In this document: positions 1-64,000 of the stretch, in pieces
Layout: every line of letters begins with the position of its first letter
Numbering within the stretch: position 1 is the stretch's first letter
Origin: Phlyctochytrium arcticum
Lineage: Eukaryota; Chytridiomycota; Chytridiomycetes; Chytridiales; Chytridiaceae
Reading direction: 5' to 3'
NCBI GenBank assembly: GCA_025602905.1
Contig: JAHLKI010000017.1
Location: forward strand, 649,195-713,194
DNA length: 64,000 bases
Notes under the pieces: generated by a model
What the model saw: the letters and a program-made list of their open reading frames with translations, nothing else
Databases searched by the model: none
What the model was told of the DNA's origin: nothing
Position numbers and translations under genes: made by a program

Positions 1-2431
1 GCGCGACCCAAGTTGATGCCGTTTATACTCTTGGGCTCCAACTGGACGTTGACCCGAGTCTTTTCTCTTACTACCAATTATCGCGAGTACCACAGTATAA
101 TATCGCTGGCGTCTTTGCAGCTCACGAATGAGATTTTGCAGAAGGTGCGCCTGCGGAAGGTGGAACCTCGACGTTCGGAGCTTGTGGAAATACAGCGGAA
201 TTACGGTCTCAATGAACCACAAGCAGCTGCGATATCGGCCTCACTGAACTGTTCTCAAGGCTTCACTCTTATACAGGGCCCACCTGGAACCGGAAAAACC
301 AAAACCATTATGGGACTTATCAGCGCATACCTGAGCGTGAAGCACGGAAGTGCCATCAAAGTGCCGGGACAGATGGTCGCTCCAGCCAGTAAAATCAATA
401 AGAATCGAATTTTATGTTGTGCGCCGAGTAACGCGGCCATTGACGAAATCGCTCGAAGGCTGAAAGAAGGCATCAGTGACGGTAGGGGGGGTCGTTTCGT
501 GCCCAAAATGGTTCGCATTGGTACATCAGATGCCATTCACGCTGGTGTTCGGGACATTACTCTCGACGCAATTGTCGACCAGATGCTTGGCGAAAGCAGG
601 GAGTATCAGAAATATCTTGAAGAAGGCGGAAACAGTGAGGTTCAAAGCGATGAGATGCGAGCTGAGATGGCATTGTTGAAGGAGGAGAAGGAGACGCTCC
701 GCGCACAAGAAGCTGACGAAAACATTGATGCTGCACAAGCTCGGGAATTTGGTGAAAAGATATCTGCAGTTTCAAAGAAACTGTCGCAACTTCATGAAAA
801 GCTCGTTCAGGAGAAGCAAGCGCGGACTCAGTCAGGTGCAGCAAAAGATCGTTACCGTAAAGCGGTGCGAATAGAAATCTTGGCCAAGGCGGATGTCATC
901 CTCTGTACGCTATCTGGCGCTGCCCATGATGTCCTTGGAGACAGTGGCACTGTATCTTTCCCAACCGTCATCGTCGATGAGGCCTGCCAGTCAGTGGAAT
1001 TGAGTACCCTCATCCCTCTGCGGCACGGAGCCAAGCGCGTAGTGCTTGTGGGCGATCCGAGTCAACTGCCGCCTACAGTGGTTTCACAGACAGCTCAATC
1101 TTTCAAATATGAACAGTCCTTATTTCAGCGCATGATGCAGAACAACAGTGACGCTGTGCACCTTCTAAGCATTCAATATCGTATGCATCCCGAAATATCT
1201 CAGTTTCCAAGCGAATGTTTTTACCAGGGAAAAGTCCAAGATGCACCTCGGATGGCAGAAATTTGCAAGGCACCCTGGCACTCGGACAAAATGTTTCCCG
1301 TATACCAGCTTTATGATGCTCATGAGGGGCGCGAGCAAGGGGGAAGGGGTCATTCATATTTCAACCAGGACGAGGCCCGTTTGTGCGCTCAGCTGGTAGA
1401 GACACTTTGCGCGCGCTTCGGAGGATACAGTTTCGCCGGGAAGATTGGTGTTATTACCTTCTACAAGTTGCAAGTTCGAAAGATCAAAGACGAGTTCATC
1501 AGAAGATGGTCGAGGGACATTCTGAAGTACATTGACATCAACACGGTATGACTAAGAGCTCCTCTATCTCGGGAGAACCACATACTTAAAGCCATTTTTA
1601 CCAGGTGGACGGCTTTCAAGGTCAGGAGAAGGAAGTTGTGATATTGTCATGTGTTCGAGCAAATCAAGGTACTCCCACCTGTGCCTTTTAGCTACTCAAC
1701 TGTTGTCGCTTACTTCTTATGAAATAGACGGAGGGGTTGGGTTTATTGGAGATGTTCGCCGAATGGTAAGCTCTTACCCATACAAAGTTATGCACTCATG
1801 TCTCAAACTTTTTTAAAGAATGTAGCATTGACCCGATCGAAGCATACGTTACTGTTGGTAGGGAACGCGCGTGTTCTCCGGCAAAATCGAACATGGCGTA
1901 GTTTAGTGGAAAACGCTGAAGGAAGAGGCCTGATTCGCTCAGTGAGTTTCTGTATGTTGTCACTTTTGCTACTCCTACTGACATGCGAAGTAGCCATATC
2001 AGTTGGATTTTGCTCAAAGCGGGGGACGAGCGCCAGCAAATCTGTTTGGAACCGCAGTGGAACCTCCAAATGGCTCCGATGCAATGCGATTCGCTACCCA
2101 GCGACAGGAAAACATCAGAAACCAACGGTCGACAAGCGCTGGAGATGGTAAAAGAGACCCGTCACGATCCAATGCCGGTCCAAGATCAGATTCGGGGGCG
2201 GCGAGTGCATCATCTTATCATTCACGACCACCGAATTCAAACGAGTCAAACCCGCGACGACCAGACAAGGACGGGCGGCGACCTCGTACCGATGATGACG
2301 ATTTTTCAAAGGTTATTGTTGATGTCGCATCTATACTGGAAAATATACTAACCGCGAGGATGAATTATAGCGTCGAAGAGACAATGATTCCGACCTCCGG
2401 AGGGATGATTATCGAGATAGAAAGCGGATAA
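1..2431 (+). CDS. SEN1: Sen1/senataxin-type superfamily 1 RNA/DNA helicase, 3' part
   Basis: The 5' end lies outside the window. Exons that join in frame are <1-1545, 1605-1668, 1728-1765, 1819-1941 and 2003-2431; every junction is GT-AG and rebuilds a known helicase motif. The Walker A motif GPPGTGKTKT, motif II DEACQ, motif III GDPSQLPP, then VDGFQGQEKEVV and NVALTRSK occur in the expected order for the UPF1/SEN1 family. A charged coiled-coil-like insertion of about 100 residues lies between motifs I and II, as in Sen1. The family unwinds RNA:DNA hybrids and acts in transcription termination and R-loop removal in the nucleus. The last exon is a low-complexity Ser/Arg/Asp tail with no recognised domain. 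The reading frame is open from base 1. The gene converges on the isochorismatase gene 187 bp downstream. SEN1 rather than another UPF1-like helicase is inferred from motif wording and tail, so the paralogue is likely but not certain. Confidence 0.88.
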
Positions 2432-2618
2432 GGAGTAGCGACCGATAATTGCACGAATTTCCGTCCAAGTTATGGGACACGAAGTCATTTATTTATTCTG
2501 ATACCTGATCAACTTGTATTTATACGAATCACTAAGCTATGAAAATTGGACTGAGGCTATTTACAAGGTGAAGGATGGCTATGTTGTGCATATGTACGAA
2601 TAAAAGGGAAATTGTTCA

Positions 2619-3263
2619 TCAAAGATTAGGCGAAACGAGCTGGTCCAGAGCAGCGCGGGTGGGCTCCGAGGTTTGCTTGATAAGTTTGGACATGTCTCTG
2701 AACTTGTCGTGTGACGAATCACGTAAAAGCTGGAAAAGTATGGCTTCGGAGCTGGATATGACTGCACCCGCTTCACGAAGTCGAGCCAACGCGAGCTTGA
2801 CCTCTCCGCGATTACAAGACGAGACGCCGTCCGCTACTACGTAAACACTGACATTGTTGTCCAACAGATCCAACGCAGTTTGCATCACGCAAACATGCGA
2901 TTCAATACCAAAGAGTACAGCAGAAGGATTGTTGCCCAAATTCTGCTTCATGAACTGTTCAACTGCTGGTATCCACATGGAGAATTTCGTTTTTGCCTCG
3001 ACAATCTTGGCGTGCGAGATATCCAGCTCGGAGACTGTTTTCCCAAGCGCCTTGGGGTTCTGCTCTGTGACAATGAGTGGTATATCCAACAGTTTGCCGC
3101 CTGCGATCAGTTTTGACGCGGTGTTTATGACATGAGGATAGTTCCAAATCATGGGCCTGAAACGCTCTTGGATGTCGCAGAGCAGAAAGGCGGTAGATGC
3201 TGGCCGGAGCGACATGAGAGGTTGCAGAGCCCGGCCTGAAGCACGTAGAGCACCGGTAGACAT
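2619..3263 (-). CDS. Isochorismatase-family hydrolase (ISOC1/ISOC2-like)
   Basis: A single-exon protein of 214 residues, the usual size for this family. The cysteine-hydrolase triad is visible: Asp30 in LLCDIQERF, a lysine at 91 or 93 in EAKTKFSMW, and Cys125 in GIESHVCVMQTA. The wording, including the LCDIQERFRP start and the GIESHVCV nucleophile loop, is that of the eukaryotic ISOC-domain group rather than of nicotinamidases or bacterial siderophore isochorismatases. The substrate of ISOC proteins is unsettled. The first 20 residues are Arg/Ser/Leu-rich and could be a mitochondrial presequence (inference). The ATG at 3263 is the only start ahead of the conserved core. The gene is divergent from the ferric-reductase gene, so the 3264-3441 interval probably holds both promoters. 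Confidence 0.88.
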   Translation of the reverse strand: MSTGALRASGRALQPLMSLRPASTAFLLCDIQERFRPMIWNYPHVINTASKLIAGGKLLDIPLIVTEQNPKALGKTVSELDISHAKIVEAKTKFSMWIPAVEQFMKQNLGNNPSAVLFGIESHVCVMQTALDLLDNNVSVYVVADGVSSCNRGEVKLALARLREAGAVISSSEAILFQLLRDSSHDKFRDMSKLIKQTSEPTRAALDQLVSPNL

Positions 3264-3539
3264 GTTTGATGCGGATTGGAGGTGATCTTGCGCGAAGTTG
3301 CTTGCCCCTGACAGCTTCTCGGAGGGATCCCGTGAAAGTCACGTGCCGGACTCATTAGCCAATCGGCGCGACTTCCGAGTTCGACGCGCGAAGTTCCGCC
3401 GCGAACGCGTTGGCAATCAAAGACCATCAACCGTTTGAAAGATGGTCCTGCTTAAAATGAACCGACCTTCCTGGGCGATCCATTTCCAAGTCCTCTATGC
3501 AGAAAAGCTGCGTGCGCGATCAGGTTCAGCTTCGATACT

Positions 3540-5849
3540 ATGGACCGCACTACTGCTGATGCCACTTGCCATCATCCTAGGCAATACGGGGTTGCTCCAG
3601 CCCTCAGTCGGAACGCACAAAACTCGTCAGATGCCTCAATATCTTACGACTTTTCCGTTATTTCATCAAATCCCAGGGAGCCAGTAAAAGCGGCGCCATC
3701 GGATTCTCTTGCAACTTCTCTGCTCGCGGCAGACCAACCCCATCACAGATTTACAACGCTCCAAGTTTCCATTTTCTTCCTTGCTGCTGTCATCCCTGCT
3801 TCCTTGATATGTTCCGCTTTTTTCATGTTCCGTGACGGCGGCCGGTACTGCTTGGCCCAAGTTTGTCCTGAAATGCGTGGGTTCGCGGGAGAAATGCGTA
3901 GTAGTCTGGTTGGATTTTACGTCTGGTTGGCGTTTATGGCTGTGTTTCTGGCAATAGCGCAGCACACAAACTATGGCCATGGGCATTCCTGGAAGCATAA
4001 GTGCATACATTTGTTTGCTCAGGCACCATCAATGCGAAAAGACTCGAGTATACTTAATGCGGGAAGAAAAGGTTGGAGAGTGTCGTACTCCGAAATCGCT
4101 GTGTGGGCCCTCGTGGCGCTCCATCAGTGTCTGCAATTCACTTATTGGTACATCGTGTTCTACAATCGAGACAGCAAGTTTAGTGATTTGCGTGCGCGCA
4201 GATGGCGAGCTGGCTACCGTGCTATTGCCTTTCCCATCGGTATACAGGTCTCCTTGGCTCTGTTGCCGATCTCGCGAAACAGTCTTCTGGCTGCGTTATT
4301 CCGCATCAGTTACGATCACGCTCTATCGTTTCATCGAATTTCAGGAATTCTCACAGTCATCCTCTCCTTCGTCCATGCAATTGGATTCGCCATATACCTT
4401 TTATATCGGACCGGAGATATGGATGCTTTCTGGCGCGTTGTGTTTATGATTGGCGCTTCTCCTACTCAACTGCGTTCGTACCGTGCCTGGCTCGGCCCGG
4501 TCGGTCTACTGTCCCTCCTACTTTTTGTGTGGGTCGCTATCAACTCCTTATCCTGGTTTCGTCGGCGACATTTCAACTGGTTCTGGATCAATCATTTTGC
4601 CGTGTTAGGTGCAATTATCCTTGCCATGATTCATGCGTCACCCATGTTTTACTTTGCCCTGCCAACACTGAGTATGTACCTCATTGACTCATGCGTGCGA
4701 ACTTGGAATACGCGTCTTGGATATACCGTTAGCTCGATAACGACTGAGAGGTGCGGATACCTTCGCCTTGACATCGATGATTGTCAAATCACATCGACGC
4801 CTGGGCAATGGGTTTCATTATGCATACCGTCTATCTCAAAAGCCGAATGGCATCCGTTCACAGTTGCCCGCTGCTGTCCCAAGCCATCCTTATCCCCCAG
4901 TTCCTACTCAAACTGGAAATGGTGGACGAAACCTGGGACATTAAGTGAAATGCAGCCATTGCTTTCTCGTGAACGCGACACATACACAGACGGCTCACGT
5001 GGAATCATGGAGACGAAGGGCTTATCCCTCATTATCAAACCGTCACTGGAGTATTCATCTTGGACACAGGCAATAGCGATGGCATTCAGCGCCCATGCGG
5101 CCCTAGACAAGGCACTCAAAGTCCGTATTGACGGTCCTTACGGCACACTCCCGCCCAAGTTTCTCCTTTCCGACCAAGTGATTGTTGTTGTTGGGGGCAG
5201 CGGAGTACCCGGTGGACTGAGTATCGTTAGAGCAGTACTGGACGGTGCTCTAGCTGCGCGCTCCTCGTCTATCATTCGACCTACACAGAAGGTCCGGTTT
5301 TGGTGGTCTTGCCGGGAAGCTGATGCGGGGCAGATGTCGCTGTATCGAGAGCTGTTTTTGCACCCGCTTGCCGAAGAACTACTAGATGCTCGATTATTCA
5401 TTACCTCAAGAACCATGTGTAGCTCTGAAAATGTTGGGGATGTTCATGCGCTCCCGAGTCAGGATTTGTCGCCAACAATAACACATGCGCGTATGGACCT
5501 TCCCGCAATGTTTTCCACTGTATTCAGTCCGACCAGCTCCGTTCTGTCAGTATATACCTGCGGGCCCACATCCCTCACGGAAAGCGTACGGTGCTGCGCA
5601 AATCAAGTTGGTGCCATTGTAGAAAGAGACGGACATCCCCAGGACTCGTTGAACGAATTCGAGGATGTTACATTGGCTCCGCCAATTTATGGTACCGACT
5701 TGGAAAGCAACTCAGCGATGCAGAACCGGGACGGCGGTTCACCAGTCCGCAGCAAGGAAGATGTCAAAAGCCTAGACACAAAAACGATACATTCGGGCAA
5801 ATCATCCGGCGTCCGAATACTCCTACACATAGAGGGTTACGGTCGTTGA
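3540..5849 (+). CDS. Ferric reductase / NADPH-oxidase-like flavocytochrome
   Basis: A 769-residue open frame with the FRE/NOX layout. A multipass ferric-reductase-like membrane domain contains haem-ligand histidines in the SYDHALSFHR and FVHAIGFAIY segments. It is followed by an FAD-binding domain with PGQWVSL and HPFTVARC and an NAD(P)-binding domain with DGPYGTLP, VVVGGSGVPGG and the C-terminal TCGP. The enzyme would move electrons from cytosolic NADPH across the plasma membrane to Fe(III)/Cu(II) or O2; the sequence does not decide which. No EF-hands are seen. The extreme N terminus is doubtful. Residues from the ATG at 3540 look non-conserved, while the +1 frame from the ATG at 3442 encodes a plausible first membrane span (positions 3540-3610). 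The real first exon may therefore start at 3442 and join this frame through an intron or frameshift I could not place. Convergent neighbour: the SMAP gene at 6230. Confidence 0.85.
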   Translation: MDRTTADATCHHPRQYGVAPALSRNAQNSSDASISYDFSVISSNPREPVKAAPSDSLATSLLAADQPHHRFTTLQVSIFFLAAVIPASLICSAFFMFRDGGRYCLAQVCPEMRGFAGEMRSSLVGFYVWLAFMAVFLAIAQHTNYGHGHSWKHKCIHLFAQAPSMRKDSSILNAGRKGWRVSYSEIAVWALVALHQCLQFTYWYIVFYNRDSKFSDLRARRWRAGYRAIAFPIGIQVSLALLPISRNSLLAALFRISYDHALSFHRISGILTVILSFVHAIGFAIYLLYRTGDMDAFWRVVFMIGASPTQLRSYRAWLGPVGLLSLLLFVWVAINSLSWFRRRHFNWFWINHFAVLGAIILAMIHASPMFYFALPTLSMYLIDSCVRTWNTRLGYTVSSITTERCGYLRLDIDDCQITSTPGQWVSLCIPSISKAEWHPFTVARCCPKPSLSPSSYSNWKWWTKPGTLSEMQPLLSRERDTYTDGSRGIMETKGLSLIIKPSLEYSSWTQAIAMAFSAHAALDKALKVRIDGPYGTLPPKFLLSDQVIVVVGGSGVPGGLSIVRAVLDGALAARSSSIIRPTQKVRFWWSCREADAGQMSLYRELFLHPLAEELLDARLFITSRTMCSSENVGDVHALPSQDLSPTITHARMDLPAMFSTVFSPTSSVLSVYTCGPTSLTESVRCCANQVGAIVERDGHPQDSLNEFEDVTLAPPIYGTDLESNSAMQNRDGGSPVRSKEDVKSLDTKTIHSGKSSGVRILLHIEGYGR

Positions 5850-6229
5850 CGGCCAACTTAGAATTAGTCCTTGACTATATAAGACCTTCTTTAATGTAGA
5901 TTCTTGTATCATACTTCCTGAAATTGATTTACGCTGGGCAGATCACTCATACAGCGGCCCTCATCAAAAGTAATGGAGAAGGTTGGCTACTACTATCATC
6001 GACTCGCAGCGGAAATCTTTGTCAAAAGAATGACCACATCCTCTACCACTTCTGCTATACACTTCTCCGACAGCGCGACCATCAATGAATAGTTGCCCAT
6101 ATCCTTGAGAATATTCCAAAGGCAAGTTATGTTGATTAAAGTTGAAGTTAAGTTGCAGCTCATTGCCATGAGGAGGTCAGTATGTTGATTAAAATTAAAG
6201 TTAAATTAAGGTTACAGGTGCCATGGTAT
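5850..6229. other. Intergenic, 3' regions of two convergent genes
   Basis: No coding potential seen. A short imperfect direct repeat built on ATGTTGATTAAA occurs at about 6128 and 6181, with poly-purine/TTAA-rich copies trailing each. It is probably untranslated 3' sequence of the flanking convergent genes. Confidence 0.5.
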
Positions 6230-7190
6230 TCAAGAGCCGAAAGCTGCTCTTTTGCCCTTCCGCAGATTTTGTTGTATAATGCGTCCTTGCTCAAATTGGT
6301 CCAGGATATCATTTTGAATCTTTTTTCCAACGTCCTGGTTGATGGCTGATATTGGAGCCGAAGATGATGTTGTAGTAGTTGTAGATGGGGCAGGTGTGCT
6401 GCCAGATTTCTTTGCGCCAAGCAAACGCAGGAATTTCTAGAGTGATATATGAGACTTCGGCCATGGTAGTGCTTTGAGCTGTCAAGCGACTTACACTCTT
6501 TCGCGCATCATCTCCATCAAATGATGCTTGATTCCAGTCATTCCACCCTGCCGCTGGTTCCTGCTCCTGAAGGATAATGTTTCGATGAGAATCGGGTATG
6601 CTTAGAACACTGCCCTGCTGGCTTACCTTTGTCTCAGCTACTGGTGCTTTCTCGGCTTTCGCTACCGCCTTCTTCTTTGGCTTTTTTGTTGAGATCTCTG
6701 ATGCGGAGGGAGCTTCCGTCGTTGTTCGATCGGGAGACACGTTTTTCGTAACAGCATCATTACTGTCCTTGATAGCAGCAGCACTACTGTCCTTTTCCTC
6801 TCTCTTGCTTTTCTTCTTCTTCTTCTTCTTCTTCTTCTCTTCACTGCCTGGTGCTTCGCTAGATCCAGCCTCTACTTTGTCTTCACCACTCGACCATTTG
6901 CTGTGTTTCTCCTTTTTCTCCTTCTTTCGCTTCTTTTTCTTTTGAGAAGATTCAGACTCTAAATCGCCAGTTTCTGCTGGCTCCGTTTCCTCAACAACAT
7001 CTTCTGATTTCCGCTTCTTTTCCTTCTTGCTTTTCTTGCTGGACTTTTCCACGTCGTTACTCGTTGAAGGACTTGAGTCTTCCGAAATCTGCTCCTTGGA
7101 CGAGCTCAGTGTATTTACTTCCTTCGACTCATCACGGGTGCGCTTTGACCGTTTCTTTTCCTTTCGAACCTTTTCCGTTGTACCCTCCAT
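6230..7190 (-). CDS. Lysine-rich nuclear protein with C-terminal SMAP (small acidic protein-like) domain
   Basis: The proposed exons on the minus strand are 7190-6627, 6566-6495 and 6436-6230 (280 residues). The 6493-6437 intron is required: it joins GDDARKS to KFLRLLGAKK, recreating the SMAP-domain core (W-N-x-A-x-F-x-G-D...KFLRLxGxKK). The 60-nt interval 6626-6567 has good GTAAGC and TTCAG ends and is probably a second intron, though it could be read through in frame. The N-terminal two thirds is Lys/Glu/Ser-rich with long poly-Lys runs and resembles nucleolar KNOP1-like proteins, so a nuclear or nucleolar location is inferred. The ATG at 7190 is the first in frame, but a CTAAT branch-point-like word and CAG just upstream at about 7240-7260 suggest an extra 5' exon. 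Molecular function is unknown. Divergent from ALG9. Confidence 0.72.
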
Positions 7191-7388
7191 GCTGTGATCT
7201 TCCTGAATTGTGTCGCCAAAAAGTTTCAAAACCTCAGAACTGGAAGCATTTTCATTAGTACAAAGTCGGGATCATTGCGATGTGTCAGCGTCTCTGAAGC
7301 GTCTCCCGCTGTTTGACCGCCAACTTTGACGACGGGTATAAACAATCGTGCAGCAAACGACAGAACATGGCCATACATTAGTGCTGCC

Positions 7389-9692
7389 ATGGCCAAAACA
7401 AAGTCTCCACAGAACCAACAGCAACCTTTACCGTCCAAGTCTAGACAGTAAGTTGGAACAGGAAAACCAGCTTTTCGCCAAGATCTTGACACTCAGCAGG
7501 ACCTACCACGACGCGACCGACTTTGAGCCATGGGCACCGTCTTTTAGCTTGGCCTTCAAGATCCTCTGCGTCTGCCGATTGGTTGCTGCCACCTATTCCA
7601 ACATCTCAGGTAAAAGATTACGACCATAATGTGGTGAATTATAGAACCTGAAAATGACCGTTTGGCGATCACAGATTGCGACGAAGTATTCAATTACTGG
7701 GAACCGACGCACTACCTGCAATATGGATATGGGATGCAAACATGGGAGTACGCTCCACAGTATGCAATCCGCTCCTGGAGTTATATCTCAATTCATGCCG
7801 CCATCACCCGGCTCTTTGAAGTCCTGTTGACAAAGGAGAAGGTCTTGTGTGGATCAGATCTTACATCAACACCTTCGCTGACTGAAACTATTTCATAGAT
7901 GGTTTTGTTTTACGAGATGCGGGGGGTGCTAGCAATCACATCGGCTTTTTGTGAGGCCAAGCTCTATGCGGCGATCTGCAGTACGTTTGGCAGGTCAATA
8001 GGGCGCTACTTTCTCGTTGCGTCCATCTTCAGTACTGGAATGTTTATTTCTGCTGCCGGTACGGTCAACACCCAAAAAACACGGGTGCATAACCTAACAA
8101 CACGTACTCAGCCTTTCTGCCGTCCTCATTTGCCATGTATGCCGTAACCTTGGCGGCCGCCTTCTCGTTAACGAAGCCAAGTCGATCAAGAACATATTCG
8201 GTCATTCTCGTCACGGCTATCGGCGCTACAGTCGGCTGGCCATTCGGTGCTGCCACGGTTATTCCTTTCGCCATTGAGGAGTTATTCTTCTTGGGTCGAC
8301 ACTTACATCGTGCTCGCTTGCTGATTGAAGCGGCGCTCATTGCATTTGTGTGCATTCTGGTAGGTTGCCATCCATGAATTCATTCTCCGCAAACAAAGCT
8401 TACTCTCGTCTAGGTTCCCTTAGTGGCAGTCGACTACTTCTTCTACCAGAAACTCACAGTAGTTCCACTCAACATTGTGCTGTACAACGTCTTCGGCGGC
8501 AAAGACAAGGGTCCCAATATCTTTGGAACAGAACCTTGGTGGTTTTACATCCTGAACTGTCTGCTCAATTTCAACATTCTGTTTCCAGCCGCCATGGTCT
8601 TTTTACCCTTGCATGTACGTTGGCAATCTCGACTTGTGCGCCCGCCCACACTGATTGTTGACCCTGCGCAGCTTTTAAACTGGTATCTCAAAGGATCCTC
8701 GATGAATGTGTTTGCACGCGATTTCAATCGCATGCTTCTCTTTCGATCCCTTACCGTCTATTTGTGGTTCGCAATCTTTAGCTTGCAACCACACAAGGAG
8801 GAGCGATTCCTCTTTGTCATTTACCCTCTGATCCTCCTCAACGGTGCGCTCAGTGTGCGTCATGCCAGAAACTGGATTATTGCATTGGGTGGCAAGCTAT
8901 TTTCAGATGTACGTCAAAAGACTTCCATCTTGATTTTTTCATTCTCACACACATCTCACACAATACGTCGTAGCCACGGCAAGCACACAAAATGGCATCT
9001 GCATTTGTGACATTATTCTGGACAGTTTTCGCGCTACTCTCAATTTCGAGGACGCTCGCTTTATACACTCAGTACCATGCACCATTAAGCGTCATGGCCC
9101 ATGCGCGCACCTTGCCCGCACCAGATTCCAACTCTAGAGGATGGCAAGAATCAACATTATGCATTGGAAAGGAATGGTACCGATTCCCATCCCATTACTT
9201 TCTGCCCCAAGATACGCGTCTGCGGTTCGTGAAATCCAGTTTTTCAGGGTTGCTACCGAAATATTTCCCTGAGGTGCCCCCCGTTAACGGATCGATGGCG
9301 GCCCTTCGACATACTCCGCGTCTGACACATCTACAAGTCGATGGAGTGAATGACATCAACGCGGAAGAGATGGATCGATATGTGAGTATTCTTACAACAT
9401 GGGGGAACGAGGAATGCCCTAAAGGTCGCATGCTGAACCGTGTTGTTGACAGGTCGAACTTTCTCAATGCGATTACATCCTCGATTATACCCCACCCGGC
9501 CAATCCACCTACAACGATAAAGTACAGGAACCTCTTTACGCTCTCGACGCATCCGTCTGGTCAAAACACTACTGCGAGCCATTCTTGGATTCCGCATCGT
9601 CGCGCAGTCTCGCCCGAGCATTCTATATCCCGGGTGTCGGTGGAAAGTCATGGGGCGAATATTGTCTGTTGCGGCGCAATAGTACAAGATAG
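7389..9692 (+). CDS. ALG9: Alpha-1,2-mannosyltransferase ALG9 (GPI mannosyltransferase/GT22 family)
   Basis: Eight exons join in frame: 7389-7447, 7497-7609, 7675-7841, 7899-8058, 8112-8359, 8414-8908, 8974-9381 and 9453-9692, giving 629 residues, close to the usual ALG9 length of about 610. The junctions recreate family signatures: the luminal DCDEVFNYWEPTHYL (the GT-C acidic motif), a run of membrane spans, PHKEERFLFVIYP, and a C-terminal segment ending near the CDYILDY-type motif. The enzyme adds alpha-1,2-mannoses from dolichol-phosphate-mannose to the lipid-linked oligosaccharide in the ER lumen during N-glycan assembly. All introns are short (about 47-70 nt) with GT-AG ends. The stop lies only 37 bp from the stop of the convergent oligopeptidase gene. 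The start was chosen as the first ATG, with exon 1 encoding a short Gln/Lys-rich cytosolic tail. Confidence 0.9.
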
Positions 9693-9729
9693 AAACCCCC
9701 ACAAACTTCATAATTTACATATCCTTTAG

Positions 9730-12700
9730 CTATTTTATTTTTAATACGTCACATAAGAAGGCTGCTTCGATAGCGCCCAACTCTAGAATCCCGTCATTGG
9801 ACTGGATGGTATGTCCCTGGCCCTCAAAAATCCGCAACAGTAGTTTTGCACCGCTCATCCCACTCTTGGTCCCATAAATCAACGGATTGCGCTCCCGCAT
9901 CCTGGTGGCATACTTTAAGAGTTGCCATAACCCAACTCGCAGGTCATCCTGCGATGCCGTGATCAAAATGGATGGTGGCGTACGTCCGGCAGGATCCATG
10001 TTGGGAATGTTGTCGTAAGGTGAGTAGCGAGCGATCGTGTTATATGCCGCTGAGTCGGTGATGGGATCGCCCCATTCACCTCGTTCGGAGGCTGTTAGTG
10101 GTTCGTTGGGTGAAAGCATGGCGCATAAGGGGGCGAGAAAGGGGGCCCGGAAAATCATTGCTCGATATAATTCTGTCGAACACGCGGCGGATAAGTAAAG
10201 CGGGTGTACCGCAAACTTTTGCAACAGCGATAGTTACCTGGTCGTCGATTCAATACGGTAGCTGCAACAGACAATGTCCCGTTAAAGCCTTCGAAAAAGA
10301 TTGTATGGGAATTACAACACGCTTACCCAGACACAATCCGCCAGCACTCATTCCCAACCCAGTCATTGTTTCCGGCGAGCCATACCCTTCGTCAATCAGG
10401 TACTCAGTCACCGCGACCACATCTGCAAACGTATTTTCTTTTTGATCCCGGCGACCCGCATGGTACCACTGTAAGCCCAATTCGCTTCCACCTCTGTTTT
10501 AAAAAAGCTCTCAATATTCCCACGCCGGATATTAAAACGATCCCGGTTTTGCGTACCTGACATGCGCCAAAGCTATCACGAACCCGCGAGACAAGAGTGG
10601 TAGCAACTCCATCCGGAAATGAGGTTTGAGGGATACCCCGTAAGCACCATACGCTTGAATTTGGACCGGGTTTCTAATAAATTCCCACAAATCAGTACGC
10701 TTCTCGAGAAGTTTTGCAGCAAGGAAAAATGGACGTACGTGCCGTCCCGCTTCAATCCTTTCTTGTATATCAGCGTAATTGGAACATCTACGTTCCCTGA
10801 GGGAATCATAAGTCGCTCCACAGTGTACTGATCACTGGAAAATCCAGATGGTTCCTGTGATGCCAGAAGCGTGACTTTTCGATTGTCAGCATCAAACTGG
10901 TAGTGTCGTCGTATAACCAATGGTGACGATGTGGAAAAGAATGCGACGGGTGAATCGTACGACTGCGAAAAAGAATTCATATCATTTTCACTATCCACAT
11001 TAACCCACAAAACCCCATCTTACCAGATTGGATCCACTCTCAACCGTCGCAATCTTTTCTCTCAACGGGACCGGTGTAAACTCTCCGTTCCGAAAATCAA
11101 AGCTGGTCAGATGAGGGATGGCCTGCCGCTCCATATAAACGAGCGCAAAGTTGCGAAACAGGTCCATTTCTTCGAGCTTATCTTCGGCGGTGGTGTTGAT
11201 GACATCTTTTAGGTCTGACCATGTTGCGCTGGCAGCGAGATGGCTTGGGAGACGGGATAAAGTAAACGTTTCACGGTTGTGATTGTGGAGGATGAAGAAT
11301 GTATCCTTTTGTATTAATCGTGTCAGTAGGTTATGGATCTAGCGAAATGTTGATGTTTTTACCTCATGGTGATCAACATGGAATTCGGTATTCCTGGACG
11401 ACGGAAGAACCGGAAACAGTTGAACGTCGGCGGGCGCATCTGCTGGCAAGGCCAACACCGATAGACTATCCGATGAACTCCGCGAGATGGTTAAGAATTT
11501 CTGCATCACGTCAATCAGTGCCGACATTCGCCATCGCCATTCATGTGCGCCTACCTTATCCTTTGTCATCCCCACGTCCAGGAATATCTCGGACTCATCT
11601 TCCGCAGAGTAAACCAACACGTCAGATTCCTGGGATTGACCCACAACGTGCCGGAACACCTGCCTTACGCGTCAATTCAATGTACTACACTCAAAACAAA
11701 GACAATCAACTAGTGTACCTGTGAAGCTCGCAGCGACGCATCCAACCGCGTATAATAAACAAACTGGTGACCATTAGCCCACTGGAAATTGAACACATTG
11801 CCCAACCTCTCGCTCTGTCATAATAAAAAAAGTCAATCGCCGGCCACACAAATTTGGAATATGAGCAAAACTTACACAAAGAATGCTTTCATTTCCTGTA
11901 GTTCTAAACAGTAGGAACCCCTGCTCCTCATGGGGAAGGCAATTCAAGTAGGCAACAACAGCGTGGTCGGGAGATACGAGACACTTGGTCACATTGGTTG
12001 CAGAGTCACCAACATATCTCGTGTCGAGTAATATTTGCTATCCAGAATGATGAGCAACAAAGGAATCTATTCCAAAGCAATTCACTTACTTCCTGCCCCC
12101 CACCAACCGGTTTTCGACTGTATATCGCATTCTCGCCTACCCATCTGGTCGTATATATCCATCCGTCCAACACATCCGGCATGACAAATGGCGGCTTATT
12201 CGGGATATAGCGTTGCAACTCCTATTCATCACGAACTCAATATAAACAAATCCGGACTTGACATGCAAAAACGCTATTCACCATTCGGAGTTGCCCAATA
12301 GATGGTTTCATCTTGTCCAACTGTTGGCAAGCATACCTATCAGCATCATCAGAGGTCAGTTCACTCACTCCACATAAAATAACCACGATCGGGAATTCAA
12401 CCTATTCTCTGCATCGCGAAACGCCAAAACGACCTAGCTGTTTATTGGTGATTGGCACATTCGCGGACGGATATCGTACCAAAAAGGACAGATATACGTA
12501 CTGGATCGGTCAAATTCTCCAGCCATTGAAAGTCGTCGATCCTTTGTCGTCCATGATGGGATGTTGTGTTGGGGATGGGCAATACATAAGGGATTGGCTC
12601 TGGTCTGGAGGTAAATGATGGGTTAGTGGGGTTCCTTCAATGGTGGAAAAGGTAATAGCGTACTTGAATAGTTTACTGGGTTGTCGGGAACGGGAGAACC

Positions 12701-12788
12701 AGGATAACGCTCTTTGATGTTTGATGCATGTGGTTATAAACAAAGTAGGCGTTATTGATGGTCTCAAGCAGCGGAGCGGAATGGGCAT
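9730..12788 (-). CDS. Prolyl-oligopeptidase family serine peptidase, oligopeptidase B type (S9A)
   Basis: I reconstructed 15 exons: 12788-12664, 12604-12502, 12433-12402, 12336-12282, 12221-12090, 12037-11876, 11814-11719, 11659-11555, 11500-11363, 11305-11024, 10962-10739, 10673-10557, 10493-10327, 10261-10238 and 10172-9730. All phases agree and give 734 residues, normal for oligopeptidase B. The beta-propeller entry motif DDFQWLE and the segment RDAENRYACQQL appear only after splicing. The hydrolase domain follows with NPVQIQAYGAYG, RGGSELG, the nucleophile in GLGMSAGG, LYRAMIFRAPF, the catalytic Asp in TASQDDLRV and the His in EGQGHT. Such enzymes cleave short peptides after basic residues. 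Residues 1-40 are Arg/Ser-rich without acids, consistent with a mitochondrial presequence (inference). Exon 14 is only 24 nt and exon 3 only 32 nt. The 12401 donor (GTTGAA) is weak, so that junction is the least certain. Confidence 0.88.
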
Positions 12789-13641
12789 AGTTGACGGGAC
12801 GCCGAGTCGTCCTTGAGGATTCTTTCACGTCCCGCTTGGAAACTTTTGGAGTGCAGAGCTGCTCGAGCTGATTGCAAGACAGCGGAAGACAACCGCGTCA
12901 CGTCGCAAGATTGTGCACGGATTCCGAAGTCGAAATTCACTTTTCCTCAAACCAAATCAAACCTTCTGGCTGTCGACGCAGTCTACTCGCAAATGTCACA
13001 AACCTGCATCTGAAACGAAGAAAAAGCAAAAAAGAAACTCCGGCTTCCCAGATTTGAACTGGGGACCCTTAGATTGCTGACATGTTACAGTCTAATGCTA
13101 CTACCAACTGAGCTAAAGCCGGATTTCGGTGAATTTCGCTTGGAATGCAGCGCCTATAAAGAAACGTTCATAGAGAGAGCTTTGAAGTGACGCTCACACA
13201 GACATCCAGATGTACCACAACCAGACGTGATTGAAAGCAGAATTGATTCAATTGAATAGTAATTGTAGTAAAAGAATTCAAGATTTGTACGAAAAGAAAT
13301 TACAACGAACCATCAGACATCAAAAAACATACAGGGTAGCTAAAACAAAAAAGAAAGTGGGGGAAAGGTATACAACGAGATAGGTGACCAGAACATAGTA
13401 CAACAAAATACACGGTCCTATCATAAGAGAAAAAAAAAACTAAAGTAAGGTATAGACTGGTCCAGCAATGGGTGGTTTTGGGGGAGTCGGGTTTGAGAGA
13501 AGAGTATGGTACAAGGAGGGTGCGTTCCGGGGGAGTGAGGAAACAGGTAGACTAGATATATGGGCAGAGAGAACAAAAGTATTTGCAGATCGACTTGAGA
13601 AAAGTAAAGAGGCAAAGCTAGTAAAAGGTAACTAGCTGCTA
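12789..13641. other. Intergenic interval containing only tRNA-Tyr
   Basis: Apart from the tRNA at 13040-13122 I see no gene. The part from 13180 to 13641 is probably the 3' untranslated region of the zinc-finger gene, being A/T-rich with an A-run near 13432. Confidence 0.5.
13040..13122 (-). tRNA. tRNA-Tyr (anticodon GTA), with intron
   Basis: The minus strand folds as a cloverleaf. The acceptor CCGGCTT pairs with AAGCCGG, the anticodon stem is TTAGA/TCTAA and the T arm is CCCAG-TTCAAAT-CTGGG. The anticodon loop is C-T-GTA-A-A after removal of a roughly 10-nt intron (CATGTCAGCA) at the canonical position 37/38. It is followed by GGAGTTTC and a T-run that would terminate Pol III. It has the same mature sequence as the copy at 29220. 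Confidence 0.93.
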
Positions 13642-15006
13642 CTAATAATGAGAGTGGTTGTTGCGGACAATCTTGTTCATGTGGACGGGAACGGATTGGG
13701 AATGTGCATGTTGGGCGGCAGCCTTGGCCTTGTGTTTCAAGTGGGTGCGCTTGTGGGCGGCCAGGTTGTCGGATCGAGAGAAACGGCGATCGCATCCGGG
13801 TTCATCACATGGAAATGGACGCTCACCAGTGTGCATCCGGCTGTGACGGTTGAGATGCTCGGCGCGCTTGAATGACTTGCCACATCCGTCCTCGGCACAG
13901 GTAAAGATCTTGCCAGCGGATGAGTTGTTGTTGGAAGAGGTACTGCCGCCTTGCCAGCTCTTGGATCGGCGACCACGCGAGTAGGGATGTAATGGATGAT
14001 CCGGGGGAGGCGTAGGAAGTCCTGGCGTCAAGGTAGGTGAGGTAGGGGCCGAGTATGAGTGAGACGGGATGAGGAGAGGAGACGGTCGCAACATGTGAGG
14101 TGATACAGCCGAGAATTGCTCACTTGGGGCCGACATCATTCCGGAAGGGCTCCCGTCCAAAATTGGCGGCATGATGCTCATTGGGCGGGCAAAAGGAGTA
14201 CGGGGAGCTGCTGCTGAGGGCAAACCGCGCCAAATATGGTAGGGAGGAGCTGCATGGTAGTGAGGAGGTTGATGGCGGGGGTGGTGAAGTTGGGACGGGG
14301 GAATGGTTCCTTGACCACTAAAGGGGCTCAGTTGAGGATACTGTTCCGGTGAAGAGCCCAGGCGATCGTGATGTGAGTGGGTGTGATAGTCAGCATCGGA
14401 TCGACAAGGTCCGTTGGTTAAAGAGAGGTTGCGGGATGTGTACGGGGACGACGACAAAATGGGCGATCCTGGATGCTGATGGTGGTGGTGGTGATGGTGG
14501 TGAGGGTGATGATGGTGGTGGTGAAAGGGCATGCTTGGCGGAGGCATATCATGCAGGGGATGAACCGGATGAGAGGAGTGCGTGATGTGATGGTGGATGG
14601 AGTGGGTAGAGTGATGGTGATGAGCGTTGTTGAGGGACCGTGCGGACGCTGCCCATTCGTCCTTGATGCTGGAGCCAGAGTGCGACCATTCGCTTTTGAC
14701 GGGTTGAGAGTAGACAGACAGGTCTGAAATGTCAGAGCGGACGGGGCTGGCGGGGGCGGTCAGGGGCGAGTGGTGGGGAAAGTTGCGCATGGCAGGCGAT
14801 AGCGGTGATGGCGATTCGTCAAAGGACGAGACGGAGTCGCTGGACGAGGGACTGGCAGGTGCTGTCAATGAGCTGTTCGGGTGTTCCTTGGAGTAGGAGG
14901 GGAGGTCAAAAGGGGAGCTGAAGGAAGAGTGGTCGGAGCCGACGACGCCGGGGAAATCGAAGGACGATGACAGCAGAGCGGGGTTCCAATCGAGGAGGGC
15001 CGTCAT
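13642..15006 (-). CDS. C2H2 zinc-finger transcription factor (Msn2/4-like finger pair)
   Basis: A single-exon protein of 454 residues from an ATG at 15006. Two adjacent C2H2 fingers near the C terminus (about residues 370-425) read C-x4-C-x12-H-x3-H, with [12 protein letters not shown], the TGERPFPC linker, then [16 protein letters not shown]. This finger pair, with Arg-Glu-His and Arg-Asp-Asn recognition residues, is the fungal stress-response/Msn2-Msn4/COM2 type that binds AGGGG-like elements (family knowledge). The N-terminal three quarters is Ser/Pro-rich with several long histidine runs (about residues 130-180), typical of disordered activation regions. A Lys/Arg/His-rich tail follows the fingers. 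The upstream 15007-15640 region is pyrimidine-rich on the coding strand and probably a long 5' leader. The specific orthology is not proven. Confidence 0.88.
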
Positions 15007-18000
15007 TACTGGCGGTGTGTTGGCTGGTGGTTGGTAGTGGTGGACGGCGGTGGTGGTTGATGGTGGTGGTGGGCCAGTAGGATCTGGAAGGAAATAGGTT
15101 GTTTGTCGTCGTCGTCGTCGCTGGCCGGGGGGAGAAGGGTGAGATTTGGATTTGACGCGAGGTGGGAATATTAGGGCTGGAGAACGTTGAGTGTCGCGTG
15201 AACACCTATTTGTTTATACTCGAGGAACACTAGCGCACGTTTCGTCTTTTGCTTTTGAAGCTGTCGCTGATATGGGTCGTCGTTGTCGTTGAGATGATAT
15301 ACGATGGACTACTTGATATGTAGATCCAGTAGGAGTGGGCGACGTCGGGCAAGGATAAACAAACGGATCGAGGAGACTTGACGTTGAAAGTTGCGACAGC
15401 GATCGTAGTCGGTAGTAGTGTAAGTGGTAGGTTGGTAAATGGTGGAAGGCGACGAAAGGAGGTCGGACTTTGCCAGAAGAAGGAGGATGGAAGGGGGGGC
15501 GACGGGGTCCGGGAGGAGTAGTTAAAAGGAGTTTGCGTAGTATAATCCTCGATGGACTGGCGGGGTGGGTATTCGAGTAGGTTGGTGGTTGGTGGGTGGG
15601 TGATCGGCCTGGAATAACAATAATGGCAGGGCGAAATTGCCAGGGGCAAATGTCGTTCGTGGTGATTTTATAGATAAATCGTAGTGGTCGGATCTTGCCC
15701 AGGAAGCGAGATTTCCTATTACGAGAAGGACTTTTGAAGGAGCGAGAGCGCGACGCGACAGCGGGTTTTTAATTAGCGGGGTCCTTGCTAGGGACAGTGA
15801 ATATGAATTCCTGAAAGCAAGGAAAAAAGTTACGGTGGGGAACGGCGCCAAACCCAAGGCGGAAGGAACGGAAGGGCAAAGGGGCAAGACAACGGACCAG
15901 CCAGCTTTAGCTGGAAATTCAGGGCCACCCGCTGCTTGGGACAGACCATTTACTCCCGACCGAGCGCGCAGCGAGTCTTGCGCATCCAAGATCCGCCAAC
16001 AACAACCAGAAACCCACAAAGAACCCCCCCCCCCCCCCCCAACATTTCCCGCGCTACCATGGCGGCCGGGCCAGCCGGTGGAACAAGGTGCAACCAAACA
16101 GTCTCGCCGGCCACAAGATGCACTGTCAGTGCAAAAATATTGACATTCCGATCGAGGCATTACAATGATTGGGATTGTATGATACGAATAGATCTACGAG
16201 GTACTTGGTATGATAAAAGCAGCGTCGCATATGCTAGAGTTGAAAATTTTCCATGATGCTCCCGAAATTTCAGCCGAAATTCCTCCCGTGGATTGGGATC
16301 ACTTTCAATTAAGGGTGCTTGCGTTGTTTGCCTCAAAACAGATAATTCCATCTCCCGGATGGGTGCTCAAAGATACCATTTGAACAAAGTCGTTTCGTGC
16401 TCGGGAGTTGTTTGCTTGACGCAAGGTGTGCTGCTTTTTGTCGCACCCCAGAAAAAACCCCATCATTCCATAAAACTCTGTTGCAACCACCAAAAAAAGT
16501 GGCATCCCCCACCGCAGCAGCAGGGTAAATTAAAAACCAACACAACGGCGAGGCAAACGCGGACAACCTACGGACTCAACTCCACCCTGCCACAGGTCCA
16601 ACGCTTCGTTGTTAGCTTGTTTTGTTCCAACCCATTTGTGCCCGTCATTCCAACTTACTTTGTGCGTGCGGCTATACATGACACAGCTGCTGGCTGGCTG
16701 GCGACGCTTGGCGACGACGGTGGATGCCCACCACCACCCAAAACATTTTGGCAAACGTTCGAAATGTGGCATATCCGCTCGCGGAACCCCCGACCCCATC
16801 CACATTTTTTTCTGGATACTGGCATTTTGCTGGATAAAAAAAAATACGCTATCCTAGTCCCTGCACTCAGATTTATTTTGGAGACTCTGTGTGAGTCGTG
16901 TGGCCGGAGACAGCGGAGCAACCAAAAGAAAAAAAAAGAAAGTCCTGAAAAGGGCTCATCTCTTTAAAATCTTATGGTTGAATTTGGCCCCACTTCAAGA
17001 CTAAACTGACTCGTCCGGAAGGGTTGCTATCACGGTCAAAATGCAGTTCCCGCCAGCGTGCGCTCTTGTTGAATTGAACGCTATGCATGTTCGCCAGACA
17101 ATGATTATCTGGTGGCACTCGCACGATCGACCATTCCCTCCCGCGCGTTCAGAATGTTTCAACCCTGCACAAACAGGTCGACGGTCGTCGACACACAGCT
17201 ATCATGCTATCAACCTGCTATTCATACGGCATCTGTGAATATAGATGATCCCAGACGATCATGTATAACTACTCGAGTAGCTATCGATCGTACCACCTCA
17301 TATCTTGTGGCAAATGCAGGTCCAAAATGCCATCTGTATTCATGTTGGTATGCCCAAGTGCTCTCTTGGCCGAGCCCCAAATTTCAAATGCCGAGCCCCA
17401 CAAGGCCAAGCCAAGTCCGCAGCATCTTGACCTTGCGAGTCGCGACGACAGATGTCCGAACACGTCTGAGTAAGCCCACGTTTCGATTGCCACATGCCGA
17501 TATCCGTGGGTTGACGACCTTCAAATTTCAACGTCCGCTCTCCATACATCCATGCAGACTTCGAGTTACGATAATTACAGTCGTCTATCCCATATGCATT
17601 TTTAATCTCAGTCCAAGTTTCTGGAAAGCTCGGAGTTTGGATTTAGATGTTCTGGCGTGCTCACGTACGTTATCATAATAATTGGCAATGTAATTTACGG
17701 ATGGGATGAAACCATCTTGATTTGTCTCTTGTCGCAAGAAAGCGGTTTGATTGAAATGACCATGGTGACATCTCTTCAAAACAAACCCAACTCTGAATCT
17801 CTGAATGAACAGCAAGAAGCATCTCGCAACGCGCCAAAGTTATTTCCTACGTCTTCGTGCACCAAATTGCATCTTGCCCGCGCGCGTGCGATCAGCATTT
17901 CGAATGGCATTTGCCCGATTGGGAACTTATCCAAAAAGACCTCTTATTTTCCGGATCAACATTTTTTTGTTAAACCAAGAGATACATGCACCGAGTTGGC

Positions 18001-20828
18001 ACCCTGTCATACCTTGGCCAAAACATATATGTGTTTGGATCCTTTTGTTAACAAAAATGTTTGGTCTCTATGCTTTGTTCTTCTTCGTTTTTTCTTTTTG
18101 GTATGGCACACAGAAAAAAAGCCATGCCGGATTTGTGTTCTTCTTGCATCATGTACGAATAGCAACATGATGCAATAAAAAAATCATGCAACTCTATGTT
18201 ATGAAACAAGCGAATGCGCGGAACGCGCCCGGTCCAACGTCTTTAGCGGTGCTTATGATTAGTTTCAGAATGTCTTTGTCTGTGGGGGAAAGGGCACTCA
18301 TGTATATGTATCGAGGTCTTCCTCGCACTCCCCCTTTACACCTTTACCCGTCTCACTAGTTTACCAATACGAATAACCTCCATAACTATTGCAATCACTA
18401 CGTCCAATCGGTATATTCATAACACTCTGTACTTATCCCGCTCATTTTTGGAGGTTTTGAGCCCAATGTCTTTCCCAATGGTCGTAACATTGGTGTTTAC
18501 ATTTGGCAAATTTGTGATGATTTGATTTCAAAAATGATTTCAAAAAAAAATGTGAGCAAGAGATGAATCAGCGGCTGAGACCTTTGAGAGTATCCCCGCA
18601 GGTCATCCAAAGTCGAACTCCAACAAACCTTCAATTAACCGTCAACCCAGGGTATGGCCCGATGACTGAACGCCGTGCACGGACTGGAGGAGCAGAGAAC
18701 CATCATCACATGAATTTAGAGCGGCGGTGCACAGATTTGGGTTCCCAATTGCTTGATGTGTTGAACAAAGGTCTGCAATTTCCGCCGAGAAACCGGCTGT
18801 TATCGAGCAATAGGCTGACTTGCACGGGTTAAAAGCTGATCGTGGTGCTGGAATAAGTCAAGGTCTTGTCAAAAAACCATTGCAATATTGGCGGAGTCTG
18901 ATGACGATGTTGGCAAATATACATGTCAATTCATTGAGCACAATAATTTACTCTAATTGCTCCACGAACTTTGGACCACTTGCCAAACAATCCGTTTGGC
19001 TCGTGTTCTGCTTTCGAAAGGCATACCATCTATTTTGAAAGGGATTTAGGATCCTAAATCGAAGGACCTGTATTCTGGCAAGTATAAATGTGAGTAGAAG
19101 TTTTTGAATGATATGATACTTGCGAGCGGAGAAGGTCTGAAAGTGTGCGTCGGAGATGCGTGCGTGTACTCCAATACGAGTATTTCCCCCGCACATGCAA
19201 GCAGTACACAAGGCTGATTGATACGATACCACGGCCATCAACGAGGCAGCCCAAAGTCCATCTTCGGGTTCGCCAGCAACCAATTGGCAATCGCCCAACA
19301 ACACGGGCGTTAAGAACACACCCGTGTCTCAACTGGCGACTCGAGTATACGGTAGCCACGAAATCCGCCTCGTCCACTTTTCTTGACCAGAGTTTTTCCT
19401 GATCCCTCTCCATCCCGACCTACACTAAACTGAAACGACCGCAAACCCCCAATCTGGTCCTGGTCCTAATCAATGGAGCGGAATTTGAAATGGTCCTCAT
19501 GGGTTGATGATCTTACTTGGGTCCATACAAATACAATCATGGCCAACTTGTCTGCAATCCCGAAGTCCCGGAGATTACGGAGAACATCAGGAAAGACATG
19601 ACACCCGGCAATCTTCCGTATTTAGGCTGGGCCGCAAGGTCCATTTGTCCTTGCAAATAATGTTTCATAGCCCAAACTTACCCCAAACCTTGGACTGGAG
19701 TATCAAATCATGGGAAGCCAGCCAGGGCCAGCCCATCAAGTTGTCAAGTGATTTTGTGTAGGGCATCTACTCGTATGATATATGTAGAAGAAGCACATGG
19801 GCCATCACAAATACCCTATTTAGAGACCCGAGCCAGGGCCTCCAACGAGTGGGAGAAAAGGAAGGAAAGGCTTCCCTTCTTCGATCCCTTGCGCAGAGCG
19901 TCTCCAGATTGAAGCGGCGAGTACTCGAGTATTCTAAAAAGACGATATAGCAGACGCCATGTAAACTCCGCCCACTCCGCGACTCCGACAAGCAGCAAGG
20001 TTGTCGTCGTTATCTTAGTGGCCTGTGCTTTCGGCCCTTGGGCCCTGCCCTTGGGCTCAATTGACCCTTCCCCGGTCGGTTTTCGGGTCGGTCGTCGCCA
20101 CACTTTTTGAAATGTGAGGCTCAGCCCCACCAGCCGAGCAGACCCCTGGCAGTTATTGGGGTAAGGGTTTCCTGCTATGTCCCCATCCGTGGTAGCCCAC
20201 CTATTATTGTTCTCATATTTGTTTGTCGGCGTATTTGTTCTATTCTGACCCATGGGCAGCCGTGTTTGGCACTATTCATATCCTATTCGTTTAGCCTAGC
20301 TAGCATAAACTCATAGCCATATCATAGTGTTTTCTCCCGGCATATACCCATAGTCTAGCCTCCCTATAAAAGGCCCGTCAAAGTACATCCCACTTCTTCT
20401 GTGTGCTCTCTAATATACTTTGACTATAACAACAACTACGTTTCTCCCTGTTATCTTCCTCATCTGAGTCTTCTAACCTAAAAGCAGTCCTTCACTCGAC
20501 AATACATCTCGGAGATATTACGTGTGTTGTTGGGTTGCCCATATGAGAATATTTTGCAATTTCTTCCCTATGTGACTGTGGTTAGGTTGCCTGCATCAGA
20601 AGGCTCCGCCAATTTGATTTGTGCCAGACTTGCTCACTGTTTCCACTTCCACTTTTTCCATGCACCAATTCCAACTCTTGCACGCATGCATGCGGCAACA
20701 ATATCATATTGTCGCCGTCTGGTTCGTTTGGCAACTTCAAATTCAGTATCAGACTCGGTATCCACACGTTTGACCGCTTTCAGGACCGCTTTGGCCAAAG
20801 TGCTGCTCCACGCAAGGTGAAAGACGCA
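15007..20828. other. Long intergenic stretch, no supported gene
   Basis: About 5.8 kb without a convincing coding region. The open frames seen have no recognisable domains, unlikely composition, and no intron-joined continuation. It contains a poly-C run near 16026-16040 and A-runs near 16490, 16840 and 18540. A segment at about 20255-20530 has LTR-like composition, with TATAAAAGG at about 20366 followed by a CT-rich tract, but no second copy is in the window. The part nearest 15 kb is probably the promoter and leader of the zinc-finger gene. Confidence 0.5.
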
Positions 20829-20836
20829 AGAGATTT
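20829..20836. repeat. Target-site duplication, left (AGAGATTT)
   Basis: An 8-bp direct repeat identical to 28333-28340, immediately outside the terminal inverted repeat. A length of 8 bp is also typical of hAT and P superfamilies, but the transposase here is of the integrase-core type. Confidence 0.82.
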
Positions 20837-20862
20837 ATGGTGGTCACTTTGCCCAGAAAATA
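20837..20862 (+). repeat. Left terminal inverted repeat
   Basis: A 26-bp sequence ending in CACTTTGCCCAGAAAATA. It matches the reverse complement of 28307-28332 with two mismatches (T/G at positions 5 and 8). Confidence 0.87.
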
Positions 20863-20868
20863 CACAAA

Positions 20869-21074
20869 TGGCAAAGGTCAAGCGCGGCACACACAAGGTC
20901 TCCACAGCTGCTACAAAGGGTCCGTCGTTCAACACACACAATGCTCCCACCGACGCACACACAAGGTACTGGTTTTGCCGACAGGAGGGCCTACTTTCGG
21001 TACATATGAGTCATTTTCCAGTGGCAAAGGTCTCTTTGGGGATGGCAAAGGTCGCCTTCCCGATGGCAAAGGTC
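20869..21074 (+). repeat. Left subterminal repeats (TGGCAAAGGTC)
   Basis: Four exact copies of the 11-mer TGGCAAAGGTC at 20869, 21022, 21043 and 21064. The last three are spaced exactly 21 bp apart, two helical turns, as expected for transposase binding sites on one face of the DNA. Degenerate copies follow at about 21075 and 21106. The same word in reverse orientation occurs near the right end. Confidence 0.75.
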
Positions 21075-21360
21075 AAAGGTCGTCTGCTCGCAAAATGGCA
21101 ACGGTTCGGTAGGTGCACAACTCTCTCGTTTGTGGGTGAAAATATCTTTCCATCTTTAGTGGGCTGCTCAAAATTTGTCATACCATATCCGTTGGAAGGA
21201 ACGCCAGCTTGCATTTCCGGAGGTTTTTCAACACGCACGCAGTCCCATTCGAATCGAAAGCTCCTAAGGAAGTCCTGGAAGACATCAGGGTACCATCACC
21301 TCGTAAGCCCATTAGCATATCATCACCGTCACGGAGAGAAAGTGCCCAGAGCTTTCCGCG

Positions 21361-23336
21361 ATGAGTGACAGTGACCAAGAAGAGGACTTTCAATTGGAGG
21401 ACGAGTTTCACGATTTTGAGGACACCGATTTTGATCCTTCGACTCTACCACATATCTCGGAAGGAGAGCCACTTCCTTTTTACGACCTATTGAACGAAGT
21501 GGCGGAGGATATCGTAAAATGTGATTATGCAATGAGGCTCTGTGCTCCAAATGACGGCCATACTATCGTTCGATGTCACAGCAGCATCCGCTTAACCATG
21601 CGCGATATCATAAACATCATGATAAGGTAAAGGAAAGCGGAAACCCCTTTGCGACCAGAGCCTCACAGCGAACCTGTTCCTCGATGTAGATTTTCGGACT
21701 GTCAGCACCCTACTCTCTCTAATGATCCACGAGAGAAACGGCAGCAAGTCGTTCGTGAAATGGAAGGGTTGCTGCAGTATGCACAAAGGGTGTTTCAACA
21801 AGCAAAAAGCAGACTGGACGTATTAGTGGTTGCATACGAGTGCGGAACGGACGGCCAAGGGAATGCGTTTGATCATATGTCGACTATCCAGATCGGCCTC
21901 AGAAACAGCGGGCTCAAAGGGCGACCGAAATATATTCTGCCGACTACATGGATTTACACCCTTCTTCAGTTTGGATACACCCAGATCAACATAGCGGCAA
22001 AACTTCGCATCTCTCGCGAGACATTGAGGGTTCATTTGAGGGCAGAAGATTTGTTGCCCAAAGATCGCAAGGCATTCACGGACGATGAGTTGGAATGGAT
22101 TATTTACGGGTTGAGAACATTCATGGGCAATGCCGCAACAATGGGATCTATGTTCCTGCAAGGTACGGTAATTGCTCAGGCCCCATCCGATTCCTTTTCA
22201 AGTATTTACAATTAGTCACCAGGAGTCCTTCGGAGCCGCTTTGGGATCAAGCTCAGTATCAGGAAAATCAAGGAGATCTCCCGCAGAGTGGATCCGAGAG
22301 GGGCTCAATCTCGACTGCGGAGAGTCGTGAAGCGGAGAGTGTACCAAGTAAGTTGAATTAATAGCAATTTCGAATCTACAGCAATATTTGTGTTCGCCAA
22401 GCGTCGTTGCTGACCGGTCTATAGGTTGCAGGTCCTTTCAGCCTGTTTCACATTGACGGATGGCACAAACTGAAGGAATACCGGCTGGTGGTCCATGGCT
22501 GTATAGACGGTTATACACGTTACATCCTGTACATGATATGCGCTACCAACAACCCAGCCGATACGGTACTACAAATCTTTGTGAAGCATGTCTTGGATAC
22601 CTTCGGAATGTGTCCCAGCCGCGTCCGAGGAGACTACGGTGGGGAAAATAACGGGGTCGAGGATTTGATGATAGAACTGCGAGGCGTCGGGCGCGGATCC
22701 TTCATTCGTGGGGGCAGTTGCAACAACCAGAGGATTGAACGTACATGGGGAGATGTGAATGCAGCCGTGGGAGTTCAGTTTTACCGAACCTGTTTCTTTC
22801 TACAACAACATCGGGTGCTCAACCCGGATGATGAAGTGGACTTGTACTGCTTGCATACGGTGGGTTCTCGCCGTCTCAAGTTCTTATGGCTCGAGGTTGA
22901 TTCAAAAGCATCTGATATTTGTTCTACCTTTCCTCTATAGACATTTGTTCCTTACATCAATTATTCACTGAAGATGTTCGTCGATGGCTTTAATCAACAT
23001 TACAACAGGAAATTGCAGGGTAGACCAGACGATATCCTCAGGCGCTTTGTGGCGCAAAAAAAGGTGGACGCCGGTGGAGATATCGATATACACGCTGATG
23101 ACGATACCATTGCATTTGTGGACCCCGCCGCATTCGCATCCACCTTCGACCGACATGGGCAGCCTCATCTGGAATATGAGCCGGTCACGGAATTCTTACC
23201 GCAAGCGGTGAAAGAAACTCTGTTGACGGGGGTAGACCATCACCCATGGCAGTTGGGGGCCGACGAGCAGATGCGGACATACTGCAGATTCAGGGAGGCT
23301 GTACGAAACTATCTTCATGACAACTCCTCTCTGTAA
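21361..23336 (+). CDS. DDE transposase with integrase core domain and helix-turn-helix
   Basis: Five exons: 21361-21626, 21669-22167, 22216-22347, 22425-22859 and 22941-23336, giving 575 residues. The last four join through GT-AG introns into the widespread eukaryotic integrase-core transposase family: a helix-turn-helix-like region at about residues 190-225, a VDPRGAQSR motif, then the catalytic core. The acidic triad is visible as Asp310 in LFHIDGWHK, Asp369 in RVRGDYGGEN and Glu404 in NQRIERTWGDV. The 35-residue step between the last two is the classic DD35E spacing. The first 89 residues are acidic and unlike known domains. The first intron (42 nt) is the least certain junction. The protein is expected to bind the terminal and subterminal repeats and catalyse cut-and-paste transposition. 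All catalytic residues are intact, so it may be active. Confidence 0.86.
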
Positions 23337-23930
23337 ACACTGTCTTGAAGTAGGATGGTGAAGGCGGAACTTTGGAGGAGACTCGCGACTTCGTTTACTT
23401 AGAGTTTTCTGTAGTAGAACTGGACTTGCTGGTCTCCTTTGAGGATTCAACACCACCCCTCCGTGAAGTAGCGCAGGTTCAAGTTTGTGACAACTCGGCT
23501 CGTCAGTATCTTTATTACATTTTTGATTCACGCGTCGCGTACTAGTTCCTATTATTGGCTATTATTGGCTGTTGACCGTCCTTTACCTGAGGTAGTTAGC
23601 GGTAGCTTTTGTACCTAGCTACTCACTTTATATGACTCAAGTCTTCTGGACATCCCCTCCTACTCCTTTAGCATTACTTTACGCCTAGTACTTCATTCAA
23701 TAAATTATAGTTTTGCTCAACAACCCTGAACCAACGAGTCCTGTTATAAAGTTGCAGTGATAGACTCGAAAAAACGAGCTACGAGTCGTTATGTTTGGGA
23801 CATTTCACTACTAAGCTAATCAAAGGTGAACAGCTGAAAATGTCCAACCGTAACGCTCGATACTACGACCTTATTCAGCGTCGATTTTAAGTAAAGTCAA
23901 ACGATTCGCAGTAAGAAAGTATACCCTATA
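23337..23930. other. Non-coding interior of the transposon between its convergent genes
   Basis: This presumed 3' flank of the transposase gene has no ORF support. A short direct repeat (ATTATTGGCT) occurs at about 23551 and 23561. Confidence 0.45.
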
Positions 23931-23933
23931 CAT

Positions 23934-24167
23934 CAAACATCGGTCCAATAAAGAATACGCCTCTACGGCTAACAAGCATCAAATATCGGTCCAATAAAGA
24001 ATACGCTCTACAACTAACAAACATCAAATATCGGTTCAATAAAGAATACGCCTCTACGACTAACAAACATTAAATATCGGTCCCATAAAGAATACGCCTC
24101 AACGACTAACAAACATCAAATCTCGGTCCAATGGAGAGTACGCCTCTACGACTAAAAAGCACTATAT
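23934..24167. repeat. 46-bp minisatellite, about five imperfect copies
   Basis: A tandem unit of about 46 bp built on CATCAAATATCGGTCCAATA followed by AAGAATACGCCTCTACGACT and a short ACAAA tail. Copies differ by scattered substitutions and small indels. The array ends 17 bp before the stop codon of the HECT-like gene, so it lies between the two convergent transposon genes. Confidence 0.85.
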
Positions 24168-24183
24168 AATTACAAACAAGGGT

Positions 24184-27100
24184 TCACTTGGCGTTGAAGC
24201 TCAATACGCCCTGTTTCCCAAACCCCGTCATATACGCGTCCCAGCAGTTCAACAAGTCTGCGGGATTCTCGAAGTTGCGGCCCAGAATCAGACGTCGACT
24301 GCAGGTGTTGGTCTTTGGAGCATTCTCATCCCTCTTAGCCAACCGCTTCCCTTCATCGAATGCTTTGTTGACCGCATTGACACACTCCGCGTTGTCCATC
24401 CCTCCAGGGTATTGATCGACGATGTGAGCATACCTGTGAACCTTCGAACTTTCCTCCCATTGTAGCTCCAAGGCGGCCAACCGCAATTTCTTGTCTTCCC
24501 AAAAGACCCCAACCTTACCTTGGTAAGCGCGACTGCCACAGACCCATTGGAGGAAGTCCTCCACTTGGTCTTGGGTCCATTCATCACGAATGTGACTCCG
24601 GAGGGCTGTCTCAAACTCTTGTTGAAGAGGGAAGGGCGTCCTCGACGTAAAGTGCAGTGTGAAGTCGGCGAGATCCGCGGGGGTTGGTTTGTAGACTAGG
24701 AGTTGACTGATGGCGCCCTTTTCTTTGTCCAAGAAGTCGCGGACAGGTTGGAAGGACGACCAGAGCTGCATTCCCTCACTCATGGCCTTCAGGGCATGAC
24801 GGCGCGCCTGCTTCCATTTGTCCTCCAGAGCCCTCGGAAGGCGGTGGATCTCAAAATGAGTAGGTGCTTCGCGTAAAATGCTCATGATAGCAGACTTATG
24901 CGCGGAAGGTAGGTTAGTCCATGTTAAAGTGCCTCGACTGGATAGTATTTGGTGGATGTTGGGGTCCAGGAGAGACCAGTCGATAGTGCCGGTAGCATCG
25001 GTTGTTGCTAACATACATGTGCTCAAGAGGCACGGATTAAGCTTGAGCAGGTGGCTGTTATGAACCAAAGAAAAGACAAACAGCCATCCAATGAACTTGT
25101 AAATGCGTAGCTGAGCTTCTGTCGGGCCGTCAGGAACGAGATCGTAGGGAAAAGCGCACGGAATGAAGGTGTCGCCGTAAGTCTTCGAAAAAACACAGTC
25201 AATTGTGGTTGAACCTTCACGTATGACAGTAACCTTACCTTTTCAAACAACGGTAGCCCTTCCAGCGCCTTCGTGGTAAACTCTTCAAAAGTGGCGCCTA
25301 TTACCGACCGTGTCGGTCCCCCCGCATCCACGGCTTTGTACGCTGTCACCAAGGGAGTCACCCTGAGAGAGTACCGGGCTTCTGTTAGTCGAGAAGAAAC
25401 TTGAGAAGAATAAAAAAGGCGATAGTGTACCTGACAGTGCTCCCAGAGTACATGATTCCTGCAAGCTTGGGATCATCACCAATTTCAATGAACACCTGAC
25501 TGCAGAATGAGTCTGCAAGATCGGCGATGTCGTCGGCTAGTTTAACTGAAATTGATTGGGCTTTTCTGACACGAGCTGGTTTCAGGAGGTTCCGTTGCTC
25601 CTTGACGTCCACACAAATTCCGACAATGCGACCGAATTCGGTGCTGGTTCGGAACACCTCCGTTGCCTGTTCTTGATCGAGAAAGTCCCGGAGAACGATG
25701 TTTTCCGCTGGGACGAACGGTTGTAGCAATTCCTCATGGTCGTACAGGTCGTCTTCGCTGTTGCCCTCAACCGCACCGAAAGGGCTAAGGGAGATGAAAT
25801 GAGACGCGGTAGGTTCGAGAAAGTTGTTTGCTACCATGCCGCCAGCTTGGACGGAGTGGTCGATTTCAAGCATCCACGGACTGTCCGTGATGAGGTCCGC
25901 GTTGTGAAAGTCATCCGGAACTTGGGCTAGTTCCGGGATGAGTATGGGTTCCATAGTCTCGATCGGTTCATCGACTCTGCTGGATAGAGAGACATGGCGA
26001 CTGCGTGGGAAAGTGAATTCCCTGTCAATGACCGAGTCCGTGTCTGACGTGAAATTCGATGAGGTCCTCCGGTTTGTAATCATGGGGTAAGGTCTGGCGG
26101 GTGGTTGGGTGGACGAGGAAGGAAAATGGGGTGAACGAGAGCGGCGACTGGAAGTTGACAATCGGGAACTGCCAATGGGAGACTGCGACCGACGGGGCTC
26201 CCGACACAATTCCTCGTATCGGACTGCTAGAGCCCGAAGCTCCTCCCCGAAGTTCGGACTGATAAAGCCCAGGTACATCCTATAGATCGGCCAGTCTTCT
26301 TCCGTCTTCTGCCCACGTTGTAAGTTGGTGAATCGAGGAATGTGAGAGGCATTCCATGATTCTGATAAGGAGTCGATTATACTTCCACTAGGTAGGTAGT
26401 TGCAATCCTTGAGGCGCTGCGCCTGTGACTGGAAAATCACCAGGTTGCTCGTGTCGATGTACTGAAATTGGTACGGTAAGCCAATCAAAGTTGATGGACA
26501 TCATGATTCAGGATGGATCTTACCTGATACGCCAAATCTTGTGCTTCCCGCCGGAATCGCTGTGCCAAGGATCCCCCTTCCGAAAAAGCCTTTTCCATAT
26601 CATAGTCTTGCCTCAGTAGAGATGGCAAGTTATGCACGAAACCCAGCCTTAGTTTCATGACCATCTCGGCCATAATTTCCGAAGCGCTTGTTACCCGGGG
26701 TTTTATGGAAAAAGATGAGGTCTGCGATAACAGAGAGAGTCAATCAATGTTACAGGGCTAGCAAATACACACGCTCTGATGCCAAATTTGCTCACCGAGG
26801 CACGAAAGTTGAAACTATCTTGAATAGACCGCGGATGAGGATTTAAGAACACGGTTGCTTCAACTCCTACACCTATGGAATACATGTCTGATTTGAAATT
26901 GAATCGATTCAAAGAAGGGCTGCAGGTTCCATACCGGTGGGCTTTTCCACAGACTGCAATTTGGCCTTTTGGCGACTCCTCCTGGCTCCGCTGGCGGCCG
27001 TCGCAACGTCTTGTCTACGGATGAACGTGCTAGCCTTCTGGCTCGTACGGGGGACTCTTCCGGCAGCAGTTCGTTCTTCGATGGGGGTGGGAATGCTGAC

Positions 27101-27736
27101 ATCCAAAGGAGGTAGATTGAAACCGGGATTTGTGGAGAAAATTTGTCCAGCCGACCTTAGAGCAGAGTTGTTGTGTCCGAAGACCCTCGTTTGTGCGTTG
27201 TCTATGGCGGCGACGTATGCGGGTGTAGCGGTGATCGTTGACGTTGCAGTGATGGAGCCGACATGATTGATATTCTGGAGGTTGCTGGAACTTGAAGTTG
27301 GCAGTGCGAGCCCAGGTGATCCGACCATTGTGCCAACTCCAGGAGTAATGGTCCTCTCAATGAGTATCTTGGTCATGGTTTGTAGACCTGCGGTAAGGGA
27401 GAAGATGAAATGGTATCAGGCAAGGTAGAAACTACTTGAAATAGAGGTATTAAGTGCTGCTCTACCTGCGACTTGCTTGGTAAACATTTCATCCAAAGGC
27501 ATAAGCTTTCCTTGAGAGTCAGAAGCGTAAACTCTCCACTCTGCCTTGTTAATGCTGTTCAGCATACGCTTGCTGAATTCTGCCATGAGTGCATAGCAGA
27601 GATGGTGGGCTGATTGCCATGTCTGGGGTGACTGTTCCCAGTTGTTAATGATGGTGTTGTTTGCACGGACCTCCACCGGGAGAGGGGCATTAAGTAACAG
27701 GGGTTGGTTGCAGGGAAGGGCATTGGGGACTTCCAT
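24184..27736 (-). CDS. HECT-like E3 ubiquitin ligase carried by the transposon
   Basis: Seven exons on the minus strand: 27736-27466, 27387-26935, 26872-26796, 26721-26524, 26461-25431, 25362-25239 and 25182-24184, all phase-consistent, giving 1050 residues. Residues from about 680 to the end resemble a divergent HECT domain. A VDAGGPTRSV segment aligns with the GG-x-REF region, and FIGWLFVFSLVHNSHLLKL with the GRLLGLAL helix. WTQDQVEDFLQWVCGS matches the F-L-x-F-V-T-G-S block, and NTCSRRLIL retains the T-C catalytic cysteine (about residue 1012), ending in TGFG. HECT enzymes carry ubiquitin on that cysteine. The N-terminal 680 residues are Ser/Pro-rich and unrecognised. The gene lies wholly inside the terminal inverted repeats and converges on the transposase. 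The HECT call rests on motif resemblance by eye. An activity on host or transposase proteins is inference. Confidence 0.75.
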
Positions 27737-28306
27737 AAGTGCTACTGATGCTGACCCTAATCAGGATGGGAAGTTACTGGTTTGAATCTTGAAAGGTTTT
27801 CGACCAAACGACGGACGGACACGTTTGACTGGAATTTCTAGGTAGATCCGCTACTCCGACTCCGACTCACCGGTTAACCACAAAATTAACCACAAAAATG
27901 AAATTTTTGCCACGGTCGGTACCTCGGTACCTTTGCCACATTACCTCGGTACCTTTGCCACGGAGGGTGTTTGAGGGTGTGGGGTTTGAGGGTGTGGGGT
28001 TTGAGGATACCTTTGACAGACGAGCGGAGCTTGTGGCGCATTTCTGCCGTAATCGTTGTCACATGACCTGCCAAGACCTGCCACTCTTTCAAACCTGGCT
28101 GATCCAGCTTTGCCTCCAAAATCCAACCCTTGTTAAAAACCTGGTGCTCTGCCATAATATGCACTCCAGAGCGCCAAATGACCACTAGCTTGTGCCGTTT
28201 GTTGAGAACGGCTTTGCCAAATGTGAATTACATAATAAAAGCTTGTGTGTGCGCAGAAAACAAGCTTGTCCATCCTGAAAATCACGTTGCTCATGCCAGA
28301 AAAAGC
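27737..28306. other. Right subterminal region of the transposon
   Basis: This non-coding region holds ACCTTTGCCA at 27929-27938 and 27951-27960, the reverse complement of the left-end repeat, with a variant ACCTTTGACA near 28008. A GGTTTGAGGGTGTGG-type tandem (about three copies) lies at 27965-28005. The promoter of the HECT-like gene must lie here. Confidence 0.6.
27929..27960 (-). repeat. Right subterminal repeats (TGGCAAAGGT, minus strand)
   Basis: Two exact copies 22 bp apart of the word repeated at the left end, here in inverted orientation, each within a GGTACCTTTGCCAC context. Confidence 0.72.
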
Positions 28307-28332
28307 TATTTTCTGGGCAAAGTGCCCCCCAT
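28307..28332 (-). repeat. Right terminal inverted repeat
   Basis: Reverse complement of the left terminal repeat, 24 of 26 positions identical. Confidence 0.87.
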
Positions 28333-28340
28333 AGAGATTT
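28333..28340. repeat. Target-site duplication, right (AGAGATTT)
   Basis: Identical to 20829-20836 and immediately outside the right terminal inverted repeat. Confidence 0.82.
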
Positions 28341-29219
28341 GACAAATTGACAGAATTTACAGAGTTGGACCCTGGGGAATGACAGAAACCGCAACGATAA
28401 GACACCTACAGGCATGGGCGTAAATGGTAGAGTATATAGTGTCTTTCCGGGATGTGTTCCTTGACAATTTTCAGACTCCGATGAGTTGTTTGGAAGTTGG
28501 TAGAGCGGCCAGAGTTGTCATGAGAATCGATGAGATGCACGGAGGAGATATAGGGAACCGCCGATAGCCAGCATTGTGTAGATCGCAAATGATCGCATCC
28601 AACAAAGAACAAAGTGAGCGTCGCATCTCAAACAACAATTCAACAATGAGGACGTATCGTCCATTCGCCAAACTCCATTATATTGGCGGAACACGTACAA
28701 AGGCGTTCTCCCCCAGGCGTTCTCGAGCAACAACCCCACTTGCCAAATTGCCAATGGATTTAATAAATGGACCCTGGGGTAGATCCACCATAGGGAGCCT
28801 TCTTACCATCTACAAACTTGTACTTGATTGGCAAGATGGTGGACGAACAACGAAAGACGCAAGAGAGCGGTAAATTGGCGACCTGCCACCTTGAAGCTCC
28901 CTTACCACGGTACGCATGGTGTAGGGGACCTACGGTATTTCATTCATTCATGATAGCAGCACGAATTATTGATGCCGCAAGCAGTTGTCCGCTGCACTCC
29001 GTACCAGATCAGATACCAGATACTCGTACTTGCGGATGAATTATTTCTTTCATCTTGGTCATTTCCGCAATGAATCACAACACAAACACCTAAACCACAT
29101 AACGAAAACTTAGCGCAATTCTAACTTTAGCAACCATATTCCTGCCTTTATACCTTTTCAGGTACACGGAATATGCTAACGCATAAGTAACATAAGAAAT
29201 TCTGGAAATTCATCGAAAT

Positions 29220-29302
29220 CCGGCTTTAGCTCAGTTGGTAGTAGCATTAGACTGTAACATGTCAGCAATCTAAGGGTCCCCAGTTCAAATCTGGGAAGCC
29301 GG
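29220..29302 (+). tRNA. tRNA-Tyr (anticodon GTA), with intron
   Basis: Same cloverleaf as the tRNA at 13040-13122, including the roughly 10-nt intron at position 37/38. It is followed by GGAGTTTC and an 11-T terminator. The 18 bases upstream also match the first copy with one difference, so a segment larger than the gene was duplicated. Confidence 0.93.
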
Positions 29303-30561
29303 AGTTTCTTTTTTTTTTTGCGTTTTTCGGTTTTCCTTGTTTTTCTTTTGGGCTAATATCATTTTCGTTACAGGATGTGCTCAAGCTCTTCTGCTTACCA
29401 TGTAATTTTTCGTTCTCCTGTTATTAGTACTTTAATTTCAAGCCGGAGCAAAATAAAATCTGATGTACCATACATATCCTATTACAGGTCCTACAATGCC
29501 CAGAGAAACAGATTATACTCTCAACCATATATAGCAATACCCGAATGCTATCAGATGCACTACCCGAATGTTATCAGATGTTGTAATTGTGATAAGCATG
29601 AGGGTAAAGCAAGTAGGCTCACCACTGCCTTTTTTACTCCCTATGCATTCTGACCATGTCAATGTCATTAAGGTATACCGCTATATCCATTACAACTGAT
29701 TGAACTGGCGGATTCCCACGGTACAAAGAGAGGGTTGGGCGTGGGAATGTTTGGTATTAGTCATTTTTCCAGTGCGCGTTCATGGGGTTTAAACCAGTAT
29801 GACATAGGGGTTTAATTAAATGTATTCTGATGTCGAGTACAGAAAGACGGAGAAATGAACGTTTAGAGTATGGGCTTCACGTATCCTGTCCTGGGTAAGT
29901 CACGTTGACCCACCGCAATGCACGCAAGAATCGTCTTCTTTTTCGAGTGCAGCACTGCATAGGTACGGACCAAGATGCCATATGTGCTGAAAGGGAGCGG
30001 TCTACTATAGCCTAAAAACTGTCAATTGAGATCAGATGAAGGCTGGTGGGGAACGCCAAATACTGGCTACCGCTTCACAATGGACTTAAGCATACACGTA
30101 TCGCATAATGCCAGCGAAATGTCTTAGTCATTGTTCAATTCGTCATTTACGTGGGAAAGTTCGTGAGGCGTGGGCCGTAGTATCTTTTTTTAACGTGCCA
30201 AATTTAATCAAAAAGTCGTCCCTATTTGGAAATTATAGGCGAAATCGAGGGGATTTGGAGCGACACGTTTGAGACCCGCGCCATTCCAGAAAACGTTACA
30301 GGCTAGATCGCGTCCGGCTAGTATTGAAGCTATATATGCTATGGCGGGATATATGTTTGCTTATGTTGTACCCAAGAAGGTAACAGCGAATATTAATGTG
30401 TATAAGCAGCCAGAAAATGACCTGTCACTTGTAGAGCGCAGTAGAGCTTAGCATAGTTACACCAGATGCGCATATAGTCCTGCCTCAGACCTTGTATTGT
30501 AACCTTGGACTTCTAATACACTACTTGTGACAGACTCTGTGTGAACGAGCGACGTGAGGTG

Positions 30562-30594
30562 CTATCTATCCATCCATCCATCCATCCATCCATC
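30562..30594. repeat. (CATC)n microsatellite
   Basis: About seven consecutive ATCC/CATC units, ending just before CGAATTC. Confidence 0.9.
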
Positions 30595-30899
30595 GAATTC
30601 AATATCACGTTAAATATGTCCCAAGGGGGCCGTTACCAGTGTGGTGTATACATCAATAAAATAATATCACATTAGTTTCTGTGTGAGTATTTACCTGCAT
30701 ATTGCTGTCCACCGACTGGTAGGTGAGATGCACGAGGGAAAAAATCAAATTGGATATGTTGTTCGTTGTCTCTGCGGCAATTTTCAAACTCAACATTGCG
30801 TTCATGCCAAATCGAGGCCGTGTGGACGCCACTACGCAATCCTAGGATCGAAGTTGTTGTGGAGAATTACTAGTGTATAGAGCAGCTTTCCATGATCTG

Positions 30900-32700
30900 G
30901 TAACTGTCGCTACCTTCGCGTTCAAACTCATGCGTTAGCCTTCACGGTCCACAGATTGCCGCAGCGCGAACGCTCACTATCGTGCTAGGTTCGATATGCC
31001 TCTTTCAACCTTCCTAGTTGTGAGTTCGTCACCCATTCCAAGTTTGAGCTTGGGTTGATGCTACAATTTTACCTCCTCAGCCTTAAGACGGTCCCAAGAT
31101 CGTTGTTACGTTACGTTGTCTTTTACTATCCAGTGCTAGCGTACGTTAGCCTCCACAGTCCAATAATCACCGCTGCGTTTGTTCTCCATGTATCGCTAGT
31201 CTTTACGATCCTAAAACCGACGGTCATTCCTGTGTCGAGTTTGGGTTTGCCTATACCAGCCTCCACGTTTCTCTTTGATTTTGAATATATCCTGATGCTC
31301 CAATTATTTTTCAATGCAGAATTCTTGGTATTGGGATGGTCTAAGATCGACGTCTCGTTACTGTTCATTATACATTGTTGCTTACATTATCGGGATTATC
31401 CTCCATGTTCCCTATTGACGTTGAATTGCTCCTCGTTGCTTCAGTATCCGCTACCTTTTGATGCGAACTTGGTCTTCATGTTCACTGTATAGATATCCGC
31501 TTTCTGCTGATACCTAAAGTCTCCCTCTGGTTTATATTGACTTGATATTCGCTGCTACGAGCACCTTTGAAAGCTAATACAGTATCCATGGATCACGTCG
31601 AGTCTAACTTGATGTTTGCCACATGTTGAGGCCGAAGGTAGAATCCACAGTGCATGCTCACTTGATGTCCACTACACGCTGAAACCGAAGTTTGCATCCG
31701 CGGTCTAGGTTAACTTGGTACTGTCCGCATTGATGTCTGCTGGCTGTGCCCCTAGTTTGTTCTCCATGATTCAGTTGACTAGAAACTTGCCACCTTGATG
31801 CCCGCTACACATTCATTCAAGGTAGCATCCACGGTCCAGATCGATGTACCGATGCCCGTTAATCCGAGCTAGTCCCACGCTCCACATTGAGTCTGCACTC
31901 TGACCCGATTAATGATGAAGTTGTCATCCATGATCCGCTTGACTTGATGTTCGCAGCATTAGTGTCCGTGCACACGTTGGTTGCTGCCTACTTTGTTCTC
32001 CGCGATCCAGGCTGACTTGACTTCATTCTTGGAGTCTTTAAATCCGTTGCCCACCGATACCTAAATTAGTTTCCAAGATTTACGTTGGCTTGATGCTCGC
32101 CGCCTTGATGTCTGGGGCAGTTTAGGTTGATACCCAAATTAGTCTTCATGTGGTCCAGTTTGACTTAATGTTAGCGGTACTTGAGGTCCGCTCAACGTAG
32201 ATATACAATTTATTCTCTAAAATCCACGCACGCAAGCTTGATCTTCGTCGCCCGCTGCTGATACCTAATTTAGTCTCCAAAATGTTGAACTAGTGGGGGG
32301 TGCTCTCGAATGATCCGTTCCCCGTTGATGTCTACGCCAGAATCCACTGGTCAGGTTGGCTTGTTGTGCGCTGCGGTAATGTTGATTCAAAAGTTAGTCT
32401 CCGCCATTCACGTAGAACCCGAGGCATCGCCGCCCGCTAAAGGTATCTCCATGGTCCATGTGCTCGTCGCATTGATGACTGCCACGTTCATGATCCTTCA
32501 TGATCCACGCCGACTTGATGCTCGCCACAGTCTTCATGGCCCACATCAAGTTGATCCACAATCTCCCCTGTACTTGCCATTATCTCAACACAGACAACCT
32601 TGATATCCGCTACCCGTCGATGTCGTTACGCCCAAGAATACCAGATTCAGCCTCCACAATGTTACCTTGATGTCCACTTGGCCAAGATCGATGCGGAATG
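30900..32700. repeat. Degenerate minisatellite-like region
   Basis: The words TTGATGTCCGCT, GATCCACG, GTTGATACC, TTAGTCTCCA and ACTTGATGCTCGCC recur in roughly the same order every 65-75 bp, with heavy substitution. It looks like an old tandem array. Open frames inside (for example 31055-31492) are by-products of the repeat. Confidence 0.6.
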
Positions 32701-33739
32701 TATCAAGACGATCCACCGTCGCGTTTGGATTCCGTGTTGGGTGTCAGTTTTACGAGAAAAAAAACCCGTGGTGCTGAAGCAAAGTGGTAGCAGAGGTTGG
32801 TCGGGCGGAGAGTAGCTGAGAGGGGTCTAATGGCAATGGGACTCTTGAACCCTGACTGTTTTGTGCTTTTGTAAGGTCGTGACGCCTACGATAGGAAGAA
32901 ATATCAGCCGAGGTACGTTAGATGAACTGGTATTCCAAACCGTAAGCGGCGGTAAGTGGTGGAGGTGCGGGTTGTTTTGAATTGTGGAGGGAGGGAGGGA
33001 GGGATACGCAATCTCTCGTCTATTTATACGGAATTTTTTGGGCCCGCCCCTGTAGACCCTTAAACCTCAGAGTTTTTGCTGTATTCTGACGCGTTTCGTG
33101 CGCAGAAGTGATTTTTTGTCAGCAGAGTTCGCGACGATCGAAATAGGTACAGCAGAGTTTAGTTTGAGTTTCATACGAGACAAATGTAAAAAGTGTCCGC
33201 TGTACCTTTGTCCTCCCCACTTAAGTCTATCCCGAAAAAAAAGTCACACGCAGAAAAGTCCTCATTCCGCTTTTGATTCATGCCCCTCCTACGCGTCAAG
33301 ACACCACATAAAAAGTCTGACGCGACCACCAACGACGAGGAACGATTGCAGGACAGTGGCTGTTCAGTAGAGTTGTTTACCGGTGAGATTTTTTTGTTGT
33401 TGCGGGAACGTATCTTTTTGAGCGCTGCCGAAACGCTTGGAGGGGGGCATTCGTACGGCGTCAATCCTCAAGGACGAAAGAGCAGGATTTCCTGGTACAG
33501 TGCGTGAAGCGGATCCTAAAGCTATCATATTTGCTAACCCCATCACCCCGTTTTTAGTGTCGACAGTAAGTCCGTAGACCAGTGCGGTATAGAACCGAGG
33601 CCCGTTACTGCCCAGGAGAGAGAACTTATGTTACGCACACAACGGGTCAACCAAAGAATACAATACCAACATTAGCAGAGTTTCACATTTAGACTCTTCT
33701 TTGCCATGCCAGGGTCGTAGTCCTTTTGGCCAACGAGAA

Positions 33740-33761
33740 CCCCCCCCCCCCCCCCCCCCCC
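33740..33761. repeat. Poly-C tract (22 C)
   Basis: An uninterrupted run of cytosines followed by GGCGGC. Homopolymers of this length are prone to length error in assemblies. Confidence 0.9.
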
Positions 33762-34124
33762 GGCGGCAATCCACAAAAAAAGGGTACGTTTGACCCAAAC
33801 TGACATTTTTCTCATTCGTCTCCTTGCCCAAAAAATATCATCATCATCACCATTTTCCCCATATCTTCCGTACAATTTTTAACGGGCACGCTTGCTATTT
33901 TCCAACCCGAAAAATCTCAAAGCACTTTCACACTAATTTGCGCAGCACATTGATACTCGCTATCTGCGTCAATCATCAAGAGGTGTGTCGCCGGAGTTTG
34001 AAGATTAAGGTATGTATATATGAACTTGTACTGGTTATGTGAGATATAGAGTTCTAAAACTAGACTACAAACTCCTTCCATCCAACGAAAAAAAAAAGGA
34101 AATCCTACAAACGAAAAAAAAAAT

Positions 34125-36080
34125 CTACAAAAGCGCCAACTCCCTAATCCTACATTCAACCGCCATAACCCCCGCAAAGCCCACCGGAACCATTAAATCC
34201 GCCAGGCCTTCAGCAACGAGAGACGGATCCGCCGCGTAGGCTATTGCACAAGCCAGGATCAGGATGGATAGGAGCGAGGTTAGGAGGACTGTGTGGGTGA
34301 AATAAAAGTGGGGGAGTGGGGGTCGAGGATGGGGTGGGCGTGGGGGACGGGATGGGAGTTGGGAGGGAAGACATGGGGAGAGTAGTGAGGGGGTTGGGGT
34401 TTGGGTGGCGAGGGAATCGGTGGATTTGGTTGCGCGTTGGGAGAGGTAGGTTTGGTGGGTTGTTGTTGTTATTAGTGGGGGTGGTGGGGCGGGGAGACTT
34501 GTTTGGTCTAGTGATGGGACTGGAGGGGGTGGGGCGGGTAGACTTGGTTGATGGTCCTGTTGAAGGGGATCCTGGGACGGCATATGGTATGACCCACTCG
34601 ACGACGCCAGAGAACTTTTGCCACGCGCCGTCATGAACGTCGTATCCGTACTGCGGTCGGGAGAGGAAGTACTCTCACACTCTGATTCAGACTCACATAA
34701 TTTCATGGACGGACCCCTCGAACTGGCTCGGGGTGGTGGAGTCAATACATCCAGTTTATCGTTCGGTGGGGGGGCGGGCATGGGAGCTGGTAAGGGCGGG
34801 ATATCCAAGGGAGTGTATCGTAACGGAGATGGCACAATGACGGATTTGGGACGATCGGAGGAATCCTGGGATAGGTAAGGGAGAGTGATGGGTTCCCAGG
34901 AGGGAATCATGACATGAATCAGTCTTTTGAAACGGGAGGATGCCCGAGATTGGGTTGTGAAATGCGAGGAGACGTCGTCGGGTCGATCCTGTTTTCGCCA
35001 TGTCTCAGAGTCGATCGAGGGTCCCTGCCCGGTGCTTTGTTGACTACCCTGACGCGAATGGGTGGGGTCCCGCAACATGGATGCCATTTGCCGTTTGGCA
35101 CATACGATGCGGTACAGCATTCCCGTCGTGATTCCCAGAGCCATCCATCCCATATAGACTGCCCACACCGCAAGTGGGTAAATCCGTATTCGACTCAACC
35201 CCTGGCTACTCAATTCCTGGTCGACGGAATTCCGAGCGTGAGATACACTGAATGCGATCCCAAGGATGTAGACTATAGTCGTGCAAGTGAAGATGGATGT
35301 AGTCAGGATGTGAGCTGTATGATTCCATGTCTCGGTGACAAACAGCATGCGTTGTAGGGGCCGGCACCAGGCACCCAGGACGCCCCATAGTCTTGTCGCC
35401 GTCGAGGCCAGAAACAGTATATCAGTTACGACTACTAAAACAATGGCAGGGCGATAAGGTAAGGTCAAGTACTGGGTGGGGACTAGCACGACTCCCCAGA
35501 GGAATAGGAGGAGATGGGAGACGAGGGCGAGGCGTTCGGTGATGGGGGGTTTACGGGGTGGGAGTGTGAGCGGGATGGGGGGTCTCCCGGTGCGAGGCCA
35601 GCCTGCTGGACGATGTACGGTTGAGGACGAGATGTTGGATGATTGGGGTGTCATTTTCAAGGGGGGTGGGTGTCCGCTACTTGAGACTTGCTCCGCTTTC
35701 TCAGCATGGTCAGACTGAGTTGCCGCACTCCAATAGGAATCTTTCCATGACTCGGGGGTATCGACCCGGATCTCCTCATGGCCCACGCTATTCCGTTTCG
35801 GTGTTCCTCCCCAAATGGATTTCCTCTTCTCTTCTACCCGCTCTTCTACCCCCTCGATATCCATCATCCAGGGTGGAACGATATCATCCCGACATGCCAA
35901 TGATTCCACTTGGTCCTCAGTACCAACTTCCACATCTTGTTTGTCACTGTTTCTGAGTGGGATTGGATCGGATTTACGAACTGTACCCCGGCGAGACTGG
36001 AATCGGTTGAGGGCCCAGATCAAGTCCAGGGTGCAGAGTATGGCAGTTAGGATGGATGTGATGTGGGTTGCGGGGGTCAT
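34125..36080 (-). CDS. Proline-rich multipass membrane protein, unknown function
   Basis: A single-exon protein of 651 residues from an ATG at 36080. It has a hydrophobic N-terminal segment (about residues 5-25) and a polar linker of about 150 residues. A cluster of about four membrane spans follows between residues 185 and 335. A long Ser/Pro-rich cytosolic-type region contains several PPPP tracts (about residues 440-580), and two C-terminal hydrophobic segments lie at about 590-645. The long frame with well-placed spans supports a real gene. I recognise no family. The proline-rich tracts could bind SH3 or WW domains (inference only). The 5' neighbour is tRNA-Leu. Confidence 0.72.
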   Translation of the reverse strand: MTPATHITSILTAILCTLDLIWALNRFQSRRGTVRKSDPIPLRNSDKQDVEVGTEDQVESLACRDDIVPPWMMDIEGVEERVEEKRKSIWGGTPKRNSVGHEEIRVDTPESWKDSYWSAATQSDHAEKAEQVSSSGHPPPLKMTPQSSNISSSTVHRPAGWPRTGRPPIPLTLPPRKPPITERLALVSHLLLFLWGVVLVPTQYLTLPYRPAIVLVVVTDILFLASTATRLWGVLGAWCRPLQRMLFVTETWNHTAHILTTSIFTCTTIVYILGIAFSVSHARNSVDQELSSQGLSRIRIYPLAVWAVYMGWMALGITTGMLYRIVCAKRQMASMLRDPTHSRQGSQQSTGQGPSIDSETWRKQDRPDDVSSHFTTQSRASSRFKRLIHVMIPSWEPITLPYLSQDSSDRPKSVIVPSPLRYTPLDIPPLPAPMPAPPPNDKLDVLTPPPRASSRGPSMKLCESESECESTSSPDRSTDTTFMTARGKSSLASSSGSYHMPSQDPLQQDHQPSLPAPPPPVPSLDQTSLPAPPPPLITTTTHQTYLSQRATKSTDSLATQTPTPSLLSPCLPSQLPSRPPRPPHPRPPLPHFYFTHTVLLTSLLSILILACAIAYAADPSLVAEGLADLMVPVGFAGVMAVECRIRELALL

Positions 36081-36535
36081 TGCCTTCTACTCTCGAATTT
36101 CCTTCAGCAATTCCCAAACAAGATGTCTGTAAAATCTCACACAATCTCACACTGCGAAAAACGTTCGAGCAAAGACTGCATCTGCGAAATGCCAAAATGG
36201 ATTTTTCCGATTCCCCTCGACCAAAAAGACGCTCGATGTAACACACAGGGTCGTCATTCGTGTGACGGTTGGGTTGCTTTGATGGACGGATGTGCCCGTG
36301 CGGTTGGTAAAAGTCGCAGGATCTAGGGAGGGATCTTGGGCCATTGCGTTGGGACTTGCCAGAACTTGTGTTGATTCGATTGGAGTCTAGCAAGTCTCTT
36401 GGGGGGGGGGAGTGAGGGAGAGAAAGGAGAGTAACGGAGAGGTGAACTCTGGGCAGAGAGTGTGCAAAGGTCCTACAGTAAAAGGTCGGTTGGAGGTAGG
36501 GACAGATTCCTGCCGTCCGGCAGAGTTTCCATCAA

Positions 36536-36617
36536 GGCGAGATGGCCGAGCGGTCTAAGGCGCTGTGTTCAGGTCGCAGTTTCTCCGGAAGCGGGGGTTC
36601 GAATCCCCCTCTCGTCA
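36536..36617 (+). tRNA. tRNA-Leu (anticodon CAG)
   Basis: A type II tRNA of 82 nt. The acceptor GGCGAGA pairs with TCTCGTC, the D stem is GCC/GGC, and the anticodon stem CTGTG/CGCAG carries the loop TT-CAG-GT. There is a short extra arm, a T arm GGGGG-TTCGAAT-CCCCC and discriminator A. No intron. Confidence 0.93.
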
Positions 36618-37779
36618 CTATTACTTATTCTCTTTTTTGTGCTCAGGATATCCTAGTCGTCTCTTGTCTTTTGTCTCTCGCACCAACAGATTTTACCTTT
36701 TGCCTCACAGAAGATATCAATAAAGTAAGGTTTATTTCAAGTTCCTGTCACCTTACGGCGGCAAGCATCCGTCAAGAGGATAGACATCCAGCCGGTTGAC
36801 AAGATGGATACATTGGGCTTGACCTTTTGTACTTAATCTGTCGCCTCTTGTTATCCTGTTTTCCCGACCTTTCTGACCTGGAATGTATCATACTCGAGCG
36901 AGTATCTGGGCGCAACGACGATTCCTCGGAGTTTCCGCCTGAGAAACAACTTTTTGCCTGGCACACATGTTGACTCGAACGTTGAGTTGACGGTGAATGA
37001 CTGTGCATGTTGCTGTCTGAGCCGACTCCCGTCCAACAAAACCCAACAGGCTGCAACCAGTGCGGGGCTAAATCCCCTACGTTCTATGAAGACTGAGCGC
37101 TGTGTAAATGAAATGAAATGAATGAACGGCTTAGTCGAACAAAGCAAAACGCCATTCCGAAATGTCTCTGCCATGTTTCTTTCAGTCGCAGAAAGCACTG
37201 CCCGACGGTCAATGCCCAAAAGACCCCAGCCGCTTCAACCCAGAACCACTGAACCAGTCACCGCGCGAGGAACAAATAGGGTTGTACGCCGCGCCGCGCA
37301 GCGATAGCACATTTTTGTTCTTTGTTCTTTGTGTGGTGGTGTCAGTCTAGAACTTTGACTTTCTTCATAGCAGCTGTCTCTGGAATTGAATGAATGAATG
37401 AATGAATGCATGGCATGAAAGCTGTCTGAAGCAATCTCGTAGGAATACATAGGGGCCAGGAGTTCAAGAAAGGGGCTATAATAAAGCCCATGGCAGAAAA
37501 GCAACGAGAAAGTCAAGGGCTGAAGTCGATCCGAAATGCACAGTTTCCGCCGACCGCGAGATTTCCTCCTTGCTGCGCCTTTCCAGCAGCCAGCCTCGCC
37601 GCCCGCGACCTTTTTCCCGCGGCTGTTGGCTTTCGCGACTTTCAGGATTGGATCTGTGCATTTTGTGCGGTGGATAAAAAGGGCAAGGTTCGTTCTTCTC
37701 CCCCCCTCCTAACTTCAACCATCCTTTACCTTTCACGCATCCAACCTTCATCACAACCACCACCACAACCACACAAAAC
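36618..37779. other. Intergenic, includes the chitin deacetylase promoter
   Basis: No gene recognised. It contains short GAATGAAT/AAATGAAATGA repeats near 37105 and 37390. A CT-rich tract of the kind seen before highly expressed fungal genes lies at about 37695-37740. Confidence 0.5.
37672..37683 (+). promoter_or_regulatory. TATA-like element (GGATAAAAAGGG)
   Basis: An A/T-rich TATA-like word 97-108 bp before the chitin deacetylase ATG. A long pyrimidine tract and CAACCACCACAACC-type leader follow it. This is a plausible core promoter judged by position and composition only. Confidence 0.45.
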
Positions 37780-39121
37780 ATGAGCATCTCTCGACTGACT
37801 CTGCTGGCCATCACGGCCCTGGCTTCCCTCGCTGTCGCCCAACCCCAGTTCAACAACGACCAAGACTCGGCTGCCCGACCACGCGAAACTGTCACTTTTG
37901 TTGCCGGCCCGGCTCCCACCCCGGCCCCAAAGACTTCTACCCCCGGCGACTACCCCAACATGCCTACCGGTAAGTCTCTCGTTCCTATCTTTTGATCTTC
38001 AGTCCTGACTCATGCTTTTGTTTATAATAGCGTTCCCACCGCTCGTCCAGACGGCCATGATCCCCGACCAGTTTCTCAAAACGCCGTTGGTAGCAGAAGG
38101 ACTCGCCCGCGTCCAGCGCACGGCTCCCGCAAATCTCCTCAACCTCCCCGTCTCCAAATACCTTTCAGGCTCAACAGTCACGTACAACGGCGACGCGGCC
38201 GCCAACTGCTACTGGCCCGTCGGACAATGTCTGCGCAACGATGCTGCCCCCGGGTACAACGCAGACGCCTCCAAATGCCCATCGCCCAACGCCTGGGGAA
38301 TCACCTACGATGACGGCCCAACCGTCGCTCCCAACGGTCAATACGACACGGCTGATATCCGCACCCTCCTCAACGACTTGCAAGTCAAGGCCACCTTTTT
38401 CGTCACGGGAACCCAGACGGCCACCTTCCCCGATGAAGTCAAGGCAACCTACGATGCGGGCAACGAAATTGCCGTTCACACCTGGACCCACCACCCTATG
38501 ACCTCCCTCACCAACGAACAGATTGTCGCCGAGCTCTTGTACACGGAAGCCGCCATCTTTAAAGCCATTGGCCGCAAAACCAAACTCTTCCGCCCCCCTT
38601 ACGGTGACATTGACGACCGTGTCCGTGCCGTCGCCTCTGCTCTCGGCTACACGGCTGTTCTCTGGGTCTCGAACCGCGACACGCTCGATACGACTGTCGG
38701 TGCCGATGGCGTCAACAAGATTGTCGACACGGCCAAGTCCTGGTTTACAGCCCAACCTGGTTTCATCTCCCTCGAACACGACATTACCAGCACCGTCTCG
38801 GAAATTGCCGTCAAGATCCTCGAAGAAGTCAAGGCCGCCGGTCCCTCGTTCCCCCTCAAAATCCAACCCGCTGGTGTCTGCGCCAACCTCGCCGTCTACG
38901 ACGACGCTGGCCTTGCCCCAGTCACAACCTCGACCCTTGTAGCAACAGCCACCACCCCAGTCATTGACGCACCCAACCCCACCTCGGCACCCACCACCAC
39001 CGCCGGCCCCCAGGCCGGTCAAAACAACAAGGTCGGCACCACCTCCTCGGCCACCACTACTACCTTCTCGTCACTCTTTTCTGTCACGGCTCTCCTAGCA
39101 CTCCTTGCCACCCTCCTGTAA
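37780..39121 (+). CDS. Secreted chitin/polysaccharide deacetylase (CE4), probably GPI-anchored
   Basis: Two exons, 37780-37969 and 38031-39121, separated by a 61-nt GT-AG intron, give 426 residues. There is a clear N-terminal signal peptide (about 20 residues). The NodB/CE4 domain follows with TYDDGP (catalytic base and metal Asp), HTWTHH (metal His pair), RPPYGDID and the LEHD motif. A Thr/Pro/Ala-rich stalk follows, and a C-terminal hydrophobic tail after a small-residue stretch looks like a GPI-attachment signal. The enzyme removes acetyl groups from chitin to give chitosan at the cell surface or wall. Codon usage is strongly biased to C-ending codons compared with neighbours, suggesting high expression. 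Chitin as substrate is inferred from the fungal CDA type. Confidence 0.92.
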
Positions 39122-40319
39122 ATACCTCCCTCTTTATTTATTGGGCCCATTCCATGCCCTCCCTCTCTCTCCCTTTTGTAATCTTTTTTCTTCTTATTCC
39201 CCGTACTGTACACATCCCCACACACACCACATTTATATCCCATCCCCTTTACTTAATATTGCGCGCGTCCATATAGACTTTTTTACTACTACTCTTTTTG
39301 TAGACTTTTGATAATGATATCGTTTGGCTTTGGTTCTTGAATACTTTTGCGTTTGAGTTGGGTCTCGTGCTCGATCATTGACATTGCGTCCAAAGTGCTC
39401 TCTCTGGCCAAATCCTCTCACAGAAATAAGGTTTTCCTATCCATCCCCTTGGCCCTATAACCTATGGTTTCCCGGATTCCGATATTCACTACACGATCAT
39501 GCGACCTCCCGTTTCTTGCTCCACAGTCAATTCAAGACATCTTGATGTTTTGGATAGACGCAGCAGAAAGAAGAACAAAAAACAAGAGCACCCATCTATA
39601 ACCGTCATCCACGCGTTGTTGACACCGTGTACGTACAGAGAACGGGCAACCGCGCTCTGTGTTCATGCTGTCGAAGAAATGTAGTCAATGTTTTGAGGGT
39701 GTGGGAAAATCTCCTTTTGACCGCGCTCAGGTGCGCGTACCCATTACGAATCTCTGCTATTGGACCCTTTCCCAAAAAAGTGTCTCTTGGGGACCAAAAA
39801 ATCCGGACAGATGCGCGATGTAATGTGGAGCCGGGGAGTTGGGTTTCAGTTAAAAAAAAACGGAGTGCATTTTCCCACTTGCCCCGATATGTCGTATTCA
39901 AGCTACCGCCCTTTTTTTTCTGGTTTAGGTGTGCAATATATGCGAGTATTTACCGGAATTCAACCCGAAAAAAAAACATTATAGAAAACGTCATTGGAAT
40001 CATCAACTTTGAAACTGCCATGTTTTTGCGGGTGCATTTATTCCGTACCACGTTTTTCACTATTCCGTACTTCAAAATCGTAATATGGTCGCATTTACCC
40101 TTTTATGGCTTAATTTGTCGGAGTTTGCGTCCGTTGCGTTTGGTAACTTAGGTCTTCCTGGAATCCCGGCGAATCCCCTCGATCAATGATCGCCTGCCTC
40201 GTATGCGACAATCATACTTCATATATCAAACAAAAATCCCCTTCTAATAGTCAAACAAATCAGCTAAAATCTAGAGCAATCTAAGTACACTAAGCGAAAC
40301 AATCTAGTAAACAACATCA
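39122..40319. other. Intergenic, no supported gene
   Basis: T-rich 3' flank of the chitin deacetylase, then A/T-rich sequence. No frame with recognisable features. Confidence 0.5.
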
Positions 40320-40679
40320 TCAAAGCATATCAGCCTCCAAATCCTCATCATCGTAAACACTAGGGACGTTGTGGCCGGCGTTGTGGTCATAGTCATCAGG
40401 AAGATCGGTCGGGTTGTAAAAGTTCAAATATGCTCGGCGAGGCAGCGTGGTTTGCAAAGATGGTGAAGGGTTCGAGTGCTGCGCAGGATAGGTTTGGCGT
40501 TGATAGTTCTGCGCATACCTGTGGTATTCCACTGGATACTGCTGGACGGGAGGTTGTGCATAGCTATAAGAGCTTCCATTTTGATAATATCCACGGTTGG
40601 GATAATGGACATAATTGTTGGGAGGTTGCGCCGTATGTTCCGAGAGCGAGCAACCCGTATCATCATCACCACTCGGCAA
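40320..40679 (-). CDS. Hypothetical Tyr/Gln/Pro-rich protein, 3' exon only
   Basis: The reading frame of about 119 codons ends with an acidic tail (DDEDLEADML). Composition is Tyr/Gln/Asn/Pro-rich, unlike random frames here. There is no ATG. The frame is closed by a stop just upstream, so a 5' exon spliced in near 40680-40700 would be needed. An AG acceptor exists in GCCGAG. Unrecognised, and could be spurious. Confidence 0.4.
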   Translation of the reverse strand: MPSGDDDTGCSLSEHTAQPPNNYVHYPNRGYYQNGSSYSYAQPPVQQYPVEYHRYAQNYQRQTYPAQHSNPSPSLQTTLPRRAYLNFYNPTDLPDDYDHNAGHNVPSVYDDEDLEADML

Positions 40680-41162
40680 TCATCAACTCCCAGCCACCCC
40701 CTTTTTCCACCATCAGCATCCCCAATATCACGAGTGCAACCCGTATCATCGCAACCCACCAATCATGACCTCCTCTACATTCACTCTGATCAAATCAGAA
40801 ATCCGACCTGATGAACTCATCGAGGCGGCGGCACGAACGGCGAAATAAAAATGGGAAATTAGCATAGCCGATGAACAGATTTTCCAACCATAAATCCACT
40901 CAAGAAATGAAGTGCAAAGAATCTAGAGGTGTTTCGTGAGCAAGGGCAATAAATTATTTTTTGTGCGAAAAGTTTCAGACGTTTGCGCAGCATGTACGGT
41001 AGCATCTCTTTGTTCATCAGGATAAGGTACTTTCTGTCGAATTTCTCACCATATCACTTCCTTGTGTCTTCGGCGCGTGAAGTCAGGATCGCGTAGCCTA
41101 GTAAGAGAAGAGCCATTGAATATATCATTCGTGAGGCTCTCGTGGGATTAGGTAAATTAATG
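40680..41162. other. Intergenic
   Basis: May include the missing 5' exon of the hypothetical gene at 40320. Otherwise nothing recognised. Confidence 0.4.
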
Positions 41163-43221
41163 CTACGCCAAACGGACACAGTTGTATGGAAAGAACCCCG
41201 TAGCGTTGGTAGTATCATTTGAACCCTGAGCCCAACCATCTGCGTAAACCTCCCTATTGATAAGAAAACGATGAATTAGACAAAACGTGATGGCATAGGT
41301 GCAAACATGTAACTTTACATGACACTGACGACATCTCCTGGAGAAATCATAAACTCGTCGCCCGTGATCAGCTCTTGGCGGCCGCCGGGTCGGAATGGGA
41401 CGATTCCGACGTGGGGATACCCAGTCTTGTCGCCCTGGGAAAATCTCGAATCGGTAGGCCGAATCTCAGGGTTACTGCTTTTTTCGGGGCTGGTCGGGAT
41501 AGAGCGAGTGGCGGTAGGATGCGCAGCAGCTGCTGGTACGGCAGACGATGATGAGCCCGCGGTAGGTGCAGAAGTAGACAGGGTATTGTAGGAGGGAGGG
41601 AGGTCGCCAATCGGGTCGGTGTCAAATATATTTACGACGACCCGGTCCTGAGTGCGAGTGGGAGGGACAAATGTGGCGAGGTTTGAGTCGTGGTGATCGA
41701 TAGCCATGCTGTGATGTTGGACCGGGATGTCGTTATACATTTTTTGTTGGGGTACGGGAGTCTGAGTGTGAGGCTCGATATTCAGCGTAGCGGTACTATC
41801 GACGCGAAGTGGCGAATCGCTGGGGGACGTGGCAGTTGATGTCTTTCCAGCCTCTATCACGTCAACATCGGCATCACTCTGCTGGCATTTCAGAGCAGAG
41901 TTGCGGCGCCATCGCAGTAGCAGCAGTACAAGACCAGCAAGGAACATGACCCCGGCGGCCGCAATTCCGCCAATCACGCCGCCCGACAATCCCGAGCTCG
42001 TTGGTGGTGGCGGCTGCACTGGCCTCCCTCCACCTCCTATGTTTTCTTCGAGTAGTTGAGCTTTACTGGATACCCATTTCCCCGATTGGATATTGAAAAA
42101 ATATAGGGACGAATCTGACGCGGTAGAGAGTCCTGCCCCGAATTCGAGTCCTGGACTTATAATCAGATGATTCCCCACCCCCACCATTTGGCCAAAATGA
42201 TGAGCGCGTGGCTGTCCGTCATCAAATCGAGTAGAGTCGGCAACCTCTTGATTCCATAACTTGGTGTTGGGATCAAAAGACCAAATGTCGTTGAATGCGC
42301 GAGTTTCGCTTTGCCCGCCAAAGGCCCATACTTTGCCTTGAAAGAATGTACATGCTGCGCTGTGACGGGGCGGGGGGTAGGTTCCGGGTCGAGGTACAGC
42401 GGTCCATCCGGAGCCTGCAGTGTAGATCCAAGAATCATCGTGTTGATAGACTGTGCGGTTAAAGTTACTCCTGCCGCCAAAGATGAAAAAGGAGGTATTG
42501 TTGATGCGAACCATGCAAGGCCAATAGCGATCGTATGGTGGCCAAGGTTCCGTTGCCACTGGCGTAATGACGTTTACAATGGGAGGCGACATTTTCAGAT
42601 CTATGGTCCAAACCGATTCTCCCTTAAACACGTACTTCCTAGAATAACAGCACAAAGGAACCAAGAATTGATCGTGTTGGAGTTCTGAGCTTTAATTCCA
42701 ATATCAATGGTCCCAGTGCCCCCTGTCCAATCTTGTAAAGCAGCCAGCGAGAAAGTAGTGACTTCGAGGACACTTGAGGAAGACCGACCGGGTTTGAGTC
42801 CTCCAGCACATACAACTATTGGTGTACCCTCCCAGCGTGCACAGGCGTCAAGGTACTTAGTGGCAAGCTCATCGCCTATGATGGTTAAATCAAATGAGTT
42901 CCAATCATCGAAGGGAACGACACTGGCGGTTTTGGGCGCAGAGGGTATCGTCGGTCAAGTGCACCGGAACTATTGATGCATTGAAGTCAGTACCCAAGTA
43001 CCCAGGGTAGCATCTCAAAGATATTGACCCGACTCCGCTCCCCCTTCATATTTGGCGCCGCCCATAACGACCAGTCTATTATTGAGCAGAAACATCTCAT
43101 GGTCGTGACGGGGAATAGTCATGTTGACATTGATAGCCTGAACGACAGAGGGAGCCCAAAGCGCTGCAGCCAGTGTGAGGAGAAGCGTTCGCCATCCTGG
43201 GATGAGTGTGTAGGACGACAT
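41163..43221 (-). pseudogene. Kelch-TM-SH3 receptor-like gene, copy 1 (frameshifted)
   Basis: Same layout as the intact copy at 44324. Exon 1 (43221-43029) encodes a signal peptide and the conserved AINVNMTIPRHDHEMFLL start. The body is 42969-41319 and the final exon 41253-41163 encodes the C-terminal SH3 half with the end FFPYNCVRLA. Compared with copies 2 and 3 the body has an extra A near 42930, and near 42645 a small deletion with a second frame change, which removes the kelch core after AVILGS. The first donor is GTCAAT instead of GTAAA. The remaining 449-codon frame, with kelch repeats, a transmembrane helix and a Ser/Pro-rich tail, is intact. Either a decaying gene or two sequencing errors. 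Confidence 0.72.
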
Positions 43222-44323
43222 TGCGAAACCAGATCTTGTAGCTTTCCGGATCCGTCACCATCCGTGCTTCGTTCCTCGGAGCCTTGGACGGCTCAAAAAG
43301 CTCAGCCACGAGCCCCCAAAGGAAAAAAAATCTTGTTGACACTCATTTCGACAGCGAGCTTCGCTAATATGTTGAGTTAGACGGATCAGAATCTCAGATT
43401 TGTAGCTGCTGTCTGGTGCTTTCTGGTGGAAATGGCACGATCTCGAATGCGTTCGGAGGCTCCGGTGGGACGGAGCTTGAACGCGTGAACATTCGCGTCA
43501 ACGTCAAATAATTTAGAATGCCATCTCCGATAATCTCTCCAGATTTACCACAATCTCTCAAGGAATCAACGTTGACGCCAGGGTAGGATGAGGATGCGCA
43601 AGACATATCATGCACGGCGGTGTCCATGTGGGATCCAGTACTGCTGTGGATCACTGGATATCCGATACTGGTTGCCCTGCCGGCCGTCGCCCGAGACGTT
43701 CCCCGCCTCAAGAGCGTTTGGCATAGTGTGTCCAAATCGGAATCGGGCAAAGCGAGTCAAATTTTGTAAGAAGCGGAGGACATTACTGATCCAAACTGGG
43801 GTCTCTGGAGGAATACAGCCTACGCAACTTTAGGAAGAGTTTGGAGCCGTGCTCCATGTATTCTATTGTACCTCGCAATCTGACATTACCTTCGGGGGTG
43901 GATTGGACATTGCGACGTGCTTTGGGGATCGGTCCCTTGTAATCATCTTTGAGGTTGTGATGGGTACTCGTGGTAAAGTTCAATTGGCGCGGCCGAGGTG
44001 CTTTCGAGCAAGTGAAAACGGATTGCTTCCCCCAAGCCGCTCATATGTACCAGGGAGCGGATGACGAAGTGACACCACAATTCAATGATTTGAACGATGA
44101 CAAGACTGATATGTTGGAGAGAAGCCCGTGCTAACGCTAAGAGAGGGGGTAAGGGCTCAGACCTCCAGATCACTTGTGCTTTCGCAGTGTGTCAGGATGA
44201 GGACGATGTATAATTTTTCGTCCACACCTGGAGCGGGGTCGTATACTCTATCGTACCGAAAACCTAACTTTCTAATTCTAGACTAAAGAACATAAATCCC
44301 GCCTAATTCAAACTAAGTATTTC
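43222..44323. other. Intergenic between kelch copies 1 and 2; contains a duplicated upstream block
   Basis: Positions about 43386-43640 (minus strand) contain a block that recurs at about 46664-46880 on the plus strand, including a 22-bp identical core around GTGCATGATATGTCTTGC. In both places it lies 5' of kelch-gene sequence in that orientation. The rest shows nothing I can name. Confidence 0.55.
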
Positions 44324-46439
44324 CTACGACATCCGAACGCAATTATACGGAAAGAATCCAGTGGTATGAGTCGTCTCGTTCGTGCCATGCGCCCACCCGT
44401 CCGCATATACTTCCCTATTCATCAAAAAAAGTCAGAATGAAAAATCAAAAATGTCAAAATGGTGGGAAATACGTACTCGACGTGGACTATATCACCGACG
44501 GAAATCATGATTTCGTCGCCCGACACGAGTTCGTGGTGGCCGCCGGGGCGGAAGGGGACGGTTCCTATATGGGGTATACCCGATTTTGATGGATCCAAGG
44601 ATGATTTTTCGGGACTAGCCAATGAGCCAACTGCGATGGCCGATCTCGTTGTGGGTGAGGGCGTGGGTAGGGTATTATACGACGGAGGAACATCGACTGT
44701 ATCAAAATGATTGACGGTGAGTTGTTCTTGGAACCTTATTGGGGGAATAAATGTGAAATCTTTGGATAGGGGTGATGCTGCTACAGGCACGGGGTTGTCG
44801 CTATGGGATGTGGGGTGGTATACAATGGTATTTCCCGACGAGGAGGCGGGGCGGTGAATGGACATGTCGTTGCTATTTTCTGTATCTTGAAGTGATGAGG
44901 AAGGGACGTGGGTGTACCGGGTTTGGGGACCGATTCCGAACGCGTTGATGGGAGATTCGGGTGTAGAGTACCGTGTTGAAGTGCTGTCGGGACGGATGGG
45001 GCGATCGTGACTGAGATCGGCTGTCGTCTGCTTGGCAGCAGATTGCATCTCGTCGTCATTTTGCCGATGTTTCAAAGTTGATGATTCTTGGCGGGACCGG
45101 CGCCAGCGTAAGAGTAGGAGTAACAGCCCCACAATGAAGACGGCTACAGCGGCAACGATTCCCCCAATAACGCCCCCGGATAGTTTGGAATTGGGAGTGA
45201 GAGGCCACTTGCTTCCACCCTGATCAGTCGATGTATCATCGCTAGGCGAGATGTTTTGTAGTTGGGCTTTGCTCGGCACCCATTCCCGCGACGCGGTATT
45301 GAAAAAATACAGGGACGTATCCGTCGATATACTAAACATCGGTTCCAGTCCAGGACTCAAAATCAGGTGCGTTCCCACCCCAACCATCTTTGCATAATGT
45401 AATGGCCGCGGCTGCCCATCGTCCAGTCGCGTCGAATGCGCAAATTCTTGGGTCCAGGACATGGTTTTGGGGTCAAAGGACCAGAGATCGTTAAAAGATC
45501 CGGAGGCATTTTCGCCGCCAAATGTGTAGACTTTGTTATTTAGGAACGTGCACGCGGGGCCGTTGCGGGGTGGGGGGTACGTGTCGGCTCGGGGGACGGG
45601 CGTCCATCCGGATCCGACAGTATATATCCACGAATCTTGGAGATGGACCGTCCCGTTATTGACCGTTTTGCCACCATAGATGAAGAAAGAGTTGGGGTCC
45701 AGACGGACCATACAAAAGTCGGCACGGTTGAGGGGCCATGGCTGCGTTGCTGGGTTAGGTGTTATGGCTTTTGCGACGGGTGGAGAAGTGTTCAAATCCA
45801 GGGTCCATAGTTCTCCTGGGCCTGAGACAACCCCTTTGCCCGTCGACCCGCCAAACATGTAATAAACACTGCCAAGTATCACGGCACTGTGGTCCCATCG
45901 ATGAACCAACGACGAGTGATTTTCAGATTTGAGACCCACATCGATAGTCCCGGGGCCCCCTGGCCAAGTTTGGAATGCTGATAGCGAAAACGTCGAGATT
46001 TCGAGGTTGGGGAGTGGAGCCCGACCGGGTTTGAATCCGCCGGTACAGACGACCACCAGTGTCGCATCCCACCTTGCGCAAGCGGCAACATGGGTGGTTA
46101 ACCGTTCGCCATTCACGATTTTGGTATCAAACGAGTTCCATTCATTGAAAGGGACAACGCTGGCGGTTTGGAAATTGAGGGTATCACTTGCAAACGTATC
46201 TGGATCTAAATACAAATCGTCAGTTCATGTATGGTCGCATTTAACAACCTAAATGCTCGTTGTTCTTTACCCGATCCAGGTGTTCCATAGAGTTTGGCCC
46301 CGCCCATGACGACCAACTTGTTGTTGAGGAGAAAGACTTCATGATGGTGTCGGCCCAGGGTCATATTGACATTGATGGCCTCGACTCCAGCAGCCGCCAG
46401 GGTGATCAATAGACCGAGCACGGTTCGCCATCTTGACAT
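44324..46439 (-). CDS. Kelch-repeat, single-pass membrane protein with cytoplasmic SH3 domain, copy 2 (intact)
   Basis: Three exons: 46439-46271, 46205-44477 and 44414-44324, giving 662 residues. It starts with a cleavable signal peptide (about residues 1-22) followed by INVNMTLGRHHHE. The extracellular part holds kelch-type blades, each with a YMFGG, FIYGG or YTFGG strand plus conserved DLWSFDP or SWIYT turns. A glycine-led membrane helix (GGVIGGIVAAVAVFIVG) at about residue 390 is followed by an RWRR stop-transfer. A Ser/Pro-rich cytoplasmic tail of about 190 residues follows. The C terminus, completed only by splicing, reads ELVSGDEIMISVGDIVHV, EVYADGWAHG and GFFPYNCVRM: an SH3 domain. It thus looks like a type I surface receptor or adhesion protein that recruits proline-rich partners. 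Ligand and pathway are unknown. It is the only member of the cluster without frameshifts. Confidence 0.83.
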
Positions 46440-46663
46440 TGTGAATGGTCTGGAATCGGGGTGGACAAAGTGAAAGATTGTGTGATGCTTTGCTTGCCCC
46501 CGACAACAACGGTGGCGAGAGCAACAAGTTGCATTTTGTTTGGGGCATCAGATATTGCGGTATTTTTTTGGAAAGAGGGCTGACTGATCTTCAGCCCGCG
46601 TTATGCCACAACAACTCTCCAGCACCTCATCCAAAATATCTCCAGGGCAGTGCTGGTTACCCC

Positions 46664-47272
46664 ATGGCCGACGCCGTGCATGATATGTCTTGCGGCTCAT
46701 CCTATCCTGGTGTCGATGCTGCTTATACCAGATTGTGGTCGAACTGGGGAGATGGGGATCATGGCATTTCGAAATTTGAGGCTGTCAGTGTCACAGCGTT
46801 GACACGCGCCGCCTCAAAACTCCGCTCCTCCGAAGGCATACGAAATCTACCATTTTCACCAGAAAACAGCACCAATCCCGAATGCCATCTCACTCAGGCA
46901 TGGCATTTGCTTCTGCCAAAATGAATGTTCGATAAGATTTAGTGGCTGACGCGAGCGCAACGATCGTGAAAGCTAAAATGTTTGACGGGATTTGCCAATG
47001 CCGTCCGGGGAGGACGAATGCTCCTCCTCACACGGACTGCAGCAGCGGCTTGGGCCCCGTCTACCGCTCAAGTCATCAATGTCAATATGACTGTTGCCCG
47101 GCACCACCATGAGATGTGGGGCACCAAAAGACGGTAAAGATGACCTTTGAGCTGGGAACCGATATAAAGTACTTACTTACTAGGAGATATGATTCAAGTC
47201 AGGTAAAAAAAGCTCTCCTCCTATCTTCACCACTTTCCGGTCCAACTTATCAACATATAGGGAGGTGTAAAC
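46664..47272 (+). pseudogene. Inverted, internally deleted relic of a kelch-TM-SH3 gene
   Basis: Reads on the strand opposite to the three kelch genes. About 46664-46980 matches 5' flanks of copies 1 and 3 (for example ACGCGAGCGCAACGA and AAAGC-AAAAT, shared with the region just above 49797). About 47029-47113 encodes LLLTRTAAAAWAPST and INVNMTVARHHHEM, the signal peptide and mature start. It then jumps to ACCAAAAGACGGTAAAGATG, the exon 1/intron 1 border of copy 3. By about 47182 it has reached GGAGATATGATTCAAGTCAG plus the last intron and the GGAGGTGTA start of the final exon. The whole body (about 1.8 kb) is missing. Non-functional. Confidence 0.75.
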
Positions 47273-47646
47273 AGGTTAGCGTTGGGAAAAGACGCGCTCT
47301 TTTCTGGTCCCAAAGTGTTCAATGCAAAACGTTTCTTGAATCTTCCTATACTCTAATGTTTTTTTTTGTATACTAAGAACTAAGAACACCCAAAAAAAAC
47401 GGTGAGAGCTACGCAAAGAGAAAAATATCCCCGACAATGTTCAGTTTGGCATCAGCGTAGCGTGAACATGAAAAATATCAACATGTGGAGAAAAAATTCC
47501 CACGGGGCAAAAGCATCAGATATACCGAACCAACTTGCCGTGATTTCCAACCCAAACTTTATGTATGTGTGTAAAGCGATACCCTTCAGTTCAAATATAT
47601 CTTGACCGTGTCGTTACTTTTTGGGGAGGTTATCTCAGATCATGCT
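47273..47646. other. Intergenic
   Basis: A/T-rich sequence between the relic and copy 3; nothing recognised. Confidence 0.45.
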
Positions 47647-49797
47647 TTAGGCCAACCGGACACAATTGTAAGGAAAGAACCCGGCAGTGTGGGTCGTTTC
47701 ATTCACACCCTGAGCCCATCCCTCTGTGTACACCTCCCTATATGTTGATACAGTTAGACAGGAAGATGGAAATAGTGGTGAGAACTTTTACCTGACTTGA
47801 ACTATATCCCCCGGTGAAATCGTAATCTCGTCGCCCGAGACTAGTTCTTGGGGTTGGAACAGGATGGTTCCGACGTGGGGAATGCCAACCTTGTCGCCAT
47901 GGGAGCATTTCGTATCTGGGATGTCAGGATTATTGGTTTTAGGATGCGCTGGTAAGGCAGACGATGATGATGAGCCTACGACAGTTACAGAAGTGGGCAG
48001 AGTGTTGTAGGAGGGAGGAGGGAAATCGGTGTCAAACATATTGACAATGATCCGGTCTTGAGTGCGAGTGGGAGGGACAAATGTGAATTCTTTGGCGAAG
48101 GGGGGTAATCCGGTTGGGGTATCCTTTATAAATTCGGGGCGGTATGCGTTATCATGTTGTGAGGTTGAGTTGCGGGTATCCTCTTCCGCTGGACCGATAC
48201 CCATGCTGTAAGTTCGGACTGGGATGCTGTTATACATTGCTTGCTGGGATATCGGGGTGTGGGAGGGTACTTGACTATAAGGATTGTGGCCAAGTATCCC
48301 CGAGTCGCGGGTGGGAGTTTGTGGGTCAATATTCAGCGTAGCGGTACTATCGGGGCGGAATGGGGAATTGCTGGGGGATGTAGCAACTGGTGTCTTTCCA
48401 ACCGATATCACGTCAATATCCGGATCACTCTGCTGACTCGAGTTGCGAAGCCGGCGTAGGAGCAGCAGTACCAGACCAGCCATAAATACGATCCCAGCAG
48501 CCGCAATCCCGCCAATCACGCCGCCCGACAATCCCGAGCTCGTTGGCGGTGGTGGCGGCTGGGGTGGCCCCCCTCCACCTTCTATGTTTTGTAGTTGAGC
48601 TTTACTGGGTACCCATTGCCCGGACTGGACATTGAAAAAATACAGCGACGAATCGGACGATAGATCGAATGTAGGTTCAAGCCCCGGACTAACAATCAGA
48701 TGATTTCCGACCCCGACCATTTACAAAAATGAACAGCGCGTGGCTGCCCGTCTTCCAGGCGAGTCGAGTCGGCCGTCTCTTGCTTCCATAACAGGGTGGT
48801 GGGATCAAAAGACCACATGTCGTTGAAGGAGCGAACATCGTTTTCCCCGCCAAAGGCCCATAATTTGCCTTGAAAAAATGTGCAGGCTGCACCATTGCGA
48901 GGCGTGGGGTGAGTTCCGACTCGAAGCGCAAAAGTCCACCCGGATCCTTCAGTATAAATCCAAGAATCTTCTTGGTAGTAGTATGTGGCGTTATACAAGC
49001 CCTTGCCGCCAAAGAGAAAAAAGGAGGTCCTGTTGAGGCGAACCATGCAACAGTAGGCGCGTCCGAGCGGCCAGGGTTGCGTTCCCACGGGGGTAATGGC
49101 CTTTGCAATGGGAGGCGACGTGTTTAGATCTAAGGTCCATAACTCCCCAGGGCCCATCTGGATGTCCAGCCCAACTGATCTTCCGAACATGTAATACGTA
49201 CTTCCTAGAATAACAGCACTATGATCCCACCGATGAGCGACATTGGAGAGGTTCTGAGATTTGATGCCAATGTCGATGTCGATGGTTGTCCCGGAGGCCC
49301 CTTTGTAATCTTGTAATGCAGTCAACGAGAACGTAGTGATTTCGAGGGCGGGCAGCTGTGGACGGCGGGGTTTGTGTCCACCCGTACACACGACTATAGA
49401 TGTGCCTTCCCAGCGTGCACAGCCAGCAACGTACATGCCGAAAGTGTCACCGCCCAAGATGGTTACATCGAAAGAGTTCCAATCATCAAACGGGACAATA
49501 CTGGCGGTTTTGGCGTTGAGGGTATCGGTGGCGAAAATCACTGGATCTATATTTGCAAGTTAGATTTCTATCTAGGTTCCCAGCTCAAAGACCATCTTTA
49601 CCGTCTTTTGGTCCCCCATAACGTTTGGCCCCGCCCATGACGACCAGTCTTTTTTGGAGCAGAAACATCTCATGGAGATGGCGGGGAACAGTCATATTGA
49701 CATTGATGGCATGTACGGCAGACGGAGCACAAAACCTTACTGCAACCAGTGTGAGGAGGAGCATTCGCCATCCTGGGATGGGTGGGCAGAACGACAT
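47647..49797 (-). pseudogene. Kelch-TM-SH3 receptor-like gene, copy 3 (one frameshift)
   Basis: Exon 1 (49797-49602) starts at the ATG that aligns with the other copies and gives a signal peptide and AINVNMTVPRHLHEMFLL. Exon 2 (49546-47792) encodes kelch blades, the membrane helix GGVIGGIAAAGIVFMAG and the tail. Exon 3 (47737-47647) completes the SH3 domain (EVYTEGWAQG, FFPYNCVRLA). Around 48722-48730 the frame breaks: copies 1 and 2 read HHFGQMVGVG or HYAKMVGVG, whereas here one base is missing, so the frame runs into CKWSGSE and a stop while MVGVGNHL continues in another frame. With one base restored the gene would be full length. Recent pseudogene or sequence error. Confidence 0.72.
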
Positions 49798-50679
49798 TAC
49801 CAAAATCCCGTCGAAGATTTTCGCTTTCACGGTCGTTGCGCTCGCGTCGGAGGGTCTTCGGAGCCTTGCATGCATGGACGGCTCAGCCGCGAACCCTCCA
49901 AATTCAAGGTTAAATCTTATATATAGACAGTCATTTTGGCAGAAGCAACTGTCATGTTTGAGGGAGACGGCATTCAGAACTAGTGCTGCTTTCTGGTGAA
50001 AATGGGAAAGATCTGGTGCAGACGAGGAGCGGAGCCGCGGAGCTTTGGATTAACATCCTCGACACTCTACAAAAAGTATAATAAAAAACCGGAACGAGAC
50101 CTAAAGTAGTTTTGTGAAGGGCTGCATATACCAGATCCGGTTAACCAAAAATTAAAGGTATACATAAGAGAACTCGAACATGATTGCCTTTTGAAGTCGA
50201 AATAAACACATGAACTGTCAGAACTGATGATGAATTTATGGTTTTCTTCACAATGTAGAACCTGATGCGTACCGTACTGCTTTTGCTTCGACAACTCATC
50301 TAGCGCACCAGAAATCAAGGTACTCCACCCCACTCAGTACTGTTTTACAAGCGTCAAATGCGACAAAATTGCCCGCAAAATGCCCAAAATGCCAAATGCC
50401 AAATGCGCGGCATTGTCTGAGTTTGCTCCGAGCGGCTCAGCGGAGGCTGAGCGGCCACTCCGGCCGTTCCGGAGGTCTTGAGGATTTGAAAGTCAAAAGT
50501 TGAAACGAAAAAACGTTCCCAAGCTTGCCCTCTTTTCTGTTCTTCACAGTCCAAGTTCAGGGTAAGTACGATATATACCGTCCAAATTTCGGCTATACGT
50601 GTGTGTATGATAGTTGCTAACTCCTGCCCTTTTCCTCGCACACACTATAACAGTTTTCAACAATCGGCGGTATACAAAT
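49798..50679. other. Divergent intergenic region between kelch copy 3 and the PD-(D/E)XK gene
   Basis: The left part is the duplicated 5' flank of the kelch family. Near 50370-50405 there is a short AAATGCC-rich repeat, and near 50425-50470 a GAGCGGCTCAGCGG-type short inverted repeat. No gene seen. Confidence 0.45.
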
Positions 50680-51297
50680 ATGGCTACCGAGGTCCAGCTC
50701 AAATCGGATATGAAGGAAAACCCACCCGCCAAGTTTCCCTACTTAGTTGCAGAGGAGTGGGAAGTTGGGCCCAGGCGTTCCGATCAGGGTGTCGGCGACC
50801 TCGTATTCGCCAATTGGGATCTAACTGAATACCTCGTCGTAGAGGTCAAGGCGAGGAATGACCAGACAGGACCCACGGCCTGCAAGGCGAGGAATAGGGC
50901 GCGCAACAAGGTTATCCAGCAATTGGAGGTGTATATGAAGGCGTGGGCGAAGAAGTATCCTGAGGCGGATGTGTATGGACAGACAAACTTTGGTGGGGAG
51001 TTGGGGAAGATTAAGGGTCCCTATCCGGTTATGAGCGACTCAACGGAATATGGGGATAGGATTAAACCCCAGAGCAACTATTTATCATCATCATTCAACA
51101 CAAATCCGGTCAGGCAGATAAACCTTCGCCAGGAGTCGGAGCCAGTTTCGGTTGGGAGGGACTCATCATCATCGTTCAACACAAATTTGGGGGCTGCTGT
51201 TGTAGCTGGGGGTCTTGTTGCCTTGGCCGGGGCATGGTTGTTCGGAGGACAAGAACCCGAAGAGAATAAAGACGATAATGGCCGGCGCAGGGTGTAG
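50680..51297 (+). CDS. Putative PD-(D/E)XK-fold nuclease-like protein with C-terminal hydrophobic segment
   Basis: 205 residues from the ATG at 50680; an upstream in-frame extension has no ATG. The core GVGDLVFANWDL followed by LVVEVKARN has the D-x(n)-E-x-K arrangement of PD-(D/E)XK nucleases. A basic helix (RNRARNKVIQQLEVYMKAW) follows, a pattern I associate with small nuclease-like proteins multiplied in some early-diverging fungi (recollection, not proof). A glycine/alanine-rich hydrophobic stretch of about 20 residues near the end could span a membrane. The stop codon (51295-51297) lies inside the first bases of an LTR that starts at 51293, so the original C terminus was probably cut off by the retrotransposon. 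Function is unknown. Confidence 0.62.
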   Translation: MATEVQLKSDMKENPPAKFPYLVAEEWEVGPRRSDQGVGDLVFANWDLTEYLVVEVKARNDQTGPTACKARNRARNKVIQQLEVYMKAWAKKYPEADVYGQTNFGGELGKIKGPYPVMSDSTEYGDRIKPQSNYLSSSFNTNPVRQINLRQESEPVSVGRDSSSSFNTNLGAAVVAGGLVALAGAWLFGGQEPEENKDDNGRRRV

Positions 51298-51543
51298 TAG
51301 CCGAAACTACGAACCTAAATAGCACTACTAGACTGACTGTTACGAGTAATGTATTTAAGACTTTAAGTATAGAAGAATCTATACTATCGACCTAAAGTTC
51401 TAACCTCTCAATCTCCGACGGTTCTTGATCCCGCCAAAAAACTAGGGTAACACAACCTTCTCAATCTATCCAAATTATGGAATATGGAACAAACGCACAC
51501 ACGCGTCTCCTGCCAGCCACGGATGCGACTTCACTATCCTACA
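51293..51543 (-). repeat. LTR of an old Ty3/gypsy copy
   Basis: Bounded by TG...CA (on the minus strand TGTAGGATAG to GGCTACTACA). It aligns with the LTRs of the intact element at 52518 but is diverged: shared words are GGCGGGATCA, GTCGGAGATT, TTAGGTCGAT and CAGTCAGT. It directly follows the end of the remnant pol frame on the minus strand, so it is the 3' LTR of the old copy. Confidence 0.82.
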
Positions 51544-52517
51544 TCCTCCCCAGAGGTACACGGCGATTGCGCAGCACGCGCACGGGGGCCTCAACGGCAG
51601 TGGTCGCAGTGGTGTCAGCGGGGTTGTCAGCTGGGTTGTCGGCGGGGGTGTCAGTGGCAAGGGTAACGGGCAGGCGTCGGGTCCTCTGCAAGTAGTCCGC
51701 AAAATCAGCGAGCGCTGCCTGGTTCCCACGTGTCATCGGTCGCGGAATACCCAGCCCATCTGATGCGGTACTCGTCGCGGCTCTTCTTGGCATTCCATCT
51801 GTGGTCCAGAATATCCTCTACCGCCCAAACTGTATGACCTTCCTCGTCTAACTCCGGGAAAGAACCTGGGAAACGGTCTTCGGGTCCTTCGTAACCCTTC
51901 ACCAGCGATACATCAAACTTTGGGCAAATCCTCCAATGAGTAGGCAGTTCCAGGTACACTGTTCGTCCGGTATGCTCTTTCACGACGAAAGGTCCAGCCC
52001 ACTTGTCCTTCAGCTTGTCAACGTTTTGATACTTAAACTTGAGATTTCTGGTGCTTAAAAGGACGCGGCTACCCGGCTTGTACGTTGTCGGCGTCCGCTT
52101 GCCGGTGTTTGCGGTTAACACCTGATCGACCTTGGCGATCCGCGTGGCGTCTTCCGCGTCTTTGCGGAGCGAATCAAGGTTTTGGAGCCAAGCGTCTGCA
52201 TCCTTGGAGCCCGATGATGGTGTTGGCAATCGAGGGAGTATTGTCGGAACGAATCCTATGGTCAAAGCGAATGGACTGTGTCCCGTCGTTCGCGAAACGG
52301 ACGCATTGCACCGAAATTCCAAAAGGGGAAGGGCATCTAACCATTTTTCGTGACTTCCGTCAATCGCAGCCCTCATGCCTTCATTGAGGTCCCAATGCCG
52401 ACGTTCTACCTGACCATCCACGTTTGGACGAAAAGCCGTGGTACGCCTTAGTTTCACTGGCAGTGCAGCCATAACGGCTTCCCAGAACTGCGCAGTAAAC
52501 TTTGAATCGCGATCACT
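51544..52517 (-). pseudogene. Old Ty3/gypsy pol remnant: integrase C terminus and chromodomain
   Basis: The minus strand encodes the integrase catalytic end (FRPNVDGQVERRHWDL with the catalytic Glu), GPY/F-like region (FVVKEHTGRTVYLELP) and chromodomain (DEYRIRWAGYSATDDTWEP). A frameshift at about 51707-51790 separates this from the terminal VLRNRRVPLGRM. It is clearly related to the intact element but diverged. It is interrupted at 52513-52517 by the insertion of that element. The upstream part resumes beyond 58968. Confidence 0.85.
52513..52517. repeat. Target-site duplication of the young Ty3 element (TCACT)
   Basis: Identical to 58968-58972. The 5-bp length is normal for Ty3/gypsy integrase. 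Confidence 0.88.
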
Positions 52518-52743
52518 TGTAGGAGAGTGATGAAGCGTGGCTTCCAGCGCGGGATCAATTAGACTTAGATCGTACAGTTGTGTTACGCGAGTTTTTTGGG
52601 CGGGATCAGATAGAACCTGTCGGAGATTCAGAACTTAGAACGTTAGGTCGATTGTATAGAACCCCTATACATTAACGCTTGAATAAACTACTCTAAACAG
52701 TCAGTTGTTAGTTGCATTCAAGTTCGTAGTCTCGGCTACTACA
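52518..52743 (+). repeat. 5' LTR
   Basis: 226 bp, TG...CA ends, nearly identical to 58744-58967. A T-run (9 T) follows directly; I could not identify the primer-binding site. Confidence 0.92.
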
Positions 52744-52980
52744 TTTTTTTTGACTCAAGAGTAACCCGGGAGCGGAAGGAGGACTAGCTACCCTTCGGAT
52801 ACTTCTGGAAGAGACCGGTAGCCTGAAGTTACCAGTTGGGGACGCCCGGCTTTGTGGAGTGTATTGAAGGACCAGATCTATTATTCAGTGACAAGAGAAC
52901 CAGCTTTGGAAGTCCTTTGGAAATCAGCATTGCAACAGAGATCACCATACCTATTTCTTCGTTTGTTTATACTCGTCAAG

Positions 52981-55900
52981 ATGGTTCCGGTTCAGCATTC
53001 ACCTATCCAAAGACCTACCCCCCTTCAAGGCAACGCACGGGCAACCCTAGGAAATACTGCTCCTCCGGCTGCTATGTCGAGAGTACGTATTGCCTCTACT
53101 CCTTCCCAGGATCGTGAGGACTCGGTCTTTGAGGGACTCAGTCAGGATCTTCTTGGATTGGGTCTTGGGGACAGCCAAGGGCATTTTGGAGACATGGATA
53201 TGACTCAGGACACTATCAGAGGTTTAGGGAATGGACAGGCAGTGGCGGAAATTGCTGATGAAGAGACAACGGCTATGGATCGGGAGCTGGAGCGACGACA
53301 GCAGGAGTTGTATCGTTTGCGTAGCTTGGCTGAAGTGAAGCGAGCCAAGCGCCTGAAGTTGGCGGAACTGGAACGGCAGATTGAAGCTGCACGCTCGGAC
53401 CTGGAGTCTTTGGACGTGGACGAGCCAGGACGTTCTGATGGAGAAAGTTCCCACGTGCCGACAATGACTGCGCAGCGCCAATTCCGCAACCCCTTTGAGA
53501 CCCCGGTAGCTGGCAGTCGAATGCCTCCTCCCGATACTCGTCAATTCACGCGTGGATCGGCCACAACGACAAACCCTTTCACTCTTCAACACCCAGCATC
53601 TAGTGGCATACTTGTTGACAAGCTCGAAGATGTTAAACGGGAGAAGCTGATGAGAAAGCTTCAGCTGATTCGCGAAGGCGTAGTTCCTGAGATCCGTTTT
53701 AAAGGCAAAGTCGGTGAAACTGACAGACGGGCATTGATGGATTTCGAGGCTGAAGTTCGCCGAGCTTTCGAAGAACAGGAAGTCGATCTTGGTGATATGG
53801 ATCCACGTTTCCAGCGGTTGTTACTTCTTTTGGTAAAGTACTTCTTACACCCGGATGGGAAGGCCTATGAGATGTATCAACAGCGCATCAACAGTTGGAA
53901 GACGTATGATGACTTCCTGGAGGAACTCTATTTGCGATTCTTGAGGCCGAATTCAGATGCGGCAGTTATTGCAGAGTGGGAAGCGTCGATTCAGGGTTCA
54001 AAAAGCTTTCTGGAGTGGAAAGCCGAGTTGGACAAGTTATGGGAAACGGTCGGTGCCCACATGGACCGCCATATCTACATGACGAAGTTGAAAGAAAAGG
54101 CACACCTGGACGTTATCAGCAAAGTAGGCGCCCGTTTGCACCGCCTCACTGAAGTTGAATTGGTGGACGAAATGGGTCTGGAAGACCAGTTCCGGATTGC
54201 GCAGCGGAAGGAGAAGGGAACGCGCGGCGCAGTGTCTGCTCCCACAACCACTGGAAACGTGCATGTTCCCCGGGAACAGTATAATCAGATGCGCGAAAAG
54301 TGGCGCGCTGAGATGAAGAAGGAGGGGAAGGGTAGTTCGGAGTCGCAGAAATCTCTGGGATCGGCAGGGGGTTCTTCTTCGACATCTTCCTCAGGTCAAG
54401 CATCTAGTTCTGTCCGCTCTTCACGAAAGGTGGAGACTCCGGAAGAATACGCCAAGCGGGTTGCCGGCCTCACTTGTTTCAAGTGTAACAAGAAGGGACA
54501 TATTTCAACTAATTGCCCGAATGGAGCTCGGGTGAACGCGACGTTGGTGCGTAGGCCCGAAATGGAACCAAGTCCGGACGCGGATGGTTCGGCTGTAGGA
54601 TTACAGCGATCGCAAGTAGATGGGGAGGGTCAGCCCGAGGGCGGTCCTTCACCAGCGGCTCGTTTTGTTCAGGGAGGACGGAGCTACGCTGACGTAGTAA
54701 CGGCTTGGAACGACGGGCGACGGCGAGTCAAGCCAGAGAAGACTGGCCTGCAGGAGGAAGGAGTAAAGATAGGACCGCCTTTGCCCCCTCCTCCAAGTAC
54801 TGGGATTCCGACAAGTGCCTCTGTCGCGATTCCTAAAAAAACTTTGAAGAAAGCACCGCAGGATAGGCAACCGCGGGCTGCTGACAAGAAAGGAACAAGT
54901 TCGAAGCCTTCCGAGTGGAAGGGTGTCGTGGGTAATCCCAACTCGATTGGGAATGTATACTCGATAGTAGCAAAGGTGGGCGGCGCGGAAGCTGTCCTAC
55001 TGGTGGACTCGGGGGCCAATGTGCAGATGCTGGACACGCGATTTGTAAAACTTCATCGCTTCAGCCAGACCGAGCATGGCCAGCGCCGAAAGATTGCTAC
55101 CGGATTCAAAGGATCTTACGGGACTTCAGCGGCCGGAACTGTGCAGGTTGTTGAGGTGAATGATCGGTCAGATCGCGTCTATTTTGAAGTTGGAGCGATT
55201 GACGGATTTGATGGGATCTTGGGGACGGAGTGGCTGGAAGCAGTCGGCGCGCAGCAATGTTGGGCCACGGACAAACTGATTGTCGGCGGTACCATTACGG
55301 AACGCGCGCAGAAGAGCAAAACTATTCGCGCGATCACCGCTACAGTCGCGACAGATGAGAATGCATTGTCTGATCCGCCAGTAATCGATCCTACGCGCAC
55401 CATCGTTATCTCAGAGTCGGAGCCCGCTATGTTTCCGGCCTGGGCATCAGCACTGGAGGAATTGGAGAAGCCCGGTTCCGCTCTTACGGTTGAGCAGGCA
55501 CGAGGAATTGTGAGTCGTTTCGGGGAGGAAATTGGAGTTATCCGACCCGACAAAACGTTACCTCCGGGATTACCTCCTCTTCGAAAGGGGATGAACCATA
55601 CGTTTGTCATGAAGCAAGATGCGCCACCTTTACCTAAACGTGCGATTCGCTACCCGGTCAAGTACGAAGCGCAGATGCGAGAGAAAGAGGCGAAATACGT
55701 CAGTGATGGTCGATGGTATCGGTCGTCGGACCCGGAGGCCGTTCCAACCTTCGTGGTTCCCAAGGGTGATATTTCGAAGGCTCGGATGGTGTTTGACGAA
55801 CGGGCGCGGAATCAGCAGAAGGAACTAGTTCGGTATACCTTGCCCCACACCGACGGTATTCGTGATGCAGTTCAGGAAGCCGATTTCGCCAGCCAATTCG

Positions 55901-57378
55901 ATCAGATTAGTGCTTATGAGCAGTTTCGCGTCGACCCGGATTGTGAAAAGTATACGGTCTTTCTCACACCTTCCGGTCAATTCCGTTCGCGAGTTCTGTC
56001 TATGGGCGATACGAACGGCGTTGCCAATTTTCAAAGGGCTTCAGAAAGTACGGCTGGGCCTAAACTGGGAAGAAGCATTCGCGTTTACTTGGACAATTTC
56101 CTGGTTACCACAAAGGGGACTCTTCTTGAACATGCCTCGGAGTGTCTGTGGCTGTTAGCGCGCTTTAAGGAGTGCGAGTGGTACATTGGATCCTATGAAT
56201 TTTGTCCTGCGAAGATGGAGGTTCTGGGAAGTCTGATTGGGAATGGTGTTCGTCTTCCCGGCACGAAGGTCATTGATACTGTTTTGGATGTGCCCACGCC
56301 AACCTCAATCGAACAGGTCGATCGCATGCTAGGTGCGTTCCAGTTTGTGGCGGAACATTCGTTGGACTCTGTTGCGGAAAGATCGCTTCTGGCCGACGTG
56401 GTGAAACACCGTAAGGTGAAAGGACGGAAGGCGGCGACCCGACCACCCCCCTTCAACAACAATGGGAAGTTTCTATGGACTCCAACCCATCAAGCTGCCT
56501 GGGACCGAATCAAGAATGAGATGTCCCGGTGCATGAAACTGCGCAGTTTTGACGTTAATGATCCCTCTCTTCGCACATACCTGATAACCGACGCTAGTAT
56601 CGTTGGAATTGCTGGTTATCTCGCCCAAGGTCTGAAGTCGGGTACGTGGAAAGACGCATGGCCTATCCGCTGCTGGTCTCGCTCCTATGTCGCCGGGGAA
56701 CGGAATTATACCACAACGCAACAGGAAAAGTTAGCAGTGGTTGAGTCCTTGTCCCACTATGAGCATTTCTTGCGGGGAGTAGAGTTCACTATCTGCACCG
56801 ACCACGAAGCATTGATTCCCCAAGGACGCGGGACTTCGGCCCCTCTTTCTGATCGACAGGATGCACGCTGGAGTTTGTCTCTCGCGTCGTTTGCACCTAC
56901 TTGGCAACATGTCGCTGGCGAAGATAATGTGCTGGCGGATACCCTTTCTCGCTTGTGGGATGACCATCGCGTTGTTGATGATATGGCGCAGCCTTCGGCA
57001 GACGAGGACGATGTCGATGTTTGGAGATGGAACGCCTTTTCCGGGGCGGGGGAGCAGGATATCCCACGGGCTATAGACGGCGCTCGGGTGATGGCATGCT
57101 CGGCCACTGCTCCTGAAGCCGACTTCCAAGATCTCTCATTGCGTGAACGGCTAAATTCTACATTCGGAGATGGCTTTGATGTCGCCCTTATTAAGGCAAT
57201 CAAGGAGGATGCTCGCTGGGGAGCCGTTTGGGCGGAACCTGGGTTACATTCTGGAATTTCCGTGGTAGATGATCTCCTTCTATTTGAAGACACGCGGCTG
57301 GTGATTCCCGCCTCGTTGACTTGGACTGGCACCCCGGCTCGGGATGGCACATTCGGAATTAGTTCATGTTGGTGCTGA
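52981..57378 (+). CDS. Ty3/gypsy Gag-Pol (gag, protease, reverse transcriptase, RNase H)
   Basis: About 1465 residues from the first ATG in the frame. Gag has a coiled-coil start and a capsid-like helical region. It is followed by a CCHC zinc knuckle CFKCNKKGHISTNC (about residue 499). The aspartic protease has LLVDSGANV (about 676). The RT domain runs to the catalytic YLDN at about 1036, where the usual second Asp of Y-x-D-D is Asn. RNase H includes LITDASIVG and TDHEALIP. The frame ends with a stop at 57376-57378, in the middle of the integrase zinc-binding region, where the next ORF takes over in the -1 frame. The usual GHLGI-type histidine is absent at this point. Either a disabling frameshift or a recoding site with no obvious slippery heptamer. 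Confidence 0.9.
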   Translation: MVPVQHSPIQRPTPLQGNARATLGNTAPPAAMSRVRIASTPSQDREDSVFEGLSQDLLGLGLGDSQGHFGDMDMTQDTIRGLGNGQAVAEIADEETTAMDRELERRQQELYRLRSLAEVKRAKRLKLAELERQIEAARSDLESLDVDEPGRSDGESSHVPTMTAQRQFRNPFETPVAGSRMPPPDTRQFTRGSATTTNPFTLQHPASSGILVDKLEDVKREKLMRKLQLIREGVVPEIRFKGKVGETDRRALMDFEAEVRRAFEEQEVDLGDMDPRFQRLLLLLVKYFLHPDGKAYEMYQQRINSWKTYDDFLEELYLRFLRPNSDAAVIAEWEASIQGSKSFLEWKAELDKLWETVGAHMDRHIYMTKLKEKAHLDVISKVGARLHRLTEVELVDEMGLEDQFRIAQRKEKGTRGAVSAPTTTGNVHVPREQYNQMREKWRAEMKKEGKGSSESQKSLGSAGGSSSTSSSGQASSSVRSSRKVETPEEYAKRVAGLTCFKCNKKGHISTNCPNGARVNATLVRRPEMEPSPDADGSAVGLQRSQVDGEGQPEGGPSPAARFVQGGRSYADVVTAWNDGRRRVKPEKTGLQEEGVKIGPPLPPPPSTGIPTSASVAIPKKTLKKAPQDRQPRAADKKGTSSKPSEWKGVVGNPNSIGNVYSIVAKVGGAEAVLLVDSGANVQMLDTRFVKLHRFSQTEHGQRRKIATGFKGSYGTSAAGTVQVVEVNDRSDRVYFEVGAIDGFDGILGTEWLEAVGAQQCWATDKLIVGGTITERAQKSKTIRAITATVATDENALSDPPVIDPTRTIVISESEPAMFPAWASALEELEKPGSALTVEQARGIVSRFGEEIGVIRPDKTLPPGLPPLRKGMNHTFVMKQDAPPLPKRAIRYPVKYEAQMREKEAKYVSDGRWYRSSDPEAVPTFVVPKGDISKARMVFDERARNQQKELVRYTLPHTDGIRDAVQEADFASQFDQISAYEQFRVDPDCEKYTVFLTPSGQFRSRVLSMGDTNGVANFQRASESTAGPKLGRSIRVYLDNFLVTTKGTLLEHASECLWLLARFKECEWYIGSYEFCPAKMEVLGSLIGNGVRLPGTKVIDTVLDVPTPTSIEQVDRMLGAFQFVAEHSLDSVAERSLLADVVKHRKVKGRKAATRPPPFNNNGKFLWTPTHQAAWDRIKNEMSRCMKLRSFDVNDPSLRTYLITDASIVGIAGYLAQGLKSGTWKDAWPIRCWSRSYVAGERNYTTTQQEKLAVVESLSHYEHFLRGVEFTICTDHEALIPQGRGTSAPLSDRQDARWSLSLASFAPTWQHVAGEDNVLADTLSRLWDDHRVVDDMAQPSADEDDVDVWRWNAFSGAGEQDIPRAIDGARVMACSATAPEADFQDLSLRERLNSTFGDGFDVALIKAIKEDARWGAVWAEPGLHSGISVVDDLLLFEDTRLVIPASLTWTGTPARDGTFGISSCWC

Positions 57379-58748
57379 AAAGGACATATGCCCACTTGCG
57401 CGCTCACTACTACTGGAAAGGCATGTGGGGACAGGTCGACAGTTATGTCCGCGAGTGCGATAGATGCCAGCGAGCGAAGTCCCGATACGTGCAGGAACCC
57501 GGTCTGGCCATGGCCATGCCCATTGTGGGTCGCCTGGGGGAGCATTTAGGGATGGACTTCGTAGGACCTCTTCCTGAAATCCGCGGTTATGATTCAATCT
57601 GGCATGTGCAAGACCGTCCATCAGGAAAATCGATTTTGATTCCCTGGAAAACAACCGGAACGGCAAAGGATCTGGCAACCCTTTTTATGGAACGTATTTA
57701 CCCACGGTGGGGCTTGCCAGTGGACATCCTCAGCGATCGCGATTCGAAATTCACCTCACAGTTTTGGGAAGTGGTGATGGCTGCGCTTCCGGTCAAATTA
57801 CGACGTACAACCGCATTTCGCCCCAACGTTGATGGACAAGTCGAGCGCCGGCATCGTGATTTGAATGAAGGAATGCGGGCATCGATTGATGGTAGTCATG
57901 AGAAATGGTTGGATGCTTTACCGTTATTGGAGTTTAGATGCAACGCCTCCGTATCGCGCACGACGGGGAGAAGCCCGTTCGAATTAACTATCGGCTTTAT
58001 TCCCACAGTCCTTCCCCGTTTACCATCCTCCAAGTCTGGTTCGAAGGAGGCCGATGCCTGGCTGCAACAATTGGATACTATACGAAAGGATGCTGAAGAC
58101 TCAATGCGGACAGCCAAGGTAGATCAAGTATTGACGGCCAATACGGGCAAACGAAATGCGGCCGCTTACAAGCAAGGAGATCGGGTGCTGTTGAACACCA
58201 AGAATTTAAAGCTCAAGTACCAGAACGTGGAGAAGCTCAAGGACAAATGGACGGGGCCTTTCGTGGTTGGTGAGCAAGCCGGGCGAACCGTGCACCTGGA
58301 ACTTCCTAGGCATTGGCGCATCTTCCCGAAATTTGATGTCTCTCTGGTCAAACGTTATGAAGGGCCTGAAGATCGTTTCCCGGGATCGTTTCCGGAATTG
58401 GATGATGAGGGACAATCTCTGTGGGCAGTTGAAGACATCATCGATCACCGGTGGAACGGAAAAAAGAAACAAGATGAGTATCGTATCCGGTGGTCTGGAT
58501 ATTCGGCTGCCGAAGACACATGGGAACCTATCGAGCATCTGAATCACGCTGCATTGGATGATTTCGCGGACTATCTGGAACGGACCAAACATAGTCCGGC
58601 GGCAAAGGTTCCCTCTACCCCTACTGTTCCCTCTACGACCGCCGTCCCCGCTACGCGAACCGCCCCTGCTGAACCCACTGCTGTCAGGGATGAAGAGGCA
58701 CCCGTCAGAGTGCTGCGCAACCGCCGTGTTCCTCTGGGGAGGATGTAG
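57366..58748 (+). CDS. Ty3/gypsy integrase with C-terminal chromodomain
   Basis: 460 codons, in the -1 frame relative to gag-pol and overlapping its end by 13 bp. It has part of the HHCC zinc module (YAHLRAHYYW and CDRCQRAK). The D,D-35-E core follows: GMDFVGPLP, LSDRDSKFTSQFW and VDGQVERRH. A GPY/F-like segment comes next, then a chromodomain (WAVEDIIDHRW, DEYRIRWSGYSAAEDTWEP) that would guide insertion by binding modified histone tails. The stop codon overlaps the first bases of the 3' LTR. The ATG at 57366 may not be used if translation comes from frameshifting. Confidence 0.88.
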   Translation: MLVLKRTYAHLRAHYYWKGMWGQVDSYVRECDRCQRAKSRYVQEPGLAMAMPIVGRLGEHLGMDFVGPLPEIRGYDSIWHVQDRPSGKSILIPWKTTGTAKDLATLFMERIYPRWGLPVDILSDRDSKFTSQFWEVVMAALPVKLRRTTAFRPNVDGQVERRHRDLNEGMRASIDGSHEKWLDALPLLEFRCNASVSRTTGRSPFELTIGFIPTVLPRLPSSKSGSKEADAWLQQLDTIRKDAEDSMRTAKVDQVLTANTGKRNAAAYKQGDRVLLNTKNLKLKYQNVEKLKDKWTGPFVVGEQAGRTVHLELPRHWRIFPKFDVSLVKRYEGPEDRFPGSFPELDDEGQSLWAVEDIIDHRWNGKKKQDEYRIRWSGYSAAEDTWEPIEHLNHAALDDFADYLERTKHSPAAKVPSTPTVPSTTAVPATRTAPAEPTAVRDEEAPVRVLRNRRVPLGRM

Positions 58749-58967
58749 GAGAGTGATGAAGCGTGGCTTCAAGCGCGGGATCAATTAGACTTAGATCGTA
58801 CATTTGTGTTACGCGAGTTTTGGGCGGGATCAGATAGAACCTGTCGGAGATTCAGAACTTAGAACGTTAGGTCGATTGTATAGAACCCCTATACATTAAC
58901 GCTTGAATAAACTACTCTAAACAGTCAGTTGTTAGTTGCATTCAAGTTCGTAGTCTCGGCTACTACA
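58744..58967 (+). repeat. 3' LTR
   Basis: 224 bp, matching the 5' LTR with two substitutions and one 2-bp deletion; followed by the TSD TCACT. Confidence 0.92.
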
Positions 58968-59051
58968 TCACTCCAAATATCCACCGGTAAACCCCAGCGA
59001 GGGTATATACGTTCCATAAAAAGATCTGCCAAATCCTTAGCTGTCCCCGTT
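58968..59051 (-). pseudogene. Old Ty3/gypsy integrase fragment (other side of the nested insertion)
   Basis: The minus strand encodes TAKDLADLFMERIYPRWG followed by LPVDIWSD, which continues exactly into RDSKFTAQFWE at 52512 once the young element and one TSD copy are removed. Sequence similarity ends where the 60-bp palindrome begins, so the rest of the old copy has been lost or replaced. Confidence 0.85.
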
Positions 59052-59111
59052 GTGATAGTGCATAACCAAATCCCATAGTATATACTATGGGATTTGGTTA
59101 TGCACTATCAC
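59052..59111. repeat. Perfect 60-bp palindrome
   Basis: The two 30-bp halves are exact reverse complements, meeting at ATAGTAT/ATACTAT with no spacer; each arm contains GTGCATAACCAAATCCC or its complement. One more T-A pair extends it at 59051/59112. It marks the junction between retrotransposon debris and the AT-richer virus-like region. Confidence 0.95.
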
Positions 59112-59121
59112 AGGGGAGATT

Positions 59122-59176
59122 CCAACTATGGGCCAACTATGGGCCAACTATGGGCCAACTATGGGCCAACTATGGG
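59122..59176. repeat. 11-bp tandem repeat CCAACTATGGG, five copies
   Basis: Five perfect head-to-tail units beginning 10 bp after the palindrome. Three TTTACACCGG-like units follow at about 59183-59215. Confidence 0.95.
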
Positions 59177-59396
59177 TCACATTACACCGGACTTTACACC
59201 GGGCTTTACACCGTGTAATACGCTGTGTACGGGACTTCCAGAAAATTCACAAATTTCTTCTGTCATAATTTCACACCTTACAAGTCGGCGAAGAATATTC
59301 TTCGCCCCATTTACAAATCTTCACCGGATTTTAACCAAGTCTTCACCGGATTTCGACCAAATCTTCCAACATTCATATTTTTACATATATACACAT

Positions 59397-59819
59397 TCAA
59401 ATATCCACATTTTCCTCTTTCTTAATCTCCTCTACTAAACCATCCATATCTAATACATTTATCGTTTTCCACCATACATCTGTTTCCTTCGTATATTCCT
59501 CTTGAATCTCTAATGGCAATGCTTTGTAATCCACTCTTCTCATCTTTCGAATGTCAAATCGTAAATGTTTTAGTGTTCTTCCTTTTCGTATCTTGATTTC
59601 CGTTATTCCCTTTGCCTTCATGTGTGTCTTGACCTTTTCCAATATTGCCGCATGTCGCTTTATCAGTGTTGATGCTTTCCTGAATTCCTCGGAATGTTCC
59701 AAGTCTATCAATTCTTCCGCCTTCTTCTCAATAAATGTCGCTTCCATTCTTATCCAGCGATGGGTGATATTGTCGAATGACTTCTCCGTTATGGAGCGGG
59801 CCCTGTACGGGACTTTCAA
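59397..59819 (-). CDS. Hypothetical small basic/acidic protein of the virus-like region
   Basis: The open frame has 140 codons. The first ATG in it is at 59747 (116 residues), since the codon at 59819 is TTG. It is Lys/Glu-rich and predicted helical (EKKAEELIDLEHSEEF), ending EEIKKEENVDI. Codon usage is AT-ending like the D5 gene nearby and unlike the rest of the window. No family recognised. It lies downstream of the iteron block on the same strand as the D5 gene. Confidence 0.5.
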   Translation of the reverse strand: MKVPYRARSITEKSFDNITHRWIRMEATFIEKKAEELIDLEHSEEFRKASTLIKRHAAILEKVKTHMKAKGITEIKIRKGRTLKHLRFDIRKMRRVDYKALPLEIQEEYTKETDVWWKTINVLDMDGLVEEIKKEENVDI

Positions 59820-59878
59820 ACCTTATAACATTCTCTCGTTATCGATATAACTCGATATCGATATCATCCCAAAAAAAA

Positions 59879-60243
59879 GGTGACAGACTTGGTGACAGCC
59901 TCTTTTTACTCCATGTCTCGAGTGAGTGACATTTTTTATTATATATTTCCCTCCATTTTACATGTAGGTGACAGAGGTGACAGACTTTTTGAGGTAAAGT
60001 CCCTGGGGATATAGTTTTTAGACTAGTGAGAAGTAGTTCACACGTTCTGTGAACTTCTGCTCACTCATAAAAATTCTATAAGAAAAATAAATATTCAAAA
60101 AGTCTGTCACCTCTGTCACCCTTTTTTTCCCCTACATAGAAACACTACACTACTTTATTAATAAATTTTTATTTTCCTACATGTACCGAGTGGGTGACAG
60201 ACTTTTAAAAGTCTGTCACCAAGTCTGTCACCACCTGTCACCC
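59879..60243. repeat. GGTGACAG iteron and nested-palindrome block (origin-like)
   Basis: Ten copies of the octamer GGTGACAG: plus strand at about 59879, 59891, 59967, 59976 and 60193, minus strand at about 60103, 60112, 60213, 60225 and 60236. 59966-59992 and about 60094-60119 form a 26-bp inverted repeat around a second imperfect hairpin (about 60026-60066). 60193-60220 is a perfect 28-bp palindrome with centre TTTTAAAA. The interval is about 70% A/T and sits between the 3' end of the D5 gene and the 59397 ORF. Confidence 0.88.
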
Positions 60244-60262
60244 CTCTTCACCCATCCCCGAT

Positions 60263-62746
60263 TCAAACATTCTTCAATTCTATCCCTACAAAGTATCGAG
60301 CCGTCTTTGTTCGCTTCTCCGATACTACCGCTCTCAGTTCTTTGTAAAATCTGATTCGCTCACAAAGAGTTGTGGATCCAACATTATCGGCCAGATACTT
60401 ATCGTAGATTGCGGTTCGTTCAATTTTGTCTTGGGGGTTGTTGGTCAATTTATACGTCATTTTGAACCATTTCGCAACGGTTAGAGAATTTACCAGATTC
60501 TTTTTAGTATACTCATTGACCTCCTCTGGAACCTTTATCGATAAATCCAAAGTTCCATCCTTCTTTACAAACTTTGCTTTAAAGTATTTCAGCAATATGA
60601 GAATAAATGTGTCTCGATATTCTGGAGAGGAGAATAGTTTTTTGAGGTGTGGATTAACTTGACGAACGATTTGTTCATCCTCATCCTCGTCCATTTCAAC
60701 GGCCTCTTCCTCATCCTCATCTTCATCATCACATTCTGCAAATGTAACGGTGTAAGGGATCATTTTCGCCGAAAGAGCAATAGCAGTATCGATACGGTCG
60801 AATTTTGGATCCTCGTTTGTTTGGATGTGGAGAGCCGCAGTCATAGGGAATGTGAGAGGTTTACCGTGAAGTGTCCGGACAGGATAAGGGTCATTTCCTC
60901 GAATAATTTTGATTTCGTCGGAAGCAAAACATTGACCAACTTGAGGCCCAGAAGTTGCGAGATATCTCTTACCGAAACAGTTGAACATTTGCGCATTTGG
61001 GGCATCACGTTGACCTTTGGTGCGAGTAGTAATATTTTCTGGTTTGATAAAGTAGAAATAAGTACCGAAGGTAGATGTAACGAGCGTGGTTTCGGCACCT
61101 TTTCCATTACGACCTCCTCCTTTTTGTACGTAGAAGGACTCCTCTACAACCTTTCCATATAGACATCGTGCAAGTTGAGCGATACGATAGTCACGTATAT
61201 TATCGCATGGAAAGATGCTTTCAATGAATGAGGCGATTACCTCTTTAATGTCCGCATCTTCTCCATCGCTAGGAAAAGGATACCCGCAAGTGTGCAAGAT
61301 GTAATAATTGGCTTCAAAAGGACGAAACTCACCAGTGGTAAGGTCATAAACCCCATCGGTGAATGCGAAAAGATGAGGATTTGAAAGAAAGAGCCAGATA
61401 CAATTGTCGTTTTTAACAGAGAGTCTATCGACATTTTTGGCCACATTCCCGGAAAAATCATTCATTTCGATTATTCGTTGAAATTGTTTGAACACATCTC
61501 TAAGGTCGTTGACACTCTGCATATCGTCCTCTGCTTCCTGGATAAGAGATTTAAAGGAGGACACCAAAGTTTCGGCAACTTGGATATTCAAATCACTTGC
61601 TCCAATAGTGTCATACTCGCGCCAGATATTGTCTTTCCCGAGGATATAGAGAAAACCGCTTGTATGTTTCATGATACTATCGGCACTTTGCTCTTCAATA
61701 AACCATTTTGCGGCGTTGAGATGGGTTGGAGCATAAAGTCGCTTGAAATCGAAATATTTCCATTTGCCAGATGGTAAATCCCGCAACCCTTCGAAATCAA
61801 TATCTTCTTTTTGCTTTTTTTTGGGTGGCTCATCATCATCTTCCTCCTCATCATCATCTTCCTCCAAAGGTTCATACTTCAAACGGAATTTCTCCAAAAA
61901 CGCATCAGATACAAGGAGTGGTTTTTCCGCCAGTTTAATATGAATACCACATTCGTCTTTGACGAATTGTGAACATTCATCAAGTAACTCTTGAGTCATA
62001 TCGTGACCCTCTCTTTTCCTAACCATTCCACCATCAAAGATAAGAGCATCAACCGACCATCCCCGATCGGTAAAGAATCGATCCATTAAAAGTGTCACCT
62101 TGTTTTCGAGGGTTTGGGTTACTTGTGCGATAAAACTTCCTTCGCGATTGCCCTTAATAGTAGCATCCCGGGATGTTCTCACTTTTTCCCAAATGTCGGG
62201 ATACTCGATTTTTAGAATGGGGCAAAGTGTGGTGTAAATAACTGAGTGTATTTCAGAAAAGAAAGGGTCGCTGATTTTACGCCCAGCGAATAACATCATG
62301 GAAACGACCTCTTGTTTGTCAATTTTCTTTTCTGTCAAGATAGTAGAGCGATTTTCGACATAGTGAGTTAGAGCATCACAAGTGATAGAATGCCTTTTAA
62401 AGAGATGAGCGATTAAAGTAAATATAGAGTTTACTTGGTCGATATCATGATACCGTCCTGCTGCTAGATACTGTCTGAAATGATTATTTCTTGCCTCGAG
62501 ATTCTGAAGAGACAGTCCTCTAGCCCATAATCGGCCAATTTGCTCTAGGCTCCCTTTTTCGGAATAAGCATACTCGGTGCGATAAAGATTTTTTCCAACT
62601 TTGCGATGCTTAAGAGCACGCAAACGGGTCTTCAGTTTGTGTAAAACGAATGGACTCTGAAGACAATATTTGATATGAATGTCATTGATATACTCGAATT
62701 TTTCGAGTGCGGTATCGCTTGATAATTTTGGACAAAAGTCAGACAT
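60263..62746 (-). CDS. D5-like primase-helicase (superfamily 3), viral type
   Basis: A single-exon protein of 827 residues from an ATG at 62746. The C-terminal half is an SF3 helicase. The Walker A-like motif is GGGRNGKGAETTL (about residues 538-550), with Gly where Ser or Thr usually follows GK. A DEIKIIRGNDPYPVRTL segment matches the IK-x-I-x-G-x-D-x(4)-R core of D5 proteins. ALHIQTNEDP carries the motif C Asn. The region before it (HLFAFTDGVYDLTTGEF) is the D5_N-type module that introduces viral helicases. The N-terminal part with FDGGMVRK (about residue 237) may be the primase-like portion. There are two acidic low-complexity inserts, at about residues 295-315 and 668-690. Such proteins drive DNA replication of nucleocytoplasmic large DNA viruses, polinton-like viruses and relatives. 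No introns, AT-rich codons and no fungal-type neighbours indicate an integrated virus or mobile replicon. Confidence 0.87.
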   Translation of the reverse strand: MSDFCPKLSSDTALEKFEYINDIHIKYCLQSPFVLHKLKTRLRALKHRKVGKNLYRTEYAYSEKGSLEQIGRLWARGLSLQNLEARNNHFRQYLAAGRYHDIDQVNSIFTLIAHLFKRHSITCDALTHYVENRSTILTEKKIDKQEVVSMMLFAGRKISDPFFSEIHSVIYTTLCPILKIEYPDIWEKVRTSRDATIKGNREGSFIAQVTQTLENKVTLLMDRFFTDRGWSVDALIFDGGMVRKREGHDMTQELLDECSQFVKDECGIHIKLAEKPLLVSDAFLEKFRLKYEPLEEDDDEEEDDDEPPKKKQKEDIDFEGLRDLPSGKWKYFDFKRLYAPTHLNAAKWFIEEQSADSIMKHTSGFLYILGKDNIWREYDTIGASDLNIQVAETLVSSFKSLIQEAEDDMQSVNDLRDVFKQFQRIIEMNDFSGNVAKNVDRLSVKNDNCIWLFLSNPHLFAFTDGVYDLTTGEFRPFEANYYILHTCGYPFPSDGEDADIKEVIASFIESIFPCDNIRDYRIAQLARCLYGKVVEESFYVQKGGGRNGKGAETTLVTSTFGTYFYFIKPENITTRTKGQRDAPNAQMFNCFGKRYLATSGPQVGQCFASDEIKIIRGNDPYPVRTLHGKPLTFPMTAALHIQTNEDPKFDRIDTAIALSAKMIPYTVTFAECDDEDEDEEEAVEMDEDEDEQIVRQVNPHLKKLFSSPEYRDTFILILLKYFKAKFVKKDGTLDLSIKVPEEVNEYTKKNLVNSLTVAKWFKMTYKLTNNPQDKIERTAIYDKYLADNVGSTTLCERIRFYKELRAVVSEKRTKTARYFVGIELKNV

Positions 62747-62815
62747 AATTGTGTTATTGAATGTTTAGTAACTTTCCTTCTTTAAACAAGAGTTTTATTT
62801 CTTTAAATAACAATT

Positions 62816-62965
62816 AAACGCAACATCGACATTCAAAACGGTATTGGTCATAATCCATCACATACATCGAAATTCGAGAAATTCCGATGTAAACGCAACA
62901 TCGACATTCAAAACGGTATTGGTCATAATCAATCACATACATCGAAATTCGAGAAATTCCGATGT
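62816..62965. repeat. Two tandem 75-bp direct repeats between divergent genes
   Basis: 62816-62890 and 62891-62965 differ at one position (CCATCAC/CAATCAC). Each contains a near-palindrome with ACATCG and CGATGT arms around AATTCGAGAAATT. They lie between the start codons of the D5 gene (minus) and the HTH gene (plus), so they are probably a shared promoter or operator. Confidence 0.9.
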
Positions 62966-63057
62966 AGACGATGACTCTTTCAAACGTAACAAATGAAATA
63001 TTGATTCATATTTAAAAAGATAGTAAAATAGTATAGCATTATTGCAATATTCTCGCA

Positions 63058-63372
63058 ATGACTGGGTCAAAAAGCATTTATACAGCAGTTGTAACCTTTC
63101 TGGGAGAAGAACGAACGGTCGAAGCACGAAGCATTCGACAATCGGCTAGGAAACTCGGTGTGTCCTATCCAACAATTCATAAAATGCTCAACAATCGCGA
63201 AACTACTCTGGATGAAGGCTGTAATCACAGAAAGACCAAAGAATACAGAAAAGTGATATCTTTAAGGGGTATGAGGAAAAGGGGGGGTCAAATCGATATT
63301 CTCGATAATCTCGATCGTGTAGGAACATTAGGAACATTAAGATTATCGATATTACCCCCCCACCTCCCATAA
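63058..63372 (+). CDS. Small helix-turn-helix protein of the virus-like region
   Basis: 104 residues from the ATG at 63058. Residues about 23-50 (ARSIRQSARKLGVSYPTIHK) have the pattern of a psq/Tc-type helix-turn-helix: an Ala/Ser-rich first helix, a G-V turn and a recognition helix. The first 66 residues look like a coherent DNA-binding domain. The C-terminal part from about residue 73 is encoded by a 63281-63361 inverted repeat and may be accidental, so the original protein may have continued differently. It is divergent from the D5 gene and next to the 75-bp repeats, which it could bind (inference). Confidence 0.58.
   Translation: MTGSKSIYTAVVTFLGEERTVEARSIRQSARKLGVSYPTIHKMLNNRETTLDEGCNHRKTKEYRKVISLRGMRKRGGQIDILDNLDRVGTLGTLRLSILPPHLP
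63281..63361. repeat. Short inverted repeat with G-run/C-run ends
   Basis: Left arm GGGGGGGTCAAATCGATATT...TCGATAATC, right arm GATTATCGATATTACCCCCCC. The arms are 20-29 bp with a short gap and flank a TAGGAACATTAGGAACATTAAG core. Size and shape fit a small non-autonomous insertion or a transcription terminator hairpin. Confidence 0.7.
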
Positions 63373-63516
63373 ATGACATGGGACATTTTGTAAAAACAAA
63401 GTCCAAACTCTGACATAATGTCGGACATTTTTAAAGTTTGTGTTATTTGCTAGACTTATCAGGATACAAAAGAACAACAAGACGACCAGAATCATTGCTT
63501 TAACCCCCCATTCAGA
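63362..63516. promoter_or_regulatory. Upstream region of the partial gene at 63517
   Basis: Two GACAT/ATGTC inverted words (about 63376-63381, 63411-63427) and an A/T-rich stretch precede the start codon. No clear core promoter motif seen. Confidence 0.3.
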
Positions 63517-64000
63517 ATGTACCGCACGGCTCTACAAACTCCAAATCTCATCGAGAATGTGTACAAGAACTTGAAGAAAATAGACGATTCTGTTTGGGCA
63601 ATTGGTGAAAGGGCTGAACCAATGAGTGAGATTATCGAAAGATGGGCTCCAATTCATGAAACCGGACAGTACATATTCGAACATTTGGATTCTATTCGCG
63701 AAATTCAAAAGTCTTTTGACCAACTTATGAAGATTCCCTTGGAGTTTGACGAAGAAGAAGAGGATGAGGCAAGACATCTCTACAATGAAACGGAACTCCT
63801 AGTATTTGATATTGTGGCAAACATTGACTCGGTTTCACCGGACATGTTTAAAAAACCGCCGACACCTACACCAGCACCAACACCAGCACCACTCCCTTCA
63901 ACCCAGCCAGTACTTCAACAAATGCCTGTGCCCGACCCCATACAAGAGATTGAGAATCCACACCCTTCGCCAAGTAAACATGAACTGAAAGAAAAGGGAA
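63517..64000 (+). CDS. Hypothetical protein, 5' part, runs off the window
   Basis: An open frame of 161 codons from the ATG at 63517 with no stop before the window ends. The first 110 residues are predicted helical, with an acidic stretch EFDEEEEDEARH. They are followed by a Pro/Thr linker (PPTPTPAPTPAPLP). AT-rich codon usage matches the D5 gene. A coiled helical head plus proline-rich linker suggests a structural or scaffold role in the element, but I recognise no family. Confidence 0.62.
   Translation, partial: MYRTALQTPNLIENVYKNLKKIDDSVWAIGERAEPMSEIIERWAPIHETGQYIFEHLDSIREIQKSFDQLMKIPLEFDEEEEDEARHLYNETELLVFDIVANIDSVSPDMFKKPPTPTPAPTPAPLPSTQPVLQQMPVPDPIQEIENPHPSPSKHELKEKG

Follow-up and report, generated by a model that had tools for sequence, protein, structure and literature searches.

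Introduction

The closest described systems are the IS3EU/GingerRoot DNA transposons, which have TA..TA termini, a target site duplication usually of 6 bp and an integrase-like DDE transposase; in the accessible text of the source, the latter lacks an integrase zinc-finger domain and no HECT-type second gene is mentioned (PMC10045372). In rust fungi, according to the accessible part of a second report, IS3EU families have TAYGG..CCRTA ends, inverted repeats of >30 bp and a 6-bp duplication, with an alpha-kinase gene opposite the transposase and a TET/JBP gene between them (PMC12730594). As far as these accounts extend, such accessory genes suggest that DNA transposons carry tools against host control. 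Here we describe a transposon of the saprotrophic chytrid Phlyctochytrium arcticum with IS3EU-like ends and a different second gene. The literature search covered open-access PMC and returned nothing joining IS3EU with HECT; a search on HECT and transposons gave nothing related, as judged by title. What appears new here is the second gene, for which we found no earlier report in the open-access literature; the superfamily itself is known.

Element architecture and transposase

The DNA analysed, hereafter the window, is a 64,000-nt stretch of contig C17. It contains a complete DNA transposon of 7,498 bp at 20836-28333, with two convergent genes inside, both open and with GT-AG introns. Its features are as follows.

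20836..28333, no strand: complete transposon, probably IS3EU-type, TATGG..CCATA ends, 7,498 bp
20830..20835, no strand: left target site duplication GAGATT (6-bp reading)
28334..28339, no strand: right target site duplication GAGATT (6-bp reading)
20836..20862, + strand: left terminal inverted repeat, 27 bp, of which 25 match the right repeat
28307..28333, - strand: right terminal inverted repeat, 27 bp
20869..21105, + strand: left subterminal repeats, four exact TGGCAAAGGT and one with one mismatch, all +
27929..28018, - strand: right subterminal repeats, two exact TGGCAAAGGT and one with one mismatch, all -
21361..23336, + strand: transposase gene, 564 aa, five exons (21361-21626, 21690-22162, 22223-22347, 22425-22859, 22941-23336)
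23930..24155, no strand: 46-bp tandem repeat, 4.9 copies, separating the two genes at their 3' ends
24184..27736, - strand: second gene, 1,050 aa, HECT-like at the motif level, seven exons (27736-27466, 27387-26935, 26872-26796, 26721-26524, 26461-25431, 25362-25239, 25182-24184)

The inverted repeats match at 24 of 26 positions, or 25 of 27 once the outermost T/A is included. All six exact occurrences of TGGCAAAGGT in the window fall inside the element's ends in inverted orientation, four on the + strand at the left and two on the - strand at the right. With up to one mismatch, the window holds 20 occurrences, 8 of which belong to the element's ends; 4.73 would be expected, and none of 100 shuffles reached 20. 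The complete transposon of the original prediction, with its inverted repeats, inverted subterminal repeats and two spliced genes, is real; its five copies in the genome, the window copy among them, rule out a chance or one-off structure.

The transposase core matches rva_4 (PF24764) over residues 286-457 with an E-value of 3.2e-53 (Pfam), and the candidate catalytic residues D299, D358 and E393 are all present, in keeping with the predicted, intact-looking integrase-core enzyme. The 34 residues between D358 and E393 correct the spacing first given, D-D-35-E, to D-D-34-E. Three relatives at 32-39% identity, unnamed or hypothetical, came from the protein search. Among 86 stretches in genome_contigs, a single one held a relative: a 4.2-kb contig (L074) filed under a Cycloclasticus sponge-symbiont genome and encoding an rva_4-like transposase piece that is 47% identical. 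This contig is probably host DNA within a symbiont assembly; by eye, its ORF list contains a retroelement-like ORF instead of a HECT-like neighbour. In viral_contigs, the core alignment of the transposase found no relative.

The window copy ends in TATGG..CCATA, which fits the TAYGG..CCRTA criterion given for fungal IS3EU in the accessible text. The element shares such ends and a second gene opposite the transposase with the rust families as described there, and its duplication can be read as 6 bp, as in those families; like IS3EU/GingerRoot, it has no integrase zinc finger by Pfam. It differs from the rust families in its shorter inverted repeats (27 bp) and in having neither an alpha-kinase nor a TET domain by Pfam. 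The original prediction held that the element could not be placed in a named superfamily. Its termini, and its duplication in the 6-bp reading, instead make IS3EU, a known kind, the probable placement.

The second gene product and HECT ligases

The second protein resembles HECT E3 ligases (PF00632) in two motifs, VDAGG and, at a comparable distance from it, a TC cysteine close to the C-terminus. In HECT ligases, the catalytic cysteine stands in a TC context some 30-40 residues before the C-terminus. The pattern [VML]D.GG..[RK] occurs in five of six host HECTs, and in four of the six it is followed by TC at a spacing of 293-311. In the second protein, VDAGGPTR starts at residue 688 and the TC cysteine, Cys1012, which is the candidate catalytic residue, lies 39 residues from the end; the spacing is 324, and such a pair arose in 1 of 200,000 shuffles, for a pattern that was chosen post hoc. 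Cys1012 is retained in four of five copies and is Ser in the decayed C3 copy.

The most serious alternative is that the transposon is the same but its second protein has another fold and HECT-like motifs by chance; it could, for example, be a transposase partner with a DNA-binding or regulatory function. Family models favour this alternative: a Pfam search returned no HECT match, PF00632 matched neither the last exon nor the last 483 residues, even at E-values as high as 10, and a PDB sequence search listed no HECT within the same limit. In a genome scan, PF00632 gave 18 matches and recovered six host HECT loci, with none in the element copies. Comparison of the second protein with an alignment of the six host HECTs by hhalign gave E 0.15, and column shuffles reached the profile comparison score in 38 of 160 and 77 of 300 cases. 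End to end, the element's profile score corresponds to z 1.9 (reached by 35 of 1,000 shuffles) versus z 25 to 59 for host HECTs left out singly in the same test; three other stretches scored -0.7 to 0.4.

Slicing the HECT profile gave a divided answer. Of the six slices tried, two gave low counts, with only 9/600 shuffles reaching the score for VDAGG to GYK and 23/600 that for the cysteine tail. These two slices occur in the expected order, and together with the motif spacing they argue against motifs shared by chance. The remaining four were reached by 92, 158, 442 and 134 of 600; the figure of 442 belongs to the middle part of the profile, which does not fit. Two negative controls gave 206/300 and 243/300. 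The HECT-like label of the original prediction thus stands for the motif spacing (VDAGG and the TC cysteine), and no family model, PDB or profile test supports it at significance. We regard a protein of another fold as a real but clearly less probable reading. The motifs suggest, and we lean towards, a second gene that encodes a divergent HECT-type ubiquitin ligase.

Copies in the genome and linkage of the second gene

The copy searches covered the 31.5-Mb genome. The left end matches six places and the right end four, and both genes occur at the same five: the window (C17), C20 (L009), C14 (L008), C3 (L011) and C4. Identity to the window over aligned positions (blastn) is ~99% for C20, ~98% for C14, 89-90% for C3 and 91% for C4. 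Similarity of C4 to the window stops at ~27123, so that this copy lacks the right end and part of the second gene; the sixth place, C39, has a left end alone (171 bp). Both genes are open in the window and C20 copies. At C14 the transposase is open and the second gene has one premature stop, at codon 87, while the C3 and C4 genes are broken. Across copies, 18 of the 20 introns in the transposase gene and 29 of the 30 in the second gene have GT-AG boundaries, and comparison of divergent copies reveals purifying selection on both genes.

These copies bear on a further alternative, in which the second gene comes from the host, became caught between the ends and plays no part in transposition. In its favour, no relative of the second protein was found outside this species: protein searches gave only the same protein, a P. 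arcticum hypothetical protein (P0001) of equal length that differs at 4 of 1,050 residues, and a viral_contigs scan gave no relative. However, the second gene is present at all five transposase places and nowhere else in this genome, all 40 genome matches of its protein lie there, and it is under selection across divergent copies. The C3 copy is a mosaic, diverging from the window to ~96% identity in the transposase half and ~89% in the second-gene half; there the second gene and the right end have diverged together, which indicates that the second gene has long been linked to the right terminus. A trapped host gene is accordingly very unlikely, and a stand-alone host gene is rejected for this genome. 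As predicted, the second gene belongs to the element, and in this genome we saw neither transposase copies with different termini that exclude it nor a stand-alone locus without the inverted repeats. As part of the overall explanation favoured here, we consider it a fixed component rather than a passenger.

Target site duplication

The window copy has AGAGATTT at 20829-20836 and again at 28333-28340, identical over 8 bp, and was first thought to have an 8-bp duplication, which copies might share. The base before ATGG is T in six of six left ends, so this T is part of the element. At C3, the flanks have AGCAGTG in common, 7 bp at most, stopping where the constant T starts. With ends taken as TATGG..CCATA, the duplications are GAGATT in the window and GCAGTG at C3, 6 bp each; seven letters match in both copies (n = 2), so that 7 bp is also compatible. 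An 8-bp duplication is rejected on the constant T and the C3 match, and the 8-bp repeat is probably a 6-bp duplication plus one chance match on either side. The 8-bp identity of the window copy would favour a separate, new superfamily that combines an integrase-like transposase with duplications of 8 bp; this reading is most improbable given the C3 flanks and termini that are those published for IS3EU in the accessible text.

C3, an older copy, has a duplication of its own; C20 and C14, the two youngest copies related to the one in the window, have none. Their lack of a duplication may stem from recombination between copies or from an error in the assembly. The outer right A of CCATA is found in three of the four two-ended copies, with C in its place at C14. 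No empty site was found with the left flank, 301 bp of which matched only itself in the genome search.

Proposed mechanism and significance

Taken together, the explanation we prefer, with some reserve, is an autonomous cut-and-paste IS3EU transposon of P. arcticum, perhaps still active, whose fixed second gene would most likely encode a divergent HECT-type ligase. The DDE transposase is presumed to bind both the terminal inverted repeats and the inverted subterminal TGGCAAAGGT repeats, and would cut the element out and join it to its target via 6-bp staggered cuts. The second gene product could tag a host protein or the transposase with ubiquitin, thereby favouring transposition; possible targets are the transposase, repair proteins or silencing proteins. 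More tentatively, and with the balance slightly against it, this IS3EU lineage may code for its own HECT-type ligase that has been selected for aiding transposition or escape from silencing, in which case the transposon would directly steer host protein turnover. A ubiquitin ligase maintained by selection would, if real, extend the tools used against host control to protein turnover. It would also offer a testable system, as copies with both genes open are present in one cultured chytrid.

Neighbouring features

Elsewhere in the window, at 52822-58748 (+), there is a retrotransposon-like pol, the first ORF of which has RT_RNaseH, RT_RNaseH_2, a zinc knuckle and a weak RVT_1 match; the ORF after it (57363-58748) is integrase-like by eye, and a partial ORF at 51705-52634 (-) resembles the pol ORF. 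An 833-residue ORF at 60263-62764 (-) contains D5_N (E 3.5e-10), a primase-helicase domain of a type that large DNA viruses and mobile elements often encode. At 41315-49559 (-) lies a tandem family of ORFs that by eye resemble kelch-repeat membrane proteins, and the one tested matched Kelch with an E-value of 3.5e-29.
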